Part shown: positions 1-64,000 of the stretch, piece by piece
How the letters are laid out: every line of letters begins with the position of its first letter
How positions within the stretch are numbered: the stretch's first letter is position 1
DNA from: Brevundimonas bullata
GTDB taxonomy: Bacteria > Pseudomonadota > Alphaproteobacteria > Caulobacterales > Caulobacteraceae
DNA: 64,000 nt
NCBI RefSeq assembly: GCF_003350205.1
Contig: NZ_QLLC01000018.1
Location: forward strand, 1 to 64,000
Reading direction: 5' to 3'
Translations under genes and position numbers: made by a program
Notes under the pieces: model-generated
What the model saw: the letters and a program-made list of their open reading frames with translations, nothing else
What the model was told of the DNA's origin: nothing
The model's database searches: none

Positions 1-636
1 TTCAAGGGCCGGACTCTAGCTCCGCGTGGAGGAAATTCTCAGGGGCACGTCACCAGCCACATGGTCCGCAGCGCGTTGAATGTGATCGGGGAAAAGGCCG
101 AAAAGGCCGACCTTCCACTATTTCGACAGGCCCTCGCGTCTCCCTACTTCACGATGTCCGAACGAGATTTCGAAGTGTTCGGAAAGTATGGAGAATGGTC
201 AGATATCCCCAACATCGCTCGGGCTAGCCGCTCGTCTGGCGGGTCACTTCTTATCCCCGATGTCGTGGTGCCGGTGGAAGTCGTCGCTCGAGCTATTCTC
301 AAGATCGCAGGACGGCGGACGAGAGAAGTGCTCGAGCTTGAGCTGCCCGATGTGGTCCGGCGCGCGATGCTAAAGCTCCTTTCCAAGGCCGCGTTCTCTG
401 GGTTGCCGGATACAGCCCTTTTCCGCCTGTTCAACGAGACCTCTGACGATGTCCGTCGAACCGCAGCCATTCGCGCAGCTCGCGACCTAAGTCGGCGACG
501 ATGCGTTCAGATACTGGACATCTACAACACCCAGGCCACTTACTATTACAACGTCATGCATTGGCTTGATTTGGCCGTAAGCATGCCAAGAGCCTTGGTT
601 GACACAGTCACCTTCTCCCATCTGTCCGAGGATTGA
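1..636 (+). CDS. Hypothetical protein, 5' end outside the window
   Basis: The frame is open from the first base without a stop, so the protein probably begins upstream; the first ATG in the window is at 61 and gives 191 residues. The sequence looks alpha-helical, with leucine/alanine-rich stretches (for example around VVRRAMLKLLSKAAFSGLP and SDDVRRTAAIRAARDL) that resemble HEAT-like repeats. I do not recognise a family. Third-position GC is visibly lower than in the genes that follow, which hints at acquired DNA. Nothing in it indicates a catalytic function. It ends about 70 bases before a convergent MNT-HEPN gene. Confidence 0.55.
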   Translation, partial: FKGRTLAPRGGNSQGHVTSHMVRSALNVIGEKAEKADLPLFRQALASPYFTMSERDFEVFGKYGEWSDIPNIARASRSSGGSLLIPDVVVPVEVVARAILKIAGRRTREVLELELPDVVRRAMLKLLSKAAFSGLPDTALFRLFNETSDDVRRTAAIRAARDLSRRRCVQILDIYNTQATYYYNVMHWLDLAVSMPRALVDTVTFSHLSED

Positions 637-706
637 GCAGGGGCAGTGTCACTCGCGCCTAGCGCTTAGGCCCACTGCCTTCCGTCGGATGGTTTAGCAA
701 GACGCT

Positions 707-1642
707 CTAAGCGCCCGCCCTTGCGCCGCGTGCCAACTCGGCGATCCGATCTTCGCCGGTCGCCGCGACCAAGTCTCGCAGTTGAACGACAGACACTAGC
801 TGGAGCGTCAGGTCTTCAGCATCGACATCGTACTGGTCGGAATAGCGCGCCTCCACGTACGCGCGTTTCAGCAGTTCGAAGCGGCGGCGGTCGGCGCGTT
901 GCTCTCTCGGCCACGCGGCGGCCAAGCGCTTGTCGCTATCCTCCGCGAGGGATCGAAGGAACTTGATGTTGTGGGAACGCGGGAAATAGAAGGTGTGGGT
1001 CAAGAGGAAGCAGGCATAGGCCGTCTCGGTCGCCTGATGCAGCAGGAAGGCGGCTCGCTTGCGGACATGCTGCCCCTCTCCGCTCATGGCCACATGCCGT
1101 CGCGCATCCTCGATCCAAAGGTCTAGATCCTTGATCCGGGCCTCGTAATAGCGCTGCGCCGCATCCCGCGCCTCAGCCGCCGTCATCGGCTGCGGCTGAG
1201 CGAACGGATGCCCCGGCAACTCATAGAGCGTCACCCCGTCGCGCAGGATGTCGGTCCAGAAATACTCGCCGCGCGTCAGGGCCTGGTTCACCTCGGCCAT
1301 GGTGTGGACGATGATGTTGACCGTCCGCCCCACGGCGGGATCGCGCAGGATCTTGTCCTCGGCGACGTACCAATAGTCGGCGATGTCGGTCAGCTTCTCA
1401 TGGCTGACGATCACCAGCAGATCGAAATCGGACAGATAGCCGTTGTCGGGTTCATCGACCCAGTCGTTGCGGGCGTATGATCCGAACAGGATGATCTTCA
1501 GCACTCGGCCGTCGCGCCGCCAGGACTGGGTGCCCCCGCCACCGCTTTTGATCGCGGCCTCGAACTCGGTCAGCAGGGTCGTGCGGACGCGTTCCAGCTC
1601 GCGCTGCTGCTTCGCCGGCAGATGGTCGAGATCAGCGCGCAT
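707..1642 (-). CDS. MNT-HEPN fusion: nucleotidyltransferase and HEPN domain protein
   Basis: This 311-residue protein has an N-terminal minimal nucleotidyltransferase fold and a C-terminal HEPN helical domain. The first is shown by LFGSYARND followed by SDFDLLVIV (residues ~50-80): the G-S motif and the D-x-D metal site. The second is shown by the helical stretch RKRAAFLLHQATETAYACFL near residue 190, which contains an R-x5-H motif. In the known MNT-HEPN families the two are usually separate toxin and antitoxin proteins, with MNT AMPylating the HEPN RNase; fused versions are common in proteobacteria and may not be toxic. No partner gene lies next to it. The domains are clear; the function is inference. 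Confidence 0.8.
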   Translation of the reverse strand: MRADLDHLPAKQQRELERVRTTLLTEFEAAIKSGGGGTQSWRRDGRVLKIILFGSYARNDWVDEPDNGYLSDFDLLVIVSHEKLTDIADYWYVAEDKILRDPAVGRTVNIIVHTMAEVNQALTRGEYFWTDILRDGVTLYELPGHPFAQPQPMTAAEARDAAQRYYEARIKDLDLWIEDARRHVAMSGEGQHVRKRAAFLLHQATETAYACFLLTHTFYFPRSHNIKFLRSLAEDSDKRLAAAWPREQRADRRRFELLKRAYVEARYSDQYDVDAEDLTLQLVSVVQLRDLVAATGEDRIAELARGARAGA

Positions 1643-1920
1643 GGCGGCGCCCGCCCTGCATCCGCAGCGTCGTCGGGTCGATGATCATGCCTGTCGCCTG
1701 CGTTTGCATCCGCGCCCCAAATCACTTCCGCACAAGCCTACCTCCCCTGCCCGCCAAGCGCCACAATGAGGGAGGGTGTCCGCCGGACAGTTGAGAACAC
1801 GAGAGCTCGTGCGCCGACGCCTTTAGCTTGCGCCTGTACATAGCGGCGGCCAGCCGGGGACGCGGGACTGTCGCCGGTCCGGCGGCGCGAGGCAAGCCGC
1901 GGGGCTTCCCGAGCGGTATG

Positions 1921-2502
1921 TCATGAATGTGCCGGCGGCCAGACGCGATCGACGGAAAGCGCCCCCGCGGGCAAGGCCTTCAGCATTTCGCCCTCTGGCC
2001 GGGACAGGTCCAGCCAGGCCACCCCCTCATCCGGCGCCAGCACTACGACCTGTCGGTCATGGTAGGGCGCGACATCCGGGCCGGGCTCCGTCGTCAGCAT
2101 GGCGAAGGCGCCGTCGCGAATGACGCCCGCGATCCAGAACCAGGGCGCTCCGCTCATGGTGAACAGCCATTTGGTCTTTCGCTTCTCACCGTGCTGAGCC
2201 TCAGTGAACTCATAGAAACCGTCGGCCGGGATCAGACACCGTGTCGATCCATCGAACCGTCGTCCGTCCGACCGGAAGTTGAACACGGGGCGACCGCCCG
2301 GCCCCTTCCACGCCCACGGCGTCATCGTCAGTTGAGGGGTCTCGCCTTCGAGTGTGATGACCGCGGCCCGATCACCAATACGGATGTCGTCCGTCGCCGG
2401 GAGGTTGGGCTGGCCATCAGGAAAATGCAGCGGCCTGTCCGCCTGGCGGAAGGCATCCCCGATCACGTTCACCGGGACGTGGAGGCGGTAGTTGTTGCAC
2501 AT
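1921..2502 (-). CDS. SRAP (SOS response-associated peptidase) family protein, YedK/HMCES type
   Basis: The protein starts MCNNY, placing the catalytic cysteine at residue 2 once the initiator methionine is removed. It contains the family motif CLIPADGFYEF (~residues 88-98) and a conserved histidine in VAPYHDRQVVVL. The 193-residue length suits the family. SRAP proteins form a covalent thiazolidine link with abasic sites in single-stranded DNA and so shield them from cleavage. It is a single gene here. I see no LexA box upstream, so SOS control is not supported despite the family name. Confidence 0.92.
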   Translation of the reverse strand: MCNNYRLHVPVNVIGDAFRQADRPLHFPDGQPNLPATDDIRIGDRAAVITLEGETPQLTMTPWAWKGPGGRPVFNFRSDGRRFDGSTRCLIPADGFYEFTEAQHGEKRKTKWLFTMSGAPWFWIAGVIRDGAFAMLTTEPGPDVAPYHDRQVVVLAPDEGVAWLDLSRPEGEMLKALPAGALSVDRVWPPAHS

Positions 2503-2576
2503 CGGGTCAGCTTCTCATGGCGCCGGGGCCTTGTGGAGTCGCAGCGCCGTCACCGAACGTTCGAAGCCGAACAGGA

Positions 2577-2601
2577 GGAACCGAGCATCGTCGCGGAAGT
2601 T
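2577..2601 (+). promoter_or_regulatory. EcfG-like promoter variant (GGAAC-N16-AGTT)
   Basis: GGAAC at 2577-2581 and AGTT at 2598-2601 are separated by exactly 16 bases. The general-stress sigma factor of alphaproteobacteria recognises GGAAC-N16/17-CGTT, so this has one mismatch in the -10. The -10 ends 15 bases before the ATG at 2617, implying a very short leader. Tentative. Confidence 0.35.
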
Positions 2602-2616
2602 AACGGCTTGGAGGGT

Positions 2617-2928
2617 ATGACCATGATCATCATCGCCTTGGCCGCCGCACTGATGCTGGACGCCTCGCCGAAACTGGAAACGGTGGCGAAGCTGACCGCG
2701 CGCGAAGCGCCGGCTCAGGAAAGCCACGCTGCGCCGATCCTCGCCGTCGCCGTGACGCTGGAATGCACCGCGCGCGCGACCGGCCAGGTCGAGAACTGCC
2801 GCGTGCTGGGAGAGACCCATCCAGGCCTCGGATTTGGCGACGCTGCGGTCGCCTTGATGCGAGACGCGACCGTTGAGCCTGGCGATGAGGACTTCCAGTT
2901 CGCCCGAACGATCCAGTTCACCCCCTAA
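2617..2928 (+). CDS. Small TonB C-terminal-like protein
   Basis: This 103-residue protein has a short hydrophobic N-terminus (MIIIALAAALMLDA) that could be a signal peptide. It is followed by a segment resembling a TonB/energy-transducer C-terminal domain: VTLECTARATGQVENCRVLGE followed by GFGDAAVALMRDATVEP. The start at 2617 is chosen for the GGAGGG just upstream; 2623 is an in-frame alternative. Such stand-alone domains occur in Caulobacterales, where they may bind TonB boxes or act in the periplasm. The fold assignment is from motif resemblance only. Confidence 0.6.
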   Translation: MTMIIIALAAALMLDASPKLETVAKLTAREAPAQESHAAPILAVAVTLECTARATGQVENCRVLGETHPGLGFGDAAVALMRDATVEPGDEDFQFARTIQFTP

Positions 2929-3008
2929 AGGTCTGATCAGTCGCCACGACGGCGTTCGCAACACCCGCAGCCTTCAGCCGTTGAACGGCTTTGAAAGGGA
3001 AACCGTAC

Positions 3009-3257
3009 ATGCTCAGGTCCGTAATCCTGACGGTGGGAACCGTCGCCCTGCTCACCCTTGGCGCCTGCGGCAGTCGGGACGCCGAGCGTTCCGCGCCTGA
3101 AGCCGCATCCCTTGAGGATGACGCCACATCGGAGCTCACCACTGGCGCGGCCGCCTCCAATCCGGCGGCGACCCAACAAGCAGGTGTCGCCCAGACACCT
3201 ACGCAACAGGTGGATCAGGGCGGGCAAGAGGGATCGAGCGCGCCGCCGCCCCAGTGA
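3009..3257 (+). CDS. Small lipoprotein
   Basis: This 82-residue protein has a signal peptide ending in a lipobox (TLGAC), with the lipidated cysteine near residue 19. The rest is a low-complexity mature part rich in Ala, Ser, Gln and Thr. AAGGGA upstream of the ATG at 3009 supports this start over an in-frame TTG at 2991. It is probably anchored to a membrane facing the periplasm. No functional domain is visible. Confidence 0.7.
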   Translation: MLRSVILTVGTVALLTLGACGSRDAERSAPEAASLEDDATSELTTGAAASNPAATQQAGVAQTPTQQVDQGGQEGSSAPPPQ

Positions 3258-3272
3258 CGCTCGCCCGAACGC

Positions 3273-3545
3273 TCAGCTACGAGGCGCCAGATCGCGATAG
3301 GGCTCCCCGCGTTCGCCCGCATCCGCCCGCGTCAGGACTTGGGTTTCCAGCGTGGAGGAGATCGCAACCTTGATGTTCCGATGTCGAACGCCGTCGTCCA
3401 GGGTTCGACACTCTTCCTTCAGGACATAAAAGATCGGGACCCACTCGACGTCCTTCACCGTGATCAGGCCCGGCATCAGGTCCGGGTTTGGGCCTGCTGC
3501 CGCCGCCATGGCGTCTAACGCTTCCGCGAGTTGGTCTGGGGTCAT
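3273..3545 (-). CDS. Hypothetical protein, 90 aa
   Basis: A small soluble protein without signal peptide or transmembrane segment. It begins MTPDQLAEALDAMAA and has a central stretch, LITVKDVEWVPIFYVLKEEC, with alternating hydrophobic residues suggesting beta structure. It is convergent with the lipoprotein gene and lies 65 bases upstream of the start of the intergenic run into the ligD 3' end. I do not recognise the family. Confidence 0.5.
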   Translation of the reverse strand: MTPDQLAEALDAMAAAAGPNPDLMPGLITVKDVEWVPIFYVLKEECRTLDDGVRHRNIKVAISSTLETQVLTRADAGERGEPYRDLAPRS

Positions 3546-3610
3546 GGTAGCGCTTTAGCCGAGTCGGTCAGGCTCAAGAACCAGGTTGCAGCAAGGAAGA
3601 CGGCCGCCGC

Positions 3611-6169
3611 CTAGACCCCCATCGCTTTCAGCGCCGACTTCAGGCTAACCGCCGAGGCGCGGAAGTTCGCCCATGGATCGGGCTTCTTCAGCAAAGCCCC
3701 ATAAGTCCAAAGGTTGAATGCAGCCGGATCCAACCCGGCCTTGACCTGCGCCCATGAGAGGGGGAACGCGATCCCCGCCCCCGGTCGGGCGCGCGGCGAC
3801 CAGGGGGCGACCGCCGTCGCCATCCGTCCGTTCCTCAGATAGTCGATAAAGATCTTTCCGCCCCGCGCCTTCTTGGCCAGGGTGGTCGTGAACCGATCGG
3901 GCGCCTCAGCGCGGATCTGTTCGGCTACAGCCTTGGCGAACGCCTTGTTCTGGTCCCAGGTGACACGCGAGCGGGCGTCCGTTTTGATCGGTGCGACAAC
4001 GTGCAACCCCTTGCCCCCGGTCGTCTTGACGAAGGCCGCCAGGCCCAAAGCCTCGACCTTCGCCTTCACCACCTTGGAGGCAGCGATTACATCGGCGAAG
4101 TTCAGCCCTTCGTCTGGGTCCAGGTCGAAAGTGATCTGGTCCGGGATTTCCGGCTCGCCAGGGGCGCAGCCCCATGGATGCAGCTCCAGCCCGCCCGACT
4201 GGGCGATCGCGACCAGACCGCCCACATCGGCCGCGGCGACATAGGGCGTGCGCGCCTCGACATCGATCAACTTCAGGCGCGGGTTCGACCCCGGCATGGC
4301 GTGACGCTGGAAGAAGGTCTCGCCGGCGATGCCCTCAGGCGCACGAATGATCGAGGTCGGCCGGTCCGCCACATGGGCCAGAATCCGCTCGGCCGCCGCT
4401 TCATAGTAGCGCGCCAGATCGGCCTTGGTGATCGCCGGCCGGTCATCCACGGCGGGCCACAGCACCTTGTCGGGACTTGAGATCGTCACTCCGGCGACCA
4501 TCACCTTGCCCGGTCCAGCCGACCGCGTCGTCATCATCGGGTTCTTCGCATCGCCCATCTGCGTCGGGGTCTGCGGCGCCTGCGTCACCTCGGCAGCCGT
4601 CTTGTCTTCGCGCAAGCCTTTGAACGCCGCCTGTCTTAGGGAGCCCGCCTCGGTGTATCCCCCATGCTCGACTTCGACGACCAAAACCGGTTTGACCCAG
4701 TGGATGTCTCTGGCCGCCCTCGGCGCGCGTGGACCAAAAAAAGGCGATCTGTCTGTCGCCACGCCCTTAAGCGCCGGCACCAGCATCTTCGTCACCGCTT
4801 CGCCATAGCCGGTCCCAACGCGTCCCAGATAGCGCAGGCCGTTCTCTTCCTTCACGCCGACCAGTAGCGAGCGAAACCGCGTCCCCCCTTCCGACGACCA
4901 CCCGCCGATCACCACCTCGTCGCGCCCTCGGCATTTGGACTTCAGCCAGGTCGTGGACCGCCCCGCGTGATACGGGGCTTCCAGCTTCTTGGAGATCACA
5001 CCTTCTAGGTCCATCCTGCACGCGCTCTCGAGCACGGCCTGCCCTGATGAGGCGAAGTGCTCGACGTAACGCACCCGACCCGCCGCTCGTTTGGCGATCC
5101 GGTCAATATAGGCCTGTAGCCGCGCCTTGCGATGCGAGAGCGGCAACTTGCGCAGATCCTCCGCCCCCTCGAACAACAGGTCGAAAGCGAAGTAGACAAG
5201 GCTGCCGGTCTTCTCGTTCGAGATTGCGGCCTGAAGCGCCCCGAAATCAGGCATGTGATCGTCGTCCAGCGCGCACAACTCACCGTCGATCACAGCGTCC
5301 GGCCAAGTTGCGGCATCCGCCGCCAGCTCAGGGAACCGGTCACTCCAGTCCAGACCCTTGCGTGTCCGCAGCACCGCCCGGCCGCCACCGACCCCGATCT
5401 GAATGCGATAGCCGTCAAACTTGATCTCATGCGACCAGCCCACTCCGCCGGGCGGATAGTCCGTCACCTTGCACAGTTGGATCGGCGCAAATGGTGGCGG
5501 CTTTGGCGCCTTCAGCGCCGCTTTCGACGACCTGGGTTTGGCCGGCCCCTTTCGCGGTTTCGGCTTGGACGACGTCCATTCCTTGGCGCCCTCTGCGATC
5601 TCGACCAGCGAGCGCCCCGTGGTTACGGAGGCATCGATCTCGGCCAAAGCATCCCCCTCGCCTGCCACCGCGAAGTCGTCCTTCTCCTTCAACAGCAGCC
5701 AGTTGTTCCGCTTGGACGGCTTGCCGCGATCGTTCTTCAACCGGATCAGCGCCCACTTGCCCTTCAGCCGCTCGCCGTGAAGGACCATTTTGATTTGCCC
5801 CTTGGCCCAGGCCGCCTCTAGGTCCGGCTCCTGTGGTTCCCACGTGCCGACGTCCCACATCTGCACCGTGCCGGCGCCATAGTTGCCCTCGGGTATCGTG
5901 CCCTCGAACGAGCCGTAGTCCAGCGGGTGATCCTCGACCTCCACTGCAAGTCGCTTGACCGCCGTGTCGCGCGACGGCGCCTTGGTCACGGCCCAGGACT
6001 TCAGCACCCCGTCCGCCTCAATGCGGAAATCATAATGTAGCCGCGTCGCCGCATGACGCTGGATCAGATAGCGAAAGGCGCCCGTGGATCGCCCGCCCTT
6101 GGCGCCCTTGGGCTCGGGAGTCTCGCCGAACCGGCGCTTGGTTTGGTAGGTCTTCAGTTCGCCACGCAT
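3611..6169 (-). CDS. ligD: DNA ligase D (non-homologous end joining)
   Basis: Multidomain NHEJ enzyme of 852 residues in the order phosphoesterase, ligase, polymerase. The 3'-phosphoesterase (~35-165) shows RHAATRLHYDFRIE and the SFEGTIPEGNYGAG motif. The ATP-dependent ligase (~225-530) has the adenylation motif KFDG, with Lys250 as the AMP-accepting residue. The primase-like polymerase (~570-850) has FDLDPDEGL (metal site) and TGGKGLHVV. It repairs blunt or damaged double-strand breaks together with Ku, which is encoded about 25 kb away at 31031-31891. The gene stands alone on the minus strand. All three catalytic modules look intact. Confidence 0.97.
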   Translation of the reverse strand: MRGELKTYQTKRRFGETPEPKGAKGGRSTGAFRYLIQRHAATRLHYDFRIEADGVLKSWAVTKAPSRDTAVKRLAVEVEDHPLDYGSFEGTIPEGNYGAGTVQMWDVGTWEPQEPDLEAAWAKGQIKMVLHGERLKGKWALIRLKNDRGKPSKRNNWLLLKEKDDFAVAGEGDALAEIDASVTTGRSLVEIAEGAKEWTSSKPKPRKGPAKPRSSKAALKAPKPPPFAPIQLCKVTDYPPGGVGWSHEIKFDGYRIQIGVGGGRAVLRTRKGLDWSDRFPELAADAATWPDAVIDGELCALDDDHMPDFGALQAAISNEKTGSLVYFAFDLLFEGAEDLRKLPLSHRKARLQAYIDRIAKRAAGRVRYVEHFASSGQAVLESACRMDLEGVISKKLEAPYHAGRSTTWLKSKCRGRDEVVIGGWSSEGGTRFRSLLVGVKEENGLRYLGRVGTGYGEAVTKMLVPALKGVATDRSPFFGPRAPRAARDIHWVKPVLVVEVEHGGYTEAGSLRQAAFKGLREDKTAAEVTQAPQTPTQMGDAKNPMMTTRSAGPGKVMVAGVTISSPDKVLWPAVDDRPAITKADLARYYEAAAERILAHVADRPTSIIRAPEGIAGETFFQRHAMPGSNPRLKLIDVEARTPYVAAADVGGLVAIAQSGGLELHPWGCAPGEPEIPDQITFDLDPDEGLNFADVIAASKVVKAKVEALGLAAFVKTTGGKGLHVVAPIKTDARSRVTWDQNKAFAKAVAEQIRAEAPDRFTTTLAKKARGGKIFIDYLRNGRMATAVAPWSPRARPGAGIAFPLSWAQVKAGLDPAAFNLWTYGALLKKPDPWANFRASAVSLKSALKAMGV

Positions 6170-6380
6170 CCCGCCATAATCCCTGCTGGAGCAAACCGTT
6201 GCGGCTCATGTCGTCAGGATCAGGGACACGGTGATTTCGGCAATGCGCCAGCAGCGGTCATTGAATGGTCGCCGATAGCAGACCTTCTAGCGCGCCCTCC
6301 TACATATCCGCTCCCGCAGGTTGCCACAGGGGGTCGCAAGTCGTACTGCGACGCATTCTTATCATGAGTGCGAGGCGACG

Positions 6381-8549
6381 ATGCGCCCTTCCCTGTTCGG
6401 CCTCCTGGCATCCGTCTCCTGTATGGCCTTGACCAACGCCTCGCCGACCTGGGCGCAGCAAGAGGAACCGACAACTCTTTCCGACATCGTCGTAACAGGA
6501 TCGCAGGTTTCCCTGCCCCCCGCCTATGCTGGGGGTCAGGTGGCTACAGGGGGGCGGGTCGGCTTATTCGGGTCGCTGGACACTATGGACACGCCCTTCT
6601 CCTCGACCAGCTTCACCGAAGACTTGGTCCGCAACCAGCAGGCCCGCAGCGTCGCCGACGTGCTGCAGAACGATCCGGCGGTCCGCGTCTCCAAGGGCTT
6701 TGGCAACTTCCAGGAGCTCTACATCATCCGCGGCTTCCCGGTCTTCTCGGACGACATGACCTATAACGGCCTCTACGGCGTGCTGCCGCGCCAGTACGTG
6801 GCGGCGGAGCTGCTGGAGCGAGTCGAGGTCTTTCGAGGGGCGACCGCCTTCCTGAACGGCGCTGCGCCCGGCGGCAGCGGCGTGGGCGGCGCGGTCAACC
6901 TTGTGCCCAAGCGCGCGCGCAATGCGCCCCTGACTCGTCTGACCGCCGGGTGGGAAGGCGGCGACGAGATCTACGCCGCCGCGGATGTTTCGCGCCGCTT
7001 TGGGGAGGGCGACGCCTGGGGCCTGCGTCTGAATCTGGCCAGCCGCGCGGGCGAAGGCTCGGTCGAGGGCGAAGGTCGCGCCATGACGGTTCTGGGCCTC
7101 GGCCTGGATCGCCGCGGCGATCGCGCCCGATTCTCCGCCGACTGGGGATGGCAGGACAACCGCATCGACGCGCCGCGTCCGCAGGTCACGCCCGCCGGCG
7201 CCATTCCAAAGCCGCCGTCCGCCGACAAGAATTTCGCCCAGCCCTGGACCTATACCGACGAAACCCAGCTGTTCGGCGCCCTGCGCGGCGAGTTCGACGT
7301 GACCGACGCCATCACGATCTGGGCCGCCGTGGGCGGACGCGAAGGCAAGGAGCGTAACAGCCTGGCCAACCCGACAGCGCAAGCCGACGGAAGCCTGAGC
7401 AGCAACCGTTTCGACAACGGACGGCGCGATCAGGTCTTTTCAGCCGACGTCGGCGTTCGCGCTGATTTTGACACCGGACTGGTCGGACATCGTCTGGTCG
7501 CCTCCGCCGCCCAGGTCCAGACGCGGGAGAGCAACTCCTACGCCTTCTCCGATTTCGGCGGCTTCGTCGGCAACATATATGATCCGGTCTTCGTCCCTGC
7601 GCCGCCCGCCGACGCCCTGATCGCCGGTTCGTTGACCGATCCCACCGTCGTCGGGCGGGTCAAGACGACCAGCTTCGCCGTGGCCGACATGATCTCATTC
7701 CTGGACGGCCGCGTCCTGGCCACGGTCGGCGCCCGCTATCAGGAAATCGACACTCGCTCCTACGACTACAACACCACGGCTCGCACCGGCAGGTACGCCA
7801 GCGATGCGGTCACGCCGGTCTTCGCCCTTGTCTACAAGCCCAGCGACAGGGTCTCGCTGTACGCCAACTATTCCGAGGCCCTGCTGCCCGGGAAAATCGC
7901 GCCGGGCGTGATCAACAACCTGCCGGTCGCAAACGCGGGCGAGGTGCTGGAGCCCTTCCGCGCCCAACAGGCCGAGGTCGGCGTCAAATACGACGGCGGC
8001 GCCTTCGGCGGCACGCTCAGCGCCTTCACCACCACCTTGCCGAGCGAGCTTTTCGACCCTGCCGACCGCCTCTATTCCGCCGGCGGTGAGCAGAAGAACC
8101 GGGGCGTCGAGCTGACGGTCTTCGGCGAGCCCGTCATGGGCCTACGGCTGCTCGGCGGCGCGACCTGGCTGGACGCCGAGATCAAGCGCGCGCTGGATGC
8201 GTCGCTGGACGGCAAGTCGCCCATCGGCGTGCCAGAATTCCAGGCCAACCTGAACGTCGAGTGGGATGTCCCCGCCCTCGCCGGCCTCACGCTAGAAGGC
8301 CGCGCCGTCCACACCGGCGCCCAGCCCGCCAGCGCCGACAATGCGATCGAGCTGGACTCCTGGACGCGGTTCGACGCCGGGGTGCGCTACGCCTTCGAGG
8401 CGGGCGGGCAGCCCCTGACCCTGCGGGCGCGGGTCGAGAACCTGGCCGATGACGATCAATGGGTTGCGGTCGGCGGCTATCCGGGCTCGAACTATCTGAC
8501 GCTCGGCGCGCCCCGCACCCTGCGACTGTCGATCTCCACGGAGTTCTGA
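6381..8549 (+). CDS. TonB-dependent siderophore-type outer-membrane receptor
   Basis: A 722-residue receptor with a signal peptide (cleavage likely after TWAQ) and a TonB box-like segment TLSDIVVTG. The plug domain contains NDPAVRVSKGFGNFQELYIIRGF, which I read as the siderophore-receptor plug signature, and the beta-barrel ends in a terminal phenylalanine (LRLSISTEF). It would import ferric siderophores across the outer membrane using TonB energy. The next gene starts 5 bases downstream and encodes a PepSY membrane protein, a usual partner. I chose the ATG at 6381, which gives a proper signal peptide; the more upstream in-frame start would add 20 residues without signal character. Confidence 0.93.
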   Translation: MRPSLFGLLASVSCMALTNASPTWAQQEEPTTLSDIVVTGSQVSLPPAYAGGQVATGGRVGLFGSLDTMDTPFSSTSFTEDLVRNQQARSVADVLQNDPAVRVSKGFGNFQELYIIRGFPVFSDDMTYNGLYGVLPRQYVAAELLERVEVFRGATAFLNGAAPGGSGVGGAVNLVPKRARNAPLTRLTAGWEGGDEIYAAADVSRRFGEGDAWGLRLNLASRAGEGSVEGEGRAMTVLGLGLDRRGDRARFSADWGWQDNRIDAPRPQVTPAGAIPKPPSADKNFAQPWTYTDETQLFGALRGEFDVTDAITIWAAVGGREGKERNSLANPTAQADGSLSSNRFDNGRRDQVFSADVGVRADFDTGLVGHRLVASAAQVQTRESNSYAFSDFGGFVGNIYDPVFVPAPPADALIAGSLTDPTVVGRVKTTSFAVADMISFLDGRVLATVGARYQEIDTRSYDYNTTARTGRYASDAVTPVFALVYKPSDRVSLYANYSEALLPGKIAPGVINNLPVANAGEVLEPFRAQQAEVGVKYDGGAFGGTLSAFTTTLPSELFDPADRLYSAGGEQKNRGVELTVFGEPVMGLRLLGGATWLDAEIKRALDASLDGKSPIGVPEFQANLNVEWDVPALAGLTLEGRAVHTGAQPASADNAIELDSWTRFDAGVRYAFEAGGQPLTLRARVENLADDDQWVAVGGYPGSNYLTLGAPRTLRLSISTEF

Positions 8550-8554
8550 ACCGC

Positions 8555-9643
8555 ATGCGGACGCGGACCATCCGCGCCTGGTCCTGGGTGCACAAGTGGT
8601 CGAGCCTGATCTCGACCGTCTTCCTGCTGATGCTCTGCATCACAGGCCTGCCGCTGGTGTTCACGCACGAGATCGAGGAGGTCCTGTTGCATCAGCAGTG
8701 GGAACCAGCACGCTCAGACGGTTCGAAACTGAACCTGGATCAGGTGCTCGAGGTCGCCCTGTCGCGCCATCCCGGCGACGTCGCGGCCTTCATGAGTTTT
8801 GATGAGGAGCGCCCGGTCGTGAACGTGACGAGCGTCGATCCGAAGGGACCTGCCGGCGTCTACAACTTCCAGCCCATAGACCAGACCAGCGGCGAGGCCG
8901 CCCCGCCTGTCGCCGGCCACCCGGTAATGGAGTTCCTGCTCCAATTGCACACCCACATGTTCCTCGGCCTGCCCGGCATGCTGTTCCTAGGCGCCATGGG
9001 TCTGTTCCTCATTGCGGCCCTAGTGTCGGGCGTCGTGCTCTACGCCCCTTTCATGCGTCGCCTGCCCTTCGGCACGGTTCGGGCATCCAAGGCGGCGCGT
9101 ACACGCTGGCTGGATTATCACAACCTTCTAGGCGCGGTGACGCTAGCCTGGGTTCTCGTCGTTGGCGTGACGGGCGTGGTCAACACTCTGGCGACGCCCA
9201 TCATCGCTTTCTGGAAGGACACGGCGCTGAAGGAACTGACTGCCGCCTACGACGCCCCTGTCGCGGCAGGTGAACGCGCCTCGCTCGATGCAGCAGTGAA
9301 GCGCGCCCAGGCCGCTCTGCCCGGCATGAGGTTGCAGTTCGTGGCTTTCCCCGGTTCTGACTATTCGACGGATCACCACTATGCCGTCTTCTTCCACGGC
9401 GACACGCCGCTGACGATGCACATGACGACGCCAGCGCTGATCGACGCGCGGACTGGCGACCTAGCGGCGGTGGCGCCCATGCCTTGGTACGTGAAGACCC
9501 TGTCGCTGTCCCAGCCGCTCCATTTCGGCGACTATGGCGGGCTGGGTCTGAAAATCCTGTGGGCGCTGCTGGACATCGCCATGATCGTCATCCTGATCTC
9601 AGGCCTTTACCTCTGGCTCGCCAAGCGGAAGAAGACGTCATGA
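8555..9643 (+). CDS. PepSY-associated TM helix protein (putative siderophore-iron reductase)
   Basis: A 362-residue inner-membrane protein with an N-terminal helix after WSWVHKWSS (~residues 8-16), a pair of helices around residues 130-170, a further one near 200, and a last one before the basic C-terminus (LWLAKRKKTS). The arrangement and the W-H-x-W start match the PepSY_TM family. Its members sit next to TonB receptors and are thought to reduce or release iron from siderophores in the periplasm. It is co-transcribed with the receptor (gap 5 bases) and overlaps the next gene by ATGA. Confidence 0.87.
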   Translation: MRTRTIRAWSWVHKWSSLISTVFLLMLCITGLPLVFTHEIEEVLLHQQWEPARSDGSKLNLDQVLEVALSRHPGDVAAFMSFDEERPVVNVTSVDPKGPAGVYNFQPIDQTSGEAAPPVAGHPVMEFLLQLHTHMFLGLPGMLFLGAMGLFLIAALVSGVVLYAPFMRRLPFGTVRASKAARTRWLDYHNLLGAVTLAWVLVVGVTGVVNTLATPIIAFWKDTALKELTAAYDAPVAAGERASLDAAVKRAQAALPGMRLQFVAFPGSDYSTDHHYAVFFHGDTPLTMHMTTPALIDARTGDLAAVAPMPWYVKTLSLSQPLHFGDYGGLGLKILWALLDIAMIVILISGLYLWLAKRKKTS

Positions 9644-9822
9644 GCCGCAAGGACCTGGGCTTCCGGGCCATATTCGACGCGCCGATCATCCTCTTCGCAC
9701 TCAGCCTGACCGGGCTGATCGGCGCTCTGTTGGAGGATGGTCTGTGGGACGGCCTCGGCGCCGCCCTCCTGGGAACGCCCCTCCTCGTCCTGGCGTGGGC
9801 TTTGATCCGTCGAAGACGGTAG
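9640..9822 (+). CDS. Small membrane protein, third gene of the siderophore operon
   Basis: This 60-residue protein has two predicted transmembrane stretches (APIILFALSLTGLIGALL and a second near residues 38-55) and a basic C-terminal tail RRRR. Its ATG overlaps the stop codon of the PepSY gene, so translation is probably coupled. Short proteins of this kind are common after PepSY genes in siderophore operons; the role is unknown. Confidence 0.75.
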   Translation: MSRKDLGFRAIFDAPIILFALSLTGLIGALLEDGLWDGLGAALLGTPLLVLAWALIRRRR

Positions 9823-10085
9823 AAGCCTGTCCGGTCTGCGTGGCCCGATACCAACTAAACCGTCGTCGCCGTTGCCTAACGGTCTCCTTATTCGTCCAGT
9901 CTGCGCCAAAAGCGGTCATCTGGGCAAGGCCGAAAACACGACATTCCGGATCACACACATAGCTCAAACCCGCCGGCGGTCGTCCTCAGTCGGCGGACGC
10001 CATGAGCGGATCTTCGACCTCTGGCGTCACGATATCTTCAGCCTCCCCTAGACAGGTTCGCCCAGACCCTCGGCTGAACTGACAA

Positions 10086-12563
10086 CTACCGCTGCGGCAG
10101 GGCCCAGGCGATCACATGATCTCCCGCCGGGGTCTCCATGAAATGATGCCCGCCCGCCATTAGCACCAGGTACTGCCGCCCGTCCTGCTCATAGACCATG
10201 GGTCCGGCCTGACCGCCGGCCGGCAAGACGTCGGACCAGACCGTCTCGCCGGTCTCGATGTCGATGGCCCGGATCAGGTCGTCGGTCGTAGCGGCGATGA
10301 AGATCAGCCCGCCGGCGGTGACAACCGACCCGCCGTTGTTGGGGGTGCCGATGTCGAGCGGCAACATCGACGGGATGCCGAACGGGCCGTTCTTGCGCGC
10401 CGTGCCTAGGGGCCGATCCCAGACAGTCTGGCCGGTACGAATGTCGATGGCCCGGATGCCGCCGTAGGGGGGCTGTTTACACAGCATGCCGGTCGAGCCC
10501 ATGCGCCAGCCGGCGTTGACGTCGATGGCGTAGGGCACCCCCATCTGGGGATCGCCTGCGCCCTCGGCGCCTTCCGGGACGCCGCCGCGGGACTCCGGCG
10601 TTTGTTCCTCCAGCCGTGGGTCGCCATGCGGGAACCAGCCCTTTTTATCGGCTTCTGCGCGCGGGACCAAGCGATTGAAGTTAGGCATATCGTTGTAGTT
10701 GGCGATGATCCAGCCCCGCTGCGGATCGACCGCAATCCCGCCCCAGTCCGACCCGCCATTGTAGCCGGGATACTGGATCCAGCGCCGGTCGCTGGTCGGC
10801 GCCGTGTAGATGCCGTCATAGGCGGCCTGGCGAAATCCGATGCGGCAGATCATCTGGTCGATCGGCGACATCCCCCACATGTCGCGCTCGGTGAGGTCGC
10901 GCTTCGCCAGGGTATGGAAGCGCGAGAACGGCTGGGTCGGGGCGCGCTCTTGCGGCTCCACCCCGCCCACGGGCGCGGGACGATCCTCGACAGCCGTCAG
11001 GGGCCGACCGGTGCGACGATCCAGAATATAGAGGTCGCCCTGTTTGCTGGGCAGGACCAGGGCCGGAACGACACCGGCAGGGGTCCGATAGTCGATCAGA
11101 GTCGCCTGGGAGCCGAGATCGTAGTCCCAGACGTCCTTGCGCACCGTCTGGAACGACCAGGCCGGGCGGCCGGTGTTGACGTCCAGCGCCACCAGGGACG
11201 TCGAATATCGATTCTCGGCTTCCGACCGGTCGCCGCTGTAATAGTCGGCGGCTGAGTTGCCCATGGGCAGATAGACCAGCCCGAGCTGTTCGTCGCCCGA
11301 GGCGGTCGTCCACATATTGGGGGTGCCGCGCGTGTACTGGTCGCCCGCGTCCGGCCGGCCGGTCAGGTCGGGCCGGGTCATGTCCCAGGCCCAGCGCAGC
11401 TCGCCCGTGATCGCATCGAAGCCCTGGATCACGCCCGACGGCGCCGACCGGTACTGGCCGTCCAGCACCTGGTGGCCGGTGACGATTACGCCCTGGACGA
11501 TGGTGGGCGCCGAGGTGATCGAGACCATGCCGGGGATCACGTCGCCCATGCCGATCTTGATGTCGACCGCGCCATTGGTCCCGAACCCGGCGCAGGGGCG
11601 GCCGGTCCGGGCGTCTACGGCGATCAGCCGGCCGTCCAGCGTGCCTTCGATGATGCGGGTGGCGCAGGGGGCTGCGGCGGCGGGAGCTGCCGGCGTGGTC
11701 GGCGGCGGAGCGCCGGGCGCACCCGCCGCCGGGGCGGACGCCCCTGCGTCGTGATAGGCCACGCCGCGACAGGCGGCGGTGTACGGAATCCAGTCGTCCG
11801 AAACCTCGGGATCATAGCGCCAGCGCTGGCGGCCGGTGCGGGCGTCCAGGGCGATCAGAATGTTCCGCGCGGTGCACAGATAAACCGTGTCGCCGATTTT
11901 CAGGGGCGTGGTCTCCGCGCCCCATTTTTCTTCCGGGGTATCGCCAGTGCGGAAGGTCCAGGCTCGCTCTAGCTGGCCGACGTTGTCAGGGGTGATCTGG
12001 GTCAGCGGCGAATAGCGCCGCGACGCCTCGGTTCCGCCATAGGTCGGCCAGTCCGCGCCGGCGGCGCGCAGCGAGGGATCGGCCATGGCGGCGAGCGCGG
12101 CGGCCGCAACGTCGGCTGGCGACACGGGCCGGTTGGCCTGAGCGATGACCACGCCGGAAATCAGGGCCCCGACGACAAACACCGCCGCTCCCGTCAAGGC
12201 CAGCCGTCCGCCTCGGCGGGTGTCCAGCACCGGCAGTGCGGCGATCACCAGCACCAGCAGAACGGCCGGGGCGACCACCCGGGGCACCAGGGCCCAGCCG
12301 TTCAGCCCGACCTCCCACACGGCCCAGAGCACGGTCAGCACGAACACGCCGGCGTAGATCAAGGCCCCGGCCAGACGGAGCCGCCACAGCATCACGCCCG
12401 AGGCGATCAGCCCCAGACCGGCGAGCAGGTAATAGGCAGACCCGCCCAATGACAGCAGCCATGCGCCGCCAACCACCAGCACCAGACCGATGATTACAAG
12501 CACAGCGGTCAAGGCACGCACCGCGATGCCGCTGAGGCCCGCTCGCCTGTCTGTTCGCGCCAT
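10086..12563 (-). CDS. gcd: Membrane-bound PQQ-dependent glucose/quinate/shikimate-type dehydrogenase
   Basis: An 825-residue enzyme with about five N-terminal transmembrane helices (~residues 10-150) and a periplasmic eight-bladed PQQ propeller. Typical motifs are YGGTEASRRYSPLTQI, PYTAACRGVAYH and the repeated blade signature DARTGRxxW / DIETGETVW. Such enzymes oxidise aldose sugars at the outer face of the inner membrane and pass electrons to ubiquinone. An unusual Ala/Pro/Gly-rich insertion of about 25 residues lies just before CATRIIEGTLDG. No PQQ biosynthesis gene is in the window. The frame runs on upstream to 12830, but signal-like helices and GGGG spacing favour the ATG at 12563. Confidence 0.93.
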   Translation of the reverse strand: MARTDRRAGLSGIAVRALTAVLVIIGLVLVVGGAWLLSLGGSAYYLLAGLGLIASGVMLWRLRLAGALIYAGVFVLTVLWAVWEVGLNGWALVPRVVAPAVLLVLVIAALPVLDTRRGGRLALTGAAVFVVGALISGVVIAQANRPVSPADVAAAALAAMADPSLRAAGADWPTYGGTEASRRYSPLTQITPDNVGQLERAWTFRTGDTPEEKWGAETTPLKIGDTVYLCTARNILIALDARTGRQRWRYDPEVSDDWIPYTAACRGVAYHDAGASAPAAGAPGAPPPTTPAAPAAAAPCATRIIEGTLDGRLIAVDARTGRPCAGFGTNGAVDIKIGMGDVIPGMVSITSAPTIVQGVIVTGHQVLDGQYRSAPSGVIQGFDAITGELRWAWDMTRPDLTGRPDAGDQYTRGTPNMWTTASGDEQLGLVYLPMGNSAADYYSGDRSEAENRYSTSLVALDVNTGRPAWSFQTVRKDVWDYDLGSQATLIDYRTPAGVVPALVLPSKQGDLYILDRRTGRPLTAVEDRPAPVGGVEPQERAPTQPFSRFHTLAKRDLTERDMWGMSPIDQMICRIGFRQAAYDGIYTAPTSDRRWIQYPGYNGGSDWGGIAVDPQRGWIIANYNDMPNFNRLVPRAEADKKGWFPHGDPRLEEQTPESRGGVPEGAEGAGDPQMGVPYAIDVNAGWRMGSTGMLCKQPPYGGIRAIDIRTGQTVWDRPLGTARKNGPFGIPSMLPLDIGTPNNGGSVVTAGGLIFIAATTDDLIRAIDIETGETVWSDVLPAGGQAGPMVYEQDGRQYLVLMAGGHHFMETPAGDHVIAWALPQR

Positions 12564-12598
12564 GTGCATACCCCGAGGCTGAATATCCGCACTTTGTG

Positions 12599-12623
12599 AA
12601 CCGCGACTGCGCGGAGTGGTTCC
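12599..12623 (-). promoter_or_regulatory. EcfG-like promoter variant before gcd (GGAAC-N16-GGTT)
   Basis: On the minus strand GGAAC (12623-12619) is followed after 16 bases by GGTT (12602-12599), one base off the general-stress consensus CGTT. The -10 ends 35 bases before the gcd ATG. This is one mismatch in GC-rich DNA, so treat it as tentative. Confidence 0.3.
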
Positions 12624-13150
12624 CCTCGGCCGGTATGCGCGGCTTACACGTAGCTGAGCGCAGACGCGCTCGACGCCGCAGGCATCGAAGTGCCATTTCC
12701 CCAGACGGATGTGCGCCTTCGGAGCTTGTTCGACCGCGAAGGCGAAGACGCGATTGAAGCTCTCGATCTGGCAAACCGAAGAGAGCTCCGCGTCGGCCGC
12801 GATCCGCACGTTGAAGAGCCCCGTACGCACCCATCCTCAACCAATGACGCAGCGAGTGAGATCCTTGCGCCGCCAATAGACCCGGTGGACCAGGAAGGTT
12901 GAGGCTATTTCCCATTTCCGAGCTATCCGCTTTTTCGGACCTAACGGGCTCGAAAAGACTGTCATTATTGAACGCTTCGCCTGACGAAGGATTCGACGCG
13001 CGGGCAGGCCGAGAGGTCGGCTTCGCGCCAGGAGCTGACATTGGCCCATATGTGCAAAGCGGACTTCCGGTCCGACTGCTCCCCGTTAGAAGCAATGGAC
13101 AGGATTAGATTCTCACCCTCTCGGATTTCTTCTCGTTTTCGGGGCCTGTC

Positions 13151-13179
13151 ATGTAGGGGGATTATGGAACTGAAGTGTC
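13151..13179 (+). promoter_or_regulatory. ECF-type promoter of the sigma/FecR operon
   Basis: ATGTAGGGGG at 13151-13160 and TGTC at 13176-13179 are separated by 15 bases. The same two elements with the same spacing recur at 14779-14807 before the receptor gene. It lies 47 bases before the sigma start. A repeated bipartite element before both transcription units is what an autoregulated ECF sigma factor would need. Confidence 0.65.
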
Positions 13180-13226
13180 TGAGGAATCGCCCTGGGTGCA
13201 GCCCGGCGTAGCGGAATGGAACGTGC

Positions 13227-13802
13227 ATGGTTGGGGACGGGGAGTTGAAAGCGTGGTTCTTCAGGGAGGTGTTTCCTCTCGAAGCCGCCCTGACTCGCTA
13301 TATCCGTCGCAACTGGCGCAACGAGAATGACGTGGCCGACTTGAGGCAGGACATCTACGCCAAGGTCTACACAGCGGCGCAGCGGCAGCTGCCGCTGAAC
13401 GCCCGCGCCTTCCTGTTCACCACGGCCCGGAACCATCTCATCAATACCGCCAAGCGCGCCAAGATCGTGTCCTTTGATCTGGTGGCCGATTTGGAGGCGT
13501 CCTTCCCCGAGGCGGCCTCGGCTGACCTCGACAGACAGTTGACCGCGCGAGACGAGCTGAGGCGAGTTCAGGCGGGTCTAGAGCGGCTGCCGACGCGTTG
13601 CCGCCAGGTGATGACCTTGCGTCGCGTCGAAGGTCTCTCCACCAAGGAGGTGGCGGCTCATCTCAACATCAGCGTCAGCACCGTCGAGCAGCAGGTGGTT
13701 CACGGTCTCCGGGCGCTCACCGACTACATGATGGGCGGTCAGGGACGGATCAGGCGATCTCCGTCCAAGACGCCCGCCGCCAAAAGCGAGTCTCAATCAT
13801 GA
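13227..13802 (+). CDS. ECF (FecI-type) RNA polymerase sigma factor
   Basis: A 191-residue sigma factor with region 2 in the first ~80 residues (LTRYIRRNWRNENDVADLRQD and ARAFLFTTARNHLINTAKRA) and region 4 at ~120-175 (ELRRVQAGLERLPTRCRQVM, then LSTKEVAAHLNISVSTVEQQ). It matches FecI-like factors of cell-surface signalling systems, which are activated when an occupied TonB receptor signals through FecR. The fecR ATG overlaps its stop as ATGA. The likely targets are its own promoter and the receptor promoter, which share the ATGTAGGGGG-N15-TGTC element. Confidence 0.94.
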   Translation: MVGDGELKAWFFREVFPLEAALTRYIRRNWRNENDVADLRQDIYAKVYTAAQRQLPLNARAFLFTTARNHLINTAKRAKIVSFDLVADLEASFPEAASADLDRQLTARDELRRVQAGLERLPTRCRQVMTLRRVEGLSTKEVAAHLNISVSTVEQQVVHGLRALTDYMMGGQGRIRRSPSKTPAAKSESQS

Positions 13803-14776
13803 GCGCCCGCAACGCAATTGAAGAGACAGCCGCCTATTGGCTGGTGCGCCAGGGCGACGGGCTTTCAGGCGAGGAGCAGGCTCAACTCGACGCCTGGTTG
13901 AACGCCGCCGCCGAACATAAAACCGCTTTCTGGCGCCTCGAGTACAGCTGGGAGAAGGCTGGACGCCTGAGTGCTCTACGTGGGCCCGACACCCTGGTCG
14001 AAGCCATGGTCGAAGCCATGGCCGAAACCACGCCTTCCGCCTCGCCGCGTAGGGGTCAGCTCCGTTGGGCCGTGGGTCTGGCGGCTACACTGGCCCTGGC
14101 GGTGCTGACATCGACCGCCCTCCTCTGGCCCCGGCCAGCGCACTATGCGACCGACACCGGAGAGCGGCGCCTCGTGGCCTTGTCTGACGGGTCGCGTGTC
14201 GAGTTGAACACGGAAACCCGCCTGCGCGCCTCCATGTCGCCGGACAGCCGAGAAGCCTGGCTGGACGAGGGCGAGGCCTATTTCGAGGTCGCCCACGACG
14301 CATCGCGCCCCTTCACTGTTCACATGGGCGATCGCACCGTGCGCGTTCTGGGCACGCGGTTCAGCGTGCGACGCGAAGGCGAAAAGGTGCAGGTTCTCGT
14401 CGCCGAGGGACGCGTCCGCCTCAGCGGCCCTAAAAGCGGTCCCGCCGCCAAACCCGTCCTGCTGGTGCGCGGCGATGTCGCGACCGGCATGGGGGCTTCC
14501 GTCCTGCAAAGCCGGACATCAGACCAGCGCGTGGATGACCAGTTGGCCTGGCGTCGCGGCCTTCTGGTGTTCGACCAGATCACCCTCTCGGACGCCGCCG
14601 CCGAGTTTAACCGCTACAACCAGACCCAGCTGAAAGTGCTCGACCCTCAGACCGCCGCCATCCGCATCGGCGGCAGCTTCGAAGCCACGAACGTAGAGGC
14701 ATTCGTCCGCCTGTTGCAGAGCGCCTACGGCCTGGAAATCGACCACGACGACGGAATTGTAAAAATATCCGAATAG
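13799..14776 (+). CDS. FecR-family anti-sigma/signal transducer
   Basis: A 325-residue protein with the N-terminal DUF4880 segment (AAYWLVRQGDGLSGEEQAQL; DAWLNAAAEHKTAFWRLE). One transmembrane helix lies near residues 85-105 (VGLAATLALAVLTSTALLW), followed by the periplasmic FecR domain with EAYFEVAHDASRPFTVHMGD and VRVLGTRFSVR. A C-terminal STN-binding region (ITLSDAAAEFNRYN) follows. It holds the sigma factor at the membrane and relays the receptor signal. Translation is coupled to the sigma gene by a 4-base overlap. The second promoter element starts 3 bases after its stop. Confidence 0.94.
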   Translation: MSARNAIEETAAYWLVRQGDGLSGEEQAQLDAWLNAAAEHKTAFWRLEYSWEKAGRLSALRGPDTLVEAMVEAMAETTPSASPRRGQLRWAVGLAATLALAVLTSTALLWPRPAHYATDTGERRLVALSDGSRVELNTETRLRASMSPDSREAWLDEGEAYFEVAHDASRPFTVHMGDRTVRVLGTRFSVRREGEKVQVLVAEGRVRLSGPKSGPAAKPVLLVRGDVATGMGASVLQSRTSDQRVDDQLAWRRGLLVFDQITLSDAAAEFNRYNQTQLKVLDPQTAAIRIGGSFEATNVEAFVRLLQSAYGLEIDHDDGIVKISE

Positions 14777-14778
14777 GG

Positions 14779-14807
14779 ATGTAGGGGGTTTCCGCCTTCG
14801 TCTTGTC
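14779..14807 (+). promoter_or_regulatory. ECF-type promoter of the STN receptor gene
   Basis: ATGTAGGGGG (14779-14788), 15 bases, then TGTC (14804-14807). This is identical in both elements and spacing to the site before the sigma gene. It begins 3 bases after the fecR stop and ends 41 bases before the receptor ATG, a standard promoter distance. Confidence 0.65.
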
Positions 14808-14848
14808 ACAATCCCAGAGCCGTCCAATCCGGACGACAAGGGGGTTCT

Positions 14849-17800
14849 ATGACTAAGGTTTCGTTCTTGCGGCATATGCTGACCGGCAGTGCCTGCGCTT
14901 TGATCCTGGCGGGAGCAGCAGCGGCGCAGACCCGCAATTTCGACGTTCCGTCGGGAGAGCTGAAAAACGCCCTGGACGCCTATGCGCGTCAGGCCGGCGT
15001 TCAGCTCGTCTACAAGACCGAAGACGTGCGCGGGGTCAGAACGCGCGGCGTTCAGGACGCCGTTGATGCGGAAACCGCCCTTCGTCGTCTGCTGGAAGGC
15101 ACAGGCCTGACCGTTCAGCGCGACAGTTCCGGCGCCCTGGCCATCGTGCGCCAGGCAGTCCAGAAAACGGCCTGGAACGATGATCAGGCGTCGACGGTGG
15201 AAGAAGTCGTCGTCACCGGCTCGCGCCTGAAGAACGTCTTCGACGCCGCCACGCCAGTCGTCAGCATGGAACGCGAAGCCCTGCTCGAGGGCGGCTACAT
15301 GGACCTGGCCGAAGCCCTGACGGACATTCCCGGGGTTGAGGAAGGCAGTTCTCTCGCCAACAATCAGAGCGCGACCCAGGCCAACGGCCTGTCGACCATC
15401 AGCCTGCGCAATCTGGGCGAGAACCGCACCCTGACGCTGATCGACGGCCATCGCACCGTCTCCAACGCAGGCAACCGCAACGCCGTCAGCCTCAGCTCCA
15501 TCCCCGAGTTCTTCATCGACCGCGTTGAAGTGACGACCGGCGGCGGCTCGGCCGTCTATGGCTCCGACGCCATCGCCGGGGTGGTCAACATCATCACCGA
15601 GCGCAACCTGGACGGCTTGCGCGCCCGCATCGTCGGCGGCACGACCCACGACGGCGGCGGCGACTCGATCGAATACTCGGTCGGCGCCGGCGGCCGGTTT
15701 CTGGACGATCGCCTCTATGTCATGGCCGGCGCGACCTACGACCGTCAGTTCAAGCTGAAGGCGACGGATCGCGATCGCGCCCTGCAATCCATTTTGTACG
15801 TGCCAGCCAGCAACACGGTCACCACGCCGGATCGCTCGACCTACATCTCTGGCGGACGCTTCATCAGCGGCCGTTGGTTCTATGATGACAGCGGCCTGCG
15901 CCCCAACATGGTCACCGCCGTCGACGGCTATGAAGACCGTCCCGATGGCACGCTGATCACGCCGCGTGACAACCTGAACGGCGCCGCCAAATTCGACTAT
16001 GCTGTGAGCGACAACCTCAAATTCTGGGGCCAGCTCCTCTATTCCAACGTCGTGACGGATTCGACGCGGGCTCCCACGACCTTCAGCAACACGACCACTT
16101 TCGGCGTCAACGACGAGTTCACGATCGGGCGCATGTCGCGCACCCTGAACCCGTTCGCCCCCGCCGAGATCAAGGCGGCGGCCTCCAGCTCCGGCATCGA
16201 CTTCCGTCGTCGTGTGACCGAGGTCGGCCCCAATCTGATCCACAATGAGCGCGAGACCATCCGCAGCTGGGTCGGCATCGAAGGCAGCCTGCCCAAAGAC
16301 TGGGACTGGAAGCTGACCTACGGCTACGGCAAGTTCTCCGGCGAACAGATCCGCGGCAACACGCTGAACCTGCAGCGCGTCAAGTGGGCCCTTGATTCCG
16401 AGCGGGTCAACGGCGTGGTGCAGTGCCGCGACGCCGCCGCGCGCGCCGACGGCTGTGTGCCGTTGAACCTCTTCGGGGTGGGGTCGATCACGCCCGAGAT
16501 GGCGAACTATATCCGCGCCAACACCTACTATCGTCCGACCAATCGTCAGGACACGATCGAGGGCTATGTCTCGGGTTCCTTGTTCGAGCTGCCCGCAGGG
16601 CCGATCGAAGCCGCCTTCGGCTTCGAAAGCCGCCGCGACCACACCCAGACGCGCACCGATCCGCTGATCCAAAGCGGCGTGGCCAGCTCCTCCTTCCTCC
16701 CGGAATACGAGGGGACCATCAAGGCCAACGAGGTCTTCGCCGAAGCCTCCGTGCCCCTGCTGGCCGACCTGCCGTTCGCCCATCGTCTGACGTTCAACGG
16801 CGCCGTACGGGTCGCGGACTACAATCTCGACGCTGTCGGCACGACGGTCAGCTATCGCGCCGGCCTGCAATGGTCGCCGATCTCGGACCTGCGCATCCGC
16901 ACCGAGTACGCCCGCGCCCAGCGTGCGCCTGACACCAGCGAACTGTTCTCGCCGCCGCGCGATGACGCCGACAACGTCGTCGACGTCTGTAGCGGCGTGA
17001 CGGCCAATACCGCCGGCATCGTCGCCCAGAACTGCCGCGCCGACAGCCGCATCGCCGCCGCCATCGCCGCCGCGTCCGACGGTACGTTCCGCCAGCTGAC
17101 CACCCAGATCAAGGCGCCGAACGCCGGCAACCCGGACCTGTTCGAGGAAACGGCGGACACCTGGACCCTCGGTCTGGTCTATCGTCCCAGCCGTGCGCCG
17201 GGCCTGGAACTCAGCGTCGACTACTATGACATCAAGATCACTGACGTAATCTCGTCGCTGAGCAACTCGGCCCTGCTGCTGGGCTGCTACTCCGACGCAA
17301 ACGGCGCCGACAACGTCTTCTGCGACACCATCACCCGCGACGAAAACGGGCAGTTGGTGCGCATTCTGAACCAGGAGCAGAACCTCAACGAAACCCGCGC
17401 CCGCGGTGTGGACTTGGCCGCATCGTACCGCTTCGACCTGGAGCACTTGAACGTGCCCGGCAAGTTCCGCGCCAGCATGAACTACAGCCGCCGCCTGGAG
17501 TTGAGCACCGAATACGACAGCATCGACAAGGTCGAACTGGTCGACTCGGTCGGCGAGGTGGGCACAGCCAAGAACGAGGCCCGTTACGGCCTGTCCTGGT
17601 ATGATGATGTCTGGAGCGTGCGCTGGTCGTCGCGCTTCATCGGCGAGGTGGTCGACAGCCTGGAACGCAAACAGCAGGCCGTCGCCGCCGGTTGGTCCGA
17701 CCCGCTGTTCCTCAATGTCGACGCCTACTGGCGCCACGATCTGAGCGTCAGCTTCAAGCCTGACCGCAGCAACCCGCAGTTGAAGGTGTTCGGCACCGTC

Positions 17801-17929
17801 AAGAACATCTTCAACAACTACGGCCCCTTCCTGCCGGACGGCACCGACAGCGGCAACGCCTACAACTACAGCTCGGCCTACGGCATCACCGGCCGCGCCT
17901 TCACCCTGGGCGTCCAGGTCGAGTTCTAA
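14849..17929 (+). CDS. TonB-dependent transducer receptor with N-terminal STN signalling domain
   Basis: A 1026-residue outer-membrane receptor. After a signal peptide (cleavage near AAAQT) comes the STN domain (~30-105; FDVPSGELKNALDAYARQAG, LLEGTGLTVQRDS). This domain contacts FecR in the periplasm and marks a signalling receptor. The TonB box and plug follow (EEVVVTGSRLKN; LTLIDGHRTVSNAGNRNAV; GSAVYGSDAIAGVVNI), then the barrel ending in VEF. The RLKN form and large barrel are typical of Caulobacterales and Xanthomonas receptors for organic ligands rather than classic siderophores. A phosphatase gene follows 90 bases downstream, suggesting a phosphorylated ligand. Confidence 0.94.
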   Translation: MTKVSFLRHMLTGSACALILAGAAAAQTRNFDVPSGELKNALDAYARQAGVQLVYKTEDVRGVRTRGVQDAVDAETALRRLLEGTGLTVQRDSSGALAIVRQAVQKTAWNDDQASTVEEVVVTGSRLKNVFDAATPVVSMEREALLEGGYMDLAEALTDIPGVEEGSSLANNQSATQANGLSTISLRNLGENRTLTLIDGHRTVSNAGNRNAVSLSSIPEFFIDRVEVTTGGGSAVYGSDAIAGVVNIITERNLDGLRARIVGGTTHDGGGDSIEYSVGAGGRFLDDRLYVMAGATYDRQFKLKATDRDRALQSILYVPASNTVTTPDRSTYISGGRFISGRWFYDDSGLRPNMVTAVDGYEDRPDGTLITPRDNLNGAAKFDYAVSDNLKFWGQLLYSNVVTDSTRAPTTFSNTTTFGVNDEFTIGRMSRTLNPFAPAEIKAAASSSGIDFRRRVTEVGPNLIHNERETIRSWVGIEGSLPKDWDWKLTYGYGKFSGEQIRGNTLNLQRVKWALDSERVNGVVQCRDAAARADGCVPLNLFGVGSITPEMANYIRANTYYRPTNRQDTIEGYVSGSLFELPAGPIEAAFGFESRRDHTQTRTDPLIQSGVASSSFLPEYEGTIKANEVFAEASVPLLADLPFAHRLTFNGAVRVADYNLDAVGTTVSYRAGLQWSPISDLRIRTEYARAQRAPDTSELFSPPRDDADNVVDVCSGVTANTAGIVAQNCRADSRIAAAIAAASDGTFRQLTTQIKAPNAGNPDLFEETADTWTLGLVYRPSRAPGLELSVDYYDIKITDVISSLSNSALLLGCYSDANGADNVFCDTITRDENGQLVRILNQEQNLNETRARGVDLAASYRFDLEHLNVPGKFRASMNYSRRLELSTEYDSIDKVELVDSVGEVGTAKNEARYGLSWYDDVWSVRWSSRFIGEVVDSLERKQQAVAAGWSDPLFLNVDAYWRHDLSVSFKPDRSNPQLKVFGTVKNIFNNYGPFLPDGTDSGNAYNYSSAYGITGRAFTLGVQVEF

Positions 17930-17944
17930 GACGCTCCAAAGGAC

Positions 17945-17972
17945 CCGGCGACGTTCTGTCGAGCGTCGCCGG
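17945..17972 (+). terminator. Hairpin between receptor and phosphatase genes
   Basis: CCGGCGACG (17945-17953) pairs perfectly with CGTCGCCGG (17964-17972) around a 10-base loop. A second short perfect stem, GGGACC/GGTCCC, follows at 17978-17994. There is no T-run, so this may be an attenuator, processing or mRNA-stability element rather than a strong terminator. Confidence 0.45.
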
Positions 17973-18019
17973 TCTCCGGGACCAATCAGGTCCCATCCGG
18001 TTCATTTCAGGATCAAGCC

Positions 18020-19645
18020 ATGTCAAAACGCTTCGCTGTCGCGATGGCGGCGCTTCTCTGCGCCTCATCAACCCTCGTCCAGGCGCAGGACACGGCCTCT
18101 TCCCCCTCTTCGCCGAAGTTGGTCGTGACCATTGTGGTCGATCAGTTCAGCGCCAACCTGTTCAACCAGTACCGCAGCCGCTGGACAGGCGGCCTGCGTC
18201 GCCTGTCCGACGAAGGGCTAGTCTCAAGCAACGGCTATCAGACCCACGGCCTGACCGAGACCTGCCCTGGACATTCCACGGTCCTGACCGGCGTCCACCC
18301 GGCTCAGACAGGCATCCCTTCCAACGACTGGATCGACCCGACGACGGGCGAGGAAGTCTATTGCCTGGCCGCGCCCAGCAACACGCTGGCCCATGGCGGC
18401 AACAGCGACAACGGCCCGGTGGGCCCCGACAATATCCGCGCCTCCAGCCTGGGTGACTGGCTCAAGGATCAACGCCCTGGCTCGCGCGTCTTCGCCGTGT
18501 CCGGGAAGGACCGGGGCGCGATCAATCTGGCGGGCCATCGCCCCGACGGCGCCTACTGGTTCACCGACGACTTCGGCCTGACCACCTATGTCGAGCCAGG
18601 TCAGAGCGCACCGGCGCGTCTGGCTGCTGTCGACGCCTTCAACGCCGAGTTCCGTCGCCGCCAGGCCACGACGCCCCACGCCTGGACCTATAGTCAGCCC
18701 CGGTGCCACGCGCTGGAAGCCCGTTGGGAAATCAACGGCAGGACGCTGCATTCCAAGGTTCCTCCAGCCAAAGACGACTTCGATTCCTCGCCGGAACTGG
18801 ACGAGGAGACGCTCAAGGCCGCCATCTACCTGATCGACACCCAGAACCTGGGCCAGGGGCAGACAACCGACCTGCTCGGCGTCAGCCTGTCGGCGACCGA
18901 TCGCATCGGCCACGCCTATGGGACGCAGGGGCCAGAGATGTGCGAACAGATGCACCGTCTCGATCAGGCCCTGGGCCAATTCCTCTCTCGCCTCGACACC
19001 ATCTCCGGCGGCGCCGTCGTGGTCCTGACCGCCGACCACGGCGGTTCCGATTTTGTCGAGCGTCTGGCGCAGCGCGGCTCCCCTCATGCCCACAGGATCG
19101 ATTCCGCCCCGCTCGCCGCCGTCAACGCCTCTCTGCGTCAACGCTTCGGCCTGGACGCCTCACCGCTTCAATCGGGCTCCAGCGGCCTGATCGTGGCGGA
19201 CAAGGCCCACAAGACCCTGCCGGAGCCGCTGCGAAGCCAGATCATCGAGGCCGCCCTGCCCATGCTGCAGACCCTGCCCGACATCGTCTTCGTCGAAGCT
19301 CGCGACCGCCTTCTGGCCGACCCCTTGCCTGACAGCGAGCAACCTGAAATCCTCACCCTTCGCGAACGCATGCGCCTGTCAGCCGTGGCCGAACGCTCTC
19401 CCGACATCATCATGGTCCGTGCGGCGAACGTCACGGGCGGCGGACGCGTCGGCGGCAATATCGCCGGCCACGGCACGCCCTGGGACTATGACCGCCGCGT
19501 GCCTATCCTGTTCTGGAAGCCCGGCGCGTCAGCCCAGGAGCGCTTCCTGCCCATCCGCACCATCGACATCGCCCCTACCCTGGCGACCGTCATCGGCGTC
19601 CAACCCCCGCCAGTCTCAGGACGCGCCCTTCCACTCTGGGACTGA
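18020..19645 (+). CDS. Secreted PafA-like alkaline phosphatase family protein
   Basis: A 541-residue protein with a signal peptide (cleavage after VQAQ). It has alkaline-phosphatase superfamily metal motifs: VVDQF (Asp41), DRIGHAYG, TADHGGSDF and AGHGTPWD. Thr81 in ETCPGHST fits the PafA-type nucleophile, with Asn102 (PSNDW) and Lys163/Arg165 (SGKDRGA) matching the PafA substrate-binding residues in order. PafA hydrolyses phosphate monoesters in the periplasm and is active without high calcium. Its position behind the signalling receptor suggests that it processes the receptor's ligand or releases phosphate from it. The enzyme class is secure; the substrate is not known. Confidence 0.88.
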   Translation: MSKRFAVAMAALLCASSTLVQAQDTASSPSSPKLVVTIVVDQFSANLFNQYRSRWTGGLRRLSDEGLVSSNGYQTHGLTETCPGHSTVLTGVHPAQTGIPSNDWIDPTTGEEVYCLAAPSNTLAHGGNSDNGPVGPDNIRASSLGDWLKDQRPGSRVFAVSGKDRGAINLAGHRPDGAYWFTDDFGLTTYVEPGQSAPARLAAVDAFNAEFRRRQATTPHAWTYSQPRCHALEARWEINGRTLHSKVPPAKDDFDSSPELDEETLKAAIYLIDTQNLGQGQTTDLLGVSLSATDRIGHAYGTQGPEMCEQMHRLDQALGQFLSRLDTISGGAVVVLTADHGGSDFVERLAQRGSPHAHRIDSAPLAAVNASLRQRFGLDASPLQSGSSGLIVADKAHKTLPEPLRSQIIEAALPMLQTLPDIVFVEARDRLLADPLPDSEQPEILTLRERMRLSAVAERSPDIIMVRAANVTGGGRVGGNIAGHGTPWDYDRRVPILFWKPGASAQERFLPIRTIDIAPTLATVIGVQPPPVSGRALPLWD

Positions 19646-19791
19646 TGGGAAGCTTTGAGGCAACCGACGGTGGGATCCCGGTTGCTCCCGAGAAGCATGA
19701 TCCGGCGATGGCCATCAGACCCGGCCCCAGCGCCCGAAAGCAGCCATTTCGAACCGCCGCCTTGAGTCACAAGCAGCCTATAGGCCCACCT

Positions 19792-21033
19792 TCACAATTC
19801 GTGATGCTGCCCTTTCACGGCAACCGCCACCGCCATCCCCTGCCCCACAGGCGATAGCGCCACCGCATCCCCAACCGCCAACGGCTGCCCTCCCACCTTC
19901 AACCGACCATAATGCTCCACGCCCTGGGCATCGCGAACCACGACAAAGGCCGCCGCCCCCGCCTCATCGTGAAACCCCGTCTTCACCACCACCCCAGCCA
20001 CCTTCTCGCGCCCCAACAGCCGCACCTCGCGCGCGCCCTCCAGTCGGCGTTGGTTCATCGTCCTGATGATGTCCCGCCGCACTTGTAGGGTTCGCAGCTT
20101 CATCTCCATCTCTGGATCGAGCCGGTATCGACGGCCTGCGCGCATGGCGAGCCCCAGCTCTTCCAGATGCCGTAGCCTCCCCCGGCTTAGCGCCGCCCAG
20201 GCGCCGGTCCCTCCTGCCCCGTCATCGACCATGCCGTCTGCATCCGCCGCCGCCAGCAGTCGTCTATCCAACCCGGTGAACCGATCCGCCTGGGTCTCCT
20301 TCCAGACCCGCCGCTCGGCGTCGACACGCGAAAGATCGCCGAGCCGTTCCTGTGCGACCTCCTGGGCACGGGCTCGAAAGCCGTAGCCCATGTAGTCGCG
20401 AGGGATGACTAGGTCCCGTCCATCCCCACGCCGCCCTCTCACCAGGACATGGGCGTGCGGTTGGTCGGTGTCGTAATGGCAGGTCGCGACCCAGCGCAGA
20501 GCTGGCTCGCCCAGATCGGCTGACACCCGCGCCATCACCTCCCGCACATAGCCCCTAAGATCAGCGATCCGATCGCCGTGCTCGGGCGAGATGATGAAGC
20601 GGAAATGATGGCGGTCAGCGCTCCATCCACGCGTTTCCAAGGCCGCCTCAATCCCATCGTCCGCCCGGTCGAAGAAGTCCGGACGCGCCCCCTCGACGCC
20701 CGCCCCTGACCGGCCGAGATAGGCGACGTGCGCCGCCAGCGCCCCCGCCCGCGTCGCGGCCTTGCCGACATGTCGCGACACCAGGGCCTTCACGATCACA
20801 CGCTGGCGGACATCCATACGGAAGGCCCGGCCCGACCGTCCCTGCGCCGCCCTGAGCACGCCCGAACGATCTCCCAGGGCGAACTGACGCGACGCCGCCA
20901 GCCTCTGGAACAGGCCTGTGCGCACCGGCACCCGATCGATCTTCAGGGAAAGGGGAAGGCGGACCTGGACGCCTTGACGATCTGGAGCCGTACCCAATGT
21001 CAGCCGGTGATCGATCGCCTCGCGGATGAGCAT
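19792..21033 (-). CDS. Relaxase (VirD2/RlxS-like), C-terminally shortened
   Basis: A 413-residue protein resembling the N-terminal two thirds of RlxS-type relaxases. The metal-binding histidine motif is CHYDTDQPHAHVLVRG, preceded by HHFRFIISPEHG and followed by VIPRDYMGYGFRARAQE. Relaxases nick the origin of transfer and lead the strand into the recipient. From memory, full-length relatives run to about 600 residues with a longer DUF3363 region; this one stops soon after GVEHYGRL...VALSP. The nicking domain looks complete, but the tail is missing. No coupling protein or T4SS gene is present in the window. Confidence 0.82.
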   Translation of the reverse strand: MLIREAIDHRLTLGTAPDRQGVQVRLPLSLKIDRVPVRTGLFQRLAASRQFALGDRSGVLRAAQGRSGRAFRMDVRQRVIVKALVSRHVGKAATRAGALAAHVAYLGRSGAGVEGARPDFFDRADDGIEAALETRGWSADRHHFRFIISPEHGDRIADLRGYVREVMARVSADLGEPALRWVATCHYDTDQPHAHVLVRGRRGDGRDLVIPRDYMGYGFRARAQEVAQERLGDLSRVDAERRVWKETQADRFTGLDRRLLAAADADGMVDDGAGGTGAWAALSRGRLRHLEELGLAMRAGRRYRLDPEMEMKLRTLQVRRDIIRTMNQRRLEGAREVRLLGREKVAGVVVKTGFHDEAGAAAFVVVRDAQGVEHYGRLKVGGQPLAVGDAVALSPVGQGMAVAVAVKGQHHEL

Positions 21034-21348
21034 GATGCGCCTCCAGAAAAAGGCCGCCGATCCCTAAGCCGACAACTCTCCGCAAGTCATCCAGAGCCCG
21101 ACCTTCATCGGCTAACCCATCGAAAGAATAGCGAAAAGAAGGCCGCGCCAACACCGCCTTTTATCTTGCCCTAAGGCCCTTTTCGCAGATTTCCAGACAT
21201 CCTCAGCAAAGCTTCGGACACCCGATCAAATGCGATCACGCGTCTCCGCTGTCAAAGGCGGGAGCGCTCAACCGCGTTTCGCTTGGCCAATGCTGCCGCC
21301 GCATAACAAAGAAAAACCCGCCCGGCCTAAGCCGAGCGGGTCGTTCAT
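21034..21348. other. Gene-free stretch with terminator between relaxase and small gene
   Basis: This stretch of about 315 bases has no convincing gene on either strand. It holds the terminator at 21312-21340. A relaxase gene often lies beside its origin of transfer, so this is the place to look for an oriT, but I see no clear inverted-repeat nick region. Confidence 0.4.
21312..21340 (-). terminator. Rho-independent terminator
   Basis: On the minus strand a stem CCCGCTCGGC / GCCGGGCGGG (9 of 10 paired) with a 4-base TTAG loop is followed by TTTTT. It begins 8 bases after the stop of the 58-residue gene that ends at 21349. This is a textbook intrinsic terminator. Confidence 0.8.
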
Positions 21349-21525
21349 TCAGTCTGCCGGACGGTCCGGTTCGTCGTCCCAGTAGGCCGGATCGCAGGGA
21401 TCCAGTCTGCGGATGCAATAGTCGTCCCAGAGATCGGCGGCTGAAAGGCGGATCGCCATCTCGTTCTGCTCGGCTTCCCATTCGATGCGGTCCGGTTCGT
21501 CGTGGTCGGAAGTGTCGGAGGTCAT
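21349..21525 (-). CDS. Small acidic hypothetical protein
   Basis: A 58-residue acidic protein (many Asp and Glu) containing LSAADLWDDYCIRRLDPCDP. GGAGAGG just upstream selects the ATG at 21525 over the one at 21537. It sits inside the plasmid-type module between the DUF2493 and relaxase genes and is closed by an intrinsic terminator. Acidic small proteins on mobile elements are sometimes DNA mimics (anti-restriction), but nothing here proves that. Confidence 0.6.
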   Translation of the reverse strand: MTSDTSDHDEPDRIEWEAEQNEMAIRLSAADLWDDYCIRRLDPCDPAYWDDEPDRPAD

Positions 21526-21542
21526 CACCCTCTCCATGGAAT

Positions 21543-21574
21543 GACTCGCCCGGAGAGACCGAGCGAGTCGTTTT
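21543..21574. terminator. Hairpin after the DUF2493 gene
   Basis: GACTCGCCCGG (21543-21553) pairs with CCGAGCGAGTC (21559-21569; 10 of 11 positions) around loop AGAGA, followed on the plus strand by GTTTT. It lies between the DUF2493 stop (21589) and the next gene's start (21525). It could end or attenuate the minus-strand transcript, although the minus side has only a weak T-run. Confidence 0.5.
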
Positions 21575-21588
21575 CGAGATGCAGATTG

Positions 21589-22533
21589 TCAGGCGACTCG
21601 CGCCTTGACGGCGACGTGTCGCAGCCCGGACTCCATCGCCTTCTGCCCGAGGTTCAGCGCCGGTCCGAACGGACGTCCGTCCACTGACCGCCCCTCATCC
21701 AGAGACCGTGCGAGCGTAAGGCAGCAGGTCGGCTCGAGCGCGATGAGATCATCGTTGGCCCTGAAGGGCGCCGCCTTGCCGTGGGCGTCGAAATCCGCCC
21801 GGGCGAGGATGAGCGTCACCCCCTTCTGCTGCGCCCATCGGATGGCCAGCTTCTCCGCGCCTTTCGCTCCGGTCGTGGCGAGCGCCATGTCCGGCCACTC
21901 CGCCAGGGCCCAGTTCAGGGCGTCGAAGATGCGCGCCGCGTCCTCCGCCCCATCCGCCGACGGCGCGCCCCGGAAGGCCACCACTGCGCCCCGGTGGCGG
22001 GCGTCGCCCGCCCTCCGCTCGCGAACCGCCCGGATGGCTTGCTTGGCCTCCAGCTGCGCCGCCGTCAGGAAGCTCCCCCGGCGACTGCCTCGCCAAGCTG
22101 TCCAGACTTCTCCCGTGGCGACTGTCCAAGCGTCGGCGGCTGCATCCCGTATCCGCTCCGCCGCCTGCGTCGCCGCATCGCCCGCTCGAGCCTTGGCGGT
22201 CGCCTCCTGCAGCTCCACGTCCGCCGCCTCCGATCCATCGAAATCGCGGTCGAGCCGGCGCATTGTATCGCGCGCCCGATCAGCCTCCCGTTCGATCCGA
22301 CCGGCCGCCGAATGAAAGGCGCCGATCAGGGCTTCGCCCAAGAGCGTCTGGAAGTCCTCCAGCGCCGTGTCCGCGATCACGTCCAGAAGTTCGGTCATGA
22401 GCGCTCGCCCAAGCTGGACCAGGGCTTCCTCGGAGGCCTGCGGGCGATGATCGCCGAACGCTGCGCCAAGATCGAAGGCGGAGTCTGATGTCGCGGTGAC
22501 GACCATGGCCGAGCCGGTGTTCGAAGTGTGCAT
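21589..22533 (-). CDS. DUF2493 (SLOG-like) domain protein of mobile elements
   Basis: A 314-residue protein. The first ~180 residues are helical and charged. The C-terminal part has a Rossmann-like DUF2493 domain: VVAFRGAPSADG, then ALATTGAKGAEKLAIRWAQQ and VTLILARADFD. DUF2493 belongs to the SLOG nucleotide-binding superfamily and is frequent on plasmids and integrative elements beside ParB, RadC and relaxase genes, as here. The usual first-strand glycine signature is only partly kept (FRGAP). Its biochemical role is unknown. Confidence 0.78.
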   Translation of the reverse strand: MHTSNTGSAMVVTATSDSAFDLGAAFGDHRPQASEEALVQLGRALMTELLDVIADTALEDFQTLLGEALIGAFHSAAGRIEREADRARDTMRRLDRDFDGSEAADVELQEATAKARAGDAATQAAERIRDAAADAWTVATGEVWTAWRGSRRGSFLTAAQLEAKQAIRAVRERRAGDARHRGAVVAFRGAPSADGAEDAARIFDALNWALAEWPDMALATTGAKGAEKLAIRWAQQKGVTLILARADFDAHGKAAPFRANDDLIALEPTCCLTLARSLDEGRSVDGRPFGPALNLGQKAMESGLRHVAVKARVA

Positions 22534-22856
22534 CGTATCGTTCCCGTTCTGAAAGGCCGAAGCGCCCCATGCGCAACGACCCCGTTCCTGGCCACGTCGG
22601 GGTCCCCGGCGGTCACCGAAGCGGTTCGCCTCTCGCGGGCCGCGAAGGGAAACGGCGAAGCCGTTGACGGCCGGGGTGACGTGTCAGGATGGGAGGTCGT
22701 TGTGTGGGGGCATGTCCTCGCCCACTCGGGGCGAGGACCCTATTCGGCGCCGTCGCGCCGATTGCCACGGAAGACGCGCCGACGCCCCAGACCGCGACGA
22801 CGGCCGCGCCGTCGTCGCCTTCTCCTCCGCGGCGGTCGCCCTGGACACATCAGACG
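22534..22856. other. Gene-free stretch with a hairpin downstream of the gcrA-like gene
   Basis: About 320 bases separate the gcrA-like gene and the DUF2493 gene. Frames open here are antisense shadows. The only structure I see is the strong hairpin at 22714-22738; the promoter of the DUF2493 gene should also lie here. Confidence 0.45.
22714..22738 (-). terminator. Perfect hairpin, probable terminator of the gcrA-like gene
   Basis: GTCCTCGCCC (22714-22723) and GGGCGAGGAC (22729-22738) form a perfect 10-bp stem with a 5-base loop, about 120 bases after the stop of the gcrA-like gene. There is no T-run, so factor-independent activity is uncertain. Confidence 0.45.
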
Positions 22857-23360
22857 TCAATCGACGCCGACCATCCTCATCAGGCTCTCGGCCGAACAGG
22901 GCCGCCTCTGATAGCCTACGGCGGCATGGGCCGCGCAAAAGGCGCCGTGCGTCACCGGACGCCCGCACAAACCGAAGCCCGCCTCGCCGGAGGAGCCGTA
23001 GGGCCAGCGGCACTGACCGAACCCTACGGACAGTATGGTGGCCGTCGGCGCGGGCGGCGCAACCCCCAAGGCCGCCGCCATCCCCGCCGCCGATCGGACC
23101 TTCACGGCCGCAGGCGACCTCGCACCGGGCGGCGAAGCATCGACCGCGTCCCGAGGCGGCTTCGCCCGGGGCGGCGCCGATGTTCGCGCGCGCCTGACCT
23201 CGGGTCCACGGGCCAGGCCCAGGCGATGGACCTTGCCCAGGACGGCGCTGCGCGAGACGCCGCGGCCGAATTCGCGCGCGATGGCGGCGGCGGTCCGGCC
23301 CTCCAGCCACAGGGCGGTCAGGCGGAGAATACGATCCTCGGTCCAGATAGAGACGGTCAT
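22857..23360 (-). CDS. GcrA-family cell-cycle regulator paralogue
   Basis: A 167-residue protein with the GcrA N-terminal DNA-binding domain (IWTEDRILRLTALWLEGRTA; GVSRSAVLGKVHRLGLARG). The middle is Pro/Ala-rich and disordered. The C-terminal sigma70-interaction region shows CRWPYGSS, FCAAHAAVGYQ and R. GcrA binds methylated GANTC promoters with RNA polymerase and drives cell-cycle genes in Caulobacter. This copy lies inside a plasmid-type module next to ssb, so it is probably not the chromosomal master regulator but a mobile-element paralogue. Confidence 0.88.
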   Translation of the reverse strand: MTVSIWTEDRILRLTALWLEGRTAAAIAREFGRGVSRSAVLGKVHRLGLARGPEVRRARTSAPPRAKPPRDAVDASPPGARSPAAVKVRSAAGMAAALGVAPPAPTATILSVGFGQCRWPYGSSGEAGFGLCGRPVTHGAFCAAHAAVGYQRRPCSAESLMRMVGVD

Positions 23361-23440
23361 GGGGATGCTCTTCGTCAGCGAGCCCGATCGGCTCGCCCCC
23401 GACCGCCCTTCCTCCCGCTTTCCGGGACCGGCATGACAAT

Positions 23441-23464
23441 GGCCCGGCGCGTCTGCGCCGGGCC
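23441..23464 (-). terminator. Perfect hairpin after the first ssb gene
   Basis: GGCCCGGCGC (23441-23450) and GCGCCGGGCC (23455-23464) form a perfect 10-bp stem around GTCT, 30 bases beyond the ssb stop at 23494. Only a short T-poor tail follows on the minus strand. Confidence 0.55.
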
Positions 23465-23493
23465 CTGCCGTCCGCCTTCCGACCGGGTTGCAG

Positions 23494-23913
23494 TCAGAAG
23501 GGGATGTCGTCGTTCAGATCATAGCCGGACGCCGCATCCGGGCAGGCGTCACCGGCGGCCGGCTCTCGGTTCGAGCGGGCGTCGCGCCGGTTCTTCAACC
23601 GCATGTCGTCCACCACCACCCGCAGGTCGTAGTGTTCGACCCCGTCCTTGCCGGTCCAGCTGTCATTCTCGACATGGCCCTGAAGGACGACCCGGCTGCC
23701 CTTGCGGGCATAGGGGGCGATGTAGGTTTCCGTCGTCGCCTCATTGAAGCAGACGCAGTTGAAGGCGGTCGTCCGCTCGCCCGGTTCCCCGTCGGCGCGC
23801 CGATAACGGGTCGTCTCCAGGACGCGGAAGCTCGCGCGTTTTCGGCCCGAACCCTGGGCCGAGAGGATGGACGGGTCGGCGGCCAGATAGCCTTCGATGA
23901 CGAGGGTCTGCAT
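23494..23913 (-). CDS. ssb: Single-stranded DNA-binding protein
   Basis: A 139-residue protein with an OB-fold core: MQTLVIEGYLAADPS, TTAFNCVCFNEATTETY, KGSRVVLQGHVENDSW. The C-terminal acidic tip DLNDDIPF recruits repair and replication partners. It protects single-stranded DNA, for example during conjugative transfer. The leader AAGGAGACTGAC is shared with the neighbouring paralogue. It is shorter than chromosomal SSBs, as usual for element-borne copies. Confidence 0.92.
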   Translation of the reverse strand: MQTLVIEGYLAADPSILSAQGSGRKRASFRVLETTRYRRADGEPGERTTAFNCVCFNEATTETYIAPYARKGSRVVLQGHVENDSWTGKDGVEHYDLRVVVDDMRLKNRRDARSNREPAAGDACPDAASGYDLNDDIPF

Positions 23914-23943
23914 GGTCAGTCTCCTTGATATGAGGGTGAGGAT

Positions 23944-24354
23944 TCAGGTCGCCGCGCGGCCCCGCTTGCGAGTGCGGGCCGTCTCAGCGATTTCGTCAGC
24001 CTTGTCCGCCGAACCTTCCGCTTCGGGTTCCGCGGCCCGGTCGCCCGACCAGTCGAGGACGGTCAGCCGGTTCACCACCAGCTCCTTGGCGGCGCGTTCG
24101 GTCCCGTCCCTCGCCGTATAGCTCGTGTCGACGAAGGCCCCCACGACCAGGGCCTCGCAACCCCTGGCCAGGCCTCGGGCGATGACCTTCTCGTTGAGGC
24201 CCTTCGCCCAGCTGACGCAGTTGACGCCGACGATGCGGTCCTTGCCGCCGGCGTCCACGCCGCGCTTCTCGAGCAATCGGAACACCGCCTTGGCGAAGTC
24301 GGCGCTGATCTGGGGATCGGCCGCCAACCGGCCGGTGAACACCATGGTCTGCAT
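23944..24354 (-). CDS. Divergent SSB-like protein
   Basis: A 136-residue protein with the same N-terminal pattern as the neighbour (MQTMVFTGRLAADPQ) and an OB-like core (IVGVNCVSWAKGLNEKV; LVVGAFVDTSYTARDGTE). The C-terminus is basic (RTRKRGRAAT) and lacks the acidic DDIPF tip. It probably arose by tandem duplication. Without the tip it may bind DNA but not recruit the usual SSB partners. It is the upstream of the two ssb genes in the transcript; spacing to the next is 30 bases. Confidence 0.82.
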   Translation of the reverse strand: MQTMVFTGRLAADPQISADFAKAVFRLLEKRGVDAGGKDRIVGVNCVSWAKGLNEKVIARGLARGCEALVVGAFVDTSYTARDGTERAAKELVVNRLTVLDWSGDRAAEPEAEGSADKADEIAETARTRKRGRAAT

Positions 24355-24477
24355 GTCAGTCTCCTTGTGATCCGAGGCCGGGAAGACCTTCTCCCTCGTT
24401 CCGCCTCGCCCTCCTGAGCCCTTCCTCCCTCCGGAACCGGTTCCGCCGGGCGCCCCCCGACGAAACCGGCTTTCCGG

Positions 24478-26667
24478 TCAGGCCGCGTCGGTCGCCGCCG
24501 CGCTCTGGGCGCCGTCAACCAGGGCCGCCTCCCCGGCCGGCGTCACCACGAAGACGCCGACGCCCCATGTCCCCTCTCGGTCATCCGCTTCGCCGCCAGT
24601 CTCCGGATCGTCAGCGTCGGCGCCGCCCTCGTCAGGCGCTTCGTCCGCATCAGCGTCGGACGCGTCCGCATCGAGGACGTCGTCCGCGTCCTCCAGCGCC
24701 AGCCTCCATGACAGGCAGGCCGGCGCCCAGGTCCGCGCCTTCGCCTGGTCCTCGGTCCAGGCGACGAGGTCGCCCTTCCTCATGCGGGCCGGGGCCTCGG
24801 TCTCGGCCCCCATCCGCTCCAGCATGGTCAGCAGATGCTCGCGGGAATGCGGACGCAGATAGGCTCCATCCGGCGTCCACCAACGGGCAATGTCCGCGTC
24901 GCAGAGGTCGGCGATCTCGGCGGCCTCGGTCCTCGCCGCCTTCCGCACGAGGCTGTTTCGGTCCTCTCGCAGGTCGAGGCTGAGGGCCGTCAGTTCCGCC
25001 AGCAGGCCCAGCCTGTCGCCCAGCTCCATGGCGTGGACCCAGGCGATGATCGTCAGGCCCGACGCCTCCCAGGCGCGACGCCGCTCATCGAGGCGTTCGC
25101 GCACCGCGCCGTCCAGGGCCTCGACGATGCGCCCCCCCGTCGGGTTGAAGATCGAGGCTGTGACGGCGAGGGCCGCCTCAGTCCGTCCGATCGACGGCCA
25201 GATCGCCACGGCCCCGAACAGCCGGGCGATCAAGGCCGTGAGCGCGACCTCCGGCGCGTCCGCCAGGGCGCGGATCAGACCGCGCGTCGCCATGTCCGTG
25301 CGGGTCGCGTGCAGGACATGACTGACCCCGTCGACCTCGGGAGCCGGGGCCCGCGCACGAGGCGGCGCATAGGCGCTGCGAGCCATCGGTCGTCCCGGAG
25401 ACTCCGTTGTCTCTACGTCAGTCTCCCCGGCTTCGTCGCCCCTCGACCTGACTGGATCGACCTCGGCCTCGACCGGCCCGTAGCAATCGACCTCGACGCC
25501 GGTCCGCAGCGACGGACGCAGGACCAGCACGGTGGCCAGCCGTTGCCCGGCGCCGGCCTGATCCTGGGCGATCCGCGCCCGTACAAAGGTTTCCAGGCCT
25601 CCCGCACGGACCGCATCGGGCGCTACCGGTTCAATCGCCGCCACGGCCTCAGCCGCCGCCTGGGTGCGGTCGCGAGCCTCGTGATAGACAAGGGTCGCTT
25701 CCTCGGACAGGGCGCCATAGGCGTAGTAAAGCTGCTCCAGGTCCTCGGGCAGCTCCATCCCGTCGTCACCGGGAGCGAGGCGTACGGTCAGGCCCTCCGC
25801 CTCAAATGGCGCCGCAATCTCCGCCGCGCGTTTGAGCCAGGCCCGCGTCAGGGCCTCCGGATCCAGCAGGACAGGCGGCATCTCCCCGAACAGATCAGCC
25901 TCCGTCCGCCCGCCCTCGGCCGCGTAGAGCGCAGGCGTGACCAGGCCGCAGCGGGGATCCCGGTCCGTGATCCGGCCCTCGCCCAGCTGTTCCTGGATGC
26001 GCCACTCCGCCAGACCATGTCCGTCGAGGACGCTTTGGGCCATTTCCACCTGCTGGGCCTTGTCCTTCAAGCGCGCCAGCAACCTGGCCTGGCGCAGGGT
26101 GATCTTGCCGGCTTTCAGCGCCTCCAGGGCGACGGCTGGAAGCTTCGACAGGGCCGCCAGACGGCGGATCTCGACCTCGCCATAGCCCAGGGCGCGGGCG
26201 ATGACCTTCACGCCCAGCCTTTCCCTCAGCATCCGGCCGATGGCGGCGATGACGTCGGCGACGTGAACCGGGGCGGCGGTGTTGGTCAGGACGACCGCCG
26301 CAGCCTGGCGCTTCCGGTCCGTCTCGACGAAGACCTCCATGGTATGATCGTCGTCGATGAAACCGCCGTCACGCAGCAGCCGGAGCGCCAACAACCGGCG
26401 ACGCCCGTCCAGGACCATGTAGGCGGCTTCGTCGCCCAGCCCTGGCCGTACGGTCGGAAGCTGCAGGAGGCCGGCGGCGGCGATCGTGTCGGCCAGTTGC
26501 GGAATGTCGTCGTCCGGCGCCTCGCCGTAGCGGAGGTTCTCGGGGGCGATGTCGAGGTCGCCGAGACGGACGACGGCCTGGCGGCGTGTGGATGCGAACG
26601 GCCCCGAGGGTGAAGGCGTCGAAGCCGGAGCCCCAGCAGCGGCGGGGCGTGAAGCGGAACGGGTCAT
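24478..26667 (-). CDS. Large ParB/RepB/Spo0J-family protein
   Basis: A 729-residue protein with the ParB N-terminal nuclease-like domain near residues 30-110 (VRLGDLDIAPENLRYGEAP; MVLDGRRRLLALRLLRDGG). A helix-turn-helix region follows (IARALGYGEVEIRRLAALSK; LKAGKITLRQARLLARLKD). The long C-terminal half is helical, has no known domain, and carries an acidic Asp/Glu-rich stretch near residue 690. GGGAGAAG precedes the chosen ATG. ParB proteins of this size occur on plasmids and integrative elements. No ParA is encoded nearby, so a role in regulation or copy maintenance rather than classical partition is possible. Confidence 0.88.
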   Translation of the reverse strand: MTRSASRPAAAGAPASTPSPSGPFASTRRQAVVRLGDLDIAPENLRYGEAPDDDIPQLADTIAAAGLLQLPTVRPGLGDEAAYMVLDGRRRLLALRLLRDGGFIDDDHTMEVFVETDRKRQAAAVVLTNTAAPVHVADVIAAIGRMLRERLGVKVIARALGYGEVEIRRLAALSKLPAVALEALKAGKITLRQARLLARLKDKAQQVEMAQSVLDGHGLAEWRIQEQLGEGRITDRDPRCGLVTPALYAAEGGRTEADLFGEMPPVLLDPEALTRAWLKRAAEIAAPFEAEGLTVRLAPGDDGMELPEDLEQLYYAYGALSEEATLVYHEARDRTQAAAEAVAAIEPVAPDAVRAGGLETFVRARIAQDQAGAGQRLATVLVLRPSLRTGVEVDCYGPVEAEVDPVRSRGDEAGETDVETTESPGRPMARSAYAPPRARAPAPEVDGVSHVLHATRTDMATRGLIRALADAPEVALTALIARLFGAVAIWPSIGRTEAALAVTASIFNPTGGRIVEALDGAVRERLDERRRAWEASGLTIIAWVHAMELGDRLGLLAELTALSLDLREDRNSLVRKAARTEAAEIADLCDADIARWWTPDGAYLRPHSREHLLTMLERMGAETEAPARMRKGDLVAWTEDQAKARTWAPACLSWRLALEDADDVLDADASDADADEAPDEGGADADDPETGGEADDREGTWGVGVFVVTPAGEAALVDGAQSAAATDAA

Positions 26668-26695
26668 GGGTCTTCTCCCGCCGGTTCGGCGAGGC

Positions 26696-27646
26696 CTATC
26701 CCCGCCTTGCCGGCACCCCGCTCCGCCCTTCCTCCTTCTCCCTGCCAGCGGCCTCCGCATCATTCCAGTCCCCGAAAGGGGCCGGCGGCAGACGGATGGA
26801 GGCCGCTACGCCCTCGCTCCTCAGACGCGTGCAAAGCGCCGCCGCCGCCCCCTCGCCCGCACGGCCGCGATCCCCCGCGATCAGGACCCGGCGTACGCCC
26901 AAGGGGGGCGACCAACGCGCCAGGTTGCCAGCGGACAGCAGGGCCCAGCCGGGGAGATCGAAGCGCGCCATGGCCGAGAGCGTCGTCACAACCCCCTCGC
27001 CGACGACCATTTCGGTCTCCAGCGGCGAGAGACGAACCGCGACGCCGCCCGGCGCCGATCCGACCGTCTTGCGCGGAAGTCGAATCCGACGCGCCGCCCG
27101 GCCGTCCGGATCCAGATAGGCGATCTCCACAGCGCGCATTTCATCGTCCGGGGCACGGATCGCCGCAATCAGGGCCGGACAAGTCGGGCTGTCAGGTCGA
27201 AACACCGATAACGGCGCGCCGGGGTGGCGGCGCAGGTCCTCGGGCATGGATCGGAGACGGAGCCCGCGGTGTCTGAAGTAGCGAAGGCAGAGATCGCCTT
27301 CCGCGAGCGGCAAGGCGCCCCCCCAGACCATCTGGGCGGCAGCCATCCGCCTGCGAGGCGGCGGCCGTATGGGCGTGACCGACGCCCGCCCGAATACGCC
27401 CGTCTTTGCACCCGTCAGGCGCCCAGCGGCGCCGATCAGGCCCAGACCGACGAGATGGGCTCGAACCTCGCGCCAGCCCGTCGAACCAAAACCGTGGATC
27501 ACGACTCGATCCTGCTCCAGCAAAAGGGAGACTGACCGGTCCGCCCTGCTGTGACCTGGCGCCGGCACGTTGGCGCTTCGTCCACCGTGGTGAAGGTCGC
27601 CGCCAAGGGCGGCGACGATATCATGGAGCCCCGTGGCGCGGATCAT
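26696..27646 (-). CDS. Toprim-domain primase-like protein (DUF7146 type)
   Basis: A 316-residue protein. The N-terminus resembles the zinc-free DUF7146 region (APGHSRADRSVSLLL, VVIHGFGSTGWREVRAHLVG). The C-terminal Toprim_3 domain has EMVVGEGVVTTLSAM and VRRVLIAGDRG, where Glu and D-x-G provide the metal site. The gene lies between radC (7-base gap) and parB (28-base gap) in one transcript. Related proteins on plasmids and phages act in primer synthesis or DNA processing. GAGGA upstream supports the start. Confidence 0.82.
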   Translation of the reverse strand: MIRATGLHDIVAALGGDLHHGGRSANVPAPGHSRADRSVSLLLEQDRVVIHGFGSTGWREVRAHLVGLGLIGAAGRLTGAKTGVFGRASVTPIRPPPRRRMAAAQMVWGGALPLAEGDLCLRYFRHRGLRLRSMPEDLRRHPGAPLSVFRPDSPTCPALIAAIRAPDDEMRAVEIAYLDPDGRAARRIRLPRKTVGSAPGGVAVRLSPLETEMVVGEGVVTTLSAMARFDLPGWALLSAGNLARWSPPLGVRRVLIAGDRGRAGEGAAAALCTRLRSEGVAASIRLPPAPFGDWNDAEAAGREKEEGRSGVPARRG

Positions 27647-27653
27647 GGCGTCC

Positions 27654-28349
27654 TCACATCAGGCCGAGGGCGCGAAAGCTCTTCGTCCCTTCCCGGCCGA
27701 CGACCACATGGTCGTGGACCTCGATGTCGAAGATGCGTGCGGCCTCGAGAATCCTCCGGGTCATCTCGATATCCGCCCGCGACGGCGTCGGATCGCCGGA
27801 AGGATGATTATGAACCAGGATCATGGCCGAGGCGGACATCTCGAGCGCCGTTCTCAAGACCTCTTTGACGTAGACGGGCGCGTGGTCGGTCGTGCCCGGC
27901 GCCCGATGCTCCTCGCGCATCAGGACATTGCGTTTGTCGAGATAGAGGACCCGGAACTCTTCCCGGGGAAGATGGGCCAGGGCGACCCGGAGATAGTCCA
28001 CGAGCGCGCTCCAGGAAGACAGGACGGGACCCTGGGAGGCCAGATCGCGCGCCATGGCCGAAGCCAGAGATCTCGCTCTGGCGATGTCGGAGACCGCCGC
28101 GTCGGAAAGTCCTTGTGCGCGCAAGATCGGCGTGGCCGTCGCGGCCACCGCGGCGAGGGAGCCGGCTTGCGCAAGCAGCCGTCTGCTGACGCGACGGGCG
28201 TGCATGACGCCCAGCCTCGTTTCCAGAAACCCTGCCAGGATTTCAAGATCGGGATGGTCCGGCCGGGCGTTTCGTGATCGCCGGGCGTTTCGCGTGGCCA
28301 CGGGCAAGACGTTTCCCGGCGCGTCGCCGGCATGGGGTTCGATGGTCAT
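27654..28349 (-). CDS. radC: RadC-family JAB domain protein
   Basis: A 231-residue protein carrying the JAB/MPN metal motif ILVHNHPSGDPTPSRADI (H-x-H with downstream Ser and Asp) near residue 185. The N-terminal helix-hairpin-helix region is poorly conserved. Despite the name, RadC proteins have no proven repair activity; on mobile elements they mark the conserved maintenance block. It is the first gene of the minus-strand module, and GAGGA precedes its start. Confidence 0.92.
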   Translation of the reverse strand: MTIEPHAGDAPGNVLPVATRNARRSRNARPDHPDLEILAGFLETRLGVMHARRVSRRLLAQAGSLAAVAATATPILRAQGLSDAAVSDIARARSLASAMARDLASQGPVLSSWSALVDYLRVALAHLPREEFRVLYLDKRNVLMREEHRAPGTTDHAPVYVKEVLRTALEMSASAMILVHNHPSGDPTPSRADIEMTRRILEAARIFDIEVHDHVVVGREGTKSFRALGLM

Positions 28350-28514
28350 CTGAGGGTCCTCGTCGCCGCTCCGGTTTGGAGCCCCCCCTGGCTCCCTTCC
28401 TCCTCACTCCTGATCATCGCTGGACAGAGCAGGCGCACATTCCGGGACCCTCTGGGACCTTGAGGCTTTGTTGACGAAGGCGGTCTCAGGATCGCGCAAA
28501 AGGGAGAAACGGTC

Positions 28515-30311
28515 ATGACCCCCAAGAAGAGGCGGCGGATCGGGGAGGCGCTCAGGCAGCGGGCCGGGCAGTGGCGCACGCGCATAGGCTTCAGCTTGCT
28601 TATCGCCCTGGCCTTCTGGCCCATGGTCGGTCTGCGCTTCGCCCTGATCTGGACCGTCGCCTATGTCCTGGTCCAGGCAGGGGAAAGGTTCGTGACAGCG
28701 GTCTGGACCGCTTCGCCGCGGCTGAGGCGCCGGCTCGCTCCGATCGGCGTCAGCCTGGTCCTCTCCAGCAACCTCCTCTTCGCTGTCTTCGCCCTGCGCC
28801 AGGCCATGACCCTGGAGACCCAGGGCCTGGTCTGCGCGGCTCTCTTGCTGTCCGGCGCCCTGATCAACGGCCTCATGGTAACCGCCGGTTCCCGGACGAT
28901 CACGGCAGTGACGCTGGGTCCTCATCTGTGCGCGCTTGCGGCCCTGCCCGTCTTCATGCGCATCCGGTACGACCAGCCCCTCCCTGCCCTGCAGCTTCTG
29001 GTCGCCGGCCTGCTGCTGGCGGCGGCTACGGTCGCGGCTGTACGCGGCCTGTCCGCCGCCCTTGCCCAGCGCCGGACAGCCGAGGCGACGGCCGTCGCCG
29101 CGCGTCGTCTGGCCGAAGCGGCCAGCCGCGCCAAGAGTGATTTCATCGCCAATATGAGCCACGAAATCCGGACGCCCCTCAATGGGGTGATCGGCATGGC
29201 GCGCGCCCTGTCCCAGGCCGACCTGCCCCCTCGCGAAAAGGAGCAAAGTCTCCTGCTGGTCGATTCCGGCGAAGCCCTCCGCGTCCTGCTCAACGACATG
29301 CTGGACCTCTCCAAGATCGAGGCCGGCAAGCTAACGATCGACGCCCGTCCCTTCGCTCTCCGCCCGATGCTCGAGGGCGTCACCCGCCTCTTCGAACCAG
29401 CGGCCGCCGCCAAGGGATTGACGATCGGCCTCGAGATCGCACCCGGCCTGGCCCGGACCTGGATCGGCGACGAGGCGCGCATTCGTCAGATCCTTTCCAA
29501 TCTGGTCTCGAACGCGGTCAAGTTCACGAGTACGGGAGGCCTGGTCGTAAGCGCGGCCCCCGCAGGCGGCTCCAGCGGATCGGCAGCCTTCGCGGGGCTT
29601 CGGCTCGCCGTCGTCGACACGGGCCCGGGCATAGATCCCGCCCAGATGGATCGTCTCTTCCAGAAATTCGTCCAGCTCGACGAATCCTCCACCCGTCGCC
29701 ATGGCGGTACGGGACTCGGACTCGCCCTGTGCGCGGATCTCACCTCCCTGATGAAGGGCGAGGTCCAGGCCCGACGCAGGCCGGGCGGCGGCATGGAGTT
29801 CGTCGTTCTCCTGCCGCTGGAGATCAGTCAGACCGATTTCGCCGAGACCCCGACCCTCAAGCCGGCTGCGCCGGCCGTCGGCGACGGCGACGGCGCGCCG
29901 CTATGGGTTCTTGCCACCGAAGATCACCCCACCAATCGCAAGGTTCTCGAACTCCTGCTCGAGCCGACCGGCGTGCACTGTCGGTTCGTCGAAAACGGCC
30001 AGGAAGCGGTCGAGATCTGGCGCGAGCAGGACTGGGACATCATCCTGATGGACGTGCAGATGCCTGTGATGGACGGCCTCGCCGCGACCCGCGCCATCCG
30101 GTCGGAGGAAGCCTTCGGCGGCCGCCGGCGAACGCCGATCATCGCCCTCACGGCCAACGCCTTGCAGCACCAGCAGGAAGAATATGCGGCTGCGGGGATG
30201 GATGACTTCGTCGGCAAGCCCGTACAGCCGGATCGCCTGTACGCGGCGCTGAGCCGGGCGGCCGAACAGTCTGCGCCTTCGACTCGGTCAGCGGACGCCG
30301 CCCAGGCCTAG
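28515..30311 (+). CDS. Hybrid sensor histidine kinase/response regulator
   Basis: A 598-residue membrane kinase. The N-terminal ~180 residues hold about six transmembrane helices without a periplasmic domain. The HisKA box FIANMSHEIRTPLNG (His near 216) follows, then HATPase_c (NLVSNAVKFT; DTGPGIDPAQMD; GGTGLGLAL). A C-terminal receiver domain has LMDVQMPVMDG (Asp near 512), with KP at its end. It senses an unknown signal within or near the membrane. No cognate output regulator is adjacent, so a phosphorelay to a distant protein is likely. Confidence 0.94.
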   Translation: MTPKKRRRIGEALRQRAGQWRTRIGFSLLIALAFWPMVGLRFALIWTVAYVLVQAGERFVTAVWTASPRLRRRLAPIGVSLVLSSNLLFAVFALRQAMTLETQGLVCAALLLSGALINGLMVTAGSRTITAVTLGPHLCALAALPVFMRIRYDQPLPALQLLVAGLLLAAATVAAVRGLSAALAQRRTAEATAVAARRLAEAASRAKSDFIANMSHEIRTPLNGVIGMARALSQADLPPREKEQSLLLVDSGEALRVLLNDMLDLSKIEAGKLTIDARPFALRPMLEGVTRLFEPAAAAKGLTIGLEIAPGLARTWIGDEARIRQILSNLVSNAVKFTSTGGLVVSAAPAGGSSGSAAFAGLRLAVVDTGPGIDPAQMDRLFQKFVQLDESSTRRHGGTGLGLALCADLTSLMKGEVQARRRPGGGMEFVVLLPLEISQTDFAETPTLKPAAPAVGDGDGAPLWVLATEDHPTNRKVLELLLEPTGVHCRFVENGQEAVEIWREQDWDIILMDVQMPVMDGLAATRAIRSEEAFGGRRRTPIIALTANALQHQQEEYAAAGMDDFVGKPVQPDRLYAALSRAAEQSAPSTRSADAAQA

Positions 30312-30385
30312 TCGCGGCGACTCAAGTGGGCGCAGCCGCTTGTCCCGACGAGCGCGCCGCGAGGGCGCCCGGCATTCGATTTCGC

Positions 30386-30410
30386 GGAACCCCGAGCCGG
30401 CCGGATCGTT
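30386..30410 (+). promoter_or_regulatory. EcfG-type general-stress promoter (perfect)
   Basis: GGAAC (30386-30390), 16 bases, CGTT (30407-30410). This is an exact match to the alphaproteobacterial general-stress sigma consensus, ending 27 bases before the ATG of the 83-residue gene at 30438. Confidence 0.7.
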
Positions 30411-30437
30411 TGATGCGCCAAATCGAGGTAAAGCGGC

Positions 30438-30689
30438 GTGAATTCATACTTTTGCATTGTTAACATGCCCGGCGTTCCCGCGCGTGAAATCAGGGTGCTG
30501 GACGTGCGCGACGACGCCTCGGCCATACAGGCGCTGTCCCCTGTCGCCGCCGAATGGGTCGGCTTCGACACCATCTGCCTCTATCAGGGAGAACGCTTCA
30601 TCCAGGTGCTGAGCAATCCGGCCCTGGGCTTCCCCCAGGACGCACTGGCCCTCCCGCAAGACCCGACGCCATGGGCCGAGGCGGCCTGA
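30438..30689 (+). CDS. Small hypothetical protein, likely stress-induced
   Basis: An 83-residue soluble protein starting MNSYFCIVNMPGVPAREIRV, with a mixed alpha/beta pattern and a proline-rich tail. No signal peptide or catalytic motif is visible. It sits behind a perfect GGAAC-N16-CGTT promoter, and its stop is 12 bases from a convergent gene. I do not recognise a family. The promoter suggests that it belongs to the general stress response. Confidence 0.65.
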   Translation: MNSYFCIVNMPGVPAREIRVLDVRDDASAIQALSPVAAEWVGFDTICLYQGERFIQVLSNPALGFPQDALALPQDPTPWAEAA

Positions 30690-30701
30690 ATCCGCGCCCC
30701 C

Positions 30702-31034
30702 TCATCCTTCTTCCTGGCCGGCGAACCAGGCCGCATAGGCGGTATTGCGCGCCAGGCGGCGATTGACGTCAGGCGCGCCGTCGCTCCACCACGGCGGCCC
30801 CCTTTCGCCCAGTGAAACCTTGGCCGCCTCCACCTCTTTGCGAGCGAGAAGCAGGGCCTGTTCATCCCCTGCCCGCAGGGCGTCCCGCACCGCCCTGCGG
30901 GCGCGCATCAGGTCATCTACGAGGCGCTCGCGCGCCTCTGGAGCGAGAGATGGGTTGGAACATCGCCACAGGCGCCCCCGCACGACGAAATACCGCCCGT
31001 CCGGCGTAACGGGATGGGGGCTATCGTCCCTCAA
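30702..31034 (-). CDS. Hypothetical protein translated with Ku
   Basis: A 110-residue charged protein (DGRYFVVRGRLWRCSNPSL near the N-terminus, then a long Arg/Ala-rich helix and a WWSDGAPDVNRR segment). Its ATG overlaps the ku stop (ATGA), so the two are translationally coupled. The coupling suggests a function related to Ku or end joining, but there is no direct evidence. It does not resemble a nuclease or ligase. Confidence 0.65.
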   Translation of the reverse strand: MRDDSPHPVTPDGRYFVVRGRLWRCSNPSLAPEARERLVDDLMRARRAVRDALRAGDEQALLLARKEVEAAKVSLGERGPPWWSDGAPDVNRRLARNTAYAAWFAGQEEG

Positions 31035-31891
31035 CCGGCGCGACGGCGCGGCGAGGCTCGGGACGTCTTGGCCGGCGCGGGCGACTTGGAGGTGCGTCCA
31101 CGTCCCTTGGTCCGCGGAGCCGCCCCTTGGAGACTGGCGCGAAGGGCGGCCATAAGGTCCACGACATTGGTGTCTTCCGGCTCGGCCGAGCGCACCGGCT
31201 TCTGGCCCTTCTGCTTGGCCGCGATCAGGGCCTTGAGCGCCTCCTCGTAGCGATCAACGAACTGGTCAGGATCGAAGGGTCCGGCCTGCTGCTCGATGAT
31301 GCGCCGCGCGATGTCGATCATGGCGGGATCGGGCGGCTTGTCCGATATCGCGCCGAACACGTCCCTTGTGTCGCGCACCTCCCCTCGGGTGCGCAGGGAA
31401 TAGGCCAGAATGCCCTGGTCGCGAGGCTCCAGAGCCAAAAGGCGCTCACGTGTCGAAAGCACCACCCGGCCCAGGGCGATCTTGCCTTCCGACCGCATGG
31501 CCTCGCGGATGACGCCAAAAGCTTCTTCGGCGATCGCTCCGGCGGGAGCGAGATAATAGGGGTTGTCCCAGTAGAGCCGATCAATCTCGTCGGCGGGGAC
31601 GAACCGCTCGATGTCGATCGTCTTGGTGCTCTCGAGCTTGACCGACTTGATCTCCTCGTCGGTGAGCAGGATGTATTCGTCCTTGGCGACGGCATAGCCC
31701 TTGACCAGAGACGACCGCTCCACGGGCCCGGTGTCGGGATCCGTCGTCACCATGCGGATACGGTTATTGGTCTCCGGATTGATGAGGTTGAAATGAACCT
31801 CCCCTCCCGAATTGGTGGCCGTATAGAGGGAGACCGGACAGGTCACGAGAGACAGACGCAGGTGTCCCTGCCATGTGGGGCGAAAGGCCAT
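31031..31891 (-). CDS. ku: Ku protein (NHEJ end binding)
   Basis: A 286-residue bacterial Ku core: PTWQGHLRLSLVTCPVSLY at the N-terminus, GYAVAKDEYILLTDEEIKSV, then IDIERFVPADEIDRLYWDNPYYL. The Lys/Arg/Ala-rich C-terminal tail after residue 240 is typical of bacterial Ku that binds DNA and recruits LigD. It forms a homodimeric ring on double-strand ends. LigD lies 25 kb away, so the pair is not in one operon here. No stress promoter or LexA box is apparent upstream. Confidence 0.97.
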   Translation of the reverse strand: MAFRPTWQGHLRLSLVTCPVSLYTATNSGGEVHFNLINPETNNRIRMVTTDPDTGPVERSSLVKGYAVAKDEYILLTDEEIKSVKLESTKTIDIERFVPADEIDRLYWDNPYYLAPAGAIAEEAFGVIREAMRSEGKIALGRVVLSTRERLLALEPRDQGILAYSLRTRGEVRDTRDVFGAISDKPPDPAMIDIARRIIEQQAGPFDPDQFVDRYEEALKALIAAKQKGQKPVRSAEPEDTNVVDLMAALRASLQGAAPRTKGRGRTSKSPAPAKTSRASPRRRAG

Positions 31892-31991
31892 GATCCGAAC
31901 TCCTGGCGAACATCAGGCTCGCCACCTCGGATTCAACACCGTCCCCCCGAATTCGCTCCGTCCCGATTTCAGGCTCGCAGACCGGTCAGCG

Positions 31992-32228
31992 TCAGCCGCA
32001 GGGTTCGGCCTGACCGTCGCCGAGGTCGATGACGAAGCAGTGTTCCTGACCGCCCTCCATCTCCGCCACGAAGACCCGGATCTCGTCGTCGGCGTCCACG
32101 GGCGGCGCATAGATTTCCGTGTAGCCGACGGCGGCGGCCTCGAAACTCGGCGCCTCTATGACATGTCCGTGGGCCCGTCCCACGCCCTCGGCATAGGCGA
32201 AATAGCGATGCTGTGCAGCTTCGATCAT
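31992..32228 (-). CDS. Small hypothetical protein divergent from imuA
   Basis: A 78-residue acidic protein beginning MIEAAQHRYFAYAEGVGRAH, with the pattern VIEAPSFEAAAVGYTE and a beta-rich C-terminal half (IRVFVAEMEGGQEHCFVIDL). It has no signal peptide. Its start is about 100 bases from the LexA box that serves imuA on the other strand, so co-regulation by LexA is possible but unproven. I do not assign a family with certainty. Confidence 0.6.
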   Translation of the reverse strand: MIEAAQHRYFAYAEGVGRAHGHVIEAPSFEAAAVGYTEIYAPPVDADDEIRVFVAEMEGGQEHCFVIDLGDGQAEPCG

Positions 32229-32331
32229 GGGCTCTCCTCCTCAAGTGAATGCGGCAGGCGACAAAAGGATTCCATGATTCGTCCGGGGATAAGCCTTTCT
32301 CCTGATTGACTCGGTCCCGGAATGAGAACCA

Positions 32332-32346
32332 GAACATAACAGGAAC
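32332..32346 (+). promoter_or_regulatory. LexA box of the imuA-imuB-dnaE2 operon
   Basis: GAAC-N7-GAAC with spacer ATAACAG. This is the reverse complement of GTTC-N7-GTTC, the direct-repeat LexA operator of alphaproteobacteria. It ends 27 bases before the imuA ATG, where bound LexA would block transcription. Confidence 0.88.
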
Positions 32347-32373
32347 ATTATAGACCTCGGAAAGGAGGCCGTC

Positions 32374-33132
32374 ATGCACGTCCGGCCTGTAGCCGAGCTG
32401 GCCGCCTTGCGCGCCCGCATTGAAAGCCTGGAGACATCCGGACGGTCCCGCGCCGGCGTCCTGCCCTTCGGCGTTGCTATCGTCGACGCCGCCCTGCCCC
32501 AGGGCGGGCTGGCCCTCGGCGCCCTGCACGAGGTGGCCGGCGGCGGCGACGGGGCGGTGGACGGCGCGATCGCCGCCCTCTTCGCGGCCGGCATAGCCGC
32601 CCGCCTGCCGGGCCAGGTGCTCTGGTGCCTGACCCGGCCTGATCTCTTCGCCCCGGCCCTGCAGCAGGTCGGGCTCGACCCGGACCGCGTCCTCTATCTG
32701 GAGACCGGCGACGAGAAGAGCCTGATGGCCTGTTTCGAGGAAGGCCTGCGCCACGGCGGCCTGGCCGCCGTTGTCGCCGAGACCGCCCGCCTCTCCATGA
32801 CCGCCTCGCGTCGCCTCCAGCTCGCCGCCGAAAGCTCGGGGGTCACCGCCATCGCCGTGCGGCGCTGGCGGCGCGCGAGCGAGGCCGCCGACTTCGGTCA
32901 ACCGACAGCGGCGGTCACCCGATGGCGGGTGACCGCCCAGCCCTCCTCGCCCCTCCCCGCGCCCGGCGTCGGCCGCCCGCGATGGTTCGTCGAACTCCTC
33001 CGCTGTCGCTCCGGCGACTGCGCCGAATTCTCTCTGGAAGCCTGTGATGAAAAGGGTCGTCTCGCTCTACCTCCCGAACTGGCCGATCGATCGGCTGCGC
33101 CGGCGGCTGGGGTCCGCCGCACCGCCGCCTGA
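32374..33132 (+). CDS. imuA: ImuA mutagenesis accessory protein
   Basis: A 252-residue RecA/SulA-like protein: VLPFGVAIVDAALPQGGLAL, LHEVAGGGDG (replacing a full Walker A), LWCLTRPDLFAPAL and VVAETARLSMTASRRLQLAA. It starts at an ATG preceded by AAAGGAGG. With ImuB and DnaE2 it forms the damage-induced mutasome used instead of UmuDC. It is first in an operon behind a LexA box, and its 3' end overlaps imuB by 89 bases. Confidence 0.93.
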   Translation: MHVRPVAELAALRARIESLETSGRSRAGVLPFGVAIVDAALPQGGLALGALHEVAGGGDGAVDGAIAALFAAGIAARLPGQVLWCLTRPDLFAPALQQVGLDPDRVLYLETGDEKSLMACFEEGLRHGGLAAVVAETARLSMTASRRLQLAAESSGVTAIAVRRWRRASEAADFGQPTAAVTRWRVTAQPSSPLPAPGVGRPRWFVELLRCRSGDCAEFSLEACDEKGRLALPPELADRSAAPAAGVRRTAA

Positions 33133-34564
33133 GACGCCGACCGTTCTTGTCGGGCGGGATCGCCGCCGACGGATCCTTACGGCCTGCAATCCAGCCGCCC
33201 GGACCCTGGGTCTGCGCCCTGGCATGGCCTCGGCCCAGGCCCATGCCCTCGTCCCCGGCCTGAAGCCCTTTGACTCCGCTCCTGCAGAAGACGCAGCCGC
33301 GCTTGAGCGCCTCGCCCTTTGGGCCATGCGCCGCTACGCCCCGGTCTGCGCGGCGGATGCGCCCGACGGTCTCGCCATCGACGTCACGGGCGCCGCCCAT
33401 CTCCGGGGTGGAGAGGAGAAACTCCTGGTCGACCTGGAAGCGCGCCTAGAGGAAGCCGGCGTCCGCGCCAGGGCGGCCGTCGCCCCGACCTATGGCGCCG
33501 CCCATGCCGCCGCGCGTCATGGCGGCCCCGCCGTCATAGGCGCGGGCGAGATCGGCCAGTCTCTGTCCAACCTGCCCCTCGCCGCCCTCCGCCTTTCGCC
33601 GGACCTCATCCAGTCCTTGGGCCGCATGGGCTTTGAGACCATCCTGGATCTGGAACGCCAGCCCCGCGGCCCCCTGACGCTCCGCTTCGGGCCCGAGGCC
33701 GGCAAGCGCCTGGACCAGGCCTTTGGCCGGACCTTCGAACCCATCATTCCCGTCATCGAGATCGAACAGCCCCGGGTGGAGCAGGTCTTCGCCGACCCCA
33801 TAGGCGCGCCCGAGACCCTGGCGCGCTACGTCGGTCTCCTGACAGACGCGCTTTGCGCGCAGCTGGAACGACAGGGCCTGGGCGCACGCCGCCTCGACTG
33901 GCTCTGTCATCGTGTCGATCATCGCATTGAGGCCGTCCGCGTCGGTACGGCCCGGCCTGTGCGGGACCGTCGACGCCTGACCCGACTGCTGCAGGACAAG
34001 ATCGAGACCGTCTCGCCCGGCTTCGGCATTGAGCGGATGACGCTGACGGCCTCGATCGCCGAACCCCTGGACTGGCGGCCAAGCCCCTCCAGCCTGGCGG
34101 ATGAGGCGGCGCCTGACGTCTCGGGCCTGGTCGATCTGCTGGCCAATCGCATCGGCGCCCGCAGCCTTTATCGCATGGCGCCTGCAGAGAGCGACGTCCC
34201 GGAACGATCCGTCCGCAAGACGGCCCCGCTCGCGGGCCCCTCCCTGGCCGCCTGGGCTCCGGACTGGCCGCGGCCGGTGCGTCTCTTTCCTTCGCCCGAG
34301 CCGGTCCAGACCATGGCGCTCCTGCCCGACAATCCCCCGACCCATTTTACGTGGCGCGGCGTGCGGCGACGCATTCGGCGGGCCGACGGGCCGGAGCGGA
34401 TCTACGGCGAGTGGGGCCGGCGCGACGCCGAGATGTGGGCTGTCCGGGACTATTTCCAGGTCGAGGACGAGGCCGGTGAACGCTTCTGGCTGTTCCGGGC
34501 GGGCGACGGCCTCGACGCCCGGACCGGCTCCCAGGCCTGGTTCATCCACGGGCGGTTCGGATGA
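33044..34564 (+). CDS. imuB: ImuB, inactive Y-family polymerase subunit
   Basis: A 506-residue Y-family-like protein: [17 protein letters not shown] in the palm, [20 protein letters not shown], and the finger/little-finger regions to about residue 380. In this family the catalytic carboxylates are lost and ImuB works as a scaffold that links DnaE2 to the beta clamp. It starts inside imuA, with a second in-frame ATG 3 bases downstream, and ends overlapping dnaE2 by ATGA. Confidence 0.93.
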
Positions 34565-37500
34565 GGTACGCCGAGCTCCAGTGCGCCTCCCACTTCTCTT
34601 TTCTGAGGGGGGCCAGCGCCTGCGAGGAGTTGTTCGCCGAGGCGGCCGCCTGCGGTCTCGACGCCCTGGCGGTGACTGATCGCAACAGCCTGGCCGGGAT
34701 CGTTCGCGCCCATGAAGCGGCCAAGGCCGCGGGGGTGCGCCTGATCGTCGGCTGCAGTCTGGAGCTGACCGACGGCGCCGTGGTCCTCGTCTATCCGACC
34801 GATCGGACCGCCTATTCGCGCCTGACCCGCCTGCTGACCCTTGGCAAGCAGAGAGGCGGCAAGGGCCGCTGCTTGCTGGACTGGGAGGATCTCGCCGGTC
34901 ATGCCGAAGGCCTGGTGGCCATACTGGCGCCCGACCGGCCGGACGCCGCGGCCCGCCGTCGGCTCGAGCGGATGAAGGCGGTCTTCGGCCAGAACGCCCA
35001 CGTCGCCCTCGCCCTGCGTCGACGTCCGCGAGACCAGATGCGCCTTCATGAGCTGTCATGCCTGGCGGCTGAGACCGGCGTCGCGACCGTGGTCGTCAAC
35101 GACGTCCTCTACCACCATCCGGACCGCCGCATCCTGCAGGACGTCCTCACCTGCATCCGGGAAGGTTGCACCATCGACAGCGTCGGCTTTCGCCGCGAGC
35201 GTTCCGCCGACCGGCATCTGAAGCAGGCCGTCGAGATGCACCGCCTGTTCCGGGCCTGGCCCGAAGCTTTGGCCCGAACCCTGGAGATCGCCGACCGGTG
35301 CCGCTTCTCGCTCGACGAGCTTGCCTACCAGTACCCCGAAGAGGCCGGCCTCCCCGGGATGACGCCCCAGCAGGCGCTAGAGCATCTCACCTGGGAAGGC
35401 GCGAAGGCCCGCTATCCGGAAGGCCTGCCCGAAAAGGTCCGGAAGAGCCTGGAGCATGAGCTGCGCCTGATTGGGACGCTCGAATACGCCCCCTACTTCC
35501 TGACGGTCCACTCCATTGTTCGTTTCGCCCGCAGCCAGGACATTCTTTGCCAGGGCCGGGGCTCTGCCGCCAATTCAGCGGTCTGCTATGTGCTGGGCGT
35601 CACCTCAATCGACCCTGAACGCAACGACCTCCTGTTCGAACGCTTCATCAGCCAGGAGCGCAAGGAACCTCCGGACATCGACGTCGATTTCGAGCATGAG
35701 CGTCGCGAGGTCGTCATCCAGTGGATATTCGAGACCTACGGGCGTCGCCACGCCGCCCTGTGCTCTACCGTCATCCGCTACCGGTCGCGGGGCGCGCTTC
35801 GCGACGTGGGAAAGGCCCTGGGACTGTCCGAAGACATCATCAAGGGCCTGTCGTCCCAAGTCTGGAGCTATTCCAGCGAGGGCGTCGAGGACCGGCACGT
35901 CGAAGCGCTCAACCTCAACCTCGCCGATCGCCGTCTGCGGCTGGCCCTTGATCTGTCGCGTCAGTTGATCGGCTTCCCGCGACACCTTAGCCAGCACCCC
36001 GGCGGCTTCGTTCTCACCCACGACCGCCTGGACGACCTGGTTCCCATCGAGCCGGCGGCGATGAAGGATCGCCAGGTCATCGAATGGGACAAGGACGACA
36101 TCGACGCCCTGAAGTTCATGAAGGTCGATGTCCTGGCCCTCGGCATGCTGAGCTGCATGAAACGCGGCTTCGATCTCCTGGCCGAACATAAGGGCGTCGC
36201 CCTCGACCTGGCGACCATTCCGGCTGAAGACCCCCTGACCTACGCCATGATCCGAAAGGCCGACACCCTGGGCGTCTTCCAGATCGAAAGCCGCGCCCAG
36301 ATGGCCATGCTGCCTCGGATCAAGCCGCGCACCTTCTATGATCTGGTCATCCAGGTGGCCATCGTCCGGCCCGGTCCCATCCAGGGCGACATGGTCCATC
36401 CTTATCTGCGGCGTCGCGAAGGCCGCGAGGCGGTCGACTATCCCCGGCCCGAGCTGGAGAAGGTGCTGGGCAAGACCCTCGGCGTTCCCCTCTTCCAGGA
36501 GCAGGCCATGAGGGTCGCCATTGAATGCGCCGGCTTCACCGCCTCCGAGGCCGACCAGCTCCGCCGCGCCATGGCCACGTTCAAGTTCACGGGCGGGGTC
36601 AGCCACTTCAAGGACAAGTTGGTGGGGGGCATGGTCGAGCGCGGCTATGCGGCCGAGTTCGCGGAAAAGACCTTCAGCCAGCTTGAGGGCTTCGGCTCCT
36701 ACGGCTTTCCTGAAAGCCACGCCGCCTCCTTCGCCCTGATCGCCTATGCCTCGTCCTGGCTCAAGCGTCATCACCCGGACGTCTTCTGCGCCGCCCTCCT
36801 GAACGCCCAGCCCATGGGCTTCTACGCCCCGGCGCAGATCGTCCGCGACGCCCGGGAACACGGCGTCGAGATCCGCCCCGCCTGTATCAACGCCAGCCGC
36901 TGGGACTGCACCCTCGAAAAGACCAGCGACAGTCGTTTCGCCGTGCGGCTGGGCCTGCGGATTGTGCGAGGCCTCGCCAATGCCGACGCGGCCCGCATCA
37001 CGGCGGCGCGGTCGGACCGTCCCTTCGCCTCCGTGGACGATCTCTGGCGCCGCGCGGCCGCGCCCGCCGCCAGCCTGGTCCGCCTGGCCGAGGCCGACGC
37101 CTTCCGCCCTTCGTTGGGGCTGGAACGGCGCGAGGCGCTCTGGGCCATCAAGGCCCTTCGGGAAGCGCCTCTGCCCCTTTTCGCGGCCGCGGACGCTCGG
37201 GAGGGATCGGTCCAGGCGGAAGTGCCCGAAGCGACGCCTGACCTGAAACCGATGACGCCCGGTCGGGAAGTGGTGGAAGATTACGGCCACCTGGGCCTGA
37301 CGCTGCGCGAACATCCCCTGAGCTTCATTCGGGGCGATCTTCAGCGGCGACACGTCATGACCTGCGCCGAGGGCACGGCCATGCGCGATCGCCGCCTGAC
37401 ACGGATCGCCGGCCTGGTCCTGGTGCGACAGAAGCCCGGCAGCGCCAAGGGGGTGATGTTCATCACTATCGAGGACGAGACAGGGGTCGCCAATCTCGTC

Positions 37501-37818
37501 ATCTGGCCCAGCCTCTACGAGGCCCAGCGCCGTGTCGTCCTCTCTTCAAGCCTGCTGGTCGTCGACGGCAAGGTCCAGCGCGAGGGCGAGGTCGTCCACA
37601 TCGTCGCCACCAGGCTCCATGACGGCTCAGACCTGCTGGCTTCTATAGGCGAGAGAGGCCAGGCCTTCCCTCTTCCCCACGGCCGCGGCGACGAGGCCCA
37701 TAAAGCCAGCGGCTCCGATCCCCGCTGCGCGCCTCCACGGGCAGGTCAGGCCCGCGACATCTATATTCCCGACTTCTCTCTGGAGACGATCAAGGTGAGG
37801 TCCCGGGATTTCTGCTGA
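34561..37818 (+). CDS. dnaE2: Error-prone DNA polymerase DnaE2 (ImuC)
   Basis: A 1085-residue C-family polymerase. It has an N-terminal PHP domain ([26 protein letters not shown]) and a catalytic core with [12 protein letters not shown] and [12 protein letters not shown] (Asp triad). A helix-hairpin-helix region ([13 protein letters not shown]) and an OB fold near residue 940 ([17 protein letters not shown]) follow. It carries out translesion synthesis during SOS and is the main source of induced mutation in many alphaproteobacteria. It is translationally coupled to imuB by a 4-base overlap. Confidence 0.97.
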
Positions 37819-37950
37819 AAAACAGCCTTGCGGCGCAAAAGGCACGACGCGCAAAAGTTGATCTTCGGCAGGAACACCCGGCGCCTCGCGCCGCTTTGCG
37901 GTGACAGGGATCATCAACTACCGCCCGCCCTGTTCATGAGTATATGACGC

Positions 37951-38100
37951 ATGCCCCGTAACACCGCCACGCCGGCTGCCCTTCGCGCTCTTCAACAGGA
38001 GGCTGAGAGGATGGCCCGGCTCTCGCCTTTCTCCGCCGACCGCGACCGGTTCAACAGAATCGCACAGCGCTACCGCGAAGAGGCGGAAAAGCAGGCCTAG
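37951..38100 (+). CDS. Small hypothetical protein, 49 aa
   Basis: ATG at 37951 and TAG at 38098-38100 encode a charged helical peptide (ALRALQQEAERMARLSPF, then DRDRFNRIAQRYREEAEKQA). The heptad-like pattern and GC-rich third positions look coding. A weak stress-promoter resemblance (GGAAC-N16-CGCT at 37871-37895) lies upstream. There is no clear ribosome binding site. Confidence 0.45.
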   Translation: MPRNTATPAALRALQQEAERMARLSPFSADRDRFNRIAQRYREEAEKQA

Positions 38101-38305
38101 AGGGCCGATTTTCCTTCTCCCGGACCGCACGGCAGCTTCGTTGCCGCCGCCGTCGCAAGCCTGAATTTCCAATGGCGGAGACAACGAGCCTGTCGCAGGG
38201 ACTGATCTCCCGGCCCCCTGGGTCGCATCGCTTGGCGCTTGCTCTGAGGCCTTGATCGGGTCCAGTAAACTTGACCGTCCCGAAAGGGATACCGGACGCC
38301 AAGCC

Positions 38306-39331
38306 ATGAACCAGCCGACCGCTCCCGTCTGGGCCCCGCAGCATCTACGGCTGGGCATACGGGCCGCGGGCGTGGCCCTATGGTCCTGGAACGTCGATAC
38401 CGACCGTCTCACCATGGATGCCATGGGCTATGCCCTGTGGAATGTTCCCGAAAACGTTGAGGTCGCTTTTGAAGATCTCTCCAGATACATTCACCCCGCC
38501 GACAGGGACCGCGTCCGGGCGGCCTTCAATGCGACGCGAGGCATCGTCGGACCCTATGAGATCGATTTCAGGATTCTGATCGAAGACGAGGTGCGCTGGA
38601 TTTCCGCCCGTGGCAGGGGCGACGACGAAGGCATTGTCGGCAATGTCATGTATGGCGTCTTCCTTGATGTGACAGGTCGCAAGCAGGCCGAAGAAGCCCA
38701 CGAGCTTCTGGCGGGCGAGATGAGTCATCGGGTCAAGAACCTGATCGCCATCGCCGGCGCCCTCACTTCGATGTCGTCGAGGGCTCCGGGCACCAAGGAA
38801 GAGATGGCGAGCGAACTGACCAGTCGCCTCGCCGCCCTGGGCCGCGCGCACGACCTCGTTCGTCCTGTACCGGGCCAGACTGAAAACGCCGCCCTTCTCG
38901 CGGATCTTATGTCCATCCTGCTGAACCCCTACGACGATCCTGGCGCGTTCAGCGGGCGCATTCGGGTGGCTGCCCCGCGGATGGGCGTGGACGAGGCCGC
39001 CGCCACCGATCTGGCGTTGGTTATCCATGAACTGGCGACGAACTCACTCAAGTACGGTGCGCTCTCGAGCGCCAGCGGTCTGCTCGACCTGACGTGCACA
39101 TTAGCCGAGGACGAAGTCGTCATGGTCTGGACCGAGCGTGGCGGCCCCGCCGTCAGCCCGCCGGCGAATGCTTCTGGATTCGGCAGCCGCCTGCTTGACC
39201 GGATCGTCACTCGCAAGCTGCGCGGGTCTATTGATTACCAGTGGAGCCCGGAAGGTCTGATCGCCACTGTGCGCGTGAAGGCCGAGAGACTGCTGGCGGA
39301 CCGAGGGGCCCTCGACGAGGACAAGCCTTGA
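38306..39331 (+). CDS. PAS-HWE sensor histidine kinase
   Basis: A 341-residue soluble kinase. The PAS domain spans residues ~12-125 (GVALWSWNVDTDRLTMD; DLSRYIHPADRDRVRAAFNA). The HWE dimerisation box follows: GEMSHRVKNLIAIAGALT, with His near 139. The ATPase domain has the family's HELATNSLKYGALS and the W-x-E motif (VMVWTERGG), then GFGSRLLDRIV. HWE kinases often feed the PhyR-NepR-EcfG general stress switch in alphaproteobacteria, which fits the stress genes nearby. No response regulator is adjacent. Confidence 0.93.
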   Translation: MNQPTAPVWAPQHLRLGIRAAGVALWSWNVDTDRLTMDAMGYALWNVPENVEVAFEDLSRYIHPADRDRVRAAFNATRGIVGPYEIDFRILIEDEVRWISARGRGDDEGIVGNVMYGVFLDVTGRKQAEEAHELLAGEMSHRVKNLIAIAGALTSMSSRAPGTKEEMASELTSRLAALGRAHDLVRPVPGQTENAALLADLMSILLNPYDDPGAFSGRIRVAAPRMGVDEAAATDLALVIHELATNSLKYGALSSASGLLDLTCTLAEDEVVMVWTERGGPAVSPPANASGFGSRLLDRIVTRKLRGSIDYQWSPEGLIATVRVKAERLLADRGALDEDKP

Positions 39332-39411
39332 AGCCATAGGCCGCCCGAGATTGAAGGTCGCGCAAAACAGGGCGTCTTGTCCGTATCAGGTCCGGCGATC
39401 CGACCGTCCGT

Positions 39412-39534
39412 TTACGGCTTCGGTCTCGCCGTTCTCAACTGCCGGAGGCTTGCCGTGGGACGGCGGCTATGCCTGATGGCCGCCACGGCGACGGCCGTAA
39501 ACAGCAGGCAAAGCGCAATCAGAACATAGTTCAT
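39412..39534 (-). CDS. Tiny single-span membrane protein, 40 aa
   Basis: ATG at 39534 to TAA at 39412. It starts MNYVLIALCLLFTAVAVAAI, a hydrophobic stretch forming one transmembrane helix, and ends in a basic tail (RHSRRPTASLRQLRTARPKP). The ATG overlaps the stop of the upstream 42-residue membrane protein as ATGA, which argues that both are real and coupled. No function is known. Confidence 0.55.
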   Translation of the reverse strand: MNYVLIALCLLFTAVAVAAIRHSRRPTASLRQLRTARPKP

Positions 39535-39659
39535 GTTCCGTCTCGTCCCACACTCCAACCTCGCCCGAAGCGTTTGAAGACATTGCCGGCGAGGACCAGT
39601 CCAACAGCCACCGGAACCGCGAAGACGAAGACAAGGAGAAAGGCGGCTAGGGTGTTCAT
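39531..39659 (-). CDS. Tiny single-span membrane protein, 42 aa
   Basis: ATG at 39659. It starts MNTLAAFLLVFVFAVPVAVG, a single helix, and ends in RFGRGWSVGRDGT. It overlaps the next tiny gene by 4 bases. Pairs of short membrane proteins like this sit near stress genes in several alphaproteobacteria. They may be membrane-quality or antiporter-like subunits, but no family is assigned. Confidence 0.5.
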   Translation of the reverse strand: MNTLAAFLLVFVFAVPVAVGLVLAGNVFKRFGRGWSVGRDGT

Positions 39660-39774
39660 ACGGGTGGAGCGTCGCCCGGCGCTGCGAAGTTCCCGCCCGC
39701 TTGTCGGAGGCCCGGGAGCAACCGACAGCACGCAGAGCCGTTCATCGCGGAACCTTCACCTTGACGAGCACACC

Positions 39775-40668
39775 ATGACCTCAATCCGCTGTCTGCCCGC
39801 CGCCGCTGTCGCTGTCGCTGTCGCTCTCGTCGCCTGCCCAGCAGCAGCTCAGAACACCGGCGACGCGCCTTCCCAGCAGCAGGAACGGATCGGGGCCATT
39901 CTTGGCGCGCTTTTCGGCGACCGATTGGGCGTTACGACGTCGATCGAAGCCCAATGGGCGGCAGGACGCACGCCGCTCCTGACCCAACGCAACCAGTTCA
40001 CCGCTCGTATTGATTCTGATGTCCGCTCCGGCGCGATCAATCAAACGACCGGAACCCGACTCAAGAGCGACTATGCGGCGCTTGTGGATCTCGAAACCCG
40101 CTATGGATCTGATCGTCGTTTTACAGCGGAAGAACGCGCGGACCTGGCCAGCCGCTACGAAGCCCTGGCCCGCGTGCTCGCGGACGGCCGCTATGCCGAC
40201 CCCTCGTCAGAGGTCGCTTCGGTCGTCGCCGGCAAGGCGGACTTTGACCGTCGGGTCGATACAGCCGTGTCGGCGCGTCGCCTGAGCCGTACGGAAGGGT
40301 CGCGGCTCAAGGGCGACTACGCCGCCCTGATCCAGGTCGAAGCGGGATATCTGCGCGATGGCCAGATCACGGCTCGCGAACGCGAGGACCTCGACTTCCG
40401 GCTGGACGCCCTCGACGCCCGCGTCGGCGACGTGGGATACGGGAGCGGGACACCGGTCCAGACACCGCGCGTTCGTCTGGACGCCGTGCTTCGGGGCTTG
40501 CCTTATTCGGGCCTTTCCACCGCCGCCCAGACGCAACTGCGCATCGAGCACGGCGACCTTGACCGACTCGCTGCGGCTTATGAACGCCTTGCCCCGTCGG
40601 CGGATGACCGGACCTATCTGGAACGTCGCGTCGGCGAACTCGAGACCCGGGCCAAGGTGCGGCGCTGA
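39775..40668 (+). CDS. Secreted hypothetical protein with internal repeats
   Basis: A 297-residue protein with a signal peptide (cleavage after PAAAQ). The mature part contains repeated units: DSDVRSGAINQTTGTRLKSD, then a similar FDRRVDTAVSARRLSRTEGS. Each is followed by YAALxxxExxY and ITAREREDLDFR-type segments, suggesting two or three copies of an EF-hand-like or helical module. It is probably periplasmic. I chose the ATG at 39775, which gives a clean signal peptide; an upstream in-frame extension is not signal-like. Confidence 0.72.
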   Translation: MTSIRCLPAAAVAVAVALVACPAAAQNTGDAPSQQQERIGAILGALFGDRLGVTTSIEAQWAAGRTPLLTQRNQFTARIDSDVRSGAINQTTGTRLKSDYAALVDLETRYGSDRRFTAEERADLASRYEALARVLADGRYADPSSEVASVVAGKADFDRRVDTAVSARRLSRTEGSRLKGDYAALIQVEAGYLRDGQITAREREDLDFRLDALDARVGDVGYGSGTPVQTPRVRLDAVLRGLPYSGLSTAAQTQLRIEHGDLDRLAAAYERLAPSADDRTYLERRVGELETRAKVRR

Positions 40669-40841
40669 AGCGTCGAGCGCTCGGCACGGCGGGGTAAGAG
40701 GCGACCGATCGCTGACCTGCCTCGCAACGTCCATCCACGCCCAGTCCGGCAAGAGATGCGGCTTGCCGCCTGAAAAGCTCAGGGCTTCGGCGCCTGCCGG
40801 AAGAGGCGCCGTCAAGGCAGGCCGCTGGCTTCTCCCATGTC

Positions 40842-41240
40842 TCAGGGATCGCTCCATCCCATGACCCGGACGCGCGCCTGGGGTTTCACACTGGAGGAAA
40901 ACACCAGGGTCACCCGTTTTTCACCGCGCCCAGGCACGTAGTCGAGGCTGGCCCGCGCCCGCTCCCCTTCGGATTCGCCTTCTATCTCGACAGCGGCCGC
41001 CGTCATGTCGCCCTTGTTGAGCACCCTGACCTCCACAGCCCAACCCGATGCGACGGGCCGAGGGGCTTCCGGTCTGACAGAGAGATCCGGCGGCGACTGA
41101 TGAGCGAATGCGGACCGAGCGAGCACCACGATTGCGGCCAGGGTGACGACGAGACCCACGAGGGCGCACAAGCCCTGCAACCGGGATAGCGTCGCCCCGT
41201 CGGATTTTTTGCGGCTCTTCATCCTGGTCATCATCCTCAT
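40842..41240 (-). CDS. TIGR02588 family protein
   Basis: A 132-residue protein with one N-terminal transmembrane helix (LCALVGLVVTLAAIVVLA). The external beta-rich domain carries SGWAVEVRVLNKGDMTAAAV and VTLVFSS near the end. It is the standard partner of TIGR02587, encoded immediately upstream with an ATGA overlap. The pair is of unknown function and is frequent in stress-related loci of alphaproteobacteria. Confidence 0.82.
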   Translation of the reverse strand: MRMMTRMKSRKKSDGATLSRLQGLCALVGLVVTLAAIVVLARSAFAHQSPPDLSVRPEAPRPVASGWAVEVRVLNKGDMTAAAVEIEGESEGERARASLDYVPGRGEKRVTLVFSSSVKPQARVRVMGWSDP

Positions 41241-42055
41241 ACCAGAAGCCGGGCCGCCGCGGCCCCCAGAGCCGCCGGGAAAGCCAGCACGACCACATTA
41301 GCCACGACCGCGCCCGCCCCATGCCCATCGACAGCGGCGAAGGCCCACAGCATGGCGAAGCTCGCCGCCAGACAGAGAGCGTAGCCCGGCAGGGTGAAGT
41401 GCAGGAAGGCGCGAAGCGGCGTTTCCTTCTCTTCCTGGCCCGCAAAGCCTGCTTCGAAGACGATGACATGCAGGAGGACCATGGAGACGACCATCAGCCC
41501 CAGAGCGCCCAACGGCGTGGTCAGATAGGCGATCAGTCGCATTTCCTCGGTCGGCGCGAGATTCATGGCGAAATAGAGCGCACCCGCGAGCATGAGAAAG
41601 AGCTCGCCCGGGTAGGAGGCCTCGTCCTCTCCCCCTTCTTCTCCGTCGCCGGAAAGCTGGCGGCGGGCCACCAGGGCGCCCAGAGCCGCCGGCGCCGCCT
41701 GAAGGGATATCTGTCCGGTCGCCGAGGTCAGGGAAGCGTAATCAAGGACATTGAAGAGAGCCAGGAGCGCGGCTGAGGTCACATAGCCGACGGCGAGCGC
41801 GACCAAGGTGTCCAGGGTGTTGTTCATCAGACCCCTGCGCGCCGAAAAGCCCGCGTAATGCGCGAGACCGTAAAGCACCGGCAGCGCCCCGAGAACAAAG
41901 GCGAGGCGTCGCAAGGGGGGCGCGGACACGCCCAGCGCCCACATCTCCATCGTCATCAGGAGGGGCAGACTGAACAGCAGGGCCCCGCCGAAGGCGCGGC
42001 CGAGATCCGCGAGATAGCTCAGCTCCGATTTAGCCCCGTGAACCGCAGCTTCCAT
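41237..42055 (-). CDS. TIGR02587 family integral membrane protein
   Basis: A 272-residue protein with about eight predicted helices (for example GALLFSLPLLMTMEMWALGV and VVSMVLLHVIVFEAGF). Its neighbour TIGR02588 is coupled to it by a 4-base overlap. A perfect GGAAC-N16-CGTT promoter ends 92 bases upstream, so the pair is likely part of the general stress regulon. The transported or sensed substance is unknown. Confidence 0.85.
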   Translation of the reverse strand: MEAAVHGAKSELSYLADLGRAFGGALLFSLPLLMTMEMWALGVSAPPLRRLAFVLGALPVLYGLAHYAGFSARRGLMNNTLDTLVALAVGYVTSAALLALFNVLDYASLTSATGQISLQAAPAALGALVARRQLSGDGEEGGEDEASYPGELFLMLAGALYFAMNLAPTEEMRLIAYLTTPLGALGLMVVSMVLLHVIVFEAGFAGQEEKETPLRAFLHFTLPGYALCLAASFAMLWAFAAVDGHGAGAVVANVVVLAFPAALGAAAARLLV

Positions 42056-42146
42056 CCTTCCCCCTCATCTCCGGCGTCGTACTTCGACGCGATGCGCCTT
42101 CCGTAAGCCGTCGCTGAACCGCGCAGTCTCAAGCGTGCCTGGAGCC

Positions 42147-42171
42147 AACGTCGACCCAGCCTTGCTGTTCC
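42147..42171 (-). promoter_or_regulatory. EcfG-type general-stress promoter (perfect)
   Basis: On the minus strand GGAAC (42171-42167), 16 bases, CGTT (42150-42147). This is an exact consensus match, 92 bases upstream of the TIGR02587 start. It supports general-stress control of that pair. Confidence 0.72.
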
Positions 42172-42202
42172 TCTCTGTCGACCACCCGGCTTTTAGGATG
42201 TC

Positions 42203-43096
42203 TCACCCGACCCCCGCCCCGCCGGTCACACCCCAGACCTCTCCCGTGACAAAACTGGCTTCCTGTGAGGCCAGCAACACATAGACAGGGGCGATCTCCA
42301 CGGGCTGTCCCGGACGGCCGAAAGCGCTATGGGCGCCGAACTGCTCGACCTTCTCCTGGGGCTGGCCGCCGCTGGGCTGCAGCACGGTCCAGAAGGGCCC
42401 GGGCGCTACGGCGTTCACACGCACGCCCTTGTCGATCATCTGTTTGGCCAGGGCCTTGGTGTAAGCGATGATACCAGCCTTGGTCGTGGCGTAGTCCAGC
42501 AGGATGTCCGACGGCTCATAGGCCTGTATCGAGGCGGTGGTGATGATGGACGCCCCCGGAGGCAGGTGCGGCGCCGCAGCCTGACACAGCCAGTGCAGCC
42601 CGTAGAGGTTGGTTTTCATCGTCGCGTCGAAATCCTCTGTCGAGACCTTTGACACGTCTTCTCGGTATTGCTGATGGCCGGCGTTGACGACGAGAATATC
42701 CAGTCCGCCGAAGGCCTCGACGACGCGCTCGACCATGGTCGCGTTCCAGTCCTCGTCGCGGATGTCGCCCGGCAACGCCAGCGCCCTGACCCCGGCTTTC
42801 TCGATCAGGGCGATCACCTCCCTGGCGTCCGCCTCCTCGGACGAAAGATAGCCGATCGCCACGTCAGCGCCCTCGCGGGCGAAGGCGATGGCGATCGCCC
42901 GCCCTATGCCGGAATCTCCGCCCGTGATCAGGGCCTTGCGCCCCTTTAGCCGACCATGGCCGACATAGCTGTCTTCGCCGTGATCCGGCCTGGGGCTCAT
43001 GCGGCCCGCCAGCCCCGGCTCAGGCTGCGGCTGGCGGGGAAAAGGCGGTCGGGGGTACTGGCTGCGTGGATCCTGCATGGCGAGGCGATCTGTCAT
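42203..43096 (-). CDS. Short-chain dehydrogenase/reductase (stress-type SDR)
   Basis: A 297-residue classical SDR with a Pro/Gln-rich N-terminal leader of ~50 residues. The Rossmann motif is LITGGDSGIGRAIA (residues ~55-68), followed by VVNAGHQ, the catalytic SIQAYEP (Ser) and YATTKAG (Tyr-x3-Lys). The long leader is typical of general-stress SDRs such as the YdaD/YhdF group. The substrate is unknown. It is a single gene with no GGAAC-type promoter that I can see. Confidence 0.92.
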   Translation of the reverse strand: MTDRLAMQDPRSQYPRPPFPRQPQPEPGLAGRMSPRPDHGEDSYVGHGRLKGRKALITGGDSGIGRAIAIAFAREGADVAIGYLSSEEADAREVIALIEKAGVRALALPGDIRDEDWNATMVERVVEAFGGLDILVVNAGHQQYREDVSKVSTEDFDATMKTNLYGLHWLCQAAAPHLPPGASIITTASIQAYEPSDILLDYATTKAGIIAYTKALAKQMIDKGVRVNAVAPGPFWTVLQPSGGQPQEKVEQFGAHSAFGRPGQPVEIAPVYVLLASQEASFVTGEVWGVTGGAGVG

Positions 43097-43313
43097 CGGG
43101 TCATCCTTGTGAGGAGGCGCGCGACGTCAGGCGGCGCGCTAACATGCCGATCTAATGCCGTCGCCTCCCGGCCCGTTCCGACCTCGCGCACCCTTGTGAC
43201 CGACCCGGCCGGGGTCCTCACCCAGTCCTTAAGGCAAGGCTGTGGTCGCTGGGAACGCAACCTCGCCCTGCGTGCTTTGTTCGCTGGCGTATCAACTCGA
43301 GAAGAGCAAAGAC

Positions 43314-44255
43314 GTGGCCGCAGAACTGAATGCTCGACGCGATGTCGTCGTCATCGGCGCCGGCCCGGCTGGCCTGGCCGCAGCCCTGTATCTGGCGCGA
43401 TATCGTCGGGACATTCTGGTTCTGCATGACGGCAAGAGCCGCGCGCTGAGGATTCCTCTAACCCACAATGCGCCGGGATTTCCGGACGGAGTTCGCGGAC
43501 CGGAACTGATCGCCCGGATGACGCGCCATGCCGTCCAGTACGGCGCCGCCGTCGAGGAGGCCGGAGTGGTCATGATCGACGCTGTCGCCGACGGATTTCA
43601 CCTCCGGCTCAAGGACGGCTCTACGCGAGCCAGCCGCGCGGTCATCCTCGCCACCGGCATAGAGCTCAATCAGGTCGATCTGCCGGACGCTGTCCATGAG
43701 GCGGCGATCCGAGCGGGCGTGCTGCGCTATTGCCCGGTGTGCGACGGCTTTGAGCATACGGACAGACGGATCGGCGTGATCGGCTGCGATAGCAACGGCG
43801 CCGCCGAAGCCCTCTTCCTCCGGCAATACTCCGACGACGTCACCCTGATGCCCCTCAGCCATCCTGAGGTTTCCCCCGCCCAGGTGCAGGAGCTGGCGGC
43901 ATCTGGCGTCAGCGTGGAAACGGGCGCCCTACTCGCTCTGGAACCGGGTGCGGACCGCATCGGCGTCCGGCTTGAAGGGCGCGCGCTTCTGGAGTTCGAC
44001 GTCATCTATCCGGCCCTGGGGTGTCGGCCACGGTCAGTTCTGGCGGAGCAGCTCGGCATCGGTCTGACCGGAGCCGGTTGCGTGTCCGCCGCCGGCGTCG
44101 CCGATAGCGGCGTTCCCGGCGTCTTCGCCGCCGGAGACGTGGTGGAAGGTCTGGATCAGATCAGCGTCGCCATGGGCCACGGCGCCATAGCGGCGACAAA
44201 GGCTCACAACTGGCTCCGCGAGCAGGACCACGAGACGCTGCAGGCTAAAGCCTAG
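43314..44255 (+). CDS. Thioredoxin-reductase-like FAD/NAD(P) oxidoreductase
   Basis: A 313-residue two-dinucleotide-domain flavoprotein: VVVIGAGPAGLAAALYLARY at the N-terminus (FAD site), the redox pair in YCPVCDGFE (C-x2-C), and the closing motif PGVFAAGDVVEGLDQISVAM. The length fits low-molecular-weight thioredoxin reductases. GAGAAGAGC before the GTG at 43314 supports that start; an in-frame GTG at 43242 would add 24 residues. It probably reduces a thioredoxin-like partner, which is not encoded nearby. Confidence 0.88.
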   Translation: MAAELNARRDVVVIGAGPAGLAAALYLARYRRDILVLHDGKSRALRIPLTHNAPGFPDGVRGPELIARMTRHAVQYGAAVEEAGVVMIDAVADGFHLRLKDGSTRASRAVILATGIELNQVDLPDAVHEAAIRAGVLRYCPVCDGFEHTDRRIGVIGCDSNGAAEALFLRQYSDDVTLMPLSHPEVSPAQVQELAASGVSVETGALLALEPGADRIGVRLEGRALLEFDVIYPALGCRPRSVLAEQLGIGLTGAGCVSAAGVADSGVPGVFAAGDVVEGLDQISVAMGHGAIAATKAHNWLREQDHETLQAKA

Positions 44256-44334
44256 AACCCGAAGACCGGCTCCCGTCCAATACGGAGCGATGCGACCACG
44301 CCGTCAGAGTGATAGGCGACCTTCTGAACTCAGA

Positions 44335-44359
44335 GGAACAGCGGCTAAACGGGCACGTT
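44335..44359 (+). promoter_or_regulatory. EcfG-type general-stress promoter (perfect), very close to start codon
   Basis: GGAAC (44335-44339), 16 bases, CGTT (44356-44359). This is an exact consensus match. Only 8 bases separate the -10 from the ATG at 44368, so the transcript would begin at or next to the start codon. Confidence 0.72.
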
Positions 44360-44367
44360 GCGGTTTG

Positions 44368-44655
44368 ATGAGCGAACTCGTTGCGAATATCGTGGGCTCG
44401 GCGGCGGCCGTCTGCTCCATCACCAGTTTTGCGCCTCAAGGGCTGAAGATCTGGAAGGAGAAGGACGCCTCGGCTGTCAGTTTGAAGACCTACGCACTGA
44501 CGGTCACCTGCTTCATCCTTTGGGTGATCTACGGCGTCATGACAGAGGCATGGCCGGTCACGATCGCTAACGCCTGCGCCCTGGCGATGGCGTCAGGCGT
44601 TCTGGTCATGAAGTGGCGCTTCCGCGACGACGGTCCGAAAGCCGCCCATTCCTGA
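44368..44655 (+). CDS. SemiSWEET-like PQ-loop membrane protein
   Basis: A 95-residue, three-helix protein with the PQ-type motif SFAPQGLKIWKEKDASAVSL and WVIYGVMTEAWPVTIANA. SemiSWEETs work as dimers that move sugars across membranes by facilitated diffusion. A perfect stress promoter lies immediately upstream and implies a leaderless mRNA. There is no ribosome binding site, in keeping with that. Confidence 0.87.
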   Translation: MSELVANIVGSAAAVCSITSFAPQGLKIWKEKDASAVSLKTYALTVTCFILWVIYGVMTEAWPVTIANACALAMASGVLVMKWRFRDDGPKAAHS

Positions 44656-44938
44656 GCCGCGCTCTCGTGCAAGCTGACGCACTGCCGGGACGCGCGGGCG
44701 GCGTCGGCGGCTTGAACGCTTCCAGACGACTCCGCCCCGACGCCCCTGAAGCGTTCGTCGTGGTCCGAAACCACCGACGGCAGGACAAGGCGAGCCTCAC
44801 GGCGATCCCACGTCCAACGTCCTCGCCCGGCCCGCTTGAGCTCGACCCCCGAGGGACATCTGGCGGCCGAGACCAGCCCTGATAACGCGTCTCCACCTGC
44901 CGAAGCGGTCGAAATCCCAGGATGCCGGGCCTGATTGT

Positions 44939-45517
44939 TCAGGCCAGCGTCCTGAAGGTGATCGAGTATCGCAGCGTCGTCATCGGCAAGATCGAATGCT
45001 CCCATTCCCGCCGGGCCTCGCCGAAAAGCCGATAGACCGACCCGGGCTCCAGCGGCGCGGCTGACCGGCGCCACCCCGTCCCATCCTTCTGGCGCAGGCG
45101 CATCACACAGGGAGCCAGCAGAGAGACGCCGAGAATCTCGCCATAGACAGGCCGATCCCGATGCCAGCCGATCCCGGCCCCCGGGGCGTATTCATTGACG
45201 AGGGCCTGAACGAAGTCGCCGCGCTTCACGCCTACCCGCTCGGCAAGACGGGCCAACAAGTCCTCCAGGAAATCCGGCCACGGATCGGCGACATCCAGCC
45301 TGCCCCGTTCCACGTCATAGCGCCGTCCGAAGGCGGCGATGCGCCGGAAGCCGAGGTAGCCGAGGTGCTCATAGGGTTTGAAGCTCAGACTCTGGAGCTC
45401 CGACGCCAGCTCAGCCTGCTCATCAGCGGTCAAAACGTCGGGCCGGTAGTCGAACCCGTCTGGTTTCGTCGTCGGCGCAGGGACATGGCCGAACAGGTCG
45501 GCCTGGACCGCCGTCAT
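44939..45517 (-). CDS. alkB: AlkB-type 2-oxoglutarate-dependent DNA dealkylase
   Basis: A 192-residue dioxygenase with the iron triad H-x-D (GIGWHRDRPVYGEILGVSL) and a distal His (REWEHSI), plus RYSITFR, whose arginines bind 2-oxoglutarate. It removes methyl lesions such as 1-methyladenine and 3-methylcytosine. The ATG overlaps the dinB stop, so it is the second gene of an SOS operon. The ATG at 45517 fits the coupling; upstream in-frame codons belong to dinB sequence. Confidence 0.93.
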   Translation of the reverse strand: MTAVQADLFGHVPAPTTKPDGFDYRPDVLTADEQAELASELQSLSFKPYEHLGYLGFRRIAAFGRRYDVERGRLDVADPWPDFLEDLLARLAERVGVKRGDFVQALVNEYAPGAGIGWHRDRPVYGEILGVSLLAPCVMRLRQKDGTGWRRSAAPLEPGSVYRLFGEARREWEHSILPMTTLRYSITFRTLA

Positions 45518-46593
45518 GACAGCGCCAGTTCGCCCACAGCGGGCTGGGCCGTCGCCTTCTCGAGATTGGAGATGGTGACCCCGACCAGGCGGATCCCCCT
45601 GGCAGGCGGATAGAGCGACCGCACTAGCAGGCGGCTGATCTCCCTGAGGCGGGCTTTCGATGCGACGGGCTCGGCGAAGGACCGGCGGCGCGTCGATTGC
45701 TGGAAGTCGGCCCATTTGACCTTCACCGTCACGGTCCGCCCTAGCGAACCGGCCTTCTCGCACCAGGCCCATACCTCGTCGGCCATCTCCTCGACGCCGG
45801 CCTCGATCGCCGCTGGCTCAACGAGGTCCCGCGCGAAGGTGGTCTCCGAGCCGCTGGACTTGCGCTCACGGTCCGGATTGACCGGCCGATGATCCTCGCC
45901 TCGGGCGATAGCGTAGTACCAGGCGCCCGACTTGCCGAAATGATGCTGGAGAAAGGCGAGCGACTGGCGACGCAGGTCCGCCCCCGTTTCGATGCCCAGC
46001 CGGGTCATCTTCTCCGCCGTCACCGGGCCGACGCCATGGAAGCGCTTGACCGGCAGATCCCGGACAAAGGCCTCTCCTCGGCCCGGCGCCACCACGAACT
46101 GGCCGTTCGGTTTGCGCTGATCCGAGGCCAGCTTGGCCAGGAATTTGTTGTAGGAAATCCCGGCCGAGGCCGTCAGCCCCGTCTCTTCCAGGATGCGGGC
46201 GCGGATCTCATCAGCGGTGGCGGTGGCTGTCGGCAGCCCCCTGAGGTTGGCGGTGACGTCGAGATAGGCCTCGTCAAGCGACAGCGGCTCTATCAGATCC
46301 GTGTAGTCGGCGAAGACGGCGTGGATCTGGGCCGAGACGGCGCGATAGACGTCGAACCGGGGCGGCGTGAAGATCAACTCCGGGCAGCGCCTCAGCGCGG
46401 TGCTCGACGGCATGGCCGACCGCACCCCGAATCTGCGCGCCTCATAGCTGGCGGCGGCCACCACGCCGCGCGAAGCGGCGTGGCCCACGGCCACCGGCCG
46501 GCCGCGCAGCGCAGGATCGTCCCTCTGCTCCACCGAGGCGAAGAAGGCGTCCATATCGACATGGATGATCTTGCGAGGCGTCGCGATTCCCAT
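45514..46593 (-). CDS. dinB: DNA polymerase IV (DinB)
   Basis: A 359-residue Y-family polymerase with active-site motifs HVDMDAFFASVEQRDD and SLDEAYLDVT (the catalytic Asp/Glu kept, unlike ImuB). The fingers follow (GRPVAVGHAASRGVVAAASY), then helix-hairpin-helix and little-finger domains. It bypasses damaged bases. I start it at the ATG at 46593; the longer frame would include the LexA box. A LexA box lies 22-36 bases upstream. It is coupled to alkB by a 4-base overlap. Confidence 0.94.
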   Translation of the reverse strand: MGIATPRKIIHVDMDAFFASVEQRDDPALRGRPVAVGHAASRGVVAAASYEARRFGVRSAMPSSTALRRCPELIFTPPRFDVYRAVSAQIHAVFADYTDLIEPLSLDEAYLDVTANLRGLPTATATADEIRARILEETGLTASAGISYNKFLAKLASDQRKPNGQFVVAPGRGEAFVRDLPVKRFHGVGPVTAEKMTRLGIETGADLRRQSLAFLQHHFGKSGAWYYAIARGEDHRPVNPDRERKSSGSETTFARDLVEPAAIEAGVEEMADEVWAWCEKAGSLGRTVTVKVKWADFQQSTRRRSFAEPVASKARLREISRLLVRSLYPPARGIRLVGVTISNLEKATAQPAVGELALS

Positions 46594-46614
46594 GACCGAC
46601 GCGTAGCAGAAAGG

Positions 46615-46629
46615 GAACAGATCGGGAAC
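46615..46629 (-). promoter_or_regulatory. LexA box of the dinB-alkB operon
   Basis: On the minus strand GTTC-N7-GTTC (spacer CCGATCT), a perfect direct-repeat LexA operator centred about 30 bases before the dinB ATG. It supports SOS control of both genes. Confidence 0.87.
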
Positions 46630-46892
46630 AGTGCTTGGCGCATAGAGGGTCCTCGGCAACCGGCGGCCCTCCAAGACAGCGCGCCGCCGAACGCCTTCAC
46701 TCCTTCCAGCACGCCGCGGCCGATCGAAGACGTGAGGTTCGCCGCCGAATCCCTGGCGGAGCGATGGGCGAGCCGGGAGACCGGTTTCGTCTTCAGCCTC
46801 GCCGCCGCCGCGTTACGCTCAATGCCCCAGCGCGCCGGAACAGGCTGGCCTGAACGCCATGACAGCTGACCGCGATGCGGACACGCCCCGCG

Positions 46893-47144
46893 TCAGGCTC
46901 GGCTAGAGGCTCCGAGCTCTTCTTCAACCTGGTGAAAAAGAGTCTGCGCCTCCCCATCATCCAGGGCTTCGATGTCGACCGCCCCGGTCAACTCGATCAC
47001 AAGATGGATGACCGCCCGACAGGCTGCGCCGTCTCTGGGAGCCTCCGCCTCGACCCAGGCTGCAATGGCCGAAAGCGTGTGGAGAGCCTCCTGATCGGTC
47101 ATGGGGCTGTCCGTCAATGAGGCGGCCGCCGCGATCTCACGCAT
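46893..47144 (-). CDS. Hypothetical acidic protein
   Basis: A frame encoding 83 residues from the ATG at 47144, with helical acidic segments (EALHTLSAIAAWVEAEAPRD; VIHLVIELTGAVDIEALDD). The composition looks coding, but the start is uncertain: ATGs at 47270 and 47102 (MTDQEAL) are alternatives and none has a strong ribosome binding site. No family is recognised. Confidence 0.5.
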   Translation of the reverse strand: MREIAAAASLTDSPMTDQEALHTLSAIAAWVEAEAPRDGAACRAVIHLVIELTGAVDIEALDDGEAQTLFHQVEEELGASSRA

Positions 47145-47465
47145 TTCCCACAGAGCCCGCCGGCAGACTCCGGCTCCGCGCTCTGTCACAGGCCTCGGCC
47201 TTGTCGCGTTTTCCCTTGCGCGGACAATCGGGCTGACCGAGCCGGGAAAGCGCTGGGCCTGCGCCTCCAACCCTTTGTTCGCGCAGTCATCCGCGCATTC
47301 GACAACTCCAATAACGGCCCCGCCGAGCTGCGCGGTTTTTCAAAAATCGGGGCGACCCTGACCGGGAACCTGCGGATCAGGGGCAGGAACAAACGCCCGC
47401 CGCCTGTCCTGGATGTCGCCCATGAGCCACGACGGTCACAGTGCGTCCTGGTTGAAAGCACGGTC

Positions 47466-47746
47466 TCACTCGACGCCTGAACTTGTCATCTCATTTGGGG
47501 CTTGCGTCGCGCTGTCCCGGAAGGCCGCAGCGTCCTCGACCTGAGCGCCATTGTCGACCGGAGCCTGAGCAAAGGGGCCGGCCCAAAAGGCCCAGACGAT
47601 CGCAAAGCCGATCGCTGTAAGCCCCAGGCCTGAGAGGAGGACCGTCAGTATGCGGCTCCCTCGGCGTCCCTGACGGGCGTGCGGGCCCTGATCGCAGCTG
47701 GGCCGCCCGTGTGTTCGGACGGGGCGTCTTCAAAGCGGTCAGACAT
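47466..47746 (-). pseudogene. Small membrane protein gene with apparent frameshift
   Basis: GGAGAGGAAGCC precedes an ATG at 47746. That frame encodes a hydrophilic 33-residue peptide (MSDRFEDAPSEHTGGPAAIR) and stops at 47645. In the adjacent frame, continuing to a stop at 47466, lies a convincing single transmembrane segment (ILTVLLSGLGLTAIGFAIVW) with an acidic tail (VDNGAQVEDAAAFRDSA). That second part has no good start codon of its own. Joined near CCCGTCAGGGACGCC, they give a typical short cytosol-membrane protein. Either a base is missing in the sequence, or the gene is broken, or the ribosome shifts. Confidence 0.5.
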
Positions 47747-48108
47747 GGCTTCCTCTCCAAGTTCAAGAAATTGAGGCTCGCTTCTGGGCCGGCATGGCGT
47801 CAGGCGCCCAAACCCAAGCTCATGAACCGCCTGACCCGGCCCCTGGAGCGTGCGGGCCTGCCCCTTGGCCACGTCGTCTCTATGGAAACTCGGGGGCCGG
47901 CCCCTGAGGTCGGGACTGGCAGGCGTCGCGCGTTTTGGAGGCGACGCCTGCCCGCCGAAGGATGGAGCGCATCACTGCCCCGCTTCCTCAATGGTTCATC
48001 CGCCAAAGGCGTTCCCTCCGCCAGGCAGAGGCAGGCGACGCGGCTGCGGCGATCCGCCGTCTTAATGGCGGGCACTGTTCAGAAGGCGCCGCCTGAACAC
48101 TCTCGCCA
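47747..48108. other. Gene-free stretch before the alcohol dehydrogenase
   Basis: About 360 bases in which both strands carry open frames (for example a 151-codon one on the plus strand), but none has a recognisable product, ribosome binding site or natural protein composition. I see no hairpin or RNA gene here. Confidence 0.4.
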
Positions 48109-49281
48109 TCAGGGCTTGAGGACCACCTTGGTCCACTCATTGGGGTTGTCGTGGAAATTCTTGTAGGCCGCTGCGGCCTCCTCGAGCGGCAAGCGATGAC
48201 TAATCAGGTCCGTGGTGTCGATCTGGCCGTCCATCACAAGCGCCAGTAGTTTGGGCAGGTATTTCTGCACATGGGTCTGACCGGTTTTCAGGGTGAGCCC
48301 CTTCTGCATGAAGGCGCCGATCGGCAGCTTGTCGCCGATCCCGCCGTAAACCCCCGGCATGGAGATGCGGCCGCCTTTGCGGCAGGCCATGATGGCCTCG
48401 CGAAGGACATGCTGGCGGTCCGTTCCCAGTTTCGTCTCCTGCTTGACCGCATCGATGATGTTGTCCGGAGCGAAACCGTGCGCCTCCATGCCCACCGCGT
48501 CGATACAGGCGTCGGGGCCGATGCCCGCCGTCATTTCCTTGAGGGCCTCAAGAATCTTGACCTCATGATAGTTGAGGACCTCAGCGCCGTTCTGCTTCGC
48601 CAGGGCGAGGCGGCGCGGATGGTGGTCGATGGCGATCACCCGCGCCGCCCCCATGTGGATGGCGCTCTTGATCGTGAACAGCCCGACCGGGCCGCAGCCC
48701 CAGACCACGACCGTGTCGCCCGGCTCGATCCCGGCGTTTTCAGCCGCCATCCAACCCGTCGGAAAGATGTCCGAAAGGAAGAGCACGCGCTCGTCTTCGA
48801 TGCCGTCAGGCACGACGATGGGCCCGAAGTCCGAATAGGGAATGCGCGCATACTCCGCCTGCCCGCCTGCGTAACCGCCCGTCAGGTGCGAGTAGCCGAA
48901 CAGCCCGGCGGCGGGGTAGCCATAGGCCACCTCGGAAGCATCGGACTTGTCGGCCGGGTTGGAGTTGTCGCAGGCCGAATACTGCTCCTTGCCGCAAAAG
49001 AAACACTGGCCGCAGGCGATGACGAAGGGCACCACCACCTTCTGCCCGATCCTGAGACTCGTATTGCCCCGCCCCACCTCGACGACCTCGCCCATGAACT
49101 CATGGCCGAGAATATCGCCGCGGTGCATGCCCGGGATGACGCTGTCGTAGAGGTGCAGATCCGAACCGCAAATGGCCGTGGCGGTGATCTTGATGATGGC
49201 GTCCCGGGGATTGATGATCTCGGGGTCGGGCACCGTGTCCACCCGAACATCATGTTTTCCGTGCCATGTCAGTGCGCGCAT
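48109..49281 (-). CDS. Zinc-dependent alcohol dehydrogenase (formaldehyde dehydrogenase-like)
   Basis: A 390-residue MDR enzyme with catalytic zinc motif [16 protein letters not shown] and the four-cysteine structural zinc site ([18 protein letters not shown]). The NAD site is [13 protein letters not shown] with HHPRRL. It resembles the glutathione-independent formaldehyde/threonine-type group. It is the last gene of a run (DUF4142, coiled-coil, SRPBCC, this gene) with gaps of 1, 41 and 19 bases, suggesting one stress operon. The substrate is not established. Confidence 0.93.
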
Positions 49282-49300
49282 GAATTTCGTCCTTGAATAA

Positions 49301-49849
49301 TCAGCCGCGCGGCGCGGCGTCGGGAGCCCGGGAGGTCGAGACCTCGCCTGTCTCCATCAGTTGCTTGAAACGGCGAAGCTCGCGTCGGGCCTGGACGCGC
49401 GGTTCGCGCTGCATCACCTTGGCCACGAGCTTGCCCACGGCGCCGGCCGGCGGGTCATAGCTGATCATGACCCTGACCTCGGTCCCTCGCCCGAAGGCGT
49501 TGTCGCGGAACTCGACCCAGCCTTCGTGATCGATGTCCGCCGCCTCCGTCGAGCGCCAGGCGATCTTTTCGCCCGGTCGGTCCTCCACGATCTCGGTTTC
49601 CAGTTCGACATCCATCCCGCCGGGCCCGGCAATGACCCAGTCGCGTCCGTCGCTGCTGACGGACAGGACATTAGCCATGAAAAGGGGAAGATTCCGGAAC
49701 TCGCGCCAGAAGGCGTAGAGCTCGGATCGGGGCCGGTTGATCATGACCGCCTGGATGGACGACGAGGCATGATCCCCGTCGTGGACGTCGTCGTTCAGAA
49801 ATCCTGTCGACGCCATATTCGCGTCAGTGCTTCTCGGCTGCGTCTGCAT
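49301..49849 (-). CDS. SRPBCC family (cyclase/dehydrase-like) protein
   Basis: A 182-residue protein whose core from residue ~35 fits the polyketide cyclase/START fold: [39 protein letters not shown] and [18 protein letters not shown]. The START pocket binds a hydrophobic ligand. GGAGAGAA precedes the ATG at 49849. It is encoded between a coiled-coil protein and an alcohol dehydrogenase; members next to dehydrogenases are common in stress clusters. Confidence 0.87.
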
Positions 49850-49890
49850 GGGTTCTCTCCGGTTCCTGGGCGGCGCGGCCGCCCTGCGGC

Positions 49891-50349
49891 TCATAGTTTT
49901 TCGCGCGCCTTGGCGAGGTCGCGAACAAGCTTGGTCCGCGTCTGGTCAAACCGCGTCTTCTCTTCGACGGCCCGGGCTTCGAGGCTTCTCATCTCGGCCC
50001 GAACAGCCTCCGCGCTGTCGGCGTAAGCCCGCTCGAGCGCCTCCATTTCGTCTGCAAGGCGCTCGACGCGACGTTTCTCGGCGGCGGTCGGCCCTTTGCG
50101 CGCCGTCACGCGCGCCGCTCGGGGACCGGCCTTCCCGACATCGACTGTCAGCCCCCGCTCGACGACCTCTCCGGGTCGCGCCCGAGCCGCTTCGGCGTCC
50201 TCGGCTTCCGGGGCTTCCCTGGCGAGGCCCGAAGCGAAGATGTCCTGCTGGATGCCCCAGGCGGCCAGGGCCTTGGGCCGGGAGGCGGCCGCCACCGTAA
50301 AACGATGGAAGCCGTCCGACCATTCAAAGACCTTCAGCCTGGGGGCCAT
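49891..50349 (-). CDS. Coiled-coil hypothetical protein
   Basis: A 152-residue protein. The N-terminal half (LKVFEWSDGFHRFTVAAASR) matches an alphaproteobacterial conserved module; the C-terminal half is a long charged helix (EKRRVERLADEMEALERAYA) predicted to form a coiled coil. It has no signal peptide. Its start abuts the DUF4142 stop with one base between, so the genes are co-transcribed. The role is unknown. Confidence 0.7.
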   Translation of the reverse strand: MAPRLKVFEWSDGFHRFTVAAASRPKALAAWGIQQDIFASGLAREAPEAEDAEAARARPGEVVERGLTVDVGKAGPRAARVTARKGPTAAEKRRVERLADEMEALERAYADSAEAVRAEMRSLEARAVEEKTRFDQTRTKLVRDLAKAREKL

Positions 50350-50350
50350 G

Positions 50351-50941
50351 CTATTCGCCGGAAATCGACTTCTGGACTTCCTCGGCCTTCTGCAGATGGG
50401 CTTCGATCTTGGGCAGGACGGTGCGCGCGTGCGTCGCCAGGGCGGGCGCCTCCGCGTTGTCCGAGAAGCCGCGGTGCAGGGTCACCGCCTCCTGATGAGC
50501 CGCGACCTGCTGATCGATGTAGACCTTGTCGAAATCGGCCACGCCCGCCGACCTCAGATTGTCGATCAGCCCCTTGCGCCGCTGATCGAGTTCCGCAGGC
50601 GGGGTCACGTTCGGGGCCGCGGTTGAGGCGGCCGCCTTGAACGCCGCGCTGGCGGCGGTGTGATCCGTCTTGATCATCTGGGCCAAGGCCTTGACGTCGG
50701 CCCGGCTGGCTCGATCCAGCGCTATATCGGCGGCCTGGATTTCATACATGTCCCCCATGGCTGCGGCCGGCACATAGGCGCTGACCAGGTTTGCTCCCAT
50801 CGTAGCGGCCGAGGTCTGGCCTACCGGCGCGGACACCGCGTCCTGGGCCTTGTTGACGGCTTCATTCCCGTCCCGGGGGCTGCAGGCGGACAGAAGGGCG
50901 GCGGCAGCAGCGGCGGCGACAAGGATCGAGGCGTGGCGCAT
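50351..50941 (-). CDS. DUF4142 lipoprotein
   Basis: A 196-residue protein with a signal peptide and lipobox (LLSAC), lipidated near residue 19. The DUF4142 helical bundle follows: YEIQAADIALDRASRADVKA, LAQMIKTDHTAASAAFKAAA and VTLHRGFSDNA. DUF4142 is ferritin-like in overall shape and periplasmic; the function is unknown but the gene is stress-induced in several bacteria. It is the first gene of the run to the alcohol dehydrogenase. Confidence 0.9.
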   Translation of the reverse strand: MRHASILVAAAAAAALLSACSPRDGNEAVNKAQDAVSAPVGQTSAATMGANLVSAYVPAAAMGDMYEIQAADIALDRASRADVKALAQMIKTDHTAASAAFKAAASTAAPNVTPPAELDQRRKGLIDNLRSAGVADFDKVYIDQQVAAHQEAVTLHRGFSDNAEAPALATHARTVLPKIEAHLQKAEEVQKSISGE

Positions 50942-51349
50942 GTTGGTCAGCTCCTGATTGATATGGAGGACAAAGCGCCTCCGACGCCATCGGGTTTCCT
51001 CCGACCGGGCGCGGGCGCGGCGCCAAGGCCCTCGGAGCCCGGCGCGACGGGCGGGCAGGCTCACTGTCCGAAAGCCGACACAGGGTCCGCGTCTCGGAGC
51101 GCCGTTGGGACTGCGCCCGGCGAACGCCGGGAATCTGGGCTCGCGGAAAGCGTCAGACGGCCCGCGCGCTCGCTCCGCCAGCCCGTTCGAGCAGCCGCCC
51201 GGCTAAGCCTCTCTCAAGGCGCGGAACCAGGACGACGCTGTGCGAGGAAGCCTTGGTCCCGTCCATCATCTTACGCGCCGCCGCCTTAGCCTCCGACGAC
51301 AGCAGAAGCCCCTCCTCCACCTTCGTGTGGAGGCTCTCCAGGCTGACGA
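50942..51349. other. Stretch without a firm gene between DUF4142 and DUF72 genes
   Basis: About 400 bases should contain the promoter of the DUF4142 operon, but I see no GGAAC-N16-CGTT or LexA box. The only coding-like frame is the one listed at 51153-51320. Confidence 0.4.
51153..51320 (-). CDS. Possible small gene, 55 aa
   Basis: A GTG at 51320 opens a frame with strongly GC-biased third positions and natural-looking helices (LLLSSEAKAAARKMMDGTKA, then SVVLVPRLERGLAGRLLERA). The frame continues upstream into the DUF72 gene's end without a better start. It may be a real small gene, a remnant of a larger one, or chance. There is no family match. Confidence 0.3.
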   Translation of the reverse strand: MEEGLLLSSEAKAAARKMMDGTKASSHSVVLVPRLERGLAGRLLERAGGASARAV

Positions 51350-52075
51350 CTAGGCGCCGTCCGTCATCTGCGCGAGCGCAAGCGCGTCACCGACCGCCTC
51401 TCCCAGGGCGGTATTATCGAAGATGACCCAGAGATCGCGATCACGCGTTCCCCAAGCCAGCACCATGTCGCGAATGATCTCGAGCCGGTCCCGTTCATAG
51501 GCTGACCGATACATGGCCGGACTGCCGTGAAGACGGAAATAGACGCATCCATCGCCGCCAGGCAGGCCCGCGCCTGGCGCGGGCTCCGGGTCCGCTGCGA
51601 CGCGCGCCGCCCCGTGGTCAGCGAGGAGTCTATCCGCCGCTTCCGTGAACCAGGACGGGTGACGGGGCTCGATGACGACCGGCGCGTCGAAGCGAGCCCG
51701 AAAGGCGTCCAGAAAGACCGCCGTCCTGGCGTCGTTGAAGAGAAGGCTCGGCGGCGTCTGCACGAGGATCGGGCCCAGTCGGTCGCCCAGGCTCTCCAGA
51801 TCGCTGGCCAGTTCCGCGAGCAGGTCGTCGCAGTTCTCCAGCTTCCGAAGGTGGGTGATCTCGCGCGGCGCCTTGACCGAAAAGCGAAAGTCCCGAGGCG
51901 TCGCGGCGGCCCAGCGCGCGAACGTGGTTGGGCGATGGCGGCGGTAGAAGGTCGTGTTGATCTCGACCGCGCCGAGGCGCGCGGCGTAGCGCTCCAGCCC
52001 GCCGCCCGTGACCGGAAACCGGCCTCTCACCTCCGCCGGAATGGCCCAGCCTGCTGTGCCGATCCGGATCTTCAT
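51350..52075 (-). CDS. DUF72 family protein
   Basis: A 241-residue TIM-barrel-like protein: IRIGTAGWAIPAEVRGRFP at the start, GAVEINTTFYRRHRP, FRFSVKAPREITH, VVIEPRHPSWF and YFRLHGSP. These are the DUF72 (YecE) signatures. The fold is related to endonuclease IV; the activity is not established. The ATG at 52075 gives the canonical N-terminus. Confidence 0.93.
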   Translation of the reverse strand: MKIRIGTAGWAIPAEVRGRFPVTGGGLERYAARLGAVEINTTFYRRHRPTTFARWAAATPRDFRFSVKAPREITHLRKLENCDDLLAELASDLESLGDRLGPILVQTPPSLLFNDARTAVFLDAFRARFDAPVVIEPRHPSWFTEAADRLLADHGAARVAADPEPAPGAGLPGGDGCVYFRLHGSPAMYRSAYERDRLEIIRDMVLAWGTRDRDLWVIFDNTALGEAVGDALALAQMTDGA

Positions 52076-52121
52076 TCCCTCCGGCCCGAGAGACTCAGCG
52101 CCGGGCGACAGACCTCCTGGA

Positions 52122-52370
52122 TCACGGCGCGTCGCGTCGCGCCGCCATGCCCGGCGTCGCCGGCGCGAGTTCCCCGGCCTGGGTCTTGGGCGGGGGACCG
52201 TCCGTCTGCTGGAGACCATCGTCGGGCGTCTGGCGGATCGAGAGTATGGATTCGCCGCTTTTCAACAGGGGCGCGGCCGCGTCTACGGCCTGGGCGTCCG
52301 TCGGGGACGGCACCTTCAATCTCCGTTCGGCGCCATGGGCGTCGGCGACGATGATCTCATAGAATTTCAT
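52122..52370 (-). CDS. Small hypothetical protein
   Basis: An 82-residue protein starting MKFYEIIVADAHGAERRLKV, with a beta-strand N-terminal half and a proline-rich tail (LQQTDGPPPKTQAGELAPAT). GAGGACCGAT precedes the ATG. It is on the same strand as the DUF72 gene, 46 bases upstream of it. No family is recognised. Confidence 0.6.
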   Translation of the reverse strand: MKFYEIIVADAHGAERRLKVPSPTDAQAVDAAAPLLKSGESILSIRQTPDDGLQQTDGPPPKTQAGELAPATPGMAARRDAP

Positions 52371-52561
52371 ATCGGTCCTCATCGGTTCCGGGCGTGATCC
52401 CGCGTCGGATCCAGCGCCGTGACTGCCTGGATTAGCGCGCCGCTCGCCAAGCCGTTCCGAGCGCCTGACGGCAGGAGCGGGATCGGAGTTATCGGGAACA
52501 GGCGCCGCCTTTCGAGGCTTGAAACCCAAGCCGCCGCCTCTGCTCCAAGGACCGACCTCGC

Positions 52562-52768
52562 ATGAAACCCGCCGACAAGCCCCCTGTCCTGCGCAACCCT
52601 CGGCGGCTGCTCCGCTTCACCGGCCTCCTTTTGCTGCTGCTGCTGCTCGTCTACCTCGGCACGGCTCTGACAGGGTTTTTGAGAAATCAGGAGAAGCGGC
52701 CCGATCCGAGAATGACGGGCGCGGAGGCGCCGCTTGAGCGCGCCGGAGGCGTTTTGACTGTCAACTGA
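52562..52768 (+). CDS. Small single-span membrane protein
   Basis: A 68-residue protein: basic N-terminus, then a leucine-rich helix (FTGLLLLLLLLVYLGTALTG) and a short hydrophilic C-terminal part. The amino terminus is likely cytosolic by the positive-inside rule. The function is unknown. A weak GGAAC-N17-GCTT resemblance lies upstream at 52494-52520. Confidence 0.6.
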   Translation: MKPADKPPVLRNPRRLLRFTGLLLLLLLLVYLGTALTGFLRNQEKRPDPRMTGAEAPLERAGGVLTVN

Positions 52769-52799
52769 CGCGACCCCTTGGGTCGCCTATCGGGCTTAT

Positions 52800-52824
52800 G
52801 GAACGTGCTGCGCCCAATCGAGTT
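52800..52824 (+). promoter_or_regulatory. EcfG-like promoter variant (GGAAC-N16-AGTT)
   Basis: GGAAC (52800-52804), 16 bases, AGTT (52821-52824), one base off the general-stress consensus, ending 40 bases before the ATG at 52865. Tentative. Confidence 0.4.
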
Positions 52825-52864
52825 ACCGCCTCCCGACTGAACAGCAAGGAGACAGGGGAATTCG

Positions 52865-53056
52865 ATGTCTGCGGATGGGGTTTATGATGACGACTTCTTC
52901 GCCGCGTTGGCTGATCGCGGCTTCTACGTCTTCACGTCCGGGCCCATCGCGTCGGCAAAGCCGCAAGCCTTCGCTGCACGCTCATCGGCTCCGGTTCTAT
53001 CGACAGGCGACCCCAGCGCCGAGGCGAGCGACGACGCCCTGGTCGAGGCGGCGTGA
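52865..53056 (+). CDS. Small hypothetical protein, likely stress-linked
   Basis: A 63-residue acidic protein starting MSADGVYDDDFFAALADRGF, preceded by AAGGAGACAGGGG. It has no signal or helix span. The promoter variant just upstream suggests expression under general stress. No family is recognised. Confidence 0.55.
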   Translation: MSADGVYDDDFFAALADRGFYVFTSGPIASAKPQAFAARSSAPVLSTGDPSAEASDDALVEAA

Positions 53057-53305
53057 CCCAGCTCCGACCACCCCATGCAGGTCTGTGCGTTAAGTTGACC
53101 CCCCGCGCCGCAGAGGGTCGGCCCCGACCCTATCGAGCAGCGGGAAGCTGAAAAATCTGGAGAGACGGCCTGCGCAAGGGGTTCCCCCCCAAAGGCGTCG
53201 CACTGACGCCGGGTCGCATACAGGACAGAACAGCGGCGCCTGGAGCCGATCCAGCGGGAAACCGTTGCGGTCCGGCGCACTGGGCGCACAATCAAGGATT
53301 CAATC

Positions 53306-53806
53306 ATGGCTGAGAAAACGCTCGACAATCTGTTCCACGACACGCTCCGCGACATCTACTACGCCGAGCGGAAAATCCTGAAGTCCCTGCCCAAGATGGC
53401 TCGCGCCGCCCAGTCGCCCGAGCTCAAGGCCGCATTCGAGAAACACAAGGACCAGACTGAAGGTCAGATCGAGCGCCTTCAGCAGGTGTTCGAGATCATC
53501 GGCAAGGCGCCCCGCGGCAAGACCTGTGACGCCATCGACGGGATTCTTGCCGAGGGGGACGAAATCGCTGAGGAGTACAAAGACACCGCTGCGCTGGACG
53601 CCGGCCTCCTCGCCGCCGCCCAGGCGGTCGAACACTACGAGATCACCCGCTATGGCACGCTTAAACGCTGGGCCCTGGTGCTCGGACTGAATGACGCCGC
53701 CGCCCTGCTTGACGAGACGTTGCAGGAAGAATCCCAGACCGATGAGGATCTGACCACGATAGCGGATGCTGCGATCAACGCAGAGGCGATGGGTCTCGCC
53801 CGGTAA
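53306..53806 (+). CDS. YciE/DUF892 ferritin-like protein
   Basis: A 166-residue four-helix bundle: NLFHDTLRDIYYAERKILKS, QTEGQIERLQQVFEIIGKAP, VEHYEITRYGTLKRWALVLG and LDETLQEESQTDEDLTTIAD. The Glu and His residues suit a di-iron site (E-x-x-H). This family is induced by osmotic or general stress in many bacteria. It is a single gene followed by a long stem-loop at 53838. Confidence 0.93.
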   Translation: MAEKTLDNLFHDTLRDIYYAERKILKSLPKMARAAQSPELKAAFEKHKDQTEGQIERLQQVFEIIGKAPRGKTCDAIDGILAEGDEIAEEYKDTAALDAGLLAAAQAVEHYEITRYGTLKRWALVLGLNDAAALLDETLQEESQTDEDLTTIADAAINAEAMGLAR

Positions 53807-53837
53807 TCTCACGGCGGTCGAACTCGGCCGCCGTCCC

Positions 53838-53888
53838 CTGACGGCGAGCGCCCGCACCTGCAACGCGGGTCTGGGCGCTGGCCGTCAG
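53838..53888 (+). terminator. Long stem-loop after the DUF892 gene
   Basis: CTGACGGCGAGCGCCC (53838-53853) pairs with GGGCGCTGGCCGTCAG (53873-53888) over 15 of 16 positions around a 19-base loop. It begins 31 bases after the stop. There is no T-run; it may stabilise or process the mRNA end. Confidence 0.5.
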
Positions 53889-54255
53889 CGGGCGCGGGTC
53901 GGAGGAGCCTGATCCTGGGTTCTGGTGCGGAAGTGACCGACTGTGGGCGCCGGACGATGGCGGGCGGGTTTGACCCGGAGCCTGTCTATAAGGCCTTCAC
54001 TTCATGCTCGCCGGACTGCGCTACCTGGACTGCCGCCTCGCAGCCACATGCGACTATGCCCGGGACGGATTTGAAAGAGGGACTGGCGGCTCTTGAGCAT
54101 CACGCGGTCCTCCAGGTTCCCGGACCCGTGTCGCTAGGCAGGTTCCGCAGCCTGGGGACCGGCGGGGCTGGTCATCGACGCCTCCCAGATAGACACTTCC
54201 AAACCGGGGCTCTTCTGGCCGAAGATTGGTCGGGCCGATATCCGCCTGCCCGGAT
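53889..54255. other. Gene-free stretch before the oxidase cluster
   Basis: About 370 bases in which frames on either strand have no recognisable product. It separates the DUF892 gene from the convergent end of the cytochrome oxidase operon. Confidence 0.4.
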
Positions 54256-54552
54256 TCAGAACGCCAGCGGAACCGTCTGCCACAGGATGCTGACGCCGGC
54301 GACCAGAACGCCTGTCAGACCCACGCGCCGTTCCCAAGCTTCCGGACCTCCCTTACCTTGCTGTTTCCCGAGCCAGACCGCCATGGCGATGACCGCGACC
54401 AGACAGCCCAGGCTGAAGACCAGGCCCATCCAACGCGCGCCGGCAGCCTCGCTCGACGACCAGACGTCGGCCGCGCTGGACATCAGATAGAGACCGATGA
54501 AGTGAGCCGCCCAGATCAGCAGACCGCCGGTCATCCTCAGCCAGCGCGTCAT
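54256..54552 (-). CDS. Small membrane protein of the oxidase operon
   Basis: A 98-residue protein with about three hydrophobic stretches (RMTGGLLIWAAHFIGLYLMS; GLVFSLGCLVAVIAMAVWLG; GVLVAGVSILWQTVP). Its ATG overlaps the ctaD stop (ATGA), so it is coupled to the oxidase subunit. It may be an extra small oxidase subunit or assembly protein. No family is assigned. Confidence 0.7.
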   Translation of the reverse strand: MTRWLRMTGGLLIWAAHFIGLYLMSSAADVWSSSEAAGARWMGLVFSLGCLVAVIAMAVWLGKQQGKGGPEAWERRVGLTGVLVAGVSILWQTVPLAF

Positions 54553-57095
54553 AGGCCGCTGCCCGGGAACAGGCGAACCAGGAGGATGACGCCGATCGAC
54601 TGCGCTGCGGTGAAGGCCAGGAAGAGGCCGATCAGGTCCACCGTCGAGGGACGCTCCGCCGCCAGGCGACCGAACAAACGCCTCAGTACGACATAGAGCC
54701 CCATCAGGCCGCCGATGGCGGCGAAGGTCCCAGCCCAGCTCAGCAGGGCGTAGACCGAAGCGCCCTGGCTGGAGAAGTCCGGCTGCAAGCCTGTCGTCCA
54801 CCACGCCCGCCCCTCCACGATTGAAGCCGCGATCACCCCGGCGGAGGCCAGCACCAGCAATCCTGTTGCCGCCGAGACCGCGCCGTCGCGCGCCACTCTC
54901 ACGGCCCGCGGCGCGGCGAGCGCGCAGAGGCCGGCCACGGCCAGCAAGCCGACGGAAACCAGGAGCGAACTGATAGGCGGCGGGGCCTGCCACAGGTCCG
55001 GCCGTCGGCTCCACAGGAAGACATAGGAGAACCCGGCCAGCAGGCAGACCATCCCCCCGACGATCAGGACGATCACCATGGCCCACCAGCCGTGGCTGGA
55101 CGGCCCAGATACATAGTTGGGCACGCGGATGCCCGCACCGATCTCCGTCGTCTTGCGCGTATGCGGCGCGTCCAGGAACCAGCACCAGCGCATGATGCAA
55201 TAGATGGCCAGCACGCCGCTGACGACGGCGGCGGCATAGGCCTGGATGGTCAGGATCAGGAAGAAGCCCGCCGTGAAGACCGCGCCGAACAGATGCCAGC
55301 CTGAAGGACGAGGGATGCGCAGCACATACTGCGGCTCCGCGTTCAATGGGCTGGTCACCAGGGTCTGACGCTCGCCCCGGGCCGCGCCCGGCAGGAAATA
55401 GCGGCCCGCTGCGACGTCTTCCGCCAGCCCCTTCTGATCCCACAACGGATAGAGGCTCTTCACCACCGGGATCGACCGGACCGAATAGAAGCCGCTGGGC
55501 AGCCACTCCAGCCCTGGACCGTCGTGGATGTTGCCGGCCTCGCGGGGGCCGAACGGCCGGAAGTTGCGGATCATGTCGATGACCCACAGCAGGACGGCCA
55601 GACCGAACATGAAGGCGCCGATGGTCGAGATGAAGTTGGGCAGATCCCAGCCTCTACCTGGCAGGTAGGTATAGACCCGCCTCGGCATCCCCATCAGCCC
55701 GGTCAGGTGCATGGGCATGAAGGCCAGGTTGTGCCCGGCGAACATCAGCCAGAAGATCCACTTCCCCCAAGATTCGCTCAGGGGCCGCGCGCTGGACATG
55801 GGCAGCCAATAGTAGATGGCGGCGAACAGCGGGAAGACCATGCCGCCGATCAGGACGTAATGGAGGTGGGCGACGATGAAATAGCTGTCGTGGGCCTGCC
55901 AGTCGAAGGGCACCATGGCGACCATGACGCCTGTCAGCCCGCCCATGACGAAGATGACCATGCCGCCGACGGCGAACAGACCCGGCGTCGAGAACCGCAT
56001 CCGGCCCGCCGCCATGGTCGCGATCCAGGCGAAGACCTGAACCCCCGCCGGCACGCTGACCGCCATGGAGGCCGCGCTGAAATAGTTGATGCTGATCTGC
56101 GGCATGCCCGTGGTGAACATGTGGTGGGCCCAGACGCCGAAGCTGATGAAGCCCGTCGCCAGCATGGCCATGACCACCAGCGGATGTCCGACGAGAGGCG
56201 TGCGCGCCATGGCCGGAATGATGGTCGACATGGCCCCCGCCGCCGGCAGGAAGATGATGTAGACCTCCGGGTGGCCGAAGAACCAGAAAAGGTGCTGCCA
56301 CAGCATCGGGTCGCCGCCCTTGAGCGGGTCGAAGAAGGGCCAGCCGAGCGCCCTTTCCAGCTCCAGCAACAGGGTCGCCAGAATGATGGACGGGAAGGCG
56401 ATGATGATCATGCAGGCGAAGATCAGCATGGCCCAGGCGAAGACCGGCAGCTTGTCCAGGGTCATGCCCGGCGCCCGCGTCTTCAATACCCCGACGATGA
56501 TCTCGATGGCCCCCGCGATCGCCGAAATCTCGATGAAGCCGATGCCCAGCAGCCAGAAGTCGGCGTTGATGCCGGGTGAATAGGTCATGCTGGTCAGCGG
56601 CGGATACATGAACCAGCCCCCGTCCGGCGCCAGGCCGAAGAACAGCGAACAGAAGAAGGCCAGCCCTCCGATCAGATAGGCCCAGAAGGCGTAGGCCCCC
56701 AGGCGTGGAAACGGCAGGTCGCGCGCCCCCAGCATCTGCGGCAACAGCAGAACGCCCAAAGCCTCGACGGCCGGCACCGCAAACAGGAACATCATCACCG
56801 TGCCGTGCATGGTGAAGATCTGGTTGTAGGTGTCCTGGGCCAGGAAGCCCGTCATCGGCAGGGCCAGCTGCGTCCGCATCAGCAGCGCCAGGACCCCCGC
56901 CAGCACGAAGAAGAGCATGGCCGCGCCGACGTAATAGACGCCGATGATGTTGTTGTTGGTCGCCGTGATCCATTCCCACGGCGTGCGTGGCCCGCACCAG
57001 GCCTGTTCCAGCTGCTCCAGCTCCCCCGCGGGCCGGGGTTCCGTGGTCGGGAAACGGTCGTACTTGTCGACGTCGAAGCCGGTTTCCGACGTCAT
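54549..57095 (-). CDS. ctaD: caa3-type cytochrome c oxidase subunit I fused to subunit III
   Basis: An 848-residue haem-copper oxidase. Subunit I (~residues 1-570) has the haem a ligand region TMHGTVMMF, the binuclear site with the His-Tyr pair FFGHPEVYIIF, the CuB histidines HHMF, and HDSYFIVAHLHYVLIGG. The rest (~570-848) has about seven more helices resembling subunit III. It is the terminal electron acceptor, reducing oxygen and pumping protons. It is coupled by 4-base overlaps to subunit II upstream and the small membrane gene downstream. Confidence 0.95.
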   Translation of the reverse strand: MTSETGFDVDKYDRFPTTEPRPAGELEQLEQAWCGPRTPWEWITATNNNIIGVYYVGAAMLFFVLAGVLALLMRTQLALPMTGFLAQDTYNQIFTMHGTVMMFLFAVPAVEALGVLLLPQMLGARDLPFPRLGAYAFWAYLIGGLAFFCSLFFGLAPDGGWFMYPPLTSMTYSPGINADFWLLGIGFIEISAIAGAIEIIVGVLKTRAPGMTLDKLPVFAWAMLIFACMIIIAFPSIILATLLLELERALGWPFFDPLKGGDPMLWQHLFWFFGHPEVYIIFLPAAGAMSTIIPAMARTPLVGHPLVVMAMLATGFISFGVWAHHMFTTGMPQISINYFSAASMAVSVPAGVQVFAWIATMAAGRMRFSTPGLFAVGGMVIFVMGGLTGVMVAMVPFDWQAHDSYFIVAHLHYVLIGGMVFPLFAAIYYWLPMSSARPLSESWGKWIFWLMFAGHNLAFMPMHLTGLMGMPRRVYTYLPGRGWDLPNFISTIGAFMFGLAVLLWVIDMIRNFRPFGPREAGNIHDGPGLEWLPSGFYSVRSIPVVKSLYPLWDQKGLAEDVAAGRYFLPGAARGERQTLVTSPLNAEPQYVLRIPRPSGWHLFGAVFTAGFFLILTIQAYAAAVVSGVLAIYCIMRWCWFLDAPHTRKTTEIGAGIRVPNYVSGPSSHGWWAMVIVLIVGGMVCLLAGFSYVFLWSRRPDLWQAPPPISSLLVSVGLLAVAGLCALAAPRAVRVARDGAVSAATGLLVLASAGVIAASIVEGRAWWTTGLQPDFSSQGASVYALLSWAGTFAAIGGLMGLYVVLRRLFGRLAAERPSTVDLIGLFLAFTAAQSIGVILLVRLFPGSGL

Positions 57096-58042
57096 TTCAG
57101 GCTTTCCAGATAGGCCGCGACATCTCGCAGCTCCTGTCCGCTCAGGACGGAATAGGAAGGCATGCGGTTGCCGGGCTTGATGCCCTGGCTGTCGGCGATC
57201 CAGCCCGCCATCGTGCCCTGGTTATTGGGCAGGATGCCCGCCCCCAGCGTCTGCCGCGATCCCACATGGGTCAGGTCCGGCCCAGCCAGACCATTGGCCT
57301 CCGTCCCCCGGATCGTGTGGCAAGCGCCGCAGCCCGAGGCCGTGAACACCGCTGCGCCAGGCACGCCCGACACCGCCGCCGGAGCGGCCTGTTTGAGACG
57401 CCACGCCGCAAAATCAGCCGGCGAATGGGCCACCACCACCAGTCCCATCAGGGCGTGGGGGCCGCCGCAATATTCCGCGCACTGGCCCGCATAGACGCCC
57501 GCCGCGTCGGCCTGCAGACGCATGAAGTTGCGCCGGCCGGGGATCATGTCCGTCTTGCCGCCCAGACGCGGAATCCAGACGCTGTGGATCACATCCGCGC
57601 TTTCCAATTCCAGAACCACCGGACGACCGGCGGGAATATGGACTTCATTGGCGTCCTGAACGATTTCGCGGCCCTGATCATCGAGATAGGCCACTCGCCA
57701 CCACCACATCTCGCCCGTGACGCGCACCCGCATTTCGCCGGGGCGCGGGGCGTCAGCCACGCGGGCTGTCACGCTCAGCCCGTAGATCAGAAGGCCGGTC
57801 AGCACGACGACGGGAAAGGCCAGGCCGCCGATCCAGACCAGCTTCTCGCCCGCGACCCGCCGCTTCCATCTGGGTGGTCCGAACAGGGCGACGCCGAGCG
57901 CGATCAGCACCAGGGTCAGCACCACGGCGCCCATGACGAACAGGACCCAGGCGACGGTGGCCACCGGTCCTGCGAAGGGGCCGGCCGGGTCCAGCACAGG
58001 CGGCGGCCAGCCGCTCAATACGGCGGGCGTCTCAATCGTCAT
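57092..58042 (-). CDS. ctaC: Cytochrome c oxidase subunit II with fused cytochrome c domain
   Basis: A 316-residue protein with two N-terminal helices. The CuA domain contains GQCAEYCGGPHALM (both Cu-binding Cys, His and Met), preceded by VIHSVWIPRLGG. A C-terminal haem domain follows with GCGACHTI (C-x2-C-H) and, as a distal ligand, a methionine in NRMPSYS. This CuA plus cytochrome c arrangement defines caa3 oxidases. It starts at ATG 58042 (MTIETPA), overlapping the upstream cytochrome gene by 11 bases. Confidence 0.94.
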   Translation of the reverse strand: MTIETPAVLSGWPPPVLDPAGPFAGPVATVAWVLFVMGAVVLTLVLIALGVALFGPPRWKRRVAGEKLVWIGGLAFPVVVLTGLLIYGLSVTARVADAPRPGEMRVRVTGEMWWWRVAYLDDQGREIVQDANEVHIPAGRPVVLELESADVIHSVWIPRLGGKTDMIPGRRNFMRLQADAAGVYAGQCAEYCGGPHALMGLVVVAHSPADFAAWRLKQAAPAAVSGVPGAAVFTASGCGACHTIRGTEANGLAGPDLTHVGSRQTLGAGILPNNQGTMAGWIADSQGIKPGNRMPSYSVLSGQELRDVAAYLESLK

Positions 58043-58412
58043 CGAGCGTATAGAGATAGGCCGCCACATCGCGGGCTTCGGCGTCGGTCAGAGGCATGGG
58101 CGGCATTCCGGTACCGGGCAGCAGGGCTGGCGCGTCCCGAACAAAAGCCGCCATCACCCCGGGTTGGTTGGGCAGTCGTCCCGCGATCATCGGTCGCGAC
58201 GCCACACCTGTCAGATCCCCGCCCGTACGGCCTTGCGGCCACCGAACGCCCGGTATGGCATGGCAGGCGGCGCAGCCATGACGTTCGATCAGTCTGAGCC
58301 CCTGTGCTGCATCGGCCTGAGCCAGCGGGCGCGGCGCATTCGCCTTGTCGGCGCAGGCCGTCACGGCGGCGCACAGCCCCGTCGCCAGCAGCAAGGTCCC
58401 TATGGTCCGCAT
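58032..58412 (-). CDS. Cytochrome c lipoprotein
   Basis: A 126-residue protein with a signal peptide and a lipobox-like AVTAC, one haem-binding C-x2-C-H (HGCAACHAIP), and a methionine-rich distal segment (GTGMPPMPLTD). It would be anchored in the membrane and deliver electrons to the oxidase. It overlaps ctaC by 11 bases. Confidence 0.87.
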   Translation of the reverse strand: MRTIGTLLLATGLCAAVTACADKANAPRPLAQADAAQGLRLIERHGCAACHAIPGVRWPQGRTGGDLTGVASRPMIAGRLPNQPGVMAAFVRDAPALLPGTGMPPMPLTDAEARDVAAYLYTLDDD

Positions 58413-58524
58413 CGTCCGAACATGATCGCATCCCGCCCCTCTCCAGCTTCACCAGAACCCAATCCTTCGCAGCCTGAGGGGTTCCCGCCCCGGAACCGAG
58501 ACCATAAGTCGGTGTTGGGACAGG

Positions 58525-59292
58525 GTGCGCGCTCTCCCTCCCCTCACGCTTCTCGGCCTCATCCTGACCGGGCCCGGACTTGTCGCGTGCGACGCCGCGC
58601 CCGGCGAAACCGACCGCGTCTTCTCGTCTTCGGGAAAGGTCATCGCCATGAGCGGCGGCGCGGGCGGAGCGGCGAACGCCTGCTTCACCTGCCACGGGCT
58701 TCAGGGTCAGGGCGACGACGTCTCGACCCCGCGCCTGGCCGGGCTGGACGCCGGCTATCTGCAAAAACAGATGGAGGACTACGCCAGCGGCCTACGGCCG
58801 GATGATGTGATGAGCCGCATCGCCAAGGGGCTCGATCCCGACAGCCGTCGCGCCGTCGCCCTCTTCTACGCCGGCTTGCCGTCGTCGACGTCGAAAAGCG
58901 CTTCCCCTTCAGCCGCCGCGCCTCCGCCGGTCTGGCGGACGGGCGATGCCTCTCGCGGAATCACGGCCTGCTCATCCTGTCACGGCCCCAATGGACAGGG
59001 CGCGGGCGAAGGCCAGCCGATCGTGGCCGGCCAGCCTGTCGCCTATACGCTGGAGCAGATCGACCGCTGGAAATCCGGCAAGCGCCGCAACGATCCGCGC
59101 GGCGTCATGGCCGCCGCCGTCCAGAGGCTGACGGACGCAGAAGCGCGCGCCATAGCCCAGTGGCTGTCCGGCCAATCCGTTTCTCCAACGCCCGCCAGCG
59201 CCTCTGCCAGCGCGTCCGTTTCGGCCGCAGCTGCGGCGCGACCGGCAGCATCGCGTGAAACACGTCGTCCCGATCGATCAGATGGTGCTTGA
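58525..59292 (+). CDS. Di-haem c-type cytochrome
   Basis: A 255-residue protein with signal and lipobox-like GLVAC and two C-x2-C-H sites (NACFTCHGLQGQGDD; ACSSCHGPNGQGAGE). It starts at a GTG with GGGACAGG before it. It resembles the cytochrome c4/c553 family used for electron transfer to oxidases. Its C-terminus becomes low-complexity (Ala/Ser/Arg) exactly where it overlaps the cytochrome b gene on the other strand by 188 bases, so that part may not be under protein-level selection. Confidence 0.8.
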   Translation: MRALPPLTLLGLILTGPGLVACDAAPGETDRVFSSSGKVIAMSGGAGGAANACFTCHGLQGQGDDVSTPRLAGLDAGYLQKQMEDYASGLRPDDVMSRIAKGLDPDSRRAVALFYAGLPSSTSKSASPSAAAPPPVWRTGDASRGITACSSCHGPNGQGAGEGQPIVAGQPVAYTLEQIDRWKSGKRRNDPRGVMAAAVQRLTDAEARAIAQWLSGQSVSPTPASASASASVSAAAAARPAASRETRRPDRSDGA

Positions 59293-59839
59293 GCGCCGCC
59301 CCCGCATGGATCGGGATCATCAGCAGCAGGGCCGCCACCATAGCCCAATGCATCCATTCGGCGCCGGCCTCAATCGCCCATCGCTGGGTGTTGGAGACCT
59401 CCTGCATCGGCAGCAAGGGCCAGGGGATAAAACCCGCCGCCGCCAGTTGCGTGTCTCGCGCCGTGGCGGAGATCATGGCCCATCCTGACAGCGGCAGACC
59501 GAACAGGCAGATGTAGAAGACATAATGGGTGATGTGCGCCGCCAGGCTCTCCCAGCCCGGCTTATCCGCGTCATTGATCAGATTGGGCGCCGCCAGTCGC
59601 CAGGACAGCCGCCCGATGACCAGCATCAGCATCAGCAGACCGATGGCGAAATGCACGTCATAGGCCGCCGCCTTGGCCCCGCCCACCGGCAGCCGCCCCA
59701 TCCACCAGCCCCACCCGAGCTGGAAGAAGACCAGGCCCGCCATGGTCCAGTGAAAGACGATGGCGACCGGCGAATAGCGGCCTTCGTCATGATGGCCCGC
59801 CGCCCATTCCAGCGCCTGTGCGATCAACCGGTCAATCAT
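59105..59839 (-). CDS. Cytochrome b561-type membrane protein
   Basis: A 244-residue protein with four hydrophobic helices and histidines placed to hold two haems: VAIVFHWTMAGLVFFQLGWG, VHFAIGLLMLMLVIGRLSWR, HITHYVFYICLFGLPLSGW and EWMHWAMVAALLLMIPIHAG. The C-terminal basic tail after residue 195 lies in the overlap with the convergent cytochrome c gene. It moves electrons across the inner membrane. Its ATG overlaps the ctaG stop (ATGA). Confidence 0.89.
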   Translation of the reverse strand: MIDRLIAQALEWAAGHHDEGRYSPVAIVFHWTMAGLVFFQLGWGWWMGRLPVGGAKAAAYDVHFAIGLLMLMLVIGRLSWRLAAPNLINDADKPGWESLAAHITHYVFYICLFGLPLSGWAMISATARDTQLAAAGFIPWPLLPMQEVSNTQRWAIEAGAEWMHWAMVAALLLMIPIHAGAALKHHLIDRDDVFHAMLPVAPQLRPKRTRWQRRWRALEKRIGRTATGLWRALLRPSASGRRRP

Positions 59840-60567
59840 GCCGGACGCGCCGCCTCGCCGCTCCTGAACAGCTCGCTGATCCGCCAGAGCGCGACCAGGA
59901 GATAGGCCGCCGCCGCGGGCGCCCACATGATCAGGCCCGCCGCCTGCTGATCCTCCAGCGGGGTCATGCCCCAGGCCAGGGTCGTGGCGAAGTGCGGCGC
60001 ATACAATGGCTCACCCGCAAACACGATGAGCGCCCCCAACAAGCCCATCAGCAGCATGGCCGCCAGCAGGCCCGCCACGGCGGCGGCCGCGTTGGACGCC
60101 CGCACCGCCGCCCAGAACCAGACGGCGCTGCCCAGAATGGTCAGTTGCATGACCCAATAGAGCAGATCGTTCGACAGGGCCGCAGCGTAGAGATCAGGCG
60201 CGTGCCAGGCCCAGAAGACGACGGCCTGGACAGCCGTCGCCACGGCCAGTCGCGGCGCCCTCAGCCTGGGCAGCCACAGAGCCGCCAAGGGCGCCGCAGC
60301 GAGCAGGAGCAACAGATGGTGCAGCGTACGGGCCGTGAACAGGGCTGAACTCAGTGCGCACAGCGGCGAGATGAAGACGAGAACCAGCACCCCGGCCGCG
60401 CCCAGCAAGAACGGCGATCCGGGGTGCCGCTTCATCGTCAGGAAGACACCAGCCGCGATGAAAACCGCCAGCACCGTCAGAAGCACCGGATCGCCGTTCC
60501 AGCGTCCCAGCACATCCACGGGATCGGGCGCGGGCCCGCAATAGGGCGTCCAGGGCGTCATCGTCAT
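59836..60567 (-). CDS. ctaG: caa3-type oxidase assembly protein CtaG
   Basis: A 243-residue membrane protein of the caa3 CtaG family: PWTPYCGPAPDPVDVLGRWN, then about seven helices with HHLLLLLAAAPLAALWLP and WAWHAPDLYAAALSND, ending DQQAAGLIMWAPAAAAYLL. It assists copper insertion or assembly of caa3 oxidases. The coupled downstream cytochrome b gene and the oxidase genes fit that role. A start at 60561 is also possible. Confidence 0.88.
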   Translation of the reverse strand: MTMTPWTPYCGPAPDPVDVLGRWNGDPVLLTVLAVFIAAGVFLTMKRHPGSPFLLGAAGVLVLVFISPLCALSSALFTARTLHHLLLLLAAAPLAALWLPRLRAPRLAVATAVQAVVFWAWHAPDLYAAALSNDLLYWVMQLTILGSAVWFWAAVRASNAAAAVAGLLAAMLLMGLLGALIVFAGEPLYAPHFATTLAWGMTPLEDQQAAGLIMWAPAAAAYLLVALWRISELFRSGEAARPA

Positions 60568-60575
60568 AGTCGGCT

Positions 60576-60600
60576 AACGACCCGGAACGGCGACGGTTCA
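60576..60600 (-). promoter_or_regulatory. Weak stress-promoter-like sequence before ctaG
   Basis: On the minus strand TGAAC (60600-60596), 16 bases, CGTT (60579-60576), one mismatch from the general-stress consensus. The -10 lies 8 bases before the ctaG ATG, a geometry like that at 44335. It could be chance. Confidence 0.25.
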
Positions 60601-60625
60601 ATCCTGCTTCGCGACCGTGACGCCC

Positions 60626-61933
60626 TCACCGCGAGGGGGCGATCCGCCAGACCGTGTTGGACAGGTCGTCTGCGACCAGAAGTATTCGTTTCGTCGGGTC
60701 AAAGGCCACGCCGACCGGACGGCCGCGGGCCTCGCCGTCCTTGAGGAAGCCGGTGGCGAAATCGATGGGCTGTCCCGCGGGGCGGCCGCCGCTGAACGGG
60801 ACCCAGGCGACCTTGTACCCGGACGGGTCCTGACGGTTCCAGCTCCCATGCATGCCGATGAAAGCGCCGTCGGCGTACGGGCCGCCGAAGCCGCCGCTCC
60901 GCGCGAAATCAAGACCAAGCGCCGCGACGTGCGAGCCCAGGGCGTAGTCGGGCTTGACGGCCCTGGCGACCATGTCCGGCTTTTGCGGCATCACGCGAGG
61001 ATCGACGTTCTGGCCCCAATAGCTGTAGGGCCAGCCGTAGAAGGCGCCGTCGCGGACCTGGGTCAGGTAGTCGGGCACCAGTTGAGGACCCAGTTCGTCA
61101 CGCTCGTTGACGACTGACCACAGGAGTCCGGTGGTCGGTTCGATCGCCAGAGCGGTCGGGTTGCGGATACCGGTGGCGATCGTGCGACGCGCCCCGGTCG
61201 CGCGGTCGATTTCCCAGACAACGGCCCGTTCCTCTTCCAGGGCCATCCCACGTTCGCCGATATTGGAGTTGGAGCCGATGCCGACATAGAATTTGGCGCC
61301 GTCCGCGCTGACGGTCAGGGACTTGGTCCAGTGGTGATTCACGCGCGAGGGCAGAGCTGTGACTCGCTCGGGGGGGGTCGCGATACCCGTCTGGCCGGGC
61401 TGGAAGGCGAAACGGGTCAGCGCCCCCTGCTCGGCGACGTAGAGGTAGCCCTCGACATAGGCCAGACCGTATGGCGCATCCAGATTATCGACCAGGACGG
61501 CGCGCAGTTCGGGGACGCCGTCGTTATCGGCGTCGCGCAGCAGGGTGATGCGGTCGCCGCCGCTGATCTTGGTGTTGCCCTGTTTCTTGATGAAACCGGC
61601 GATCACGTCCTTGGGGCGCAAGGGCGGCGCGTGACCGCCCCGCCCCTCGGCCACCAGCACGTCGCCGTTCGGCAGGACCAGCATCTGACGCGGAATCTTC
61701 AGGTCGGTCGCGAAGGCGCTGACGGTAAAGCCCTGCGGAACGGTCGGCGTCTCGCCGTTCCAGCCGGCGGGCGGACTGATCTTCATCGCTGGAACCAGGG
61801 TCTCGTTCACCTTGGGCAGATCAGGATTCTGTCCGGTCTGGCTCAGCTTGGGATCGCTGGCGTTGCCGCAGGACGCGACCGTTAGAGCCATTGCAAGGGT
61901 CGCGGCGCTGGCGGCGAGCAGGTTCTTGTCCAT
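60626..61933 (-). CDS. Sorbosone dehydrogenase-type PQQ sugar dehydrogenase
   Basis: A 435-residue lipoprotein-like secreted enzyme: signal with VASC, then the six-bladed propeller of the glucose/sorbosone dehydrogenase family (LPNGDVLVAEGRGG; DNLDAPYGLAYVEGYLYVAE; GIRNPTALAIEPTTGLLW; FIGMHGSWNR). It oxidises a sugar or aldehyde in the periplasm using PQQ and would pass electrons to cytochrome c. Its position beside the oxidase cluster fits. It follows the DUF2231 gene with stop and start overlapping by one base (TGATG). Confidence 0.9.
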   Translation of the reverse strand: MDKNLLAASAATLAMALTVASCGNASDPKLSQTGQNPDLPKVNETLVPAMKISPPAGWNGETPTVPQGFTVSAFATDLKIPRQMLVLPNGDVLVAEGRGGHAPPLRPKDVIAGFIKKQGNTKISGGDRITLLRDADNDGVPELRAVLVDNLDAPYGLAYVEGYLYVAEQGALTRFAFQPGQTGIATPPERVTALPSRVNHHWTKSLTVSADGAKFYVGIGSNSNIGERGMALEEERAVVWEIDRATGARRTIATGIRNPTALAIEPTTGLLWSVVNERDELGPQLVPDYLTQVRDGAFYGWPYSYWGQNVDPRVMPQKPDMVARAVKPDYALGSHVAALGLDFARSGGFGGPYADGAFIGMHGSWNRQDPSGYKVAWVPFSGGRPAGQPIDFATGFLKDGEARGRPVGVAFDPTKRILLVADDLSNTVWRIAPSR

Positions 61934-62355
61934 CAGATGGTCTCCCGCGCGGAATAGGCGATCCAGCCGGCGATCATGACCAGCAATGTGCATAGGAGGG
62001 ATAGGATCAGGCCAAAAGCGCCGACCGAGCTCCACGCGTCCTGGCTGTGCTTGAAGGCGTTGACCAGCCCCAGCACCCAGGCCAGGGCCAGCGCAACCAG
62101 ATGGATCAGGCTGAGGCGGGACCGACCCCGCCGCGCGCGAACGACATAATCGATGATGGAGAAGACGCCTGCGATCCCGCCGAACACCAGCGCCCCGGTG
62201 ATCAGCCAGGCCGAGAAGTTCGTCCACTGAATCTCCGCCGTCTTCAGATAGGCGATGTCGGTGAACAGGGCGAAGGTGAAGAGGCTGATCGGAAACGCCA
62301 GCAATATGCGGTGCAGGGGTCGAACCAACCCGCCGGATCGTTCATCGATGGTCAT
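61933..62355 (-). CDS. DUF2231 membrane protein
   Basis: A 140-residue protein with four predicted helices (LAFPISLFTFALFTDIAYLK; NFSAWLITGALVFGGIAGVF; LIHLVALALAWVLGLVNAF; LILSLLCTLLVMIAGWIAYS). It is consistent with DUF2231, which is often encoded beside periplasmic dehydrogenases and cytochromes and may bind haem or quinone. It is translationally coupled to the PQQ dehydrogenase by a one-base overlap. Confidence 0.85.
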   Translation of the reverse strand: MTIDERSGGLVRPLHRILLAFPISLFTFALFTDIAYLKTAEIQWTNFSAWLITGALVFGGIAGVFSIIDYVVRARRGRSRLSLIHLVALALAWVLGLVNAFKHSQDAWSSVGAFGLILSLLCTLLVMIAGWIAYSARETI

Positions 62356-62636
62356 GTCGCCCTCTCCCTAAAGCCTGGCTTTGGCTAACTGCTTGGCCGC
62401 GAGATGGTTCAACCGCTCGGCAGAATGGGGTCTGGTCAGTTGAGCCCGACGGCGTTTCGACCGGTTTCGATCGCGGCGGGCGCGGCTAGCGGCGCCTCGT
62501 CCATTCTCAGACGGCGACCGGCGTCCCGCGGGGAGGTGCTGATCATCGACCATGCCGGTTTTGGTCAGAGCTTGCCGGGAGGGAACCCTCGCCTTTGCGC
62601 CTCCGTTTCCCTGACCTTGTTCAGGAACCCCGCTGC

Positions 62637-63416
62637 ATGTCTGACACCGTCGCCGAGCCCGCATTTGAACCTCCGCCCGAGGCCATGGCCTTTTACGAGG
62701 AGAGCCTGCGGCTTTTGAAGGAATCCGGCGTGCCTTTCCTGCTCTCCGGCACCTATGCGGTGACGGCCTACACCGGCATCCGCCGTCCCACCAAGGACCT
62801 GGACGTCTTCTGCAAGCCAGGCGATTACCCTCGCATTCTCGCCTACTTCCAGGCCCGCGGTTACCGGACGGATGTTGAGGACGAGCGCTGGATCGCCAAG
62901 GTCTGGAAGGACGACAAGCACTTCTTCGACGTCATCTTCGCCATGTCGAACGGCACCATCGCGGTGTCGGACAGCTGGTTTGGCGAGGACCGGATCACGG
63001 TCTACGGCCATGAGGTCATGATCACGTCGCCGACAGCCCTGATCCTGTCCAAGGTCTTCATCCAGGATCGGTATCGATACGACGGCGCCGACGTGAACCA
63101 CGTCATCCTGAAGCAGTCCGACGCCATCGACTGGAAGTCCATGCTGGATCAGATGGACCTCTATTGGGAGGTCCTGATGGCCCATCTCCTGAACTTCCGC
63201 TTCGCCTATCCCACAGAGCGCGGCCGTGTGCCGGCATGGCTGATGACCGAGCTCCTGGAACGGCTTCAGGCCCAGGTCGATCTGCCCGCGCCGCGCGTCA
63301 GGGTCTGTCGCGGCCGTCTGTTCAGCCCTCGCGACTATATCGCCGACATCAGCGAATGGGGCTTCGGCGACGTTGTCGGCAAGGGCCTGGAGGAACGCCA
63401 TGACCCCGTCGCCTGA
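62637..63416 (+). CDS. Nucleotidyltransferase-fold protein
   Basis: A 259-residue protein resembling AbiEii/aminoglycoside-type nucleotidyltransferases: VPFLLSGTYAVTAYTGIRRP with the catalytic pair in TKDLDVFCK (D-x-D), then FFDVIFAMSN and a helical C-terminal half. It is followed by a metallophosphoesterase gene overlapping by 17 bases, so the two are co-transcribed. Addition and removal of a nucleotidyl or phosphoryl group by the pair is a possibility only. Confidence 0.75.
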   Translation: MSDTVAEPAFEPPPEAMAFYEESLRLLKESGVPFLLSGTYAVTAYTGIRRPTKDLDVFCKPGDYPRILAYFQARGYRTDVEDERWIAKVWKDDKHFFDVIFAMSNGTIAVSDSWFGEDRITVYGHEVMITSPTALILSKVFIQDRYRYDGADVNHVILKQSDAIDWKSMLDQMDLYWEVLMAHLLNFRFAYPTERGRVPAWLMTELLERLQAQVDLPAPRVRVCRGRLFSPRDYIADISEWGFGDVVGKGLEERHDPVA

Positions 63417-64000
63417 CGTCCAGACGCCTCAACCCGGCATGGAGGCCGGACCGGGAAGGAAGCTGCGTATCGCCGCCGTTGGCGACCTGCACGTGGGCGA
63501 GACTTCGCACCGTGTCTATCGCGACCTTTTCGACCGCGTGCACGAAGACGCCGACGTCCTCTGCCTTTGCGGCGACCTGGTCAACTTCGGCAAGACAGGC
63601 GAGGTCGAGAACCTGCTCGAAGACCTGCGCGCCTGCCGCATCCCCATGGTTGGGGTTCTCGGCAATCATGAGCATGAATGCGGCCAGCCCGACGAAGTCG
63701 CCCGACTGATGTCCGAGGCGGGCGTCAGGATGCTGACCGGAGAGTCCTATGAGATCGGGGGCGTCGGTTTCGCCGGCGGCAAGGGCTTTGTCGGCGGCTT
63801 CGGTCGTTACATGCTCAGTTCGTTCGGAGAGGCTTCGATCAAGCAATTCGTCCAGGAGGCGGTCGAAGACGCCAACCTGATCGAGAATTCCATCCGCACC
63901 CTTCGTACCGAACGCAGCGTGGTGCTGCTGCACTACGCGCCTATCGTGGACACGGTGATCGGCGAGCCGCCGGAGATTCACCCCTTCCTCGGCTCCTCTC
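63400..64000 (+). CDS. Metallophosphoesterase, 3' end outside the window
   Basis: At least 200 residues are visible, with no stop before the window end. Calcineurin-like motifs: AVGDLHVGE (D-x-H), CGDLVNFG (GD), LGNHEHE (GNHE) and LLHYAP (H). These coordinate two metals for phosphoester hydrolysis. GGAGGAACGCC precedes the ATG at 63400. It overlaps the upstream nucleotidyltransferase gene by 17 bases. The substrate is unknown. Confidence 0.86.
   Translation, partial: MTPSPDVQTPQPGMEAGPGRKLRIAAVGDLHVGETSHRVYRDLFDRVHEDADVLCLCGDLVNFGKTGEVENLLEDLRACRIPMVGVLGNHEHECGQPDEVARLMSEAGVRMLTGESYEIGGVGFAGGKGFVGGFGRYMLSSFGEASIKQFVQEAVEDANLIENSIRTLRTERSVVLLHYAPIVDTVIGEPPEIHPFLGSS

Follow-up and report, generated by a model that had tools for sequence, protein, structure and literature searches.

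The locus described here is of the same type as the FecI-FecR-FecA surface-signaling system of Escherichia coli, whose fecA promoter is GGAAAT-N17-TC, ending in TTGTC; this sequence was confirmed to be present in the E. coli fecR-fecA gap. According to excerpts of two reviews, transcription of E. coli fecIR is controlled by Fur and is not autoregulated (PMC9249621), and FecI-like ECF sigma factors are among the few exceptions to ECF autoregulation (PMC8103513). HemI of S. maltophilia was tested and, as an excerpt of the report states, is repressed by Fur and is not autoregulated (PMC12772443). Its authors, in the same excerpt, regard this as atypical and connect it with a truncation of the receptor, so that published views on FecI-like autoregulation differ. 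In S. meliloti, transcript starts have been mapped upstream of fecR and of the receptor gene, and an extract of that study describes no promoter motif as identifiable there (PMC6180224). Among the literature matches listed, none described the motif reported below or autoregulation of a FecI-like system in this bacterial family.

The window, that is, the whole stretch of 64,000 nucleotides that was analyzed, contains an ECF sigma gene, a fecR-like gene downstream of it, and a TonB-dependent receptor gene whose product carries an STN domain (Table 1), which is the composition of a FecI-FecR-FecA-type surface-signaling system. The sigma factor has two domains, sigma2 and sigma4, and no others, with scores of 24.3 bits for Sigma70_r2 (cutoff, 24) and 56.8 bits for Sigma70_r4_2 (cutoff, 25.7). 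In the FecR-like regulator, the FecR domain (81.7 bits) and DUF4880 (29.3 bits) both exceeded their cutoffs, and FecR_C scored 19.9 bits, below its cutoff of 24.4. Scores against the NCBIfam equivalog models were far below the cutoffs for FecI (46.5 of 260 bits), FecR (80.4 of 385 bits), and FecA (79.8 of 1,100 bits), and the window system is therefore not the ferric citrate system itself. It is accessory in its genus, with a sigma factor at 70% identity or more in 3 of 131 genomes.

Table 1. Features of the sigma-receptor locus, in window coordinates
Feature	Position	Strand	Evidence or remark
Predicted sigma-dependent promoter 1 (autoregulatory; site 1)	13151..13179	+	-35 TGTAGGGGG, N15, -10 TGTC; counterparts, some diverged, before orthologous sigma genes
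ECF sigma factor, FecI-like, 191 aa	13227..13802	+	Pfam Sigma70_r2 and Sigma70_r4_2; helix alignment
Recognition helix, residues 147-160	13665-13706; Ser151 codon 13677-13679	+	Helix alignment
FecR-like regulator, directly 3' of the sigma gene	13799..14776	+	Start overlaps sigma stop; start codon identified in the sequence
Predicted sigma-dependent promoter 2 (receptor; site 2)	14779..14807	+	-35 TGTAGGGGGTTT, -10 TTGTC; counterparts in orthologues; placed as the E. coli fecA promoter
TonB-dependent receptor, 1026 aa, N-terminal STN, plug, and barrel	14849..17929	+	STN, Plug, and barrel all above cutoff
Receptor-phosphatase gap, strong hairpins	17927..18019	+	z = -5.7; no exact motif site within
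PhoY/PafA-like alkaline phosphatase	18020..19645	+	Scores below the PhoY and PafA model cutoffs

The alkaline phosphatase gene is possibly cotranscribed with the receptor gene. A phosphatase (80% identity) also lies 3' of the receptor in G176, which together with G204 is the genome with the closest orthologous locus; no match to it was found in a 15.5-kb stretch of G204. The gap between receptor and phosphatase forms a strong double hairpin, and its counterpart in G176 also has a hairpin (z = -2.5); this structure possibly tunes receptor versus phosphatase transcript levels. Just upstream of the sigma operon, the opposite strand encodes a membrane-bound PQQ-dependent dehydrogenase of the glucose/quinate/shikimate family that scored above its NCBIfam cutoff (10086-12830). 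A separate uptake locus nearby has a second TonB receptor, which has no STN match, and then a PepSY-type membrane protein (6321-9643). Downstream, the region 19792-37818 encodes a DUF3363 protein (above cutoff, with a relaxase-like reading), a ParB-HTH protein, and a Toprim protein, as well as a pair formed by an IMS-family protein, presumably ImuB-like, and a DNA polymerase III alpha protein (33044-37818). Possibly, this region is a mobile element that has integrated next to the operon.

The element ATGTAGGGGG-N15-TGTC occurs in two copies on the plus strand of the window, one before the sigma gene and one before the receptor gene, and an earlier note on this DNA had placed both correctly, with identical elements and a 15-base spacer in each. 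Its distances to the start codons were likewise accurate: site 1 ends 47 bases before the sigma ATG, and site 2 ends 41 bases before the receptor ATG. Two bases separate the fecR stop codon from the start of site 2. The geometry of the paired sites is ECF-like, with a (T/C)GTC -10 element. The earlier note had also judged a chance origin very unlikely and proposed a genome-wide search for the pattern. The pattern was matched in 0 of 100 shuffles of the whole window. When the two upstream regions, of 150 bases each, were shuffled 2,000 times with dinucleotide frequencies preserved, any common 10-mer occurred in 36 shuffles, and 10 plus 4 common bases at one spacing (13 to 19) occurred in none. 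The search of the whole genome (85 contigs, 3,407,715 bases) returned two exact matches, which are the two window sites, and the reversed control pattern gave no match in the same genome. When 149 genomes from the family were sampled, G176 and G204 not being among them, the pattern was matched in the window's own genome only. A chance repeat or a recent duplication of a short stretch, for which nothing but the small copy number speaks, is hardly credible: although the elements are identical, the spacers and flanks of the two sites differ, and the idea is contradicted by the conservation of the sites in orthologous loci with sigma factors 85% and 72% identical to that of the window.

In the first of these loci (G176, 85%), TGTAGAGGT-N15-TGTC precedes the sigma gene, and TGTAGGGGG-N15-TGTC, an exact match to the full pattern, precedes the receptor gene. 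The second (G204, 72%) carries TGTAGGGGA on the sigma side and TGTAGGGGG on the receptor side. Absence of the motif from the orthologous operons had been named in advance as evidence against self-regulation; instead, both sites are present in both operons. As G204 is without the leading A of ATGTAGGGGG and the sigma copy of G176 has two changes in the 9-mer, the core of the element is TGTAGGGG-N16-TGTC. More distant orthologues likewise carry sites before both genes but with different -35 words: TGTTGAGGG and TGTTACGGG in G287 and G355, TGTTACGGC and TGTTACGAG in G266, TGTTACGGG and CGTTACAGG in G676, and CCGCAAGG and TCGCAAGG in G158a. The -35 word varies by lineage, and the two copies of one locus tend to covary, in step with the recognition helix of the sigma factor. 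The spacer is 15 bases in all clade pairs except at the receptor site of G210 (16 bases). In G287, G355, and G269, the sigma-side copy departs from the receptor word (TGTTGAGG versus TGTTACGG); because sigma-side copies can differ from the receptor word in these loci and in G176, the feedback may be weak. In G287 and G269 (L097 and L099), a short sequence, TGGTCAGGCCT, is directly repeated, and the receptor-side site lies immediately 3' of its second copy; this repeat was not seen in the upstream region of the window as printed. In G158, about 8.7 kb separates two FecI-like sigma loci that are related to each other (L105) but have different -35 words, CGCAAGG and CTCAGG, so that one genome offers a natural comparison.

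Pairing was quantified in a clade set of 14 loci, the window included, with sigma factors about 50% identical or more. Nineteen loci were seen, and five were dropped: G678 (printed upstream sequences equal to those of G676), two G156 loci (match scores equal to those of the G158 loci; one was compared, and its upstream sequence was identical), and G138 and the second G158 locus, for which no receptor was found directly 3'. L033 duplicates G287. A matched pair was defined as at least 7 of 9 -35 bases alike, anchored on GTC, with 300 shuffles per locus and uncorrected P values. Matched pairs were present in 9 of the 14 loci (P ≤ 0.04 each) and were suggestive in three (G269, G149, and G134; 6 of 9 bases, P = 0.10 to 0.16). 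For G269, the automatic best receptor match lay elsewhere, and the in-register TGTTACGGG, also 6 of 9, was chosen by eye; the receptor starts of G134 and of C11 in the window's own genome were set by hand. The two near-identical remaining loci (G060 and G257; sigma 57 to 58% identical to the window's) have a receptor site and no sigma-side site. The best -35 identity of the sigma and receptor upstream regions averaged 6.57 of 9 over the 14 loci and 6.38 without the window, compared with 3.71 in shuffles, where the highest of 300 shuffled means was 4.79.

These data bear on the possibility that the sigma factor uses the receptor site only, as in E. coli, the sigma-side copy being weak or a relic and sigma-fecR being transcribed from a housekeeping promoter. 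Such an arrangement would agree with G060 and G257, with the departing sigma-side words of G176, G287, G355, and G269, and with E. coli fecIR and S. maltophilia hemI, which excerpts of PMC9249621 and PMC12772443 describe as not autoregulated. However, the two window copies are identical, and both sites are recognizable in 8 of 13 relatives (P ≤ 0.04 each), so we consider this arrangement unlikely. A simple sigma-70 promoter scan of the region found none; it says little, since 0.8 was expected in shuffles and alphaproteobacterial promoters lie outside the model.

Outside the clade, 7 of 57 FecI-like loci reached P ≤ 0.03 (G529, G675, C23 of the window's own genome, L022, L031, L143, and L145), and pairing is therefore not general among FecI-like loci. 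In G529, 106 bases separate the end of the receptor-side match from the aligned start, and this match is probably due to chance. When 54 loci were pooled with cross-locus pairs as the control, the signal was modest (mean, 5.09 versus 4.73; 94 of 20,000 permutations as high). By eye, L134 and L136 (family f2, of the same taxonomic order) have a receptor site only, and L139 to L141 and G833 (family f9, of the same taxonomic class) have a sigma site only. In 20 loci with both sites, some chosen partly by eye and some not significant singly, mismatches averaged 2.10 of 9 within a locus versus 4.59 between loci. This set and that of the helix correlation below took in L144 (pair P = 0.22) and G138, where a divergent receptor is preceded by CGTTACCAG-N15-CGTC and the sigma gene by TGTTCGGGG-N15-CGTC, only 4 of 9 bases being alike.

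The -35 words were also compared with the helix of sigma region 4.2. The helix HTVERQLTLG is associated mostly with GTTACGG words, VDTVEQQMVHG mostly with TGTT(A/G)(C/A)GGG words, VSTVEQQ and AKTVENQ with TGTAGGGGG, and ExxVEND with (A/T)A(A/C)GGA and similar words. Over 29 loci, with sites partly picked by eye, helix distance predicted -35 distance beyond the distance over residues 20 to 109 (partial r = 0.37; 0 of 5,000 permutations as high), and the reverse partial r, for residues 20 to 109, was 0.17 (287 of 5,000 permutations as high). This tracking of the encoded sigma factor's helix argues against the sites being read by another ECF sigma of the same genome or serving as operators for a DNA-binding protein. 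Cross-talk is conceivable, as the genome has 11 FecR matches; yet of the four own-genome paralogous loci compared besides the window locus, the one that is paired (C23) has a different matched pair, TTATACGGA and GTTTACGGA, and by eye the element is nonpalindromic and has promoter spacing. Both alternatives together are highly improbable.

The word is TGTAGGGGG in the lineage of the window (G000), G176, and G204 and TGTT(A/G)(C/A)GGG in most rows of its sister group. Residue 151, Ser or Lys in the window lineage and Asp (five) or Asn (G138) in the six sister rows, is the only position of the helix (residues 147 to 160) that separates the two groups. In an alignment to the sigma-E region 4 structure 2h27, it falls just before the Thr-Val that precedes RSRIFRAR of sigma-E. 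G675, with Ser at this position, has a TAG word too (TAGCGGA). As f9 sigma factors with Glu at this position use TAGGGG words as well, residue 151 is not the whole code. The window, G176, and G204 form one branch of the tree (100/96), and support for the six-row sister branch is weak (88/84). A single change to TGTAGGGGG may therefore have taken place, and its link to residue 151 rests on one event. That a clade of FecI-type sigma factors is autoregulated, with a lineage-specific -35 word at the sigma and receptor genes coevolving with the recognition helix, is a tentative proposal; if true, it would represent a natural specificity switch that yields insulated sigma-promoter pairs.

Further target sites were not evident. 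TGTAGRGG-N16-TGTC occurs at 3 places in G000, 4 in G176, and 3 in G204, compared with 1, 0, and 0 for the reversed control. The sigma and receptor sites account for two places in each genome, and the remaining 1, 2, and 1 places have unlike spacers. Nor does the window's own genome point to a broader regulon: TGTAGGGG-N16-TGTC with up to two mismatches was found at 325 places versus 336 for the reversed control, which is no excess. Of 12 sites with one mismatch, 11 were examined (L066 was left out). Each of the 11 is covered by a frame of 600 bases or more, which does not discriminate because the true site 2 is also covered by such a frame, and for 5 of them an 80-residue frame starts no more than 120 bases away. 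The regulon thus appears to be small, with no further targets evident, and single extra ones may exist. A Fur pattern scan gave one match with three mismatches at position 2618, which is at chance level and away from the operon.

Overall, the two sites are very probably promoters of the sigma factor encoded in this operon, serving sigma-fecR feedback and induction of the receptor gene, probably with the phosphatase gene. By analogy with the FecI-FecR-FecA paradigm, the STN domain of the loaded receptor would signal via FecR, and the sigma factor would be freed or activated. It would then use site 2 to transcribe the receptor gene, probably together with the phosphatase gene, and site 1 to transcribe its own sigma-fecR operon, resulting in positive feedback. 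The interpretation of the locus as that of a self-regulated ECF sigma factor with a target motif readable from the locus is supported by the sequence comparisons: position, spacing, uniqueness in the genome, and covarying copies all fit. The word "expected" in the earlier note needs qualifying for this subtype, since reviews call E. coli fecIR nonautoregulated and FecI-like ECFs an exception, although the HemI paper takes such a lack of feedback to be atypical.

The novelty is modest: one branch of a family that is frequently called nonautoregulated seems to be autoregulated, and its -35 code can be read in part. Methods that predict ECF target promoters draw on autoregulated members, and an excerpt of PMC8103513 counts FecI-like ECFs among the exceptions. 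If some FecI-like clades are autoregulated, the locus of each would reveal its target motif, and the paired sites of relatives would inform the code by which sigma region 4 recognizes the -35 element. As receptor-only (E. coli-like) and sigma-only layouts seem, by eye, to be present in related branches, gain and loss of feedback should be traceable.

The window system resembles E. coli FecI-FecR-FecA in the order of sigma, fecR, and STN receptor genes and in a putative promoter with a TTGTC -10 element in the fecR-receptor gap, which has counterparts in relatives. It differs in the matched site before the sigma gene, since E. coli fecIR is not autoregulated, and in that the scan showed no Fur-like box close to the operon, whereas fecIR is Fur controlled. 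The receptor gene is followed by a phosphatase gene in the window and by the importer genes fecBCDE in E. coli. With S. maltophilia HemI-HemR-HemAD it shares a FecI-like operon of sigma, regulator, and receptor. Although FecI-like ECFs are listed as an exception to ECF autoregulation (PMC8103513, in excerpt), the locus, at the level of its sequence, has what autoregulated ECF sigma factors generally have, namely, a predicted sigma-operon promoter with the same -35 and -10 elements as the target promoter.
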